Source: Chondrosia reniformis (lineage: Eukaryota; Porifera; Demospongiae; Chondrillida; Chondrillidae). Taken from it: 64,000 nucleotides of DNA. Location: NCBI GenBank assembly GCA_947172415.1, contig OX359202.1:3012001-3076000 (forward strand), in the 5' to 3' direction. Position 1 is the stretch's first letter; each line of letters opens with the position of its first letter. Shown one piece after another: positions 1-64,000 of the stretch. Under the pieces are notes generated by a model. That model made no database searches, had not been told where the DNA came from, and worked only from the letters and a program-made list of their open reading frames with translations. A program made the position numbers and the translations under genes.

Positions 1-655
1 CAGTACATTGAACTACTACACACAACTTGTACATAAAACTAGTAAATAGTACAATCAGCTAGGACATACAACTGGTACATTCAATTGGTATATACAACTA
101 GGTCATAAAACTACTTTATATACAGAGTACATACAAGTAGTTTCTAGTACATATAACTATATAGTACCTACCGAGTACCTAGTTTAAATAGTACTAGAAC
201 CTACAACTAGTACATACAACAGGTGCATACAATTAGTACACACAAAGAGTACGTACTGCTAGTAAATAAAACTAGTACATATAACTGGTACATATAACTA
301 GTAAATATAAACAGTACATACAACTAGTTCATAAAACTAGTTAATAACAAGTATCTAGTACATACAAATAGAACCTACCAAGTCCATAGTATAAGTAGTA
401 CAAGAATCAACAACTGGTACATACACATAGTACATACAACTAGTCCATACAACTAGTACAAAGAACTAGAAACTAGTACATACACCAAGTTCATAGAACG
501 AGTACATTATACTATAGAAAACATACAACTTGAATATACATCTAGTACATAGCTAATATTAAAAACTAGTATATACATACAACTATTAAGTACAACCGGT
601 ACATAACTAGAACATACAAATAGTACATACAACTAGTACATACCAAATAGTACAC
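1..655. repeat. 13-bp satellite array, block 1
   Basis: Degenerate tandem copies of a 13-bp unit close to AGTACATACAACT, read on the plus strand. Units vary by single substitutions and small indels (for example CATAAAACT, CATATAACT). No coding potential is seen. The array runs off the left edge of the window and stops at the MITE at 656. Confidence 0.95.
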
Positions 656-1132
656 CAGACCTGCCAAGTCTCACGCATCTGGCATGAGACACACGCATTT
701 GACTGTCATGTCACGCTCACACGCATATCTGTGCCAGATCTCACGCCTTTTCCTGATTCTCACTCACTGTCACACTCACTCTAGTCTCCCCAGCAGGCAG
801 ATCAGCCATACAGGCTGATGGGGCTATTCCTTTGCTGTGGAGTATATATCTCTAAATTCTTGTCGATGATCTATCCATATCCCATTTATTACGACTTATA
901 GACTCATGATCTAGCAGTAATCCGTAAGCGCAGCGGCGCTTTCTCCTCCATTTTTAATCGATGACGTAATGTATGGTATTAGCCATCTAATGTTAACAGT
1001 AAGGGTAATGAGGGAAATGTACGGGAGCGTAGCGAGCGAAATTTTTTTTGAAATCTCACGCATTTTGGGGCAGTCTCACTCATTTCTTGAGAAAGTCTCA
1101 CGCATGCTCTAAGCCTAGCCTTAGCAGGTCTG
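656..1132. mobile_element. 477-bp MITE with 13-bp terminal inverted repeats
   Basis: Ends are CAGACCTGCCAAG and its near-perfect inverse CTTAGCAGGTCTG (12 of 13 match). Both flanks read AGTACAC, a possible 7-bp target duplication, but the host satellite is rich in that word, so this is weak. Near both ends the word CTCACGCAT or CTCACTCAT recurs several times, as subterminal transposase-binding repeats often do. There is no open reading frame, so it is non-autonomous. The superfamily is not determined. Confidence 0.75.
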
Positions 1133-4100
1133 AGTACACACACCTAGCACATACAATTAGTACATACAACTAGTACATTCAATTAGTCCATACAACTAGG
1201 ACAAACAACTAGGACATATAACTAGTACATACATCTACTACATATAACTAATTAATACGCATTTACCTAGTAATTATGAATAGTACATACAACTAGTACA
1301 TACAGCTAGTGCATATAACTACTACATATAACTAGTACACAAAAATATAACCAGTAAATACACATATAACTGGCACTTATAAATAGTACATACACATAGT
1401 TCCTGCAATTAGTACATACAACTATAAACTAGCACAAACAACAAGTTCCTAGAACGAGTACATAAAACTAGCATATACAACTACTGCATAAACAACAAAC
1501 TAGTATATACACACAACTAGTACATAACTAGTATTTACAATTAGTATATACATATAACTAGTACACACAACTAGTACAAACAAATAGTACATACAACTAC
1601 TACATCCAACTACTGCATACAACCAGTACTTACATCTAGTAAATATAACTAGTACTAGTATATAGAACTAGGACATACAACTAATTCCTACTTGGTACCT
1701 ACTATAACTGGTACTAGAACCTACAATTAGTACATACAGCTAGCACATACAACAAGTACAGGAAACTAGCACAAACAACTGGTACATACAACTACTACAT
1801 ATAACGATGTACATATGCATATATCTAGAAAATATAAATAGTACATACAACCAGTACATACAGTTATTGCATTCAACTTGGATATACAACTAGAAAAAAC
1901 ACCTACTATATATAAGTAAAGCATAAAAATATAACTGGTTCAAATAAATAGTGCATCCACATAGTACATCCAACTAGTACATAAAACTTGTAAATACAAC
2001 CAGAAACTAGTACATACAACTAGTATATATATAAAATTAGTACTTTTAACTAGTACATATAACTGGTATTTACATTCAACTAGTACATACAACTAGTACA
2101 TAAAATTAATAGGTAAAACTAGTTCATACAACTAGTTCATACAACTAGTAACTGGTACTTATAACTAGAACATGCGACTAGTACATACAACTAGTACAAA
2201 CAACTAGTACATTAAACTAGTCCATACAACTAGGACAAACAACTAGGCCAGATAACAAGTACATACATCTACTACATATAACTAGTAAATACACATATAC
2301 CTAGTAATTATGAATGGTACACTCAACTAGTACATACCGCTAGTGCATACAATTAGTACATACAACTAAAACATACAACTGTAAACTAGTACAGATAACT
2401 AGTTCATAGAATGAGTACATAATACCAGAAAGTACAACTTGTATATACAACTAGTGGATAGTTTTTATTTATAACTAGTATATACATACAACTAGTATAT
2501 ACAACTGGTACATAACTAGTACATACAACTAGTACATACAAATAGAACAAACAATTACTACATACAACTATTACATACAACTTTTACATACAGCTAGTAC
2601 CTCCAACTACTAAATATAACTAGGACTAGTACCTAAAACTAGTGAATGCAACTAGTACAAACAATTAGTACATAAACCTAGTACATGCAACTACTACATA
2701 CAACTAGTACATTCAACTAGTCCATAAAACTATGACAAACAGCTAGGACATATAATTAGTACATACACATACTACATATAACTAGTAAATACACATACCT
2801 TGTAATTATAAATAGTATATACAACTAGTACGTAAAACTAGTACATAAAACTAGTACATACAACTAGTACATACAACTAGAAACTAGTATATACAACTAG
2901 CTCACAGAATGAGTACATAATGTTAGAATGTACAACTTGTATATTCAATTGGTACATAACTACTACACATAACTAGGAAAGACAACTAGAACATATAAAT
3001 AGTACATACACCTATATACTACATATAACTAGTACATACAGTTTTTCCAAATAATTATAAATAGTACATACAACTAGTACATACAACTAGTGCATACAAC
3101 TACTATATTCTTAGCACTTAATATAACAATATACAAGAACCTACCACTTGTACATACAACTAGTACATACAACTAGAACATCCAACCAGTACATAGCTAG
3201 TACATACAACTAGTATATACATACAATTAGTACATACAACTAGTACTTGCAATTAGTACATATCACTAGTACACATATCTACCACATATAACTAATACAG
3301 AAAAATATAACTAGTACATATAAATAGTACATAAACATAGTACATACAAGTAGTTCATACAACTACTAGTATATAGAATGAGTACATAAAACTAGGACCT
3401 ATAACTAGTACACACCTACTACATATAATTAGTACATAAATATATAACTAGTACATATGAATAGTGCATCCATATAGTATGTATATCTAGTACATAAAAC
3501 TAGTACATGCAACAACTTATATATACATAAAACTAGCGAATTTAACTAGTTAATAATACTATTATATACAAACAACTAGTTCATACAACTAGTATTTACA
3601 ATTAGGTTGTACAACTAGTTCACACAACTATTAGCTAGTACATATAACCAGTACATGCAACTAGTACATACGACTGGTACACACAACTAGTTCATAAAAC
3701 TAGTACATCCAACTAGTTCATACAACTAGTATTTACAATTAGTACGTAAAACTAGTTCATAAAACTAGTACATTTGACTAGTACATACAGCTAGTGCATA
3801 CAACTATTCTATAAACTAGTTCACAAACATATAACTACTACATACATATAACTGGTACTTATAGATAGTACATACACATAGTACATACAAATAGTAGATA
3901 CAAATAGTACATACATCTGCTACATATAACTAGTACCTACAACTTGTAAATATAAATAGAACTACTTCATAAAACTTGTGCATACAACTAGTACATGCAA
4001 TTACTACATACAACTAGTACATCCTAACAGTACACACAAATAGTACATACAACTAGTACATACAACTAGTACATTCAACTAAACCATACAACTAGCACAA

Positions 4101-5629
4101 ACAACTAGGACATATAACTAGGACATGCACCTACTACATACAACTAGTACATACACATATACCTAGTATTTATAAATAGTACATAGAACGGGTACAAAAA
4201 ACCAGTACATACAACTAGAAACTAGTCCATACAACTAGTTTATATATAACACTAGTACATTTAACTAGTATATATATACATACAAAGAGTACATACAACT
4301 AATACATAATATTAGTAGGTTCAACTAGTTCACACAACTAGTAATTAGTACATATAACTAGTACATGAGACTATGACATACAACTAGTACATACAACTAC
4401 TTCCTAAAATTAGTATATTGCTAGTACAAACAATTAGTGCCTATATCTTGTACACACAACTTGTTCATATCTAGTACATACAACTAGTACATACAATTAG
4501 TACATCCAACTAGTACATAAAATTAGTCCATACAACTACCACATACAACTTGAACATACAACTAGTACCTACAACTAGTGAATATAACTAGTATTAGTAC
4601 ATACAACAAGTACATACAACTGGTACATACAACTAATACATACAATTAGTACATAAAACTAGTTCAAACAAACAACACAAGTAGTATAAAGAACGAGTTC
4701 CTTCCTGGTTGCTAGTATAACTTGTACCAGAATCTACAACTAATTCAAAAAACTAGTAAATACAACTAGTCCATACAACTAGTACAAAGCTAGTACCTAC
4801 AACTAGTATAAACATACAACTAATGTATACATACAACTAGTACACAGGACGTGTGCATACAATTAGCACGTACTACTAGTACTTTCAACTAGTACATATA
4901 ACAAGTACACACACCTACTGCATATAATAAGTAAACACACCCACTACATATAACTTATACATAAGCATAAAACTAGAATATGTGAATAGTACATACACAT
5001 TGTACATACAACTAGAAACTAGTACATACAACTAGTATACATATAAAGCTAGTACATTTAAATAGTACATACAACTAGTACATACAAGTAGTACATTAAA
5101 TTCCTAGGTACAACTAGTTCATAAAATTTGTAACTAGTAAATTTAATTAGTACATGCGACTAGTATATACAACTAGTACATACAACTAGTGCATGCAATT
5201 AGTACATGCAACTAGGACATATACCTAGTACATAAACCTACTACATATAACTAGTACATACACGTATACCTAGTAAATGTAAATAGTACTAGTACATACA
5301 GCTAGCGCTACAACTAGTACAAATAACTAGTACAAACACTTATAATTAGAACATACAAATAGTAAATACAACTAGTACATACACTAGTAGGTACAACAAG
5401 TACATACAACTAGTATATACATACAATTAGTACACGGAACGTGTACATTCAATGAGTACACACAACTACTAAATACAACTAATACATACAATTAGTACCT
5501 AAAACTAGAAAATATAGCTAGTTCTAGTACATACAACTACTTCTTACAACTAGTACTTTCAACTAGTACATAAACTAGTACACGCACATAATACATATAA
5601 CTAATACATAAAACAAGTATTTCGAATGT
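1133..5629. repeat. 13-bp satellite array, block 2
   Basis: Continues the AGTACATACAACT-type satellite without other inserts that I can recognise. Variants with ATATAACTAGTA and longer spacers are interleaved, so no simple higher-order period is obvious by eye. Confidence 0.95.
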
Positions 5630-6012
5630 AAAAAACTCGTGAGGCGCCAGGCGCCCCTAAGTAAACTCAAACTACTTGGCTGGTTCCCATAGATATCCAG
5701 TGAACCGATTTTTGATCGACTCTTAATGGTCGTCAATTTTTCAAGGCCATATTTCCTAGAAAACGTTTTTGTGCAAGCTTTACGTTACATAGTATTAGTA
5801 AGGGTGGTTTTTAAATCCATTTCGTTTGTTCAATGTTGTACGCTATGAAAGAGAAAGCTAATTTTAAGCTAGAAAACAAAAGCTAGCCAAACGTCCGCCA
5901 TTTTTTGACAGACATATATATATATATTTATATATATATACAAGACTACGAACAGGAAGCCATACGTTAACATAATTTCTGAAATAACTGTAGGGGCGCC
6001 TATAGTGCCCCA
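5630..6012 (+). mobile_element. Hairpin-ended short element (AAAACTCGTG family), copy 1
   Basis: An island of non-satellite sequence within the 13-bp array. It begins AAAACTCGTGAGGCGCC with a GC-rich repeat (GGCGCC twice) and TTACTCAAACTACTTGGC-like sequence just inside. It ends with the hairpin GGGGCGCC..GCCCC. The same start recurs at 58983 and the same kind of end near 58630 and 62847, so this is a dispersed family. It contains an AT dinucleotide run near 5920-5940 and no long ORF. It resembles a MITE or foldback-type non-autonomous element; the mechanism is unknown. Confidence 0.6.
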
Positions 6013-9000
6013 AAAATATAACTAGTTCAAATAAATAGTGAATCCATATAGTACATAAAACTAGTACATAAAACTAGTAAATAAAACTAAAAACTAGTAG
6101 ATACAACTAGTTAGTACATTTAACTAGTATATAAAACTGGTATATACATACAACTAGTACATACAATTAGGCGATAGTACATACAACTAGTCCATACAAT
6201 TAGTACATACAAATAGTACCTACAACTACTACATATAACTAGTACATACAACAATTACACACTACTTATACATTCAACTAGTACAAATAACTACTACATT
6301 CGACTAATACATACAAATAGTATTGAGTACATACAACTAGTACATACAGTTAGTACATACAAATAGTACCTACAACTACTACATATAACTAGTACAGACA
6401 ACAATTACACACTACTTATACATTCAACTAGTACAAATAACTACTACATTCGACTAGTACATACAAATAGTATTGAGTACATACAACTAGTACATACAAC
6501 TAGTGCATACAATTAGTACACACAAATAGTACATACACATAGTAAATATAACTAGTACATACTACTAGTACATAAAACTAATACATATAACTGGTACATA
6601 TAACTAGTACATATAAACAGGACATACAACTAGTTCATAAAACTAGTTCATACAACTAGTACATGCAACAAGTATCTAGCACAAAGAAATAGAACCTAGT
6701 ACATAGTATAAGTAGTACAAGAAATAGAACCTACCTAGTACATAGTATAACTAGTACAAGAATCAACAACTGGTACATACACATAGTACATACAACTAAT
6801 ACTTACAACTAGTACATACAAATAGAAACTAGCAAATACTATTAGTTCATAGAACGAGTACATAATACTATATAGAGCAAAGAACGTAAATATACATCAA
6901 GTATATAGCTAATATTAACAACTACTATATACATACAACTATTACTTGCAACTAGAACATACCAAATAGTACCCACAACTAGTACATACAATTAGTATAT
7001 ACAACTAGTCCATTCAACTAGTCCATACAGCTATGACAAACCGCTAGGACATATAACTAGTACCTACAACTACTACATATAACTAGTAAAAACACATACC
7101 TTGTAATACTAATACTAGAATGTACAACTTGTGTATTCAACTAGTACATAACTACTACACACAACTAGGAAAAACAACTAGGACTTATAAATAGTAAATA
7201 CATCTACTACATATAACTAGTACATAAACTTTTACCTAATAATTATAAATAGTACATACAACTAGTATCTACTACATACAACTAGTATCTACTACATACA
7301 ACTAGTATCTACTACATACAACTAGTACCTTCTTAGCACCTAGTATAACTAGTGCGAGAACCTACCACTTGTACATACAACTAGTACATACAACTAGTAC
7401 ATACAACTAGTACATACAACTAGAACATACAACCAGTACAAAGCTAGTTCATACAACTAGTATATACATACAATTAGTAAATATAACTAGTACTTGTCCA
7501 TACAACTAGTACATAGAACTAGGACTTGCAATTAGTACATAAAACTAGTACACATATCTCCCACATATACCTAATACATAAAAATATAACTAGTACATAT
7601 AAATAGTACATAAACATAGTACATACAAGTAGTTCATACAATTACATATACAATTAGTACATACAACTAGTACATACAACTAGATTTAATACAACTATTA
7701 ACTAGCACATACAACTAGTACATGCAAATAGGACATACGAATTGTACTTTCAACTAATAAATTCAACTAGTACCTACAAATAGTACATATAACTGGAACT
7801 AGTACATAAAACTGGTACATACAACTAGGACATACAACTGCTATATACAACTAGGTCATATAACTACTTTATATAACAAGTACATACAATTAGTGTCTAG
7901 TACCTAGTTTAACTTGTACTAGAACCTACAACTAGTACATACAACTAGTGCATACAATTAGTACACACAAATAGTACATACACATAGTAAATATAACTAG
8001 TACATACTACTAGTACATAAAACTCATACATATAACTGGTACATATAACTAGTACATATAAACAGTACATACAACTAGTTCATAAAGCTAGTTCGTACAA
8101 CTAGTACATGCACAAAGTATCTAGTACATACAAATAGAACCTACCTAGTAAATAGTATAACTAGTTCAAGAATTAACAACTGGTACATAAACATAGTACA
8201 TAAACTAGTACTTACAACTAGTACATACAACTAGAAACTAGTAAATACTATAATTAGTATAATTATGTAATAGTTCATGGAACGAGTACATAATACTATA
8301 TAGAACATACAACTTAAATATACATCTAGTACATAGTTAATTTTAACAACTAGCATATACGTACAACTATTAAGTACAACTGGTACATAACTAGTACATA
8401 CAACTAGTACATACCAAATAGTCCATACACCTAGCACATACAATTAGTACATACAACTAGTCCATTCAAATAGTCTATACAACTAGGACAAACAACAAGG
8501 ACATATAATTAGTATATACATCTACTACATATAACTAATAAATACACATATACCTAGTAATTATGAAAAGTACATACAACTAGTACATACAGCTACTGCA
8601 TACAACTAGTACATATAACTAGTACACAAACATTTAACCAGAAAATACACATATAACTGGCACTTATAAATAGAACATACACATAGTACATACAATCTGT
8701 ACATACAACTAGTACATACAACTATAAACTAGTACATACAACTATTTCATAGAACGAGTACATAATACTAGAACGTACAACTTGTATATACAACTAGCGC
8801 TTAGCTATTATTTATAACTAGTATATACATACAACTAGTACATACGAATAGAACAAATTATTACTACATACAACTTTTACATACAGGTAGTATCTACTAC
8901 TACTAAATATAACTAGGACTAGAACATAAAACTAGTGAATACAACTAGTACATACAATTAGTACATCAAACTAGTACATGCAGCTAGTACATTCAATTAG

Positions 9001-10243
9001 TACATTCAACTAGTCCATGCAACTACGACAAACAGCTAGGATATATAACTAGTACATACAACTACTTCATATAACTAGTAAATACATATACCTTGGTATT
9101 ATAAATAGTACCTACAACTAGTACATACAACTAGTACATAAAACTAGAAACTAGTATATACAACTAGCTCCCAGAATGAGTACATAATACTAGAATGTAC
9201 AACTTGTATATTCAACTAGTACATAACTACTACACACAATTAGGACATATAAATAGTACATACACCGACTACATATAACGAGTACATACAGTGTTTACAA
9301 ATAATTATAAACTAGCACCTACAACTAGTAATTATAACTAGTACTAGTCCATACATCTAGGACATACAACTAGTACTTGCAACTAGTAAATACAACTAGT
9401 ACACAAATCTACCACATATAACCAATACATGAAAATATAACTAGAACAGTTAAATAGTATAATAAACTAGAGACTAGTACATACAACTAGTATATACATA
9501 AAACTTATACGTTTAACTAGTTCATACAACTAGTATTTACAATTAGTACGTACATCTAGTTCATACAACTAGTAATTAGTACATATAACTAGTACATTCA
9601 ACTAGAACATACAACTAGGCCAAATAACTAGGATATATAACTAGTACATACACCAAATACATATAACTAGTACATACAAATTAACCTAGTAATTATAAAT
9701 GGTACATACAACTAGTACATAAAATGGGAGCATAAAACTAGTACACACAACTGGAAACTAGTCCATACGACTAGTATATATATAACACTAGTACATTTAA
9801 CTAGTACATAAAACTAGTATATACATACAAAGAGTACATTCAACTAGTATATAAAATTAGTAGGTACAACTAGTCACACAAATAGTAACTAGTACATTTT
9901 ACTACTACATGCGACTATGACATACAACTAGTACATACAACTAGTACATCCAACTAGTTCATACAACTAGTAATTAGTACATATAACTAGTACATTCAAC
10001 TAGTACATACAACTAGGCCAAATAACTAGGATATATAACTAGTACATACACCAAATAAATATAACTAATACAAACAAATATACCTAGTAATTATAAATGG
10101 TACATACAACTATTACAGAGAACGGGAACATAAAACTAGTACATACAACTACTTCATAAAACTAGTATATAGCTATTACAAAGAACTAGTGCATACATCT
10201 TGTACAAACAACTGGTTCATATCTAGTACATACAACTAGTACA
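6013..10243. repeat. 13-bp satellite array, block 3
   Basis: Same satellite. It contains a recent 150-bp tandem duplication: about 6198-6347 is repeated almost exactly at 6348-6497. A local threefold run of a 20-bp unit (TAGTATCTACTACATACAAC) lies near 7262-7322. The 150-bp period is not a multiple of 13, so these are secondary duplications on top of the basic unit. Confidence 0.93.
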
Positions 10244-10278
10244 TAACACCTTATTTAACTTTTGGCGCCAAAATAGTG

Positions 10279-10285
10279 TATATAA
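10279..10285 (+). promoter_or_regulatory. TATA box of the solo PLE unit
   Basis: TATATAA, preceded by the palindrome at 10260-10273 and about 68 bp upstream of the hammerhead motif. The inverted copy near 25185 keeps the same word, palindrome and spacing. This suggests that transcription starts within the unit and that the ribozyme lies near the 5' end of the RNA. Confidence 0.5.
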
Positions 10286-10346
10286 GGCCCATAGAGAGCC
10301 AAGGATTCACAGAAGATCAAGATAAAGAAAAAGACAAAGACTCCCA

Positions 10347-10392
10347 GGATCACTGATGAAGGGTGGAATTCCCAGAAACGGCTGTCTGACCC
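10347..10392 (+). ncRNA. Hammerhead ribozyme motif (PLE type)
   Basis: The catalytic boxes are CTGATGA at 10353-10359, GAAA at 10375-10378 and GTC at 10384-10386. Helix II is a GGG/CCC stem, helix III a minimal two-pair stem (AC/GT) closed by GGCT, and helix I pairs ATCA side bases with TGA after the predicted cleavage point at 10386/10387. All core positions I can check fit the hammerhead consensus. A second copy at 25062-25107 keeps the core. A helix III this short is typical of retroelement hammerheads, which may act as dimers. Activity is inferred. Confidence 0.75.
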
Positions 10393-10544
10393 AGTGGAGA
10401 AGATGAAAGAAAGGAAAAGAAGGAAGAAGGAAGAAAAGACTCCTGTATCTTCATCTAAAGCTCTCTTTAGGTTTAGTTCCCCTATAGGCTCTTTTTACAG
10501 AATAGGCATATAGCATGTAGGAAAATGGCATCTTAGATTTTTCA

Positions 10545-13500
10545 AACAATTAGTACATAAAACTAGTTCAAACAAACAAACAAGTAGTATATAGAGCGAG
10601 TTCATTCCTAGTTCCTAGTATAACTTGTACCAGAACCTACAAGTAGTTCAAAAAACTAGTACATGCAACTAGTACATAACACTACTAAAAACGTAGTACA
10701 TACAACTAGTACACAGAACGTGTGCATACAATTAGCACTTACAACTTATCCTTTCAACTAGTACATATAACAAGTTCAAACATCTAGTACATACAACTAG
10801 TACATACAACTAGCAAATATAACTAGTACATACTACTAGTACATAAAACTAGTACATATAACTGGTACACATAACTAGTACATATAAACAGTACACACAA
10901 ATAGTTCATAAAACTAGTTCATACAACTAGTACATGCAACAAGTATCGAGTACATATAACCAGAACCTACCTAGTACATAGTATAAGTAGTACAAGAATC
11001 AACAACTGGTACATACACAGAGTACATACAATGAGTACTACAACTAGTACAAACAACTAGAAACTAGTAACTGGTAGATACCTAGTACATACAATTTGTA
11101 CATAGCCGTAGTTCAAACAATTAGAACATACAACTATTACCTACACCTAGTATATACAATTTGCACATACAATTAACACATACAAATGGTACATAAAACT
11201 AGTACATATAACTGGAACTAGTACATGAAACTAGTACATACAACTACTGCTAACAACTAGTAACGAGTACATACAACTAGTACATTGAACTAGTACGCAC
11301 AACATGTACATGCAACTAGTACATGCAACTTGTACATACAATTAGTAGATAAAATTAGTACGTATAACTAGTACATACAAATAGTAATGAAAACATAAAA
11401 CTAGTACATTGAACTACTACACACAACTTCTAAATAAAACTAGTAAATAGTACAATCAGCTAGGACATACAACTGGTACATACAATTGGTATATACAACT
11501 AGGTCATATAACTACATTATATAACAAGTACACGCAAGTAGTTTCTAGTACACATAACTGTATAGTACTTACCTAGTACCTAGTTTAACTACTACTAGAA
11601 CCTACAACTAGAACATACAATACAATTAGTAAACAAATCGTACATACAGCTAGTTCATAAAACTAGTTCATACAACTAATAAATGCAACAAGTATCTAGT
11701 ACATACTAAATAGTTCATAGTATAACTAGTACAAGACTCAACAACTGGTACATACACATACTACATACAATTAGGACTTACAACCAGTACATACAACTAG
11801 AAACTAGTAAATAGTACTTCACAAACATATAACTACTACATACATAAACCTGGTACTTATAAATTATACACACACATGGTATATACAATTAGTAGATACA
11901 AATAGTGCATACATCTGCTACATATAACTAGGACCTACAACTAGTAAATATAAATAGAACTACTTCATAAAACTAGTGCATACAACTAGTACATGCAATT
12001 AGTACTGACAACTAGTACATCCTAACAGTATACACAAATAGTACTTACAACTAGTACATACAACTAGTACATTCAACTTGAACATACAACTAGTAATAAT
12101 TATTAGGACATATAACTAGTACGTACACGTCTACCTAGTAATTATAAATAGTACATACAACAAGTACATAGAACGGGTACATAAAACTAGTACATACAAC
12201 TAGAAACTAGTCCATACAACTAATATATATATAACACTAGTACATTTAACTAGTTCATAAAACTAGTATATAAATACAAAGAGTATATACAACTAGTACA
12301 TAAAATTAGTAGGTACAACTAGTTCACACAAATAGTAACTAGTACATATAACTAGTACATGCGACTATGACTTACAACTAGTATATACAAATAGGACATA
12401 TAACTAGTCCGCAAACCTACTACATATAACTAGTACATATTCGTATACCTAGTAAATGTAAATGGTACATACAACTAGTATATACATACAACTAGCACAC
12501 AGAACTTGTACATACAATTAGCACATTCAACTCGTACATAAAACTAATACATACGACTAGTACCTAAAACTGGTAAATATAGCTAGTTTTAGTACATACA
12601 ACTAGTACATACAACTAGTACTTTCAAGTAGAACATATAACTAGTACACACACCAACTACATATAACTAATAATTTAATATATAACTAGTATATATGAAT
12701 AGTACATACACATAGTTCATACAACTAGAAACTAGAACATACAACTAGTATATATATAAAACTAGTACATTTAACTAGTACACACAACTGGTATATACAT
12801 ACAACTAGTACGTACAACTAGTACATACAAGCAGTATATAAAATTCTCAGGTAGAACTAGTTCATAAAATTAGCAACTAATAAATATGATTAGTACATGC
12901 GACTAGGACATACAACTAGTACATACAACTAGTGCATGCAACTAGTACATACAACTAGGACATATAACTAGTACATACACCTACTACATATAACTATTAC
13001 ATACATGTATACCTATATAGTAAATGTAAATAGTACATACAACTGGTTCATACATCTAGATCATACAACTAGTACGTACAACTAGTACATACAAGTAGTA
13101 TCTAGTACATACAACTAGAACATGCAACTAGTACATAGTTAGTACATACAACTAGTATTTACATACAACTAGTACACAGAACCTGTACATATAATTAGCA
13201 CTTGCAACTACTACATACAACCAATACACACAACTAGTACCTAAAACTAGTAAATATAGCTAGTTCTAGTACATACATATAGTACATACAACTAATACTT
13301 TCAACTAGTACATATAACTAGTAGAAACACCTACTACATATAACTAATACATAAAAATATAACTAGTTCAAATAAATAGTGCATCCACATAGTACATACA
13401 ACTAGTACTTAAAACTAGTAAATACAATTAGAAACTAATATATACATACAACAAGTATATATATAAAATATAGTACATTTAAATGGTACATACGACTGGA

Positions 13501-13835
13501 AAATACATACAGCTAATACATACAACTGGTACGTTAAATTACTAGGTACAACTAGTTCATACAACTAGTAACTAGTACATATAACTATTTCATGCGACTG
13601 ATACATATAACTAGTACATACAACTAGTACATACAACCAGTTCATAAAACTGGTATATAGCTAATACAAGAACTAGTGCATACATCTTGTTCATACAACT
13701 GGTTCATATCTAGTATATACAACTAGTATATACAACTAGTATATAGAATTAGTTAATACAACCAGTTAACACAGCTAGTACATACAAGTAGTACGTATAC
13801 GGAGTACATACACATTTATATAGTACATTTATATC
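10545..13835. repeat. 13-bp satellite array, block 4
   Basis: Same AGTACATACAACT-type satellite, ending abruptly at the foldback element at 13836. No other inserts recognised. Confidence 0.94.
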
Positions 13836-14585
13836 AGGGAGTACGGTAGTACTCCCTATGTAGGGATGACACGGTTTTTTTCGTTTTCCCCATACATTGG
13901 TATAGGAGCGAAATCCCGAAATAGGCCGAAAATCGACAAAACAAGGCTATGTATAGTTAAATATACAATATACATACTCTAAATAGACCTTAAAAGCAAG
14001 CGAATATGTCCCGCTGGCGAAATAATAAACTTTAAAAATTCCCATTTTCGTCTTCTTCATATTCTTCTTCTTCTTATTCTTCGTCAGCCATAACTAAAAA
14101 ACTATATAAGCTTTTGGACTAATTGTTACACGAAACTACTGCAAATTTTCCGAGCTGTATTCTTTTGTAGAAGTGAGAGCGATAACGCTATTATTGAGCA
14201 TGGCGGTTTTCATGACCCTAGAGTCAAGGCCTCAATAAAGTCGCCATTTTAATGACGTCATAATCAGTCGAAGATTGCGAAACCAAAATGATTTTAATTA
14301 TACGAATCTAATTCCTAGCCCATGCTCCATAAAAAGTACAGAAACTAGAAATATTAAAAATTTTCTACAAAAATAGTGAAGATGTAGGGATGGCATAAAA
14401 AGTAGAGAAACAAGAAAGGGATGTTACACAGTGAAGCATTAGCTATACATGAATCCTACAAGCAAGGGTGTTGTATGATTCATGCACAGCTAATGCTTCA
14501 CTGTGTAACATCCCTTTCTTGTTTCTCTACTTTTTATGCCATCCCTACATCTTCACTATTTTTGTAGAAAATTTTTAATATTTCT
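13836..14585 (+). mobile_element. Foldback element FB-A, copy A (complete by comparison)
   Basis: Starts with a short hairpin (AGGGAGTAC, GGTA loop, GTACTCCCT) followed by TGTAGGGATGACA. It ends in a 239-bp near-perfect palindrome (14347-14585) whose arms also contain TGTAGGGATGGCA. The roughly 490 bp between is not satellite and carries a TTC-rich run and no long ORF. The same structure recurs inverted at 19942-20691 and partly at 18780 and 23800. Multiple copies with fixed ends inside unrelated satellite show that it is mobile. The family is unknown to me. Confidence 0.7.
14347..14585. repeat. 239-bp palindrome at the end of FB-A copy A
   Basis: Two arms of about 115 bp fold on a loop of about 9 bases near 14466. 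The outer ends are AGAAATATT and AATATTTCT. Arm mismatches are few, so the palindrome is either young or maintained. Confidence 0.85.
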
Positions 14586-17500
14586 TAGTACATTTAAATA
14601 TTACGTACAACTAGCATATATACAACTAGTACAAACAACTAGTACATACACCCAGTACATACATATGTAAAGAGAACATATAAGTAGTACATACAATTAG
14701 TACATACAAGTAGTACATATAAATAGTACATACAACTAATAAATAACACAATTACACAAAACTGGTACATACAACTAGTACATATAACTAGTTCATATAA
14801 CTGGAACATACAACTAGTGTCTAGTATATACAACTAGTCCCTCCCTAGTACCTAGTATAATTAGGACTAGAACCTACAACTAGTATATACTACTAGTACA
14901 TAGAACTAGTAAGTGCAACTAGTACATGCAAAGAGTACATACAACTAGTACATACAACAATTACACAAAACTGGTACATACAAGTAGTACATACAACTAC
15001 TGTCTAGTATATATGATTGGTACCTCAATAGTACCTAGTATAATTAGGACTAGAACCCACAACTAGTAAATACTACTAGTGCATGCAACTAGTACATGCA
15101 ACTAGTACATATAACTAGTGCATATAAATATTACGTATGACTAGTATAACTAGTACATAAATATAATACATACAACTAGTACAGAAAACTAGTTCACACA
15201 AACAAACAAGTAGTACATAGAACTAGTTCATTCCTAGTACGTAGCATAACTTGTACTAGAACCTAAAACTAGTTCACACATCTAGTACATACAACTAGGA
15301 CATACAATTAAGCAATAGTATATACAACTAGTACATACAACTACTACATACAAACAGCACATACAACTAGTTAATAAAACTTGTTCATACAACTAGTACA
15401 TATAACTAGTACATATAAACAGTACACACAACTAGTTCATAAAACTAATTCATACAACTAGTACATGCAACAAGTATATAGTACATACAATTAGAATCTA
15501 CCTAGTACATCGTATAACTAGTACAAGAATCAACAACTGGTATATACATACACATAGTACATACAACTAGTACTTACAACTAGTACATACAACTAGAAAC
15601 TAGTAAATACTACTAGTTCATAGAACAAGTACATAATACTATATAGAACATACAACTTGAATATACATCTAGTACATAGTTAATATTAAAAACGAGTATA
15701 TACATACAACTATTACGTACAACTTGTACATAACTAGTACATACAAATAGTATATACAACTAGTATATACAACTAGTACATACCAAATAGTACACACACC
15801 TAGCACATACAATTATACATACAACTAGTACATATAATTAGTACATAAAACTAGTACACACAACAATAAACTAGTATATACAACTAGTTCATAGAACAAG
15901 TAAATACAACTAGTATATATAATAATAACCTAGTACATACAACTAGTTAATAGAACGAGTACATAATACTAGAAGGTAAAACTTGTATATAAAACTAGTA
16001 CATAACTACTACACACAACTAGGAAAAACAACTAGGACTTATAAATAGTACATACACATACTACATATAACTAGTACATACACTTTTACCTAATACTTAT
16101 AAATAGTACGAACAACTAGTACATACAACTAGTACATACAACTAGTAACTACAACTAGTAAATATAACTAGTAATAGTCCATACAACTGGTATGTACAAC
16201 TAGTACTTTCAACTAGTCCATATAACTAGTACACACATCTACCACATATAACTAATACACAAAAATATATTTAGTACATATAAATAGTACATTAACATAG
16301 TACATACAAGTAGTTCATACAACTACTAGTACAGAGAACGAGTACATATAACGAGTACATAAAACTAGTATCTACAACAAGTAAATATATCTAGTACTAA
16401 TCCATACAACTAGTACATACAACTAGTCGTTGCATCTAGTACATAGCTAGTCCATACAACTAGTACTTGCAACTAGTACATATAACTAGTACACACATCT
16501 ACAACATATAACTAATACATAAAAATATAACTTGTACATATAAATAGTACATAAAGATAGTACATACAAGTAGTTCATACAACTACTAGTACATAGAACG
16601 AGTACATAAAAATAGGACCTATAACTAATACACACCTACTACATATAATTAGTACATAAATATATAACTAGTACATAAGATTAGTGCATCCATAGAGTAT
16701 AGTACATGCAACTAGAAACTAGTACATACAACTAATATATACAAAAAAACTAGTACATTTAACTAGTTCATACAACTATTATATACAAACAACTAGTTCA
16801 TACAACTAGTATTTACAATTAGGTCCTAAAACTAGTTCACACAACTATTAACTAGTACATATAACCTGTACATGCAACTAGTACATACAACTAATACATA
16901 CAACTAGTACATGCAACTAGTATAAAACTAGTAAATATAAATAGAACTACTTCATAAAACTAGTGCGCATACAACTAGTAGAGGCAATTAGTACATACAA
17001 CTAGTACATCCTAACAGTACACACAAATAGTACATACAACTAGAACATACAACTAGTACAAACAACTAGGACATATAACTAGTACATGCACCTACTACAT
17101 ACAACTAGTACATACACATAAACCTAGTATTTATAAATAGTACATACAACTAGTACATAGAACGGGTACATAAAACTAGTACAGACAACTAGAAACTAGT
17201 CCATACAACTAGTATATATATAACTCTAGTACATTTAACTAGTACATAAAACTAGTATATATATACATACAAAGAGTACATACAACTAGCACATAAAATT
17301 AGAAGGTACAACTAGTTCACACAAGTAGTAACTAGTACATATAACTATTACATGCGACTATGACACACAACTAGTACATATAACTACTCCAGAAAACTAG
17401 TATATAGCTAGTACATATAACAAGTGCATACAATTAGTACATAAAACCAGAACATACAGCTAGTACATAAAAGTAGGACATATACCTAGTACATAAACAT

Positions 17501-18779
17501 ATAAATAGTACATATAAATAGTACATACAACTGGTACAATTACACACAACGGGTACATACAACTAGTACATACAATTAGTATCTAGTACATACAACTAGC
17601 ACCTCCCTAGTACCTAATATAACTAGGACTTCAACCTACAACTAGTACATACAACTAGTATATACAATTAGTACATAAAATAGTTTAAACAAACAAACAA
17701 GTAGTAAATAGAGCGAGTTCCTATCTATTTCCTAGTATAACTTGTACTAGAACCTACAACTAGTTCAAAAAATTAGTACATACAACTAGTACATACAATT
17801 AGTCACTAGTACATTCAACTAGTATATACAATCACTACATAAACAGAAAACTAGTACATACAACTAGTACATAGCTACTACATACAACTAGTATATAAAT
17901 ACAACTAGTGCATACAACTAATACATACAATTAGTACATACAACTACTACATACAACTACCACATACAATCAGTACCTACAACTAATACATTAAAGTAGT
18001 ACTAACAACTAGTATATACAACTAATACCTACTTAGTACCTATTTAACTAGTACTAGAATCTACAACTAGTACATACAGCTAGCGCATACACGTAGAACA
18101 CGAAACTTGTACATAAAACTGTCACATACAACTAGTACATATAATCAGTACATACACATATAACTAGTATATAAAAATAGTACATACACCTAGTTCATAC
18201 AACAAGAACATACAAAACGTACATACAACTAGTACATACAACTAGTACACACAACTAGAAACTAGTACATACACCTAGTTTATAGAACGAGTGCATAAAA
18301 CTAGAACATACAACTTATATATACAACTAGTTCATAGCAACTACATACAACTAGTATATACATACAACTAGGACACACAACTGGTACATAACTAGTATAT
18401 ACAACTTGTACATAACTAGTGCATACAACTTGTAAATAGTATGAGTATATAAAAGTACCATATACAACTGCTACATAAACAACAAACTAGTATATACATA
18501 CAACAAGTACATACAACTAGTACAAACAATTAGTACATACAACTACTACATACAACTACTACATACAACCAGTACCTACAATTAGTAAATATAACTAGTA
18601 CTAGTAAATAGAACTAGTACATATAACTAGTACGTTAAAGTAGTACTAACAACTTGTACATACAACTAATTCCTACTTAGTGCCTACTATAACTAGTACT
18701 AAAACCTACAATTAGTACATACAACTGGAATATACAACTACTACATATAACCAGTACATACACACATAACTAGTATATC
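14586..18779. repeat. 13-bp satellite array, block 5
   Basis: Continuation of the AGTACATACAACT-type satellite between FB-A copies A and B. Confidence 0.94.
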
Positions 18780-19380
18780 AGGGAGTACGGTAGTACTCCC
18801 TATGTAGGGATGACACGGTTTCGTTTTCCCCATACATCGGTATAGGAGCGAAATCCCGAAATAGGCTGAAAATCTACAAAACAAGGCTATGTATAGCTAA
18901 ATATACAATATACATACTCTAAATAGACCTTAAAAGCAAGCGAATATGTCCCGCTGACGAAATAATAAACCTTAAAAATTCCCATTTTCGTCTTCTTCAT
19001 ATTCTTCTTCTTCTTCGTCAGCCATAACTAAAAAACTATATAAGCTTTTGGACTAATTGTTAAACAAAACTATTGCAAATTTTCCCTGCTGTATTCTTTT
19101 GTATAAGCGAGAGCGATAACGCTTTATTGAGCACGACGGTTTTTCATGAACCTAGAGTCAATGCCTCAATAAAGTCGCCATTTTAATGACGTCATATTCA
19201 GTGGAAGATTGCGAAACTAAAATGGTTTTAATTGTACGAATCTAATTCCTAGCCCGTGTGCCATAAAAAGTCCAAAACCTACAAAAATAGTGAAGATGTA
19301 GGGATGGCATAAAAAGTAGAGAAACAAGAAAGAGATGTTACACAGTGAAGCATTAACTATACATGAATCCTACAACACCC
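18780..19380 (+). mobile_element. FB-A copy B, truncated within the palindrome
   Basis: Begins with the same AGGGAGTAC hairpin and follows copy A closely. It loses the AATATTAAAAATTTTC outer part of the palindrome and stops at the palindrome centre (TACAACACCC at 19371-19380), where 13-bp satellite resumes. Ending at the centre suggests breakage or repair at a hairpin tip. Confidence 0.7.
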
Positions 19381-19941
19381 TAATTCATAGAAAGAGTACA
19401 TAATACTTGAACATACAACTAGTACATTCAACTCGTACGTACAACGAGCACAAACAACTAGGATATATAACTAGTACATATAACTACTATATATAACGAG
19501 TACGTACACATATACCTAGAAAATATAAATAGTACATACAACTAGTACATACAGCAAGTGCTTACAACTAGTACATATAACTAGTACACAAACATATAAC
19601 TAGTTCATACAAATAGTAAATACAACTAGAACATACAACTAGTACGTACAACTAGAACATACAACTAGTACGTACAACTAGTACATGCAAATAGTATATG
19701 CAACTAGTATTTAGGACATACAACTAGAACATACAACTAGTACAAAGCTAGTACATACAACTAGTACACAGAACGTGTACATACAATTAGCACATACAAG
19801 TAGTACTTTCAACTAGTACATATAACAAGTACACACACCTACTACATATAACTAATACATAAACATATAACTCGTATATATGAATAGTACATACATATAG
19901 TACATAACTGGAAACTAGTACTTACAACTAGTATGTATACT
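19381..19941. repeat. 13-bp satellite array, block 6
   Basis: Short satellite block between two FB-A copies of opposite orientation. Confidence 0.92.
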
Positions 19942-20691
19942 AGAAATATTAAAAATTTTCTACAAAAATAGTGAAGATGTAGGGATGGCATAAAAAGTAG
20001 AGAAACAAGAAAGGGATGTTACACAGTGAAGCATTAGCTGTGCATGAATCATACAACACCCTTGCTTGTAGGATTCATGTATAGCTAATGCTTCACTGTG
20101 TAACATCCCTTTCTTGTTTCTCTACTTTTTATGCCATCCCTACATCTTCACTATTTTTGTAGAAAATTTTTAATATTTCTAGTTTCTGTACTTTTTATGG
20201 AGCATGGGCTAGGAATTAGATTCGTATAATTAAAATCATTTTGGTTTCGCAATCTTCGACTGATTATGACGTCATTAAAATGGCGACTTTATTGAGGCCT
20301 TGACTCTAGGGTCATGAAAACCGCCATGCTCAATAATAGCGTTATCGCTCTCGCTTCTACAAAAGAATACAGCTCGGAAAATTTGCAGTAGTTTCGTGTA
20401 ACAATTAGTCCAAAAGCTTATATAGTTTTTTAGTTATGGCTGACGAAGAATAAGAAGAAGAAGAATATGAAGAAGACGAAAATGGGAATTTTTAAAGTTT
20501 ATTATTTCGCCAGCGGGACATATTCGCTTGCTTTTAAGGTCTATTTAGAGTATGTATATTGTATATTTAGCTATACATAGCCTTGTTTTGTCGATTTTCG
20601 GCCTATTTCGGGATTTCGCTCCTATACCAATGTATGGGGAAAACGAAAAAAACCGTGTCATCCCTACATAGGGAGTACTACCGTACTCCCT
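19942..20691 (-). mobile_element. FB-A copy C, complete, inverted
   Basis: Reverse-complement counterpart of copy A with the same boundaries and the same length of 750 bp. The 239-bp palindrome is at 19942-20180 and the terminal hairpin ends at 20691. Divergence from copy A is a handful of bases by eye, so transposition or duplication was fairly recent. Confidence 0.75.
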
Positions 20692-23600
20692 GATAAACTA
20701 GTACACACAACTGGTATATACATTCAACTAGTACATACAACTAGTACATACAAGTAGTACATAAAATTCGTAGGTACAACTAGTTCATAGAATTAGTAAC
20801 CAGTAAATATAAGTAGTACATTCGACTAGTACATACAACTAGTACATACAACTAATGCATGCAACTAGTACATACACCTTTTACATATAACTAGTTCATC
20901 CACGTATACCTAGTAAATATAAATAGTACATACAACTTGTTCATACAGCTAGCGCATACAACTAGTACATATAACTAGTACACACACATATATATATAGT
21001 ACATACAAATAGAAAATACATCTAGTACATACAACTAGTACTTAAAATTAGTACATACAACTAGTATCTAGTCCATACAATTAGAACATACAAATAGTAC
21101 CTAGCTGGTACATACAACTAGTATATACATACAGCTAGTACACAGAACTTGTATATACAATTAGCACATGCAACTACTACACACAACTAATACATACAAC
21201 TATTTCCTAAAATTAGTAAATATAGCTAGTTCTAGTACATACAACTAATGCTTACAACTAGTACTTTTAACTAGTATATAACTAGTACACACACCTCCTA
21301 CATATAACTAATACATAAAAATATAACTAGTTCAAATAAATAGTGCATCCACAGAGTACATACAACTAGTACATAAAAATTGTAAATCCAACTAGAAACA
21401 GGTACATATAACTAGTATATATATAAAGTATAGTACATTTAACTAGTACCTACAACTGGTATAAACATTCAACTAGTATATAAAATTAATAGGTACAACT
21501 AGTTCATACAACTAGTAATTAGTTCATATAACTAGTACATGCCACTAGTACATACAACTAGTACATACAACTAGTACATACAACTAGTTCATAAACTAGG
21601 AGAAACAACTAGGACATATAACTAGCTCATTCATTTACTAGGAGAAACAACTAGGACATATAACTAGCTCATTCATTTACTACGTATAACTAGTAAATAC
21701 ACATATACCTTGTAATTATGAATAGTACTTACAACTAGTACATACAGCTAGTGCATACAATTAGTATATTTAACTAGTTCACAAACATATAACTACTATA
21801 TACACATAACTAGTACTTATAAATAGTATAAACACATAGTACATACAAATAGTAGATACAAATAGTACATCCATCTGCTACATATACCTAGTGCCTACAA
21901 CTAGTAAATATAAATAGAACTAGTTCATAAAACTAGTGCATACAACTAGTACATGCAATTAGTGCATACAACTAGTACATCCTAACAGTACACACAAATA
22001 GAATATACAACTAGTACATTTAACTAGAACAACTAGTACATTTAACTAGTACATAAAACTAGAATATACATACAAACAGTACATACAACTAGTACATAAA
22101 ATTAGTAGGTACAACTGGTTCACACACCTAGTAACTAGTACATAAAACTAGTACATACGACTATGACATACAACTAATACATACAACTACTTCATAAAAC
22201 TAGTATATAACTAGTACAAACAACTAGCGCATACATCTTTTACATACAACTTGTTCATATCTAGTACATACAACTAGTACATACAACTAGTACATCCAAC
22301 TAGTACATACAATTAGTTCATACAACTACCACATGCAACTTGAACATACAAATAGCACCTACAACTAGTTAATATAACTAGTATTAGTACATACAACAAG
22401 TACATACAAGTAGTACATACAACCAGCACATACAGCTAGTACATAAAAGTTGAACATATACCTAGTACATAAACATCTAAATAGAACATATAAATAGTAC
22501 ATACAACTAGTACAATTACATGCAACTGGTACATGCAACTAGTACATACAATTAGTTTCTAGTACATACAACTAGTACCTCCCTAGTACCTAATATGACT
22601 AGGACTTGAACCTACAACTAGTTCAAAACTAGTATATACAACTAGTATATACAATTAATCACTAGTAAATACAACTAATACATACAACTTGTACATATAA
22701 ATACTACATTTGATTGGTACATACAAATAGTATCGAGTACATACAACTAGTATATATAGCTAGTACATTGAACTAGTATATACAACTACTACATAAACAG
22801 GAAACTAGTACATACAACTAGTACATAGCTACTACATACAACTAGGAAATTTATACATAAAACTAGTGCATACAACCAATACATACAATTAGTACATACA
22901 ACTGCTACATCCAACTACTACATACAACCAGTACCTACAACTAGTAAATATAACTAGTACTAGTACATAGAACTAGTACATACAACTGATACTTTAAAGT
23001 AGTATTAACAACTAGTACATACAACTAATGCCTACTTAGTACCTAATATAACTAGTAATAGAACCTACAACTTGTACATTCAGCTAGCAAATACACGTAG
23101 TATAGGCAACTTGTACCTACAACTGTTACATACAACTACTACATATAACCAGTTCATACACATAAAACTTAAATTTAAAAAAAGTACATACCCCTAGTAC
23201 ATACAACATACAAAACGTACATAAAACTAGTGTATACAACTAGAAACTAGTACATACAACTAATTCATAGAAAGAGTACATAATACTTGAACATACAACT
23301 AGTACATTCAACTCGTACGTACAACTAGCACAAACAACTAGGACATATAACGAATATGTACACATATACCTAGAAATTATAAATAGTACATACAACTAGT
23401 ATATACAGCTTGTGCATAAAACTAGAACATATAACTAGTACACAAACATAAAACTAGAACATACAAATAGTAAATACAACTAGAACATACAACTAGTGTG
23501 TACAACTAGTGCATGCAAATAGTATATGCAACTAGTATCTAGTACATACAACTAGAACATACAACTGGTACAAAGCTAGTACATACAACTAGCACACAGA

Positions 23601-23799
23601 ACGTGTACATACAATTAGCACATACAACTAGTACTTTCAACTAGTATATACATATAACAAGTACACACACCTACTACATATAACTAATACATAAACATAT
23701 AACTAGTATATCTGAATAGTACAAACACATAATACATACAACTAGTATATATATATAAAACTAGTACATTTAACTAGTACATACAACTGGTATATACAA
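20692..23799. repeat. 13-bp satellite array, block 7
   Basis: Same satellite. A 47-bp local duplication is present near 21594-21685 (AGGAGAAACAACTAGGACAT occurs twice). Confidence 0.94.
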
Positions 23800-24092
23800 G
23801 AGAATAATAAAAATTTTCTACAAAAATAGTGAAGAGTGTAGGGATGGCACAAAAAGCACAGAAACAAGAAAGGGATGTTACACAGTGAAGCATTAGCTAT
23901 ATATTCATGAATCATACAACACCTTTGCTTGTAGGATTCATGCATAGCTAATGCTTCACTGTGTAACATCCCTTTCTTGTTTCTGTGCTTTTCGCGCCTT
24001 CCCTGCATCTTCACTATTTTTGAAGAAAATGTTTATTATTCTCTAGTTTCTGTACTTTTTATGGAGCATAAGTTAGAAATTATATATTTATC
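23800..24092 (-). mobile_element. FB-A copy D, palindrome plus a short tail
   Basis: Keeps only the palindromic half (23800-24043), with outer ends GAGAATAATAA and TTATTATTCTC, and about 50 bp of the adjoining internal sequence. It is more diverged than copies A and C. The arms differ at several places but still pair well, so this hairpin may move or persist by itself. Confidence 0.65.
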
Positions 24093-24317
24093 TAGTTGTT
24101 TTATGTACTAGTTACTAGTTGTATGAACTAGATATACTATAAAGGAGCTGGGTCACAGGATCAGGGCTGAGACCGGAGAGCCACGCTCCTTGTAGTTCCT
24201 GATGCAAGGTATTGCGGTGGCTGTCCAGTGGGGCAACACGGCCGCAGTGAGGGTCAACTCTCCCCCAACAGACAATGTTTTTATTTGACTATTTGACTAT
24301 TTAGATTGATTATCTAG
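24093..24317. other. Junction between the 13-bp and 250-bp satellites with a GC-rich unique piece
   Basis: 24093-24130 is a scrap of the 13-bp satellite in reverse orientation (TTATGTACTAGTTACTAGTT). 24131-24295 is clearly more GC-rich than anything near it. On the minus strand it is open for about 46 codons in one frame (begins IVCWGRVDPHC), which I do not recognise. It may be a fragment of a dispersed repeat or an exon remnant. Confidence 0.4.
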
Positions 24318-24913
24318 GTTGGGTCCTGAAAAAAGAAAAAAAAGCATACATCTTATAAATGTATTACATATCTTATATGTAATATATATTGTATATATCT
24401 TATATGCATATTATACATCTTATATATTGCATATATATGTAGAGTCAAAAGTGAGTGGTATACAAATAGGACTTCATTTACAACATATATTGTGGAACCC
24501 ACGTGACCGATGGTGTTACGGATGACATCGTCTGGATACAAGGTACAAGGATGCCCTCGTTCAATACCTGGTTGGTTCCTAAAAATAGAGAAAAAAGCAT
24601 ACATCCTATAAATGTATTGTATATCTTATATTTAATATATATTGTATGTATCCTATATGCATATTATATATCTTATATATTTCATATATATATAGAGTCA
24701 AAGGTGAGTGGCATATAAATAGGACTTAATTTACAACATATATTGTGGAACCCACGTGACCGATGGTGTTACGGATTACATCGCCTGGATACAAGGTACT
24801 AGGATGCCCTGGTTCAATACCAGGTTGAATACAGAAAAAAGAAAAAAATCATACATCTTATATACATATTATATATCTTATATGTAATATATATTGTATA
24901 TATCTTATATGCA
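24318..24913. repeat. 250-bp satellite, block 1
   Basis: First monomers of a satellite of about 250 bp. Each monomer has a conserved GC-richer core (TGACCGATGGTGTTACGG, then GATACAAGGTACGAGGATG, GGTTCAATACC, GGTCCTGAAAA) and an AT-rich remainder built on TATATCTTATATGCATATTA-like words. Monomers here read GCCCTCGTTC rather than GCCCTGGTTC, marking a local subfamily. Confidence 0.95.
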
Positions 24914-25061
24914 TGAAAAATCTAAGATACCATTTTCCTACATGCTATATGCCTATTCTGTAAAAAGAGCCTATAGGGGAACTAAACCTAAAGAGAGCTT
25001 TAGATGAAGATACAGTAGTCTTTTCTTCCTTCTTTTCCCTTCTTTCATCTTCTTCTCCTCT

Positions 25062-25107
25062 GGGTCAGACAGCCATTTCAGGGAATTCCACCCCTCATCA
25101 GTGATCC
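25062..25107 (-). ncRNA. Hammerhead ribozyme motif, second copy
   Basis: On the minus strand, CTGATGA lies at 25101-25095, GAAA at 25079-25076 and GTC at 25070-25068. Helix II is GGGG/CCCT around a TGGAATT loop, helix III is a minimal stem closed by GGCT, and helix I pairs ATCA with TGA. Compared with the copy at 10347, the loops and flanks differ slightly while all core boxes are kept. Confidence 0.75.
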
Positions 25108-25332
25108 TGGGAGTCTTTGTCTTTTTCTTTATCTTGATCTTCTGTGAATCCTTGGCTCACTATGCTAAATCTAGGGGCCTTATATACACTATTTTGGCGC
25201 CAAAAGTTAAATAAGGTGTTAACTAAGACACATGATGAAATTTAATTTTATGAATTAATTATAAATCTATTAGTAATCTTGCTTGTACAGGTAAAACAGA
25301 CTCAGCATAACTATAGACACAAGTGGGACATA

Positions 25333-25728
25333 TTACGTAAGTCTACCCTTAGGTCTTCTAGTAGTAACATTTCTTTGGAGGTGGGGTAACACAATATGGG
25401 GTAACACAAGACAGTCCTTAAGCATACTAGCTACTTTTTGCTTATACTTGATTCTAACTAGAGGCTGCCGGGTTAGGAAGGTTTTAAAGGTTGATTTTAG
25501 CTTAAAGTATTTGTAACCCTGCTTAATAAGCCTACTGCATAACAGCAAACTTTTAGCCTGAAAACTGGAGAAGTCACTACATATTCTAGAATACCTAATT
25601 AGTTGTGAAATAAAGACACCATAGGCTGGGGTATTAGGAATATTACTATCTAAATGGGGGAAATTTACTATATCAAAGTTAAAGTCCTCTCGCTTATCAT
25701 ATACTTTAGTGATAAATTGATTGTTAGT
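25333..25728 (-). pseudogene. C-terminal fragment of a reverse-transcriptase family protein
   Basis: About 130 codons remain. Recognisable words are YDKREDFNF, IVNFPHLDSNIP and PAYGVFISQLIRYSR, followed by a basic tail ending RRPKGRLT. This block is familiar as the region after the polymerase domain in a widespread family of metazoan reverse-transcriptase repeat proteins. The catalytic part is absent, and I see no GIY-YIG endonuclease motif after it. The PLE assignment rests mainly on the downstream hammerhead-bearing terminal unit. It is a fossil with no expected function. Confidence 0.6.
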
Positions 25729-27443
25729 ATAATATATCTTATATATTGCATATATATGTAGAGTTAAAAGTGAGTGGTATACAAATAGGACTTCATTTAC
25801 AACATATATTATGGAACCCACGTGACCGATGGTGTTACAGATGACATCCTCTGGATACAAGGTACATGGATGCCCTCGTTCAATACCTGGTCGGTTCCTG
25901 AAAAAAGAGAAAAAAGCATACATCTTATATATGTATTGTATATCTTATATGTAATATATATTGTATGTATCTTATATGCATATTTTATATCTTATATATT
26001 TCATATATATGTAGAGTCAAAAGTGAGTGGCATATAAATAGGACTTCATTTACAACATATATTGTGGAACCCACGTGACCGATGGTGTTACGGATTACAT
26101 CGCCTGGATACAAGGTACGAGGATGCCCTGGTACAATACCAGGTTGAATCCTGAAAAAAGAAAAAAAATGCATCTTATATATATATTATATATCTTATAT
26201 GTAATATATATTGTATATATCTTATATTCATATTACATTTCTTATATATTGCATATATATGTAGAGTGAAAAGTGAGTGGTATATAAATAGGACCTCATT
26301 TACAACATATATTGTGGAACCACATGACCGATGGTGTTACGGATGACATCGTCTGGATACAAGGTACGAGAATGCCCTGGTTCAATACCAGATTGGGTCC
26401 TGAAAGAAGGAAAAAAGCATACATCTTATATATGTATTATATATCTTATATGTAATATATATTGTATATATCTTATATGCATATTATATATCTTATATAT
26501 TGCATATATATGTAGAGTCAAAAGTGAGTGGTATATAAATAGGACTTCATTTACAACATATATTGTGGAACCCACGTGACCGATGGTGTTACGGATGACA
26601 TCGTCTGGATACAAGGTACGAGGATGCCCTGGTTCAATACCAGGTAGGGTCCTGAAAAAAGAAAAAAACATAAATCTTATATATGTATTATATATCTTAT
26701 ATGTAATATATATTGTATATATCATATATGCATATTATATATCTTAAATATTGCATATATATGTAGAGTCAAAAGTGAGTGGTATATAAATAGGACTTCA
26801 TTTACGACATATATTGTGGAACCCACGTGACAAATGGTGTTACGGATAACATCGTCTGGATACAAGGTATGAGGATGCCCTGGTTCAATACCAGGTTGGG
26901 TCCTGAAAAAAGAAAAAAAGCATTCATCTTATATATGTATTATATATCTTATATGTAATATATATTGTATATATCTTATATGCATATTATATATCTTATA
27001 TATTGCATATATATGTAGAGTCAAAAGTGGGTGGTACATTAATAGGACTTCATTTACGATATATATTGTGGAACCCACGTGACTGATGGTGGTACGGATG
27101 ATATCGTCTGGATACAAGGTACGAGGATGCCCTGGCTCAATACCTGGTTGGGTCCTGAAAAAAGAAAAAAGCATTCATCTTATATATGTATTTTATATTT
27201 AGTGTGTAATATATATTGTATATATCTTATATGTATATTATAAATCTTATATATTGCATATATACGCCGAGTCAAAAGTGAGTGGTATATAAAAGGACTT
27301 CATTTACAACATATATTGTGGAACCCACGTGACCGATGGTGTTACAGATGACATCGTCTGGATACACGGTACGAGGATGCCCTGGTTAAATACCAAGTTG
27401 GGTCCTGAAAAAGGAAAAAAGCATACATCTTATATATGTATTA
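25729..27443. repeat. 250-bp satellite, block 2
   Basis: About seven monomers. In most of them the sequence CCTGG-TTCAATA-CCAGG forms a five-pair stem with a seven-base loop, exactly the geometry of a tRNA T-arm. Many monomers read open in one minus-strand frame for about 80 codons because the period is near a multiple of three. The same holds in other frames, so I do not regard these as genes. Confidence 0.95.
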
Positions 27444-27644
27444 TACCGTAAGTCGGGTAATTTTCGTTGTTAAATATTGTCGTGGTTCACTCAAACCACG
27501 AAGATTTATTACGCGAAATTTATTTAACAACGAATAATAACGCGTTTTACAATATCGTGGTAACCCCCAGACCACGAAAATATTTTAATACGAAAATTTT
27601 ACCGAAGAAAATTTCCGAAAACGAAAATTTCCCGAACTACGGTA
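27444..27644. mobile_element. 201-bp MITE, TACCGTA ends
   Basis: Interrupts a 250-bp satellite monomer. The left end is TACCGTAAGTCGGGTAATTT and the right end is its imperfect inverse, ending TTTCCCGAACTACGGTA. The interior is rich in ACGAAAATTTT-like words in both orientations and has no convincing ORF. Elements with TACCGTA ends and CGAAAATTT interiors are common small repeats in some invertebrate genomes; that comparison is from memory. Confidence 0.7.
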
Positions 27645-29860
27645 TGTTTTCTTTGTAATATATATTGTAGATATCTTATATCCATATTATATATGTAGAG
27701 TCAAAAGTGAGTGGTATATAAATAGGACTTCATTAACGATATATACTGCGTGACCGATAGTGTTACAGATGATATCTTCTGGATACAAGGTACTAGGATG
27801 CCCTGGTTCAATACCAGGTTGGGTCCTGAAAAATTAAAAAAAGCATACATCTTATATATGTATTATAAATCTTATATGTAATATATATTGTATATATCTT
27901 ATATGCATATTCTATATCTTATATATTGCATATATATGTTGAGTTAAAAGTGAGTAGCATATAAATAGGACTACATTTACAACATATATTGTGGAACCCA
28001 TGTGACCGATGGTGTTACGGATGACATCGTATGGATACAAGGTACGATAATGCCCTAGTTCCATACCAGGTTGGGTCCTGAAAAAAGAAAAAAGCATACA
28101 TCTTATATATTTATTATATATCTTATATGTAATATATATTGTATATATCTTATATGCATATTATATATCTTATATATTGCATATATATATAGACTCAAAA
28201 GTGACTGGTATATAAATAGGACTTCATTTACGACATATATTGTGGAACCCACGTGACCGATGGTGTTACGGATGACATCGTCTGGATACAAGGTACGAAG
28301 ATGCCCTGGTTCAATACCAGGTTGGGTCCTGAAAAAAGAAAAAAGCCTACATCTTATATATGTATTATATATCTATATGATATATATTGTATATATCTTA
28401 TAATCATAAATATATCTCATATAATGCATATATATGTAGAGTCAATACTGAGTGGTATATAAATAGGACTTCATTTACAACATTTATTAGATGACCCACG
28501 TGACCGATGGTGTTACGGATGACATCGTCTGGATACAAGGTACGAGAATGCCCAGGTTCAATACTGGGTTGGGTAATGAAAAATGAAAAAAGCATGCATC
28601 TTATATATGTATTATATATATATGTAATATATATTGTATATATCTTATATGCATATTCTATATCTTATATATTGCATATATATGTTGAGTTAAAAGTGAG
28701 TGGTATATAAATAGGACTTCATTTGCAACATATATTGTGGAACCCATATGACCGATGGTGTTACGGATGACATCGTGTGGATACAAGGTACGATAATGCC
28801 CTGGTTCCATACCAGGTTAGGTCCTGAAAAAGAAAAAAGCATACATCTTATATATGTATTATATGACTTATATGTAATGTCTATTGTATATATCTTATAT
28901 GCATATTATTTATCTTATATATTGCTTATATACGTACAGTCAAAAGTGAGTGGTATATAAATAGGACTTCATTTACGACATATATTGTGGAACCCACGTG
29001 ACCGATGGTATTAAGGATGACATCGTCTGGATACCAGGTACGAGGATACCCTCGCTCAATACCTGGTTGTGTCCTGAAAGAAAAAGCCTACATCTTATAT
29101 ATGTATTATATATTTTATATGTAATATATATTGTTTATATCTTATATGCATATTATATATCTTATATATTGCATATATACGTAGAGTCAAAAGTGAGTGG
29201 TATATAAATAGGACTTCATTTACGACATATATTGTGGAACACACGTGACCGATGGTATTAAGGATGACATCGTCTGGATACAAGGTAGGAGGATGCCCTG
29301 GTTCAATACCAGATTGGGTCCTGAAAAAAAAAGTATACACCTTATATATGTATTATATATCTATATTTTATATATTTTATATGCATATTATATATCTTAT
29401 ATATTGCATATATAAGTAGAGTCAAAAGTGAGTGGTATATAAACAGGACTTCATTTACAACATATATTGTGGAACCCACGTGACCGATGGTGTTACGGAT
29501 GACATCGTCTGGATACAAGGTACGAGGATGCCCTGGTTCAATACCAGGTTAGGTCCTGAAAAAGAAAAAAAGCATACATCTTATATATGCATTATATATC
29601 TATATGTAATATATATTGTATATATCTTATATGCATATTATATATCTTATATATGGCATATATATGTAGAGTAAAAGTGAGTGGTATATAAACAGGACTT
29701 CATTTAGAACATATATTGTGGAACCCACTTGACCGATAGTGTTACGGATGACATCGTCCGGATACAAGATACGACGATACCCTGGTTCAATACCAGTTTG
29801 GGTCCTGAAAAAAGAAAAAACATACATCTTAAATATGTATTATATATTTAATGTGTAATA
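27645..29860. repeat. 250-bp satellite, block 3
   Basis: About nine monomers with more length variation than elsewhere: several copies are shortened in the AT-rich half. The block ends in TTTAATGTGTAATA at the insertion of the DNA transposon derivative at 29861. Confidence 0.95.
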
Positions 29861-31325
29861 TAGTGCATTTCACCATAAATGTAAAATTTCCAAGTGTATA
29901 GTGGGGTTCAAAATAGGGCGACAAAAGTGATTAATGTTAAAAGTGAGTCTTTTTCAACCTTGCCACCAAAATAATTAGGATCTAGGAACCATGGAAATGG
30001 CAAGAAAAATTGCGACATTCGTTGCTATGGCAAAATTTCGATTGCGCAATCGTGAAGAAGAAAGGCAGCAGTTAAAAATAAAAGTGATAGGTGCTTGTTG
30101 AAGAAGAAACAGAGAAGACCAAAACGCTGGCTTCTGGCAGCCCTTGTAAACACTCAAAAACTTAAGTAGCTTTTTTTTAATAGGACATTTTATCAGAAAG
30201 TTATTGCGTGTTTCCATATTTCCGTACCTTGACGGCTTTTCATCGGCAATCCTTTCAAGTTAGTCTAATGGATACAGACTTTTAGTATAAGAATATTTAA
30301 GAAATATACTAAATCTTTAAGTAGCTTTTTTGTAAGTTTCGCTCTGTGTGATGAGATATAAAGGTTTGAATTTTCAAAGTCTATTTAACAACACTTTCAA
30401 CAACTAATGAAGTACAGTTATCTTTTAAAGAATCCTATAGATTCTAGCCTTCGTATGTGTCCATTCACAGCAATATTTTTAACACTCAGATAGTAATTTT
30501 AACTTACTAGACTTTTTTGGGGATAAAATTTAACTGAAAAGTGGGGTTAATATAGACAACCACTAATAATTTTCATTTGACATTTTTTGCCAATTATGAC
30601 TCCTCGAGATTCACATACAACTAGGCAGTAACAGTCTTTAAAGGCAGTATTTACTTTTTTACCTTCTGGCTCAAATGATAAAAACATTTGAAAGCACATT
30701 TTTCTAATCAAATAATCTTGCCTTTTCAGACCTCTTTTGCCTTTTACCCAGTCTTGAGGCGGGGAAGGAGTACTACTCGGTGGTATGCCTTAATCAACTG
30801 TGCTACAACCGCTTTCCTCAGTCATTCGTTCACTGCATAGTTCCTCGTTATCACGATTGCCGACTTCGGCCGATTCTCTGTCGATTTCTGACATACTTTC
30901 CCACTTTAAAAGCTTTTTAGTCTTTAAATCGCCTTAGCTATTATAGCTTGACCTTCGAATAAAGCGTTATTAATGTAACAAGCATATACGCCTCTAAAAA
31001 GCTTAAAATATGTAAGTGTTTATTTGTTTATTTTTAGACATTCATTTTTCGATAATGGTTATACGCGGGAACGTTGCGTTGTAACTCGATTTCACCTTAT
31101 TAATTATGCAAACGGGACTGAATGAAGCCATTTAATTGGCTGAAATAGGTAACCTCTTTCAGTAACGCATATCTTCTAAACAATAGCTGCTATTGAAAAA
31201 CCGAAAACAGGTACGGATTCCCTAGTGTTTCCTCTTTCATTTGATACCAAATTTAAAAATATACTGTGGAGACTTTCCATAAAGCGCCTTAAAAGAGAAT
31301 TTTACATTTATAGTGAAATGCACTA
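29861..31325 (-). mobile_element. Non-autonomous DNA transposon, Tc1/mariner-like group, long derivative
   Basis: Bounded by TAGTGCATTTCACC at the left and its inverse at the right; the first 28 bases of the two ends differ at one position. TA at each border matches a TA target duplication. Near the right end on the minus strand is a remnant of the transposase first exon (start at 30894, beginning MSEIDRESAE), comparable to MSEIDQNTAE in the full-length element at 32065. A stop follows soon and no catalytic region remains. It is therefore an internally deleted copy of a sister family, moved in trans. Confidence 0.8.
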
Positions 31326-32064
31326 TATATATTGTATATATCTTATATGCATATTATATATCTATATATATTGCATATATATGTAGAGTCAAAAGTGAGT
31401 GGTATATAAATAGAACTTCATTTACAACATATATTGTGGAACCCACGTGACCGATGGTGTTACGGATGATATCGTCAGGATACAAGGTACGACGATGCCC
31501 TGGTTCAATACCAGGTTGGGTCCTGAAAAACGAAAAAAGCATGCATCTTATATATGTATTATATATCTATATGTAATATATATTGTATATATCTTATATG
31601 CATATTATATATCTTATATATTGCATATATATGTAGAGTCAAAAGTGAGTGGTATATAAATAGGACTTAATTTACAACATATATTGTGGAACCCACGTGA
31701 CCGATGGTATTAAGGATGACATCGTCTGGATACAAGGTACGAGGATGCCCTGGTTCAATACCAGATTGGGTCCTGAAAAAAAAGCATACATCTTATATAT
31801 GTTTTAACAGTCTATATTTTATATATCTTCTTTGCATATTATATATCTTATATATTGAATATATATGTCGAGTCAAAGTGAGTGGTATATAAACAGGACT
31901 TCATTTAGAACATATATTGTGGAACCCACGTGACCGATGGTGTTACGGATGACATCGTCAGGATACCAGATACGACGATTCCCTGGTTCAATACCAGGTT
32001 GGGTCCTAAAAAAAGAAAAAAACATACATCTTATATTTGTACTATATATTTAATGTGTAATATA
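31326..32064. repeat. 250-bp satellite, block 4
   Basis: About three monomers between two transposons. Both neighbouring insertions lie at the same place in the monomer (after TTAATGTGTAATATA and before TTGTATATATC). Confidence 0.95.
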
Positions 32065-35000
32065 TAGTGCATTTCAACATAAATGACATATTTTTAAGCT
32101 TGTAGTGTACTTCAATATAGGCTGACAAAACCAATTAATTTGAAAGTAGTGTCATTTTGAACCATGGAAGCCGAATTAACATTAATCCAAAACCTAGGAA
32201 ACGGCCATAAAAAATGCATGATTGGTTGCTAACGGTAACAGCAGTTGCGCAAGACCTGAAGAGGAAAAATTTGACAAGGAGATAAAACTTCGTTCTTTAA
32301 CTCTTAGTGGAAGAAGGTACGTTTACTAAACGCCACATATAGTTGAATAAGTATATTGTCTAAGTATTTAAACCGAGAATTAGTTGACTTCTCCTCGGAT
32401 TAATAAAAAAATACTGAAAGTTGGTTTTATCGTGTCTTCACCATAAGGGAATTTCTTGGGCTTTTGACTTAGCCGATCATCACAGCCATTAGATATTTAT
32501 TTTGTTATAGTGATATCCTAAAACTTGTCGCATTTAAATTTTTACTTTCTCTTCTAAGATGAGAAATATGCAACCTTGTTTTATTTACGGCGGTGAACTT
32601 TATGTAGTGCGTTTGGGAATTTTGTGAGACAGTGCTCTAGTTCCTGGTCTTAGATCTTTGTTAGGCTATTTTTAAAGGATCATGCTAAACCTTACCGCAT
32701 CGCTTTTCTAGAAATTTTGTTCTGGAATGGAGATATCACATCTTAAATTTGGAATGCCGCTTTTCCATGTCAATAAAGTGAGAGGTGATGTTGCCCTTCT
32801 GTCTACATAAGAAAGCCGTGTTAATTTAATAATTCCCTAGGAGAGCTTTCTACAAGTTTTCTAGTAATGTTAGAAGTTAAGATTCACGGTTTAGTCTTTT
32901 CTTAGAAGTGACACTAATAATAATATTAAAGCAAATTTGAGTATCAAGCTAGGTGTTATGTAAACTTTGTGGTATTAATGTATGTTATTAATTTTTATTG
33001 ATTTATCCTTTATTTATGATAACTTTGATGAAAAATAGATTAAGCTTCACTGCTAGGGGCCTTCCTGTGGGACGTGTACTGTTTGACCTTAATATCAGCA
33101 TCTCTTCCACTTTTCTCTCCCTCAATGTAGGCACGGTTGTAGTTGCGACACTTCCGGAAGTATTTTCTAATGAGGTCCAAAGAGACAGAGTCCAAAGCAG
33201 CTGGCGCAGTATCTTTAAGTCCAGTCAAGGTGTAGTCACAGTGGGCTCTGGCAAATTGTTTTGCTTTGGCCCAGCAGCACTCAATCGGATTGAGCTCAGG
33301 ATGGAACTACATACACAGATAAGTTAAACTCATCCATGAGTATACGTATATCTATATAGGTGTATACTTATATGATAGCCTCTTCTAAGAAAAATGTCAC
33401 TAAATTTCATATATACCTTGGGATTGAAAAGGTATCTGTGATTTTTTGCCTCCAAATAAGTCTGAACGCTACTCTTTTCAAACTTGAAATCTGGATACTC
33501 CTGGAGCCTCTTTACCATTTCAGACCTATTTAAATGATCTGTCCTAACACCGCGTTCCCTTAGGACAATTTCAAGCCCTTTAGGGGTACCATCCTGGAAA
33601 ACCATTGGCTGGGGAGTTCCATCTGGAAGTTTCCCAGGGTGCATCTTGGGTTGTTTCCCACCAGGCTTCATATTCATCCTATTGGCCACCAGTGCATCTT
33701 CTGCAAATGCAAGATGTCCGCTGCTATGATCAAATATCCATGCTAGCTCATAGAAGGTGACTGGATATTTGAACTCGGCAATGCGTACAGCTTTTCGAAC
33801 ATTTCTTAAAAACTTTTCACCATCCCAATACCCATCTTTTTGAAATTCTAAGATTTCCCTTGCTTCCCTTGGAAAACTAGGGAAATCTTTTCTTGCTTCT
33901 TTCAATTCATCATCAGACAAGCCAAGATAACCTCCATGCTCCTCAATGAAATCGCTGACCATCAGTCCTTTTCCTTTCCCCTTAGGTCGTATGGCTCCAG
34001 AACCCGTTGCATCCACCCATACAGAACTTTGTGCATCATTTGCATTAAACACTGTTTCATCGTGATAAATCAGGACTAGGTGGCGAGATTTTGAAGGATC
34101 ACCTGGAAATAGGTAAGTTCTGATGAATTCTGCATACAGTATTGTTCTGCTGTTTTTGCATGCAACTCATACCTGAATTCCAAGATGGTATGCCATCTTC
34201 ACATAATGGTGGAGGCAAGTGAGATGATTCAAGGGCTTTGATCTTCTTCAGAAAACTCTTTCTGTATTCCACTACATCTGGCCGATCGTGGCCATCGGCA
34301 TAGCCTTGACGATACGGTCTTCTACTAAGTCCTAAGTTCTTCATATAACGGTATGCAGAATATTCACTTATTTTCTTTGAAAAGCCCTCTGGTAAAGTAA
34401 GACTTGTGATGTAGTCGTTAAACCAAATCTGAAACTTGGAACTTGTCAAGGAATATTTAGGGTCGTGAACCTTTTCTCTTAGCCACTTGATGGACTTTCG
34501 AGTTATATCTTCCTGGTGTAATATCGATGGCCTGTAATTATATGGTACATTGCCAAGGGAAAAAATGAATGGTCTGTATGTTTCAATATTGTCAATGTTG
34601 CGTGGCTATACTGTTGATATTCCATATTTGAAGCTGATTACATAATATGTATATATGTAGATTTCGTATTCATATTAATGTGATTGCATAAGTATAATTG
34701 CCAGTCCTGCAGTGATGAATATGGTTATTGGTTACCTAGCATGTTTTCCTCGTTTATCATCTGATATCTGACCCTTTTCATAGTAGTATTCCCTATGCCA
34801 CCTGGAAATGGAGCTGCTGCTGATTCCTAGAGCTTCGGCTGTGCTTCTTGTGGACTCACTTCTGCTCATTGAGTGACTATGATGAAGATGATCATAAACC
34901 AGGACACCTAGTTGCTTTTTGTCTATCAATGGTAAGGATGTTACCCAATTTTGTGCTAACGACTGTGCCTGCCTATATGTAAACTCTCCATCACTTTCAG

Positions 35001-36023
35001 TGTCACTTCCCTGGAGCAGAATTGCAGGATGTGTGGAGAGTTTAATGCTTATATTCTGTTATTTTTAAAAGAACTTGTAATGTAATGTAATAATTTAACA
35101 TTAAGTGCATGATTGCATTGTGCAGTTGTCACCTCTTGTTCAGATGATGATGAATCTGAACTTGATGCATCTTCTAAAATAGGTAAGAGGAGTGATTCAT
35201 CACCAGTATTAGCCACCAGTGGATCTTCGGTCAAGCTGAGTGTTAGATCAGACTCGTTTTCTACAAAACCATTAATTTTATATTTGGAACTCTAGCACCT
35301 CTAAAAAGGATGATGATAGATAGATGTAGAGATAAGGTTTATTGTACCTTCTTCAGAATTTTCTATAAGGCTGGGTTGTGAAGTTTGCCACCTCTTCAAA
35401 GCCAGTAGTCTACCTTGTTTTTTGCTGAATTTGCCAAGCTTCTTCCTTTTGCTGTGGCTCGAATCGAAAGAGTATTCAAATCTTTTAGTGGTAGAAGTCC
35501 TTTTCGGCCTACTAGAACATGCTTGGTCTAGTTCCATGCTATTATCTTTGCGATTACCGATTTCGGCCGTATTTTGGTCGATTTCTGACATACCCGTACT
35601 GAAAATAAGCTTTTACGATTTTAAAACGCATCTGCTTTTATAGCTGCACTCTCGAAAGAAGCGTTGCCAAGGAAAAATGCTTAGTTATTGTAAAAAAGCC
35701 TAATATGTATACGCATTTGCTTTTTCTCTTAGCGACCACCATCTTGTGATCAAGGTAACACGCGTGTAACATACGAGGTAACTCCTTCGTGACCTCATTA
35801 GTTATGCAAAAATGACCGAATACTGCAATTTCATTGGCTGAAACAGGTGGTCCCTTTCAAAGAGCTGTAACTCGGCGTATCTCCAACATTTTCGAAATCC
35901 GAAAAAAGATACCAATGCCTTTATGATTATTCTTTAATTTGATACCAAAATCGTTTAAATTTAGTCTAAAATACATCTAAAGCGACTTGGTATAAAATTT
36001 GTCATTTTTGGTGAAATGCACTA
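32065..36023 (-). mobile_element. Full-length DDE transposon, Tc1/mariner-like, 3.96 kb
   Basis: Terminal inverted repeats begin TAGTGCATTTCAACATAAAT on the left and TAGTGCATTTCACCAAAAAT on the right (reverse complement), flanked by TA. Inside is one complete, intron-containing transposase gene on the minus strand. About 970 bp between the left end and the gene's stop codon is non-coding, AT-rich sequence that partly aligns with the same region of the elements at 29861 and 49230. The element interrupts a 250-bp satellite monomer cleanly. Nothing visible prevents expression, so it may be a recently active copy. Confidence 0.85.
33040..35591 (-). CDS. DDE transposase, six exons, apparently intact (652 aa)
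   Basis: Predicted exons (minus strand) are 35591-35348, 35260-35133, 35010-34736, 34531-34173, 34102-33417 and 33306-33040. Every intron begins GT and ends AG, and phases agree, giving 653 codons with the stop. Residues 28-60 are basic (RPKR, SKRKK) and could be a nuclear signal. Residues about 105-130 are acidic and serine-rich. Residues about 175-200 resemble a helix-turn-helix (STAEALGISSSSISRWHREY). The catalytic domain has D350 (LIYHDET), D460 (WIFDHSSGH) and E573 (FHPELNPIECCW), the DDE triad of the IS630-Tc1-mariner superfamily, with 112 residues between the second D and the E. The start is the first ATG of the open frame, and the same start word survives in the derivative at 30894. 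Similar proteins with VSDF and PKGxxxVLxERG motifs are known to me from fungi and invertebrates. Confidence 0.82.
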
Positions 36024-39000
36024 TATATTGTATATATCTTATATGCATATTATATATCTTATATATTGCATATATATGTAGAGTCAAAAGTGAGTGGTAT
36101 ATAAATAGGACTTCATTTACAACATATATTGTGGAACCCACGTGACTGATGGTGTTACGGGTAACATCGTCCGGATCAAGGAAAGAAAATGCCCTGGGTC
36201 AATACCAGGTTGGGCCCTGAAAAAAGAAAAAAAGCATACATCTTATATATGTATTATATATCTATGTGTAATATATATTGTATATATCTTATATGCATAT
36301 TATATATCTTATATATTGCATATATATGTAGAGTCAAAAGTGAGTGGTATATAAATAGGACTGAATTTACAACATATATTGTGGAACCCACGTGACCGAT
36401 GGTGTTACGGGTAACATCGTCCGGATACAAGGAAAGAAAATGCCCTGGGTCAATACCAGGTTGGGTCCAGAAAAAAGAAAAAAAGCATACATCTTATATA
36501 TGTATTATATATCTATGTGTAATATATATTGTATATATATTATATGCATATTATATACCTTATATATTGCATATATATGTAGAGTCAAAAGTGAGTGGTA
36601 TATAAAAGGACTTCATTTACAACATATATTGTGGAACCCACGTGACCGATGGTGTTACGGATGACATCGTCTGTATACAAGATACGAGGTTGCTCTGGTT
36701 AAATACCAGGTTGGGTCCTGAGAAAAAAAGCCTACATCTTATATATGTATCATATATCTATATGAAATATATATTGTATATATCTTATATGCATAAAATA
36801 TATCTCACTTATTGCATATATATGTAGCGTCAAAAGTGAGTGGTATATAAATAGGACTTCATTTACAATATACATTGGATAATCGATGGTGTTACGGATG
36901 ACATCGTCTGGATACAAGGTACGAGAATGCCCTAGTTCAATACCGGGTTGGTCCTGAAAAAAGAAAAAAGCATACATCTTATATATGTATTATATATCTT
37001 ATATGTAATATATATTCTATATATCTTATATGCATATCATATATCTTATATATTGCATATATATGTAGAGTCAAAAGTGACTGGTATATAAAAAGGACCT
37101 TATTTACAACATATATTGGGTGAGCAACGTGACCGATGGTGTTACGGATGACATTGTCTGGATACAAGGTACGAGGATGCCCTGGTTCAATACCAGGTTG
37201 GGTCCTGAAAAAAGAAAAAACATACATCTTATATATGTATTATATATCTTATATGTAACATATATTGTATATATCTTATATGCATATTATATATCTTATA
37301 TATTGCATATATATGTAGAGTCAAAAGGGAGTGGTATATAAATAGGACTTTATTTACAACATATATTGTTGAACCCACATGACCGATTGTGTTACGAATG
37401 ACATCTTCTGGATACAAGGTACGAGGATGCCCTCGTTCAATAATTGGTTGGGTCCTGAAAAAAGAAAAACAGCAGACATCTTGTATATGTATTATATATC
37501 TTATATGTAATAGATATTGTATATATCTTATATGCATATTATATATTTTATATATTGCATATATATGTAGAGTAAAATGTGAGTGGTATATAAATAGGAC
37601 TTCATTTACAACATATATTGTGGAACCCACGTGACCGATGGTGTTACGGATGACATCTTCTGGATACAAGGTACGAGGATGCCCTAGTTCAATAATTGGT
37701 TGGGTCCTGAAAAAAGAAAAAAAAGCATTCATCTTGTATATGTATTATATATCTTATATGTAATATATATTGTATATATCTTATATGCATATAATATTTT
37801 TTATATATTGCATATATATGTAGAGTCAAAAGTGAGTGGTATATAAATAGGAATTCATTTACAACATATATTGTGGAACCCATGTGACCGATGGTGTTAC
37901 GGATGACATCGTCTGGATACAAGGTACGAGGATGCCCTGGTTCAATAATTGGTTTGGTCCTGAAAAACTAAGAAAAGCATACATCTAATATATGTATTAT
38001 ATATTTAATGTGTTATATATATTGTATATATCTTATATGCATATTATATATCTTATATATTGCATATATATGTAGAGTCAAAAGTTAGTGGTATATAAAT
38101 AGGACCTCATTTACAACATATATTGGGTGAGCAACGTGACCGATGGTGTTACGGATGACATCGTCTGGATACATGGTAGGAGAATGCCCTAGTTTAATAC
38201 CAGGTTGGGTCCTGAAAAAAGAAAAAAGCATACATCTAATATATGTATTATATATCTTATATGTAATATATATTGTATATATCTTATATGTAATATATAT
38301 TGTATATATCTTATATGCATATTATATGTCTTATATATTGCATATATATGTAGAGTCAAAAGTGAGTGGTATATAAATAGGAATTCATTTACAACATATA
38401 TTGTGGAACCCATGTGACAAATGGTGTTACGGATGACATCGTCTGGATACAAGGTACGGGAATGCCCTGGTTCAATACCAGGTTGGTTCCTGAAAAAAGA
38501 AAAAAACATACATCTTATATATGTATTATATATCTTATATCTAACATATATTGTATATATCTTATATGCATATTATATATCTTATATATTGCATATATAT
38601 ATAGAGTCAAAAGTGAGTGGTACATAAATAGGACTTCATTTACAACATATATTGTGGAACCCACGTGACAGATGGTGTTACGGATGACATCTTCTGAATA
38701 CAAGGTACGAGGATGCCCTCGTTCAATACCAAGTGTGTCCTGAAAAAAGAAAAAAGCATACATCTTATATATGTTTTATATATCTTATATGTAATATATA
38801 TTGTATATATCTTATATGCATATTATATATCTTATATATGGCATATATATATAGAGTCAAAAGTGGGTGGTACATTAATAGGACTTCATTTACGATATAT
38901 ATTGTGGAACCCATGTGACTGATGGTGTTACGGATGACATCGTCTGGATACAAGGTACGAGGATGCCCTGGTTCAATGCCAGGTTGGGTCCTGAAAAAAG

Positions 39001-42000
39001 AAAAAAGCATTCATCTTATATATTTATTTCATATTTAGTGTGTAATATGTATTGTATATATTTTATATGTATATTATAAATCTTATATATTGCATATATA
39101 TGTAGAGTCAAAAGTGAGTGGTATATAAAAGGACTTCATTTACAACATATATTGTGGAACCCACGTGACTGATGGTGTTACGGATGACATCGTCTGGATA
39201 CCAGGTACGAGGATGCCCTGGTTCAATGCCAGGTTGGGTCCTGAAAAAAGAAAAAAGCATTCATCTTATATATTTATTTTATATTTAGTGTGTAATATGT
39301 ATTGTATATATCTTATATGCATATTATATATCTTATATATTGCATATATATGTAGAGTCAAAAGTGGGTGGTACATTAATAGGACTTCATTTACGATATA
39401 TATTGTGGAACCCACGTGACTGATGGTGTTACGGATGACATCGTCTGGATACAAGGTACGAGGATGCCCTGGTTCAATGCCAGGTTGGGTCCTGAAAAAA
39501 GAAAAAAGCATTCATCTTATATATTTATTTTATATTTAGTGTGTAATATGTATTGTATATATCTTATATGTATATTATAAATCTTATATATTGCATATAT
39601 ATGTAGAGTCAAAAGTGAGTGGTATATAAAAGGACTTCATTTACAACATATATTGTGGAACCCACGTGACTGATGGTGTTACAGATGACATCGTCTGGAT
39701 ACAAGGTACGAGGATGCCCTTGTTCAATACCAGGTTGGGTCCTGAAAAAAGAAAAAAAGGCATACATCTTATATATGTATTATATATCTTATATGTAATA
39801 GATATTGTATATATCTTATATGCATATTATATATCTTATATATTGCATATATATGTAGAGTCAAAAGTGACTGGTATATAAATAGGAATTCATTTACAAC
39901 ATATATTGTGTAACCCATGTGACCGATGGTGTTACGGATGACATCGTCTGGATACAAGGTACGAGGATGCCCTGGTTCAATACCAGGTTGGGTCCTGAAA
40001 AAAGAAAAAACATACATCTTATATATGTATTATATATTTAATATGTAACATATATTGTATATGCATATTATATATCTTATATATTGCATATATATGCAGA
40101 GTCAAAAGTGAGTGGTACATAAATAGGAATTCATTTACAACATATATTGTTGAACCCACGTGACCGATGGTGTTACGGATGACATCGTCTGGATACAAGG
40201 TACGACGATGCCCTGGTTCAAAACCAGGTTGGGTCCTGGAAAAAGAAAAAGAGCATTCATCTTATATATGTATTTTATATTTAGTGTGAAATATATATTG
40301 TATATATCTTATATGTATATTATAAATCTTATATATTGCATATATATGTAGAGTCAAAAGTGAGTGGTATATAAAAGGACTTCATTTACAACATATATTG
40401 TGGAACCCACGTGACTGATGGTGTTACAGATGACATCGTCTGGATACACAGTACGAGAATGCCCCGGTTCAATACCAGGTTGGGTCCTGAAAAAAGAAAA
40501 AAAGCATGCATCTTATATATGTATTATATATCTAATATGTAATATATATTGTATATATCTTATATGCATATTATTTATCTTATATATTGTATATATATGT
40601 AGAGTCAAAAGGGAGTGGTATATAAATAGGACTTCATTTACAACATATATTGTTGAACCCACGTGACCGATGGTGTTGCGAATGGCATCTTCTGGATGCA
40701 AGGTACGAGGATGCCCTCGTTCAATAATTGGTTGGGTCCTGAAAAAAGAAAAAAAGCATACATCTTGTATATGTATTATATATCTTATATGTAATATATA
40801 TTGTATATATCTTATATGCATATTATAAATCTTATATATTGCATATATATGTAGAGTCAAAAGTGAGTGGTATATAAATAGGACTTCATTTATGTCGTAT
40901 ATTGTGGAACCCACGTGACCGATGGTGTTAAGGATGACATCGTCTGGCTACAAGGTACGAGAATGCCCTTGTTCAATACAAGATTGGATCCTGAAAAAAG
41001 AAAAAAAAGCATACATCTTATATTTGTATTATATATCTTATATGTAATATATATTGTATATATCTTATATGCATATTATATATTTTATATATTGCATATA
41101 TATGTAGAGTCAAATGTGAGTGGTATATAAATAGGAATTCATTTACAACATATATTGTGGAACCCATGTGACTGATGGTGTTACGGATGACATCGTCTGG
41201 ATACAAGGTACGAGGATGCCCTGGTTCAATACCAGGTTGGGTCCTGAAAAAAGAAAAAAAGCATACATCTTATATATGTATTATATATTTAACGTGAGAT
41301 ATATATTGTATATATCTTATATGCATAATATATATCTTATATACTGCATATATATGTAGAGTCAAAAGTTAGTGGTATATAAATAGGACCTCATTTACAA
41401 CATATATTTTGTGAGCAACGTGACCGATGGTGTTACGGATGACATCGTCTGGATATAAGGTACGAGAATGCCCTAGGTTAATACCAGGTTGGGTCCTGAA
41501 AAAAGAAAAAAGCATACATCTTATATATGTATTATATATCTTATATGTAATATATATATATTGTATATATCTTATATGCATATTATAAATCTTATATATT
41601 GCATATATATGTAGAGTCAAAAGTGGGTGGTACATTAATAGGACTTCATTTACGATATATATTGTGGAACCCACGTGACTGATGGTGTTACAGATGACAT
41701 CGTCTGGATACAAGGTACGAGGATGCCCTGGTTCAAAACCAGGTTGGGTCCTGGAAAAAGAAAAAGAGCATTCATCTTATATATGTATTTTATATTTAGT
41801 GTGAAATATATATTGTATATATCTTATATGTATATTATAAATCTTATATATTGCATATATATGTAGAGTCAAAAGTGAGTGGTATATAAAAGGACTTCAT
41901 TTACAACATATATTGTGGAACCCACGTGACTGATGGTGTTACAGATGACATCTTCTGGATACATGGTACGAGGATGCCCTGGTTCAATACCAGGTTGGGT

Positions 42001-42430
42001 CCTGAAAAAAGAAAAAAATGCATACATCTTATATATCTATTATATATCTTATATGTAATATAGATTGTATATATCTTATATGCATATTCTATATCTTATA
42101 TATTGCATATATATGTAGAGTCAAAAGTGAGTGGTATATAAATAGGAATTCATTTACAACAAATATTGTGGAACCTATGTGGCCAATGGTGTTATGGATG
42201 ACATCGTCTGGATACAAGGTACGAGAATGCCCTGGTTCAATACCAGGTTTGTTTCTGAAAAAATGAAAAAAGCCTACATCTTATATTTGTGTTATATATT
42301 TAATGTGTAATATATATTGTATATAACTTATATGCATATTATATATCTTATATATTGCATATATATGTAGAGTCAAAAGTGAGTGGCATATAAATAGGAC
42401 TTCATTTACGACATATATTGTGGAACCCAC
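36024..42430. repeat. 250-bp satellite, block 5
   Basis: The longest uninterrupted block, about 25 monomers. Subfamilies are visible: GCCCTGGTTCAATACCAGG, GTTCAATAATTGG (near 37440, 37690, 37940, 40720) and GTTCAATGCCAGG (near 38970, 39220, 39470). Pairs of unlike monomers alternate near 38.8-39.9 kb and 40.0-42.0 kb, suggesting a dimeric higher-order unit of about 500 bp. The array ends at GGAACCCAC (42430), where it joins the next satellite directly. Confidence 0.95.
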
Positions 42431-43658
42431 GATATATTCGGTAAAAGGATAGGATATATTGGGTAAAGACCATGGGATATAGTGGGCTTAAACGATAGCT
42501 TATATTATGGGATATATTTAGCAAAAATTATGGGAAATATTTGGAAAAATATAGGAAATATTTTGCAAAACTATGGGGAATATTCGGTTAAGACTATAGG
42601 TTATTTTATGGGATATATTCGGATAAACTAAGAGATATATAGGGCAAACATTATGGGATATATTATGGGATATATTGGTTAAAATTGATGTATATACTTG
42701 GCAAAACTATGGGATATACAGGTCAATTGGATATATTGAGCACAAACTAAGGGATATATTAGGCAAATTATAGGATATATTGGGAAAAGCTATGGAATAT
42801 ATTGGGAAAAGCTATAGGATATATTGGGAAAAGCTATGGGATATATTGGGCTGACTATAGGTTATTTAATAGGATATATTTGGAAAAACTATTGGATATA
42901 TTATGGAAAATTATAGGATATTTACAGTAACAATTATGGCATATACTATATGATAAATTTTTCTAAAGCTATGGGATTTATTTGACAAAACTAGGGGGTA
43001 TATTGGGTAAAACTATGGGATATATTATGGGATATTACTGGCCATTATTGGATATATTTGAAAAACTATTGGCAATATTCCAAAAAACTATGAGATATAT
43101 TGGGCAAAAACTATGGGATATATTGGGCCAAAATTATCGGATATATTACGGGATATATTGGTTAAAAGTTTAAGGATAAATTTGCCAAAACTACAGGATA
43201 TACTTGTCCATTGTATATTTTAAGCAAAACCTAAGGGATATATTAGGCCATTTTATGTGATAGATAGAGGAAAAATTTCGGGATAAACTATGGGATCTAT
43301 TTGTCTAAGGCCATGGGATATAATTGACAAAAATTAAGGGGCACATTGGGTAAAACCATGGGATATATAATTGAATATAATTGGCAATATTTTTAAATAA
43401 CTGGATATATAAAGCAAAAACTGAGGGATATATAAGGCGAAATTATGGGCTATATTTTGCAAACATTTTGGGATATATTTGCAAAACCTATGGTATGTAT
43501 TCGGAATATCTATCGGATAGATTGGGCTAAGACTATAGGTTATATTATGGGATATATTTGCCAAAAATTATGGGATATATATTTGTCAAAAACTAATGGG
43601 TATATTGGATAAAACTATGGGATATATTATGGGATATAATTGGGAATGTTTTAAATTA
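42431..43658. repeat. 23-bp satellite (GGGATATATTGGGCAAAA type), block 1
   Basis: Tandem variants of a unit of about 23 bp, such as GGGATATATTGGGCAAAA plus ACTAT. Marker variants (GGTCAATTGGATATATT near 42722, GTCCATTGTATATTTTAAGC near 43205) recur about 490 bp apart, showing a higher-order repeat. ORFs in this region are by-products of the repeat. Confidence 0.95.
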
Positions 43659-44519
43659 TAGTTCATCTAACCATGCAGTTAACAAATGTAGATATTACAC
43701 CAATAAGTGATGACAGGCGAAAAAAGTGACCAAAACACTCTTTGAAGCACTTTTAAATCATAAAATTGTCAAGAGGGTGTTTAGGCTAATATTTTTTATG
43801 CGAGTTGCGTTTCCATAGCGATGCATTGATTACGCAATTACATTTAGTAGAGGAAAAAGGAAATGTCTATTCTTTTGATTTTTAGAAATTTAGAGCTTTT
43901 GGGACAAATTTGTAAGTTGAATAAAGTATCAATTTATAGATAAGGCAGTCCTTTATAATCGCAAGTATACTTAAGCGATTCAAAAGAAAAAAAGAGAAGT
44001 TATTGACCTACATGCACTAAGCGGCGATTCTTTTAGTGAGAAATTTCTTTATAGCAAGAAGTTATATTATTGCCCATTTAGTGCTTTATTCTTTAGATAA
44101 TGATATTTAACAGATTCTGGAGTAGGTTTAAGTCGGTTTGTCACTTTTCCATGGTGATTTGAGCCGCAATATATTCATAAATATTTTTGGGTTAGTTCTC
44201 TTAGCTAATAGTTAGTGAATTGGCGATAAATGTGCTAAATTAGTGTTAGTTCAGCTTCTGAGATGTTTCTAAGTTCCATGCAATAAAATATTTTGTCCAT
44301 GTAGTAAATATTGATCTACGGAGAAGGAAAGAAATATAATAATGACTGTGATTTAGATGATCATGATTTTGACTTCATACCTTTAATTAGTAATGTACAA
44401 AATAAGTTCTATTTATTCTGTGATACTTTGCGGTGTGCCTTGTAGATCTTGACCTACAAAATTGACAACAAAACAACAATTAGTACTGTAGCTCACAAAA
44501 TGTAGGCAATTCAGCTAGA

Positions 44520-47120
44520 CTATATGAGTATACATATATGAAAGTATACGTATATGAACATGTTAATGTTTTTATATGAATACATTATTTTTTCCTGTTT
44601 ATCAGCTTTGCCTGTCATCATTCCTTCTATGTAGGCTTTATGATAATCGCAAACTTTTCGAAAGTATTGTCTAATCAGATCAACAGTGACAGATTCTAGG
44701 GCAATTGGCACAGTTTCCGTCAATCCATTCATTGTATAGTTACAGTTGGATCTTGCATATTGCTTGGCTTTACCCCAGCATCTCTCAATGGGGTTGAGCT
44801 CTGGGTGAAACTATACAGCAGAAGTAAGTAAGATACCATTAGATGCATATATACATACATTTACATGTATGTTGTAGGTTGTATATATTTGTGTAATGTA
44901 TATTCTTGTACCTTGGGAGAAAATAGACATCGATAATTTTTTGATTTCAAGTACGCTTCAACACTGCTGACTTCATTCTTAAAATCTTCGAATTGCTGAA
45001 GCTCACAAACCATATCAATCTTCACCATACCAGTGGTGTCCACACCCCTCTCTCGCAAAACCAGCTCCAACCCCTTAGGAGTGCCATTTGGTAGACACAT
45101 CTCCTGTAAATTGCCATTGGGTAATCTCCCATCCGGCATCACTGGCTGATTCCCACCTGGATTTACATTCTTTCGTGTGTCTACTAATGCGTTGTCATTA
45201 TATGCCTGGTGACCACTGCTGTGGTCAAAGATCCATACAAGATCATATTTTTCTCTTGGATACTTGAATTGGGCTATCATTGCTGCTGCTTTAATTTGAT
45301 TCATGAACTTAGCATTGTCCCAATAGCCATCTTTCTGATGTTCAGTAATCCTTCTGGCTTCCTTTGGGCAAAAGGGATATTCTCGTTGCACAGCTCTGTG
45401 CTCTTCATCGCGGAGATAGCCAGAAAACTCATCAATAAAATCACTTACCATAATACCCTGCCCTTTGCCTTTTGGTCGAACCTCACTACTACCACATGGA
45501 TCCACCCAAACTGATGGTTTGGCATCATAGGAATTACAAGTTGTCTCGTCATGATAGATTAATACCACATTTTTTGCCTTTGAATTGCTGCCCCTGTTCC
45601 ATGAGGGTATGTTGTCTTCACATGTGGGTGGAGGTAAATGGAATGCCTCCAAAATCCTTACCTTCTTTAAATACGGCTTTCTGTATTCTACCACGTCTTA
45701 CCTCTCATGGCCATCTGCGTAGCCCTGCTTGTATCGTCTGTGACTAAATCCTAACCTTTTCATATACCTAAAGGCAGTAGCTTCTGAAACATTCTTTTTA
45801 ATGGTATCTGGGAACTCCAGCTTTGGAAGATATTCATTTAACCATGTCTGAAATCTCTTGTGAGTCAGGTTGAATTTTCTGTAGTGAACTTTCTCCCTCA
45901 GCCATCTGACAGCTTTTCGGGGGACATCTTCTTGATCTAGTACAGTATCTCTTTTGTACATACCCCTTTCAGAAGTTGCAAATTCACCTCCATTTATACA
46001 GTATTGCCGTACCCATTTGTAGATGGTCTGTCTGGAATATCCCAATGCTAAACAGCACTCTGAGCTGCCTTGGTCTTGTCTGGTTCATACATCTTGTGCA
46101 AATGGTGATATAGCAGAACTGCTATTTTCTTAAGATCCCTTGATGGCATTGTCTTCATCCAATCAGTTAAATGAGGCACTGAATCATCTAAGTTGAAATC
46201 ATCCTCATCATTGCTACTGCTCTCTCCACTTTCAACTTCCTGTATATATATTAAAAAATACATTTTACATTTACAATTACTACTTATGGTGAAATCTCTA
46301 GTACTGTACTCGCCAGCCTGAAATTGGGCTGTTGGATTTGTTAATAAACAAAACGCTTTGACCCCAATCCAGGGGTCTTCATTAGTTGTAATGATCTGCG
46401 TAAAAGGCAAGCACTCTTTGGTACCCCTAGATTGGGGTCAGAACGTTTGGTTTATTAACAAATCCAATTGCCTGGCTAATGTAGTATCAGAGATTTCACC
46501 ATGTCAATACCTAGCCACACAGAAATCTTAAGAAATTATTACTTTTTCCATCCTATAGGACAAGTAAGCTCAGGATTCAAGATTCAACTGACATTTTCAT
46601 TTGTAACCTTATAAATCTATTTCAAATTATGTAATTTGTAAATTTGTACAAAATATGCATTGCATGTTCATGTGAGCTATATACTGAACATACACAGGCA
46701 AGTTAATAAAGAATTTTAATGTATATGGATGCATGTGGCCTGTAAACTAACTTCTGAATCAAGATCTGAAGTTGAGAAGGGAACATGTTGAAGTAACAAA
46801 CTCTCTTCTGCCTCCACACTTAAGCTGCTAGGTAGGTCATCTGGAGTGTTTTGCCATATGGGATGCTGGTTTGCAATGGGATTAGTACTAGCATGGAATA
46901 GGACTGTTGGTTGTGGATTCCAGCATTTATTTATGGCTTTATATCCTCGGGCAGAACGCTTTCTTTTGCCTTTCCATGGTGCTTGAGGTGAACTCAATTT
47001 TGAATTAATTGATTGACAACTGCTAGGTCCTGGAGTCGATTGCAGATGGCTTCGCAAAACCGAATTATCATGATGGCTGTCAGTATTGTTTCTTTCTTCC
47101 GTATTATCAGACTTGGTGAG
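44520..47120 (-). pseudogene. DDE transposase, three exons, inactivated
   Basis: Minus-strand exons are about 47120-46752, 46239-44912 and 44810-44520. Exon 2 encodes an acidic stretch, a helix-turn-helix (ALGYSRQTIYKWVRQY), KWLREKV-like and GYADGHER words, and then the catalytic core LIYHDET and WIFDHSSGH. Exon 3 has FHPELNPIERCW. The D-to-E spacing is again 112. Defects seen are no ATG where the related gene starts, a frameshift before the helix-turn-helix (near 46047) and an in-frame TAA after GHER (near 45695). The introns at the phase-0 E/E junction and before FHPELNPIE are shared with the intact relative; two others are absent. Confidence 0.75.
46290..46500. repeat. Palindromic insert in the first intron of the decayed transposon
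   Basis: Arms of about 90 bp (46290-46380 and about 46424-46500) pair imperfectly: GGATTTGTTAATAAAC faces GTTTATTAACAAATCC, and GACCCCAATCCAGGGG faces CCCCTAGATTGGGGTC. The loop is about 45 bp. It looks like a foldback MITE nested in the transposon, without an obvious target duplication. Confidence 0.6.
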
Positions 47121-47656
47121 CTTTTAAACACCTTAAGGATACTTATTAGAATTGTTACGCTATTGTGATAGTCAATATTTGCTTCGCAAGCTTTTCCAAA
47201 GATAAAAAAGCTTACGTATTTAAAGATCGTATAGTGCCTTAGTACAAAAAGCTTCAAAGCGCCTACCGCAATCGCAGGCCACTTTTATCTGAATGTTTAC
47301 ATTTTCTTTCAGAGGGTAACTAAAAGAAAACTCTGAATTTAATACTCTTTCTTAGCATTTAAAGCTGTACATAATACTAAAGTATTATCCTGCTTAACGC
47401 TGTATGCGTTATTGATGCATTATCACTAGTGTTATGCCTCATTATATACGCAAACGTGACAAACTTCTCAAATCTGATTCGCTAATATAGTGTGATTCCT
47501 TTCTCCCGAACGGAATGAGATACTTCAAATCCGAAAACATCATCTGAAAGGTGAATAAATTCTCTATCAAATGGAATATTATATGGTACCAACTATTGCT
47601 AACTTTAACCAGTTTGGCTTTAATGACATTTGGTAACTTTATGATGAAATGAACTA

Positions 47657-49229
47657 TAATTGGATATATTTGGCAAAACTATGGGATATACTGGTCCATT
47701 GGATATATTAAGCAAAACCTAAGGAATATATTAGGCAAAATTATTGGATATATTAGCAAAAATTATGGGATATTCTATGGGATATATTTGTCACAAGCTA
47801 TGGGATATATTTGATAAAAACTAAGGGGTATTTTGGGTAAAACTTTGGGAAATATTATGGGATACAATTGGCAATATTTTTAAATAATTAGATATATTAA
47901 GCAAACACTGAGGGATATATTAGGCAATATTATAAGATATATTTTGAAAAAATTATGGGATATATTTTCAACACTATGGGATATATTGTACAAAACTATG
48001 GGATATATTGGGGTAAGACTAAAGGTTATATTATGGGATATATGTAAAAAATAAAGGATATATTTGGTAAAAACCATGGGATATATTGGGCTAAGACTAT
48101 AGGTTATTTTATAGGATATATTCAGCAAAAATTACGGGATATATTGGGCAAACATTATGGATAAATTATAAATTATATATTTGGCAAAACTATCGGAAAT
48201 ATGGGTCCCTTGTATATTTTTAGCAAAAACTAAGGGATATATTAGGCCAAATTATGGGATATATAGGGCAAACAATTGCGGGATATACTATGGGATATAT
48301 TTGCAAAATCTATGGCAAATATTCTGAAAGACTATGGGATATTTTGGGCAAAAACTATGGTATATATTGGGCTAGACTATAGGTTATTTTATGGGATATA
48401 TTTGGCAAAAATATACGATATATTGGCTAAAACTATAGGTTATATTATGGAATATATTGGTTAAAAATTGTTGGGTATATCTGCAAAACTATGGAATATT
48501 GGTCATTTGGATATATTAAGCAAAAACCAAGGGATATATTAGACAAACTTATGGGATACATAGGGCAAAAATTATGGGATATACTATGGGATATATTTGT
48601 CAAAACTATGGGATATATTTGACACAATCTAAGGGGTATATTCGGAAAAACTATGGTATATATTATGGCATATAATTGGCAATATTTTTAAATAATTTGT
48701 TACATTAAGCAAAAACTGAGATACATATTAGGCAAAGTTATGGGATATATTAGGAAAAAATTATGGGATATATTTGCAAAAAGTACGGGATATATTCGGA
48801 AAAAATGTGGGATATATTGGGCAAAAACTAAGGGGTATATTGGGCTAAGATAACAGGTTATTTAATGTGATAGATTCGGCAAAAATTATGGGACGTATAG
48901 GGAAAAAATTATGGGATATATTATGGGAAATATTGGTTAAAAATTGTTGGATATATTTGGCAAAACTATTGGATATACTGGTCCATTGGATTTATTAAGC
49001 AAAAACTACGGGATGTATTAGGTACAATTATGGGATATAAAGAACAAAAATTATGGGATATACTATGGGATATATTTGACAAAAACTAAGGGGTATAATG
49101 GATAAAACTATGGAATATTTTATCGGATATAATTGGAAATATTCTTAAATAGGTGGAAACATTAAGCAAAAACTGAGGGATATATTAGGTAAAATTATGG
49201 GATATATTTTGCACAAATTTTGGGATATA
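47657..49229. repeat. 23-bp satellite, block 2
   Basis: Same GGGATATATT satellite. Higher-order markers recur: GGTCCATTGGATATATTAAG near 47688, a weaker copy near 48200, then near 48495 and 48976. The word AATTGGCAATATTTTTAAAT occurs near 47866 and 48672. Confidence 0.95.
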
Positions 49230-50302
49230 TAGTGCATTTCACCATAAATGTAAAATTTCTAAGTGTATAGTGGGGTTCAAAATAGTTCGACAAAAGTGAT
49301 TACTATTAAAACTGAGTCTTTTTCAAACTTGCCAACAAAATAATTATGCTGAAGTAACCATGGAAATGGCAAGAAAAATTACGACATTTGTTGCTATGGC
49401 AAAATTTCGATTGCGCAATCGTGAAGAAGAAAGGCAGCAGTTAAAGATAAAAGTGATCGTGCTTGTTGAAGAAGAAACAGAGAAGACCAAAACGCTGGCT
49501 TCTGGTAGCCCTTGTAAACACTCAAAAACCAAAGTAGCTTTTTTTAATAGGACATTTTATAAGAAAGTTATTGCGTGTTTCCATATTTCCGTACCTTGAC
49601 GGCTTTTAATCGGCACTTCGTTCAAGTTAGTCTAATCGATACAGACTTTTAGTATAAGAATATTTAAGAAATATACTAAATCTTTAAGTAGCCTTTTTGT
49701 AAGTTTCGCTCTGTGTGATTAGATATAAAGGTTTGAATTTTCACAGTCTATTTAACAACACTTTCAACAACTAATGAAGTATAGTTGTCTTGTAAAGAAT
49801 CCTATAGATTCTAGCCTTCGTATGTGTCCATTCACAGCAATATATGGCCGATTCTCTGTCGATTTCTGACATAATTTCCCACTTTAAAAGCTTTTTAGTC
49901 TTTAAATTGCCTTAGCTATTATAGCTTGACCTTCGAATAAAGCGTTATCAACGTAACAAGCGTATACGCCTCTAAAAAGCTTAAAATACGTAAGTGTTTA
50001 TTTGTTTATTTTTAGACATCCATTTTTCGATAATGGTCATACGCGGGAACGTTGCATTGTAATTCGATTTCACCTTATAATTATGCAAACGTGACTGAAT
50101 GTAGCCATTTGATCGGCTGAAATAGGTATCCTCTTTCAATAACGCCTATCTTCTAAACGATAGCTGCTATCGCAAAACTGAAAACAGTTACGGATTCCCT
50201 ATTGTTTCCTCTTTCATTTGATATCAAATTTAAAAATGTACTGGGGATTCTTTCCATGAAGCGCCTCAAAATAAAATTTTACATTTATAGTGAAATGTAC
50301 TA
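49230..50302 (-). mobile_element. Non-autonomous DNA transposon, short derivative
   Basis: Same terminal repeats (TAGTGCATTTCACC) and very similar sequence to 29861-31325, but lacking about 390 bp of its middle (between CACAGCAATAT and GGCCGATTCTC). TA flanks are present. The start of the transposase first exon is also present near 49870 on the minus strand, and nothing of the catalytic region. With the longer copy it shows stepwise internal deletion. Confidence 0.8.
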
Positions 50303-51799
50303 TATTTGGTAAAAATTATGGGATATATTTGCATTAACTATGGGATATATTCAGAAAACTATGAGATATAATTGGCAATAACTATGCCATACATTGGACA
50401 AGACTATTGGTTATTTTAAGGGACATATTAAACAAAATTATGGGATATATTTGGAAAAAATATGGGATATATTTGCAATAATTATGGGATATATTCGGAA
50501 AAACTATGGGATATATTGGACAAACACCATGGGATATATTCGGAAAACGTATGGGATATATTGGGCAAAAAATATGGGATATATTGGGCAAAAATTATGG
50601 GATATATTGGGCTAAGACTATAAGTTATAATATGGGATATATTTGGCAAAAATTATGGGATATATTTTAAAAATAAAGGGATATATTTGGCAAAACAATG
50701 AGATAAATTGGGCTAGGCCTATAGGTTATTTTATGGGATATATTCTGCAAAAATTAAGGGATATATTGGGCAAAAATTATGGGATATATTATGGGATATA
50801 TTGGTTAACAATTGTTGGATTTATTTGGCAAAACTATGGGATATACTGGTCCATTGGATATATTAAGAAAAAAACTAAGGGATAAATAAGGCAAAATCAT
50901 GGGATATATAGGGCAAAAATTATGGGATATAATAAAAAATAAGGGATATATTTGGCTAAACTATGGGATATATTGGGCTAGGACTATAGGCTATTTTATG
51001 GGATATATTATGGCATAAATTGGTTACAATTGTTAGATTTCTTTTGCAAAACTATGGGATATACTGGTCCATTGGATATATTAAGGAAAAACTAAGGGAT
51101 GCATTAAGCAAAAGTATGGGTTATAGTTGGCAAAAATTGTGGGATATTCTATGGGAGATATTTGTCAAAAGCTAAGGGATATATTTGACAAAAACCAAGG
51201 GATATGTTGAGTAAAACTATGGGGTATATTATGGGATATAATTGGAAATATTTTTAACATATGGATACATTAAGAGAAAACTGAGGGATATATTAGAAAA
51301 AATTATGGAATATATTTGGACAAAATTATGGGATATATTTGGAGAAAGTTATAAGATATATTTGCAAAAACGTTGCATATCTTTAGAAAAAATATGGGAT
51401 ATAGTGGGCAAAAATTATGGGATTGACTATGGGATATATATGTCAAAAGCTATGGGATATATTGGGCAAAAATTATGGGATATATAATGGGAAATAATGG
51501 TTAAATATTTTGAATATATATGGCAAAACTAAGGGATATAGTGGTCCATTGGATATAATAAGCAAAAAGTAAGGGCTATATAAGGCAAAATTATGGGATA
51601 TATTTTGCATTAATTATAGGATATATTTTGACAAAAACTATTGTATATATTCTGCAAAACTGTGGGATATATTGGGCAACAACTATTGGAAATATTAGAC
51701 TAAGAGGATAAGTTTCATTATGGGATATATTTCAAAAACTATGGGATATATTCGGAAAAACTATGGGATATATTCGGCAAAAACTAGGGGATATACTAT
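50303..51799. repeat. 23-bp satellite, block 3
   Basis: Plus-strand orientation. Markers for the higher-order unit lie near 50840, 51062 and 51540 (CTGGTCCATTGGATATATTA or close variants). Confidence 0.95.
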
Positions 51800-52029
51800 A
51801 ATTATGCTAATACATCCCGTTTTTTTGATTAATGTATCCAATGGGCAAGTATATCCCATAGTTTTGCCAAATATATCTAACAATTTTTAACCTATATATC
51901 CCATAATGTATCCGATAATTTTTGCATAAAATATCCCATAGTTTTTGATGAATAGATCCCATAAAATAACCTATAATCCTAGCGCAATGTATCCAATAGT
52001 TTTTATCAAATATATCCCATAATCCAAAG
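51800..52029 (-). repeat. 23-bp satellite, inverted terminal segment
   Basis: From 51800 the same satellite reads on the opposite strand (TATATCCCATAG, CAATGGGCAAGTATATCCC), including the CCATTGGATA marker reversed. An inversion breakpoint therefore lies at about 51795-51805, and the array ends about 230 bp later at the large inverted repeat. Confidence 0.9.
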
Positions 52030-53157
52030 GACATTGTTCATGAAATAAATTAAAGGCCCCAGCCTTTATGTTCCTTGGTGCAAGTTACCAAATTGTCTCT
52101 TACCCTATTGTTTATGTGAATGCATGAAAGCAAGCAACAATACTCCTAGCTCCCACTCAAGGCAAGTCAAATCTGCGGTAAGATAACACTTTTTATTCCT
52201 ACACATGGACAATTATATATTCACTATACTGAATGTATTATATTCTCTATTACAATTGCACTGCATATAAAAGTATACTTTTGCTGGGGCTAGCAATATA
52301 CTGAGAGATTGACTATATGTACCGTATGAGCTTGCACGCACGCATATTTATCTAAATCTACCCCTACATATCCAATTACATTCCTGTATACGTATGTACA
52401 CACATGGATAGGTGAAAATGTTAACAGAAAACAAAAGAAGAGATGGCGGAGCTTAAACTACCAAAGTTTTACTACGGTCGTCTAAACGAATTTATTTTAT
52501 TTATTTTACATCAATATATAGCAACAATTCTTACAAAACTTAACATGAACATATACACATACGCTTTATCTAACCTTCACTGCAACTCGCTTATTGGGTA
52601 GCTCCTTCTCATAGGAGAGCGTCGACTTGTCATAGCCGTTCACGAAAGGGATGATCTTCTTTAGCAACGAGGCAGTGGCATTTTCGCAACGTCACAAGAT
52701 TCACTAAATGTTTACGGAGCGACATACAAAAGGTGTTGGTGATGCACAAGAAAAACATCATAATACATCATCAGATTGCAAAATCGTAACATTGAACTCT
52801 TCATTATTATCTCGATTATTTTGCTCATTTATTTAAGCAAAACTTCGCCAGACGTTTCCTATGCACATGTACCACGATATATGTTGGTTTCACAGTTATC
52901 TGAAAAATGGAAAATTTTTATTAATATAACACATGGTTTGAATATAAATTTTTCATGGGTTTTCTATAGTCCTAAGGCCTTTTATATGCAGACTTTGTCC
53001 TCCGTTTTCTAACAAACGGAGGCCTAAAAAAGAAATCCTTAATTTAAAACGAGTTTTATACCCTATACTTTATGATGATAAGCCCAATTTGTTTCTAGAT
53101 CCTTTCTTGGAGCCATATGAATTATTTAACTACATTATATTATATTATTTATTTATT
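52030..53157. repeat. Left arm of a 6-kb inverted repeat
   Basis: Pairs as reverse complement with 56372-57995. Landmarks are AAGGCAAGTCAAATCTG (52160) against the same word near 57855, TTATTCCTACACATGGAC (52194) against 57063-57080, AACTACCAAAGT (52456) against 57010-57020, AAAGAAGATCATCCC facing 56820, and GAGCCATATGAATTATTT (53109) facing 56365. An insertion of about 200 bp (about 52212-52420) is present only in this arm. Arm identity is high but clearly below 100 percent, so the duplication is not recent. I do not see a gene here: a 78-codon plus-strand ORF at 52776 is not kept in the other arm. Confidence 0.85.
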
Positions 53158-53227
53158 TAGATTACCTTAGTATATTGTAACTTGCACTGTATATACAGTA
53201 CAAGTTACAATATACTAAGGTAATCTA
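53158..53227. repeat. 70-bp perfect-looking hairpin at the centre of the inverted repeat
   Basis: ATTACCTTAGTATATTG..AATATACTAAGGTAAT with 35-base arms and about one mismatch. It lies exactly between the left arm and the 3' end of the retrotransposon. The inner word TAACTTGCACTGTATATA recurs near 61329 in another hairpin. Confidence 0.85.
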
Positions 53228-56200
53228 ATATAATATAAATAAAGCATTGAATAACAATAAACCACTAACATAATTTTATGTCAATTAATGAGTCATTGTC
53301 AAATAGTTCAGAGAGGCTGCATTGGGCTGATCCCATGATTGCTGCAGGGTTGCCTCTTTGAATAGCAATAGATAGTTGTTGTATCAGGAACATATAAGAA
53401 TTGTTTTCTTGGTTTCTGGATTGTATTCTTCTGGCTAAGTCGGAGCAAAATAGAAGAGCCTCTTGTCCAAAGGCTCCAGATGTCTCAACTGCGAATGGGA
53501 GGAAGATGTTTGATCTGGAGAGGAGGCTATATTTGGCCTTTTTCCTGAGCTCAGCTTGGTTGGCAACTGCTCTAGCCTCCCTTGTAGCATGTATGATGTG
53601 GGAGGCGGCAAAGGCATCCACACATGTGGCATCCCAGATGAGGTTTAGGCCTGTCTTCCAGGGTGTTACTGTAACACCGTCTGGTCTTTTTCCATCACAC
53701 CTAGAAAGGCCTGGGGGCTCCAGAATCGAAGGGATTCCTGCGGAAGCAAGGCCTCTCTTGAGGATGTCGTTAATCGCTGAATGGCGAGGATGACGGCCAG
53801 CACTCCTATTACAACTAAGGCCATGCAGGGCTAGCTCATCCACCTCACCACTGCAAAGCTGGCAAGTGAGTACTCTGCATAAAGGGGCACCAAGGCGGAG
53901 ACCCACAGCAATCCTGATGGAATTATTATCCAGTCACAGACCCAATGAAGATACTGGTAGGGTATTAAGCCATGCCCCCGATTCCTTTGTTGAGGTGGCA
54001 AGAAGTCTAGCTCTAGATCTGGGATCCAGAGCATTAGATAGAATGGCTTCAAAAGTACTCTGAACCCTTGGGATGTCCCAAGCCTTGTGATGGCAATCTG
54101 CTGGGGAGGAGGGTGGGGGGCAGTTATGGCCAACTTTCCAGGTTTCAATTGCATCAGTTACAGCAGTGAAAAGGTTGTTGTGAAACCTGCATGGTAGGAT
54201 CTGTTTCAGTAGAGTAGTGCTTCCAGCAGCTGAAGCAAGGTAGGCAGATGGAGCAAGCTGGATAGCACTACGAACACCAATACCACCAAAGGACACTGGC
54301 AAAGAAGCCTGGGACCATATGGGGTCCGAGTCAAAGTTAATATTAAGGATCAAACTCAGAGAAGAGCGTAGTTCCTGGTCGAAGGAAGTTAGAAGGGGTG
54401 AAAAGTAGCAGGGTGCTGTCCTCAGAACATATAGAATCTTTGGAAGGGCAAAACAGTGCCGAAGTAAAAGCAAGGCATCATGCTTGGAAAGGAGAGATAA
54501 TCTGGAGCCCATGGTTCTCAGTGCTTGGATCTTGTTGGATAGGGCAGTATTGATGGAAGGCAGCTGGCCAATAGGGGATCCCAATAGAGTGGCTTCATTA
54601 GGGTGTATCTGGCGAAGATTGGGTGCTACCTTGAGCAGCTGGGCACCAGCTGGGCCATAACTAATGAGCTCTAATTTGGAAATATTAAGTTTGAGACCGA
54701 GAGAACTGCACTCCTGTTTGATGGAAACAAAGTCATGTAAAACATCCTTCTCAAGGCCCCCAAAGTTCCATCATCCAAGTAAAACACACGAAACTCTGAG
54801 CTGAGTTGGAGGATGACGGGTTGGATCGATAAACAGAAGAGGAGAGGACCTAGAGGGTCCACTTGTTGAATTCCTTCTCTAGATTCTAAAGTAGTACTCT
54901 GAAGGTAAAGAGTTGATGGAGAAGAATAGCAAGAAAATACATAGGGGAGGAGATGGGGTGTAATGGCAGCCACTGCTTCAAGGACTTTGTCACGTCTGAT
55001 GGTGTTAAAGGCATTCTCAAAGTCCAGCTTAAACAAAATATATGAAGAAGGTAAGTCATTCAGATATGATCGTGCCGAATGGGCAGCAGCCTCTGCTCCA
55101 AATGGAACTCCAGAGCCGAGCTGAAAAGGGGAAAGATAAGTGCCAACTGACTCCACGACTGAAGGGCTTGCTAGTTTAGCCACCAAACGCCGAAGGGTGC
55201 AGCCAATGGCAATAGGCCTAACCCCTCCGCCTTTTTATTAAGGATGGTAAGTGAGGCACCAAAAAAATTGGGCGTACAGATGAAGGAATATCACCAGAGA
55301 GAGCAAGGTTAGCAAGAGATGTTAGGGAAGACAACAAGTTCTCACCTTCAGGGCCAGCTATAGTAGAAATCATGTCTTTGAGATGTTGTGGGCGGAGGCC
55401 ATCAGGGCCCACTGCAGAGTCATTTGGGAAGGACTTGATGGCTTTGACTACGTCTGCCTCAGAAACTGATAAGGCATCAGTTATATGCTCCCCTGCAGGT
55501 GGAGGGTCTTGAAACTTAGTGTCTGGGTGAGGGGGAGGGTGCTTATCCTTCAAAACAGAGATAGTTTCCTGAGTCTCTAAAGCTATTGTGTCTTCTGAGC
55601 TGGCCAAACGAACAGCACCTTTAATGTCTCCTTCCTCCATCTTAATGGAGACTCTCTTAGCCAAATAATTGGCTGAACCTGCAGAATGGGAGAGGTACGT
55701 GGAGCGGTTGGGAATAGCTGACCCAGAAGGTGGATCAGATTCCTCAAGAAGTTGCTGTTTAACCCACTTAGCTAGATTCCATCGGCGACCCCCTCTTCTA
55801 GGAACCCGGAAAAAACAACTGGGGAATAACAAAAGACGTTTCCAAGACTCATGGCTGTTTAAACGAGTTATTTGGTTGAGTATGTTGCTCAGCGTCTTAG
55901 CGGCGAGAGCTCTGGAAGCACGGGGAAGTCTTCTCAAGAGTTTAACTCGCGGGAAAGATATAGTATCGGGAGAGAGTGACCCGATGTCCATGTCGATGGG
56001 TCGACTGATAGCTTGTTGGGTACAATCACCATCAGATGGAAGAGTGTGCGGTGCCCTTTGAGGTAGTTCCGCAGAGCCCTGGCAGCGGTGCCCTACAGGC
56101 CCATGCACACAAACAAAACCGTCCCTTCTCACAGGCATTGACCGGCAGCAAACAGTGCAAAGACCACGTAGGGTATCTTGGCTCTTGGAGAAGTTAGGAG

Positions 56201-56290
56201 CTTTGACTTGAGGACCACAGTCGGGAATCAACTCGCTACTCGTGTCGCTACTCGTGTCTGAATCAATGGACTCCATTTTTTTATTATAAA
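53228..56290 (-). mobile_element. RLE-type non-LTR retrotransposon, nearly full coding length
   Basis: A 3.06-kb element on the minus strand at the centre of the inverted repeat. It contains an N-terminal zinc-knuckle-like region, a reverse transcriptase and a C-terminal CCHC knuckle plus restriction-like endonuclease, the layout of early-branching non-LTR elements (R2, R4, NeSL and relatives). The 3' flank is the hairpin at 53158; the 5' flank is an AT and AAAT microsatellite. Insertion in such simple repeats resembles the target choice of some R4/Dong-like elements; the clade is not certain. Confidence 0.8.
53265..56276 (-). pseudogene. RT plus restriction-like endonuclease polyprotein, frameshifted
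   Basis: Four consecutive minus-strand frames cover one protein: 56276-55218, 55186-54671, 54584-53934 and 53906-53265. The first has a zinc-finger-like CTVCC..HGPVGHRC (about residues 40-65) and the start of the polymerase (AVGPDGLRPQHL). The second has motif A (FKLDFENAFN), motif B (GIQQVDPLGPLLF, where QQGD is usual) and motif C (FYLDDG). The third is the thumb and linker. The fourth has the knuckle CQLCSGEVDELALHGLSC, then RHSAIND, KRPDG and WDATCVD, matching the RH, PD and D positions of RLE domains. At least four frame changes separate these parts, two of them close together at 55180-55265. The copy is dead but not ancient. Confidence 0.85.
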
Positions 56291-56304
56291 TAAATATAAT
56301 ATAA

Positions 56305-56357
<53 letters not shown>

Positions 56358-56371
56358 ATAAATAATTCATA
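56291..56371. repeat. AT and AAAT microsatellite at the 5' flank of the retrotransposon
   Basis: A run of TA dinucleotides followed by about nine AAAT tetranucleotides. A matching TTTA-rich run closes the left arm near 53143-53157, so the retrotransposon split a simple repeat at the palindrome centre. Confidence 0.9.
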
Positions 56372-56778
56372 TGGCTCCAGGAAAGGACTTAGAAACAAAA
56401 TGGGCATATCATCATATAAAGATTAGGGTCTAAAACTCATTTTTAAATAAGGGATTTTTCATTTAGGTCTCCGTTTGGTAGAAAACAGAGGACAAAGTCT
56501 GCATACAAAATGCCATAGGACTATAGAACAGCTATAGAAAATTTATATTGAAACCAAGTGTTATATTAGTAAAAATTTTCAATTTGTCAGATAACTGTGA
56601 ATCAGATATATATCATGGTACATGTGTATGACAAACGTCCGGCGAAGTTTTGCTTAATTAAATGAGCAAAATAATCAAGATATAATGAAGAATTCAAGGT
56701 TATGATTGCGCAATCTGTGGATGTATTGTGATCTTTCTCTAGTGCATCACCAACACCTCTTGTATGTCGTAACATTTA

Positions 56779-56970
56779 GTGAATCTTGTGATGTTGCGAA
56801 AACGTCACCCCCTTGTTGCTAAAGAAGATCATCCCCTTGTGAACGGCTATGATAAGTCGACACTCCCCTACGAGAAGGAGCTAGCGAACAGGCGAGTTGT
56901 AGCGAAGGTTAGAAAAAGTGTTTTTGTGTACGTCCCCGTCAAGTTTAAAGCAGAGTTGTTCCTATTTTGA
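56779..56970 (+). pseudogene. Possible coding relic shared by both arms
   Basis: A 63-codon frame containing LVAKEDHP, VNGYDKSTLPYEKELANRR and VAKVRK. The left arm (about 52580-52705, minus strand) encodes nearly the same words (LVAKEDHP, VNGYDKSTLSYEKELPNKR) but with a one-base length difference and an earlier stop. Several of the differences between the arms fall at third codon positions, as expected if the ancestor was translated. I do not recognise the protein. It may be an exon captured before the inverted duplication, or chance. Confidence 0.3.
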
Positions 56971-57103
56971 TGCGAAAGACTGAATTTGTTTGGTTGACCG
57001 TATTACTTTGGTAGTTTAGGCTCTGTCTTCTCTTCTTACGTTATCTGTTAATATTTTTTCTTGTCCATGTGTAGGAATAAGGAGTGTTTGTTGCGATCAT
57101 TAT

Positions 57104-57266
57104 GAGAATAAAGCCTTGTTGAGTGTCAGCAACATGAATTTACTAATTTCCTATTTATACTGAATTGTATTCCCATTCCTCATGTATTGCTGATGAAGAC
57201 CTCTGTTTTGAAACGTCCAGAATTAGTAAATTCATGTTTCTGACGTTCAACAAGGCTTTATTCTTA
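57104..57266 (+). repeat. Stem-loop of 45-base arms around a hammerhead-like core
   Basis: Arms 57104-57148 and 57221-57266 (AATAAAGCCTTGTTGA facing TCAACAAGGCTTTATT) enclose a 72-base loop. A diverged single arm recurs near 57397-57432 (AATAAAGCTTAGTTGAACTT). It looks like the end of a dispersed repeat. Confidence 0.75.
57183..57224 (+). ncRNA. Candidate hammerhead ribozyme core, minimal helix III
   Basis: CTGATGA at 57190-57196, helix II AGAC-CTCT-GTTT, GAAA at 57210-57213 and GTC at 57215-57217. Helix III would be AC/GT with no loop, which can only form between two molecules or two tandem cores. Helix I has only about three pairs next to the core. The boxes and order match the hammerhead consensus, but as a monomer this would be weak. 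Confidence 0.45.
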
Positions 57267-57271
57267 GCCAT

Positions 57272-58024
57272 CTGTACTAGATACAGTACCAAAATTGCTC
57301 ATAGCGAATGTCTATAACTATAGCGAAATACTTTGTTAGCTAATTACACTCAAGTACACTACACAGTGCAATATATATAAGTACACAAATGGATAAGAAT
57401 AAAGCTTAGTTGAACTTCAGCAACACAAAATATAGAGGTATATATATCTAATATATAGTACACTACATAGTGAAAGTTACTGGTAAATATATAAAATATT
57501 AAAATTATAATCAATTACTTCACAGTACAAGTTACAATTTATGAGGGACACATGACTATACAATATTAAAATTACAATCAAGTACTAGCTACATATGCAG
57601 TGCAAGTTTCACCCCATAGGATAATCATTATATTAAACAGGACACGACTTTAGTCACACAGTTGCAGGCTTTGAAATCCTCAACTCTAGTGCATAGAGAG
57701 TAGTAGTTGATACAGATCATCCAAGGTAGAACACATGGCCTACCAATTACCTTTTCACGCCTTAGTATAGACTAAAGATGATGCATCTGCATGCCATATA
57801 TCAACAAAGGTTCCAGTCTTAAAGGGGTCTCAGCTAATAACCACAGCACATTTGATTTGCCTTGCGAGGGAGCTAAGAATAGCAATGGTTGGTTGCATGC
57901 ATTTGCATAATCAACAGGGTTAGAGACCATTTTGTAACTCGTACAAAAGGGACATAAAAGGCCAAGCCCTTTATATACGTATATCATATGATGTCCCTTG
58001 TGCATAGTTATACAGGCACTATGA
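57272..58024. other. Mixed AT-rich spacer with a diverged short tandem repeat
   Basis: 57360-57610 holds about four diverged copies of a word near CACAGTGCAAGTTAC with AATATTAAAATTA between them, the same word as in the hairpins at 53158 and 61297. 57840-57995 belongs to the right inverted-repeat arm. A 90-codon minus-strand frame at 57772-58044 runs into the satellite and has no recognisable motif or support from the other arm. No gene called. Confidence 0.5.
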
Positions 58025-58570
58025 CCTACAACTTGTGCATACAACTGAGTACATACACATAGAACTAGTACTTACAACTAGTGCATACAACTAATACATG
58101 CATTAGTACCTACAACTAGTAAATATATCTAGTACTAGTACATACAACTAGTTCATAGAACTAATAATATATAACTAGAACTTACAACGAGTTCACACAA
58201 CTTGATATACAACTAATACATACAATTAGTACCTACAACCTGAATATATAACTAGTACAAGTACATACACCTGGTAAAGTACATACAACTTGTAAAGTAC
58301 ACACAACTAGTACATACAACAAGTACATACAAGTAGTACATACCACTAGTTCCTAAAACTAGAACACACAACTATATACTACATATAACTGGTACATACA
58401 CATATAACTTGTACATATAAATAGTACATAAAACTAGTTCATACAACTAGTACATAAAAGTAGTACAAACAACTCGTACACACAACCAGTACATACAACT
58501 AGTAAAGTACATACAATTAGTACATATATAAAACTAGTACATACTACTAAAACCTACAACTAGTTAATCA
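58025..58570. repeat. 13-bp satellite, distal block
   Basis: The same AGTACATACAACT-type repeat as in the first 24 kb, in the same orientation, reappearing immediately after the 6-kb inverted repeat. Confidence 0.93.
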
Positions 58571-58624
58571 TAGAGTAAGGAAGTACTCTATAAATAAGGA
58601 TGGCAGAAAAAATATTGCCGCCCT
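58571..58624 (+). repeat. Short hairpin resembling the FB-A terminus
   Basis: AGAGTA..AGTACTCT followed by ATAAATAAGGATGGCA parallels the AGGGAGTAC hairpin plus TGTAGGGATGACA of FB-A. It is probably a diverged or partial FB-A end. Confidence 0.45.
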
Positions 58625-58977
58625 ATCTAATGTATTATTAGGGGCTGCCACAGGCAGCCTCCTGTATTGTTTTCATAACGCGATTTATGTATGGCTTCAT
58701 GTTTCGGATATATATATATAATACGAATTAATATGCAACTATTATTACACTTTCTTCTACGTCCTAATATGTATAATACGAGTTCATATGAAACTATTGT
58801 AACACTTAATTTATACATAGCAAATGGCGACCTTTATGAGGCTGAAGCTTTTCTATCGTGTTCAGGACACTGAAGCTTTCAGAATCGTTTGGAATACTAC
58901 TAGATAGCCATATTGAAGTCCATCGAAGGGGCCAAGTACTTTCAGTAAGAAGACCGATGAAAAACAAGTAGTTCGAG
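58625..58977 (-). mobile_element. Hairpin-ended element, copy 2 (inverted)
   Basis: Starts with TTAGGGGCTGCC-ACA-GGCAGCC, then CATAACGCGATTTATGTATG and GGCTTCATG, the reverse of sequence at 59300-59340. It continues into CAAATGGCGACC and AAGCTTTTC. Together with the next copy it makes a head-to-head inverted pair meeting at the palindrome CGAGTTTAAAACTCG near 58977. Confidence 0.6.
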
Positions 58978-59352
58978 TTTAAAACTCGTGGGGCTGCCGC
59001 CCTCCAAATTTACTCAAACTACTTGGCCGCATCGTTGGGCTTTGATATTATTCTTAATCCTAATGATTGAGGATGCTTAAGTGTCCTGAAAATTATAATT
59101 AGCGACAGAAAAGCTACGTTAACTAAAGCTTCCTGAACGCCGCCATGTGCAAAATCGATGTATTGACATATAAATTAAGTGTTACAATTTTTGCGTATGA
59201 ACTCGTATTATACATATATCGACATATAAAATCTGTTATAAAACTTGCGTATGAACTCGTATTATATATATATTCATATATATGTATATGTATATATCCA
59301 TAACATGAAGCCATACATAAATCGCGTTATGAAAACAATAGAGGAAAAAAGC
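58978..59352 (+). mobile_element. Hairpin-ended element, copy 3
   Basis: Begins AAAACTCGTGGGGCTGCC with TTTACTCAAACTACTTGGC just inside, as in the copy at 5630. It ends in an AT run and GAAGCCATACATAAATCGCG. This stretch is missing from the otherwise matching duplicate at 61250-61850, so it was inserted there or lost from the duplicate. Confidence 0.6.
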
Positions 59353-59574
59353 AAACTAGGTTTGGTCAATATCTATGAATCCTCTTTTGATTTAAGTAAA
59401 TACTATAATACTAGGCCTATGTCAGTCTAGAAAAACGTTCTAATGTCTACGATCTCTGTAACGTCTGTAAATGCTAAGTTGTTTTTGTAATTGAAGTTCT
59501 ACCTGTGCAGCCAGTAGGACTGATTTTGTACAAGTTTTGAACACGGACGTTCTATGTGTGTCTAAATTTGAATG
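59353..59574. repeat. Segmental duplication, first copy of the array flank
   Basis: GTCAATATCTATGAATCCTC, TACTAGGCCTATGTCAGTC and CTACCTGTGCAGCC occur here and again at 61627-61800 with small changes. This block leads into the 45-bp array in both places, so element plus flank plus array form one duplicated unit. Confidence 0.8.
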
Positions 59575-60290
59575 GATGCAGCTTGATAGAACTATTCCAC
59601 GTGTGTCTTAGAGTTGTACGAGTGTAGCTTAGCAGAGGCGTTCTACCTGTGTCTCCAATTGTACGAGTGTAGCTTAGCAGAGGCGTTCTACGTGGGTCTA
59701 AAGTTGTACTTAGCAGAGGTGTTCTACGTGTGTCTAAGTTTGTACAAGTGTAGCTTAGCAGAGGCGTTCTACGTATGTCTAGAGTTGTACACGTGTAGTA
59801 TGACAGGGTCGTTCTTAGTGTATCTAAAGTTGTAGAAGTGTAGTTTGACTGTGGCGTTCTGAGTGTATTTAAAGTTGTGTGAGTATAGCTTACCAGAGGT
59901 GTTCTACGTGTGTTTACAGTTGTTCGGGTGCAGCTTGACAGAGGTGTTTCACGTGTGTCTAAGTTTGTACAAGTGTAGCTTAGCAGAGGCGTTCTACGTG
60001 TGTCTAAAGTTGTACTTAGCAGAGATGTTCCACGTGTGTCTAAAGTTGTACTTAGCAGAGGCGTTCTATGTGTGGCTAGAGTTGTACACGTGAAGCACGA
60101 CAAGGGTGTTCTTAGTGTATCTAAAGTTGTATGAGTGTAGCTTGAAAGAGGCATTCTAAGTGTATCTAAAGTTGTAAAAAAGTGTAGCTTAGCAGAGGCG
60201 TTCTACCTGTGTCTACAGTTGTACGAGTGTATCTTGACAGAGGCGTTCTACGTGTGTCTTATTTTGTACAAGTGTAGCTTAGTGGATATG
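59575..60290. repeat. 45-bp minisatellite, array 1
   Basis: About 16 copies of a 45-bp unit containing GTGTAGCTTAGCAGAGGCG, TTCTACGTGTGTCTAAAG and TTGTAC. It is GC-richer than its surroundings. Because 45 is a multiple of three, long frames run on both strands with a 15-residue period; these are repeat artefacts unless transcription is shown. Confidence 0.92.
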
Positions 60291-61245
60291 AATTGTCACG
60301 AGGACACCATCATAAGCCAGGAATTACAATACAATCTAAATTATTTAACATTATAAGTCGGGTTGGGGGTAGCTTGAAAGGTGTAAACCTTACAAGCTAA
60401 CATTATTATCAGTAACGTGTGGAATGTATGGATACACGTTTCTATGTGTGAGTCTTTTGAGCGACTCATTACAATGTTATGTTTACTCAAGCTAAACACT
60501 TTAATTAGTAAAACAGCTAAGTTTATCTGTAGTGTTAAAGAATTATAAAAGGCCTAGGGCTACATAGCTTAGCGCTTTAGCTTATCCCTAGCGTGTATGA
60601 CATATATGCCGCTGCATTTGTTTTTATGTAGTATTCTTGCAGTACTTAGTTGATGTAGACATTCTTTAAATCTATAGTTATGGTTGGCAATAGTGCGGAG
60701 TGTTTCTGTGTTAGACTTCACTAATTTGTTGGTAATGAGGATATGCATTAAAGACTATCTAACAAAGTCTTGGTTCAACACTAACCAGCAAGCAGAGAGG
60801 GATCTCTTTGCTTGCTGGTTAGTGTTGAACGTCAGCTTATGTTAAATGAGACAAACAAATAAATAATAATTAATAAATCGATATGGAGTTTATGTGGCGC
60901 ACAAAATGATCCTTTGGTGGTACCTACTATCACCTTGGTGATAACCTTCGTCTTTATAGTTCAGTTTCAAGCAATATGAACGTAATTCTCACTGTAGGAC
61001 AATAAGTTTAAAATATCTTCTTAAACGTTGAATCTATAAGGTTGAATAACCGATCAGTAAGGTCAAAATCAGATCCCTTTTTGATCTACACTTAAGAAGA
61101 ACTTCCGCTAAGATAAATACTTTAGTTGCAATACAGCTGTCGAGTAAGCATTATTTTCTCTCGTTTTGTTTAGTATAAATACTCTTTGTTTATTAAACAC
61201 ACCCTACTGTTTTGTATAAACATCCCATTAATTAATCAGCTATAT
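60291..61245. other. Unique spacer, possible LTR-like piece
   Basis: Begins TGTCACGAGGACACC near 60294, has TTATAAAAGGC (60542-60552) as a TATA-like box, and GTGGCGCACAAAATG near 60892. These could be remains of a solo LTR of a Ty3-type element, but I see no second terminus or coding region. The remainder (60960-61245) shows nothing recognisable. Confidence 0.25.
60773..60830. repeat. 58-bp hairpin
   Basis: GTTCAACACTAACCAGCAAG faces CTTGCTGGTTAGTGTTGAAC around a five-base loop with one or two mismatches. The edge GTTGAACGTCAGC resembles the arm end of the stem-loop at 57104-57266 (GTTGAGTGTCAGC). Confidence 0.85.
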
Positions 61246-61799
61246 TATATTGTTTTCATAACGCGATTTATGTATGGCTTCATGATACGGTTGTAGAGTG
61301 CAAGTTCATATACATAATATATGAATATAACTTGCACTGTATATATATGTAATACGAATTAATACGCAACTATTATAACACTTATTTTATACGCCTTAAT
61401 ATGTATAATACGAGTTCATACGAAACTATTGTAATACTTAATTTATACGTCAATACAGCGTTTTTGCAAATGGCGGCCTTCATGAAGCTGAAGCTTTTCT
61501 ATCGTATTCAGGACACTTAACCATCCAGAATCGTTTGGAATACAACTAGATAGCCATATTGAAGTCCAACAAAGGGGCCAAGTACTTTCAGTTCGAAGCG
61601 CAATGAAAAAAAGACAAGTAAGTTTTGTCAATATCTATGAATCCTCGTTTGATTTAAGTAAATACTGTAATACTAGGCCTATGTCAGTCTAGAAAGACCT
61701 TTTAATGTTTACAATCTGTGTAACATCTGTCAGTGATAAGTTGTTATTGTAATTCTACCTGTGCAGCCCGTAGTACTGATTTTGTACAAATTTTGAAAA
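61246..61799. repeat. Segmental duplication, second copy
   Basis: Matches 58667-58965 and then 59360-59574. The join near 61610-61630 skips the third hairpin-ended element. It also carries a hairpin at 61297-61338 (AGTGCAAGTT..AACTTGCACT) that is absent from the first copy. Confidence 0.8.
61297..61338. repeat. 42-bp hairpin sharing a word with the 53158 hairpin
   Basis: AGTGCAAGTTCATAT faces ATATAACTTGCACT. AACTTGCACTGTATATA is also the inner part of the hairpin at 53158-53227, so these hairpins belong to one small repeat family. Confidence 0.75.
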
Positions 61800-62640
61800 A
61801 AGACGTTCTATGTGTGTCTAAATTTGAACGAGTGCAGCTTGATAGAACTTCCATGTGTGTCTGAGAGTTGTACTACTGTGTTCTAAGTGTATCTAAAGTT
61901 GTATGAGTGTAGCTTGATAGGGGTGTTCTACGTGTGTCTAAAGTTGTATGAGTTTACGTAGATTGAAAGAGGCATTCTAAGTGTATCTGAAGTTGTATAA
62001 GTGTAGCTTAGCATAGGCGTTCTACCTGTGTCTAAAGTTGTACTTAGCAGAGGCGGTCTAAGTGTATCTACAGTTGTTCGGGTGCAGCTTAGCAGAGGCA
62101 GTCTAAGTGTGTGTACAGTTGTTCGAGTGCAGCTTGACATAGGCGTTCTTAGTGTATCTAAAGTTGTATGAGTGTAGCTTGACAGGGGCATTCTAAGTGT
62201 GTCTAAAGTTGTTTGAGTGTAGCTTGAAAGATGCGTTCTAAGTGTATCTAAAGTGGTATGAGTGTAGCTTAGCAGAGGCGGTCTAAGTGTATCTACAGTT
62301 GTTCGAGTGCAGCCTGACCGAGGGGGTCTAAGTGTATCTAGAGTTGTTCGAGTATAGCTTAGCAGAGGCGGTCTAAGCGTATCTACAGTTGTTCGAGTGC
62401 AGCTTGACAGAGGCCGTCTAAGTGTATCTACAGTTGTTCGAGTGCAGCTTGACAGAGGCCGTCTAAGTGTATCTACAGTTGTTCGAGTGCAGCTTGACAG
62501 GGGCGTTCTAAGTGTATCTACAGTTGTTCGAGTGCAGCTTGACAGAGGCGGTCTAAGTGTATCTACAGTTGTTCAGGTGTAGCTCAGCAAAGGCGGTCCA
62601 AGTGTATGTACAGTTGTTCAAGTCAGTTGAGATTTTTTCC
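61800..62640. repeat. 45-bp minisatellite, array 2
   Basis: About 18 copies. The distal part is very regular (AGCTTGACAGAGGC, GTCTAAGTGTATCTACAG, TTGTTCGAGTGC) with near-identical neighbours at 62380-62570, which indicates recent expansion. The proximal part is closer to array 1. Confidence 0.92.
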
Positions 62641-62845
62641 ACTGGTTCATCTTCGAAATGGACTGGCTATACATACTGGTAATATGTACTAGCTGCATTT
62701 ACTAGATATATGTACTAGCTGTTTGCACTAGTTATTTGTACTAGTTGTATGTACTAGTTTTATGTACTGGCTGTATGTACTAGTTGTAATCTTTAGTGAT
62801 AGGTATTAGTGATATGTAGTAGTTGTATGTAGTAGTTGTATGTAC
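62641..62845 (-). repeat. 13-bp satellite, reverse orientation
   Basis: TATGTACTAGTTGTATGTAC words, the reverse complement of the main satellite, over about 190 bp. Confidence 0.85.
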
Positions 62846-62962
62846 AAGTTAGGGGCTGCTGCAGGCAGCCCCTTATATTATATTGTTTTCATTTGCCGAT
62901 TACATTGTACAGCTTCATGTTAGAAGTTGATATTCATGAAAGATATTTATAAATATATATAG
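62846..62962 (-). mobile_element. Hairpin-ended element, copy 4 (partial)
   Basis: Starts TAGGGGCTGC-TGCA-GGCAGCCCC and continues TTGTTTTCATTTGCCGATTA and CAGCTTCATG, parallel to 58625 onwards. Similarity fades by about 62960. Confidence 0.5.
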
Positions 62963-63334
62963 ATATTTTTCGTTAGTTCCTCTTCCTATGTATAAAAAAC
63001 ATTTAATTTATTCTACATGCTAAATCTCCTAAAAAAGCATGACACACCTGTATCCTCATCAGTCCTACTACATATCATAAAGTATATCCCCCTATGCATG
63101 GATTATAATTCCTTATATATTTATATATATATATGTACATTTTAAAATAGGAGGAGTTTTGAATACACAAAGGACTGAAGATAAAGATCAAAGTGCATGA
63201 AGGAAGTACCAAGAAGACCCCAACTCATATATAACTTTTGTGACTACAGTTATTATTATTATAATTATTATTATTATTATAAACGAAATTCACAAAAGTC
63301 ACTGACATGAACTTAATAGTCTGCCGAGACTTAC
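62963..63334. other. Unassigned sequence and start of a putative minus-strand intron
   Basis: AT-rich, with an ATT trinucleotide run at about 63250-63280. If the minus-strand exon at 63335 is real, this stretch is its first intron. No other feature seen. Confidence 0.4.
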
Positions 63335-63349
63335 CATCGCGTCGTCCAT
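63335..63349 (-). CDS. Candidate first coding exon of a divergent host gene
   Basis: On the minus strand an ATG at 63349 opens five codons (MDDAM) and is followed at once by GTAAGT, a strong splice donor. CpG-richer sequence surrounds it and an X-box match lies about 30 bp upstream. Five codons cannot identify a protein, and the rest would lie in this window beyond an intron whose acceptor I cannot pick out. This is inference from the start codon, donor and divergent arrangement. Confidence 0.25.
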
Positions 63350-63378
63350 CTTTCGATCTTTTGACTGTCGCTTTAAAC

Positions 63379-63392
63379 GTTGTTATAGTAAC
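63379..63392. promoter_or_regulatory. RFX X-box match between two divergent candidate genes
   Basis: GTTGTTATAGTAAC fits the X-box consensus GTHNYYATRRNAAC at all positions. RFX factors bind such sites in promoters of ciliary genes in animals. It lies 30 bp upstream of the minus-strand ATG and about 180-215 bp upstream of the plus-strand candidate starts. Confidence 0.45.
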
Positions 63393-63568
63393 ACATTGAC
63401 AAAGTAACCAGCTGCAAAGTAATTTCCCTTGGCGATCGTCTGGGCACTTGACTGTGTTAAGGATAAATTTGTTTCTACCGATAACTTTTGTACCTAGGCC
63501 TGTGAAAAGGCCTTATTTTAATCCGAACGATAGATGCGTTGCGTGTAAAACCGTTCCTTTAGCGGTTT

Positions 63569-63724
63569 ATGTATTGCCATAACAACATTTGTTTTGATAC
63601 TGAAAGGATGACTTTTACTGTCAAAGATCTTGGAAGAGCCTACAGGCTGCTTCTTTCAACAGCTAAAGCTTGCAATGACACTCTCTGCAACGAATCTATG
63701 TTTCAGCGTCCGAGTGCCTCTTCG
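63569..63724 (+). CDS. Candidate first coding exon of a host gene, unknown function
   Basis: An in-frame ATG at 63569, or more likely the one at 63608 (A at -3), opens a frame that reaches a good splice donor, TCG|GTGAGT, at 63724/63725. From 63608 this gives exactly 39 codons (phase 0), beginning MTFTVKDLGRAYRLLLSTAK. Its composition is unlike the surrounding repeats: balanced amino acids, four cysteines in the longer form, an amphipathic helix-like stretch. The open frame after the donor is AT-rich and low quality, as expected of an intron. I do not recognise the protein. The rest lies beyond the window. Confidence 0.4.
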
Positions 63725-64000
63725 GTGAGTTTCATCACACACTTGCGCACTTATATATATATTATGAACACACCTATAGATTCATTGATCACATATAGAC
63801 TATACAAACAACATATTGTTTTATTAGCAAATTGTCTATAGAAAGTACTGTTTGTGAATTGTTTTAACGCACAAACGCCGTACTAGTAGCCTTTGTGTCG
63901 TTACATAAAAAATCTAACAAAGCGTAAATAAAGTACAAGCATCTTTCGTTAATATTTTAAGCTATTTATTCTATTACATTTTATTATTCAGATCGTTTTC
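63725..64000 (+). other. Putative first intron of the plus-strand candidate gene
   Basis: Begins GTGAGT. AT-rich, without any repeat listed above and without a clear acceptor before the window ends. Confidence 0.3.

Follow-up and report, generated by a model that had tools for sequence, protein, structure and literature searches.

The window analysed here, a stretch of 64,000 nucleotides from the sponge Chondrosia reniformis (contig OX359202.1, positions 3,012,001 to 3,076,000), is in large part tandem-repeat DNA and harbours a full-length transposon, hereafter element A, along with three relatives (Table 1). Both ends of element A start TAGTGCATTTCA, each is flanked by TA, and 27 of 30 bases are alike between them; an A-type end pattern, allowed up to three mismatches, has five occurrences in the window, where 100 shuffled versions average 0.00. 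Rebuilt from the minus strand, its gene has six exons separated by five introns, all of the form GT...AG, and stays open for 652 codons. The predicted protein contains the motifs LIYHDET, AWIFDHS and HPELNPIEC and a putative catalytic triad of D350, D460 and E573, with a first spacer of 109 residues and a second of 112 (573-460-1). A first-pass annotation had proposed at these coordinates an intact six-exon transposase gene with DD112E spacing between matching inverted ends with TA flanks; the coordinates are correct, the strand of the gene is minus, the splice borders (5/5), open frame and triad are as described, and the TA flanks are confirmed as a target duplication by the empty sites discussed below.

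Table 1. Positions in the window of element A, its parts and its relatives
Feature	Position	Strand	Remarks
Element A, DD112E transposon, full-length	32065..36023	minus	3959 bp, terminal TAGTGC to GCACTA
Element A, terminal inverted repeat, 3' side of gene	32065..32094	plus	TAGTGCATTTCAACATAAATGACATATTTT; 27/30 bases equal to the other end
Element A, terminal inverted repeat, 5' side of gene	35994..36023	minus	TAGTGCATTTCACCAAAAATGACAAATTTT
TA target duplication, left of element A	32063..32064		joined flanks give the satellite consensus if two bases (TA) are duplicated
TA target duplication, right of element A	36024..36025		from joined flanks against the satellite consensus
Exon 1 of A	35348..35591	minus	ATG at 35591; basic KRKK stretch; placed by the splice model only
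Exon 2 of A	35133..35260	minus	acidic, Ser-rich; placed by the splice model only
Exon 3 of A	34736..35010	minus	putative helix-turn-helix region; HTH models below cut-off; resembles element B
Exon 4 of A	34173..34531	minus	leads into the catalytic domain
Exon 5 of A	33417..34102	minus	predicted catalytic D350 and D460, most of the 112-residue spacer
Exon 6 of A	33040..33306	minus	E573 within FHPELNPIE; ends with the stop codon at 33040
Element B, full-length relative	43659..47656	minus	ends TAGTTCAT; layout similar to A; DD112E
First internally deleted nonautonomous relative	29861..31325	minus	A-like ends
Second internally deleted relative	49230..50302	minus	A-like ends; similar to the first

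The search of the 652-residue protein against DDE profiles, put forward as a check with the first-pass annotation, recovered DDE_3 with an E-value of 1.2e-5, but at 25.6 bits against a curated cut-off of 28.6; on the protein of L001, a full-length relative described below, the same model scores 27, likewise below the cut-off. Exon 5 of A alone matched no family in Pfam or NCBIfam. In exon 3, HTH_23 (E 5.6e-4) and other helix-turn-helix models matched below their curated cut-offs, and Phage_CII, also a helix-turn-helix protein, just passed its own (21.5 against 21.3 bits) on this exon and stayed under it on the whole protein. Sequence searches of the PDB gave a best match for A that was not significant (Sleeping Beauty, E 0.35) and, for L001 and the Sailor-like protein L007, unrelated chains only, also not significant. 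In element B, the stretch corresponding to exon 5 matched the Pfam model Tox-HNH-EHHH with 18.5 bits against a cut-off of 25, which we took for chance.

Related copies and their empty sites in satellite DNA

Element B, whose frame has one internal stop codon and is broken near position 46049, shares with A 55% identity over 381 amino acids and 63% over a further 68. Over 412 aligned codons the two differ by 0.32, 0.25 and 0.56 at the first, second and third positions, respectively; their dN is 0.33 (NG86, 412 codons) and their dS was not computable (NG86 returned -1), which we read as saturation. Such differences are what one expects if the protein was under selection during most of the period since A and B split, a statement about their past rather than about present-day activity. 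On the latter, the first-pass annotation had suggested a functional or recently active copy: the open frame agrees with this, but a blastn search with A found no near-identical second copy within the window.

The first deleted copy matches A solely at A's two ends (72.5% and 65.8% identity). Its identity to the second is 94.5% over 616 bases and 92.6% over 458; the right end of that second copy, TAGTACATTTC, failed the A-type end pattern at up to three mismatches. Both copies are probably nonautonomous and derived from a related family, the third in the window, and may have been mobilised in trans.

Element A and the first deleted copy are both inserted in a satellite of roughly 250 bases. Among its units of the form TAA(TA)nTTG, counted between 24 and 43 kb with the elements masked and leaving out units with other letters at this site (e.g. 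TAATATGTATTG), n is 3 in 26 of 27, 5 in one and 4 in none. A different satellite surrounds the second deleted copy; of its GGGA(TA)nTTTG units 18 of 19 have n = 2, as do 64 of 69 under the looser form GGGA(TA)nTT. Excising an element with a terminal TA on both sides, together with one copy of TA, yields the exact satellite consensus for A and both deleted copies. Since this consensus is restored only if the element starts with TAGTGC and duplicates TA, a TA duplication follows for all three, that is, for three of the four satellite insertions; the flanks of element B allow TA as well, but the satellite around it is too variable to decide between the forms. The Sailor-style writing TATA|GTGC and the alternative TA|TAGTGC are the identical string and can be separated by empty sites only, and those of the elements in the window favour TA|TAGTGC. 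A four-base TATA duplication in A and the two deleted copies would require satellite forms that none of the 27 units of the first satellite and one of the 19 of the second display, and was rejected. So was a six-base TATATA duplication: in a count made by eye, the first deleted copy has just (TA)2 before GTGC on its left and the second just (TA)2 on its right.

Relatives beyond the window and the Sailor-like neighbourhood

Scanning genome contigs for the exact pattern F-H-x-E-L-N-x-I-E-x-x-W picked out two contigs, L001 and L002, both of which encode relatives of A. The first, from soil, is a full-length element with an intronless frame of 709 amino acids and DD129E spacing (spacers of 105 and 129 residues, with Cys residues within the insert). 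Its ends, TGGTGCATATCA and TGGTGCAACGCA, to be set beside TAGTGCATTTCA in A, adjoin TA, which is preceded by AC on both sides, and its protein is 35% identical to that of A over 482 amino acids (E 6.3e-68 in a whole-assembly search). Because the sole match among 200 genomes of its labelled archaeal phylum was its own genome, we take L001 for a mis-binned eukaryotic contig. The second is a sponge-associated contig labelled as a bacterial symbiont of a sponge, in which exon-like pieces resemble A (34% over 335 amino acids and 46% over 90; E 9.4e-42 in a whole-assembly search). Their presence, and that of one more match on a different contig of the same assembly (E 6.6e-6), suggests that L002 is host DNA. 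Judged by sequence, L001 and L002 thus belong to a wider family around A that reaches beyond A's own genome.

A prokaryotic or phage origin was sought with exon 5 of A and with L001 and was not found. The open stretch of exon 5, taken with some intron, drew 38 phage records, the best 20 of these 38 all at E 0.8 or weaker, and L001 matched none of the plasmids and phages at E <= 0.01. Among the viral contigs scanned there was no relative of A, and nothing matched a Sailor core sequence that has no database source.

A Sailor-like protein, L007, with spacers of 90 and 83 residues, was recovered from one of 369 genomes of the class to which the L002 assembly belongs (E 1.0e-51); nine others gave partial matches only (best E 1.1e-7), and with L007 itself as query eight of the 369 matched, its own and seven weakly and partially. 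Its profile, which also contained one unsourced Sailor row, aligns with that of A, L001 and B with all three acidic residues in register (hhalign probability 98.6; E 8.7e-16, with a single profile searched), and blastp between L007 and A gives E 6e-14 (single sequences, in a three-sequence set). In a tree of 11 rows, A, B, L001 and L002 form one clade (100/100). Two Sailor rows, one real (L007) and one unsourced, are joined to it with 97/96 support, apart from five IS630-type rows; no row stands for Tc1/mariner proper, pogo or Gambol. The IS630-type rows come from five of ten loci inspected for frames that include the Glu motif, are labelled from that motif, and several of them are partial. 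The Sailor join stands at 96/95 once columns filled in fewer than 80% of rows are removed. Upon removal of the unsourced Sailor row and the long-branched L013 it stands at 99/97, and the clade of A, B, L001 and L002 at 100/99. This clade sits on a long branch of 1.27-1.5 changes per column. In basidiomycete genomes, proteins that combine a long spacer with HDES...AND and Cys-rich motifs are probably abundant.

Element A shows the traits of the IS630-Tc1-mariner group, namely homology of the DDE/D core, a TA duplication and terminal inverted repeats. We file it there as a Sailor-related variant, the repository families of Repbase and Dfam and the NCBI proteins lying outside the comparison. The first-pass label of Tc1/mariner-like needs amending: among the rows compared A is nearer the Sailor type than the IS630 type. 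Bacterial IS630 is a member of the same group, and L001 matches the NCBIfam IS630 model, best over residues 603-657, with an E-value of 2.2e-8 and 33.9 bits, the cut-off being 100; however, the five IS630-type rows, labelled by motif, are without inserts and lie across a 96-99% branch from the A clade. Tc1/mariner proper has the TA duplication in common with A, and two of its members, Mos1 and, less closely, Sleeping Beauty (catalytic domain), are matched by the predicted structure of L001. The DD34-41 E/D spacing of Tc1/mariner proper, in contrast, is found in neither A nor B, both of which have 112 residues, and its SPDLNPIE motif stands against HPELNPIE in A (PMC8533490, in the parts drawn on here).

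Alternative readings of element A

We consider element A very probably to be a cut-and-paste DNA transposon that looks autonomous, falls within the IS630-Tc1-mariner group and forms with B, L001 and L002 a clade neighbouring Sailor-type elements. Were its splice model instead a set of open stretches assembled by chance, exons without homologues would be no surprise, and for exons 1 and 2 no likeness to B is indeed seen (152 of 300 shuffles reach the same score or more), so that there the model is read solely from the frame and the borders. Downstream the picture is different. Exon 3 is similar to B (0 of 300 shuffles score as high), the joints 3|4, 4|5 and 5|6 are supported by a single uninterrupted frame across them in L001, and the first two of these also by B, which passes them without introns in one frame, with one stop codon elsewhere in that stretch; B retains intron 5. 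Assembly by chance is accordingly very hard to credit, and A is probably spliced along these lines in vivo. It is also improbable, if slightly less so, that A is a domesticated or decayed transposase gene and not a mobile element. The window does hold just the one intact copy, B being broken, but the matching ends of A, its TA duplication and its restored empty site are the traits of a mobile element, and the deleted relatives with A-like ends have been inserted too.

A more serious contender, though one we doubt, is that A is a plain Sailor (DD82E) element at the long end of the spacer range, with no clade of its own. As described in the parts of PMC8533490 drawn on here, Sailor belongs to the IS630-Tc1-mariner group, ranges from DD78E to DD111E with transposases of 323-676 amino acids, has 13- and 36-residue insertions in the second spacer, and occurs in one species of Porifera among others; a literature search on the labels DD109E to DD114E found this paper alone, for DD111E. 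The lengthened second spacer, HxELNPIE at the Glu (HCELNPIEL in Sailor), the similar transposase length and the inverted ends are common to Sailor and A, the catalytic domain of L007 aligns with that of A, and the Sailor rows are its nearest in the tree. The first-pass annotation had set the 112-residue spacer against roughly 34-41 in classical Tc1/mariner and about 82 in the longest animal family; with Sailor reported to 111 this value is at the edge of the known range. Against a plain Sailor identity, A, B, L001 and L002 form a clade of their own on a long branch, which, with one real Sailor-like row compared, may yet nest inside Sailor, and the second spacer is 112 residues in A and B, one beyond the reported range, and 129 in L001, against 83 in L007 (first spacer 109 in A, 90 in L007). 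Of the published motifs I/VVYLDET, VIIMDNA and HCELNPIEL, the third alone is close to its counterpart in A (PMC8533490, same parts); the clade has YHDET and FDHSS, FDNSS or FDNAP where Sailor has YLDET and MDNA. Moreover, the same source gives Sailor duplications as predominantly TATA, with ends usually starting GT and CC, but among the satellite units around our elements the form that fits TA makes up 26 of 27 and 18 of 19, and the form that TATA would require 0 of 27 and 1 of 19. The separate clade and the duplication of TA rather than TATA are the sharper differences from Sailor. As for the proposal of an undescribed or poorly described family, this family has members outside the genome of A (L001, L002 and, by structure match, a Sylvanvirus protein).

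Predicted core, the insert and the proposed mechanism

The structural picture comes from a model of L001 of low confidence (mean pLDDT 55.5, pTM 0.43). In it, a strand at 382-394 (with D389) is followed by further strands, a helix at 466-484, a strand at 488-495 (with D495), a stretch with short helices at 496-609, a strand at 610-614 and a helix at 623-638 (with E625), an order that points, with low confidence, to an RNase H-like fold. A Foldseek search of the PDB with this model returned 178 matches at E <= 10, of which the seven at E <= 0.001 are all chains of Mos1 (E 3.2e-5 to 1.7e-4, TM-scores 0.13-0.25, rmsd 17-23); two chains of the Sleeping Beauty catalytic domain follow at E 7.2e-3 with probability 1.00 and TMt 0.54-0.56. 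The first-pass annotation had raised the question of whether the insert packs outside the core: the L001 model places the extra residues, with low to middling confidence, between the second-Asp strand and the last core strand, but a fragment of A covering exon 5, and so without the Glu half (pLDDT 62.4), had no PDB match at E <= 0.001. Among viral proteins, the L001 model is matched best in structure by A0A3G5AK55 of Sylvanvirus, a giant virus, labelled 'Tc1-like transposase DDE domain-containing protein'; the E-value is 2.9e-26, the identity 24% across an alignment of 827 columns, and the rmsd is large (37.2). Further relatives in the protein collections may go under similarly generic Tc1-like names.

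Starting from what can be read off the DNA itself, namely the open spliced frame, triad, ends, TA duplication, homology and clade of A, we infer its catalysis and the role of the insert as follows. The spliced transcript would encode the 652-residue transposase, the helix-turn-helix region of which would bind the ends. An RNase H-like core, with metal ions on D350, D460 and E573, would then cut at the element ends, and the transposase would join these to a TA target, which is thereby duplicated. The stretch between D460 and E573 may hold an enlarged accessory insert, placed by the model of the relative after the second-Asp strand and before the last core strand and the Glu helix. More tentatively, and with the odds against it in our view, these elements might constitute a separate superfamily-level branch, present in the host of the window, in sponge-associated DNA and on a soil contig, with a hint in a giant virus; its origin would be a Sailor-like ancestor whose core insert was enlarged further, to between DD112E and DD129E. 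On the same proposal, the TATA reported for Sailor might consist of a duplicated TA and a terminal TA that belongs to the element, as the satellite empty sites suggest for the elements in the window.

If true, the proposed reading of A would show that the mariner-type catalytic core tolerates larger insertions than known so far, and the apparently intact A is a candidate for asking what such an insert does. Insertion in satellites makes the target duplication legible to the base, dozens of unfilled sister units serving as empty sites, and renders the question of TA or TATA testable for Sailor-type elements. An earlier case of mariner elements within satellite DNA is Mboumar, from the ant Messor bouvieri (PMC2581405, in the parts of that report drawn on here).

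Relatives outside the window

The complete-looking relative of the full-length DD112E transposon lies on a contig (L001) that carries a soil-archaeon label, and among 200 genomes of the labelled phylum it is matched in one, its own. The genome from which the Sailor-like comparison transposase (L007) comes belongs to the same class as the assembly of L002, the sponge-associated contig bearing pieces of related elements. Downstream of the L007 frame lie further frames that look transposase-like by eye.

Repeats and probable nested or broken elements of the window

Features of the window and of the two contigs outside it
Feature	Coordinates	Strand	Details
Transposon of the DD112E element's family, complete-looking	L001:212-2926		intronless 709-aa frame
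Sailor-like transposase frame, uninterrupted	L007:15-1385		DD83E; 456 codons stop to stop
Long arrays, diverged 13-base repeat	1-24000 and 58057-58504		about ACTAGTACATACA
Satellite arrays	24316-42431		unit roughly 250 bases
Palindromic element	46286-46502		~217 bases; a coding stretch of element B on either side
Open stretches	53265-56366	minus	four scanned with Pfam
45-base tandem repeat, two arrays	59595-60282 and 61880-62623

One array of the 13-base repeat spans some 17.6 kb (1133-18762), and two related transposons in the satellite share one TA tract of the repeat unit as their insertion site. The palindrome, with arms of 31 and 50 bases (complementarity 81% and 88%), is probably a miniature transposon nested within an intron of element B, the decayed full-length DD112E relative. 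The minus-strand open stretches apparently represent a broken retroelement: RVT_1, the Pfam model of a reverse transcriptase domain, matches one of the four scanned (E 1.2e-11), and no Pfam match at E <= 0.01 was found in the other three. Both 45-base arrays overlap a frame on the minus strand, one frame per array; these frames are rich in threonine and serine and stay open beyond 200 codons (216 and 214).
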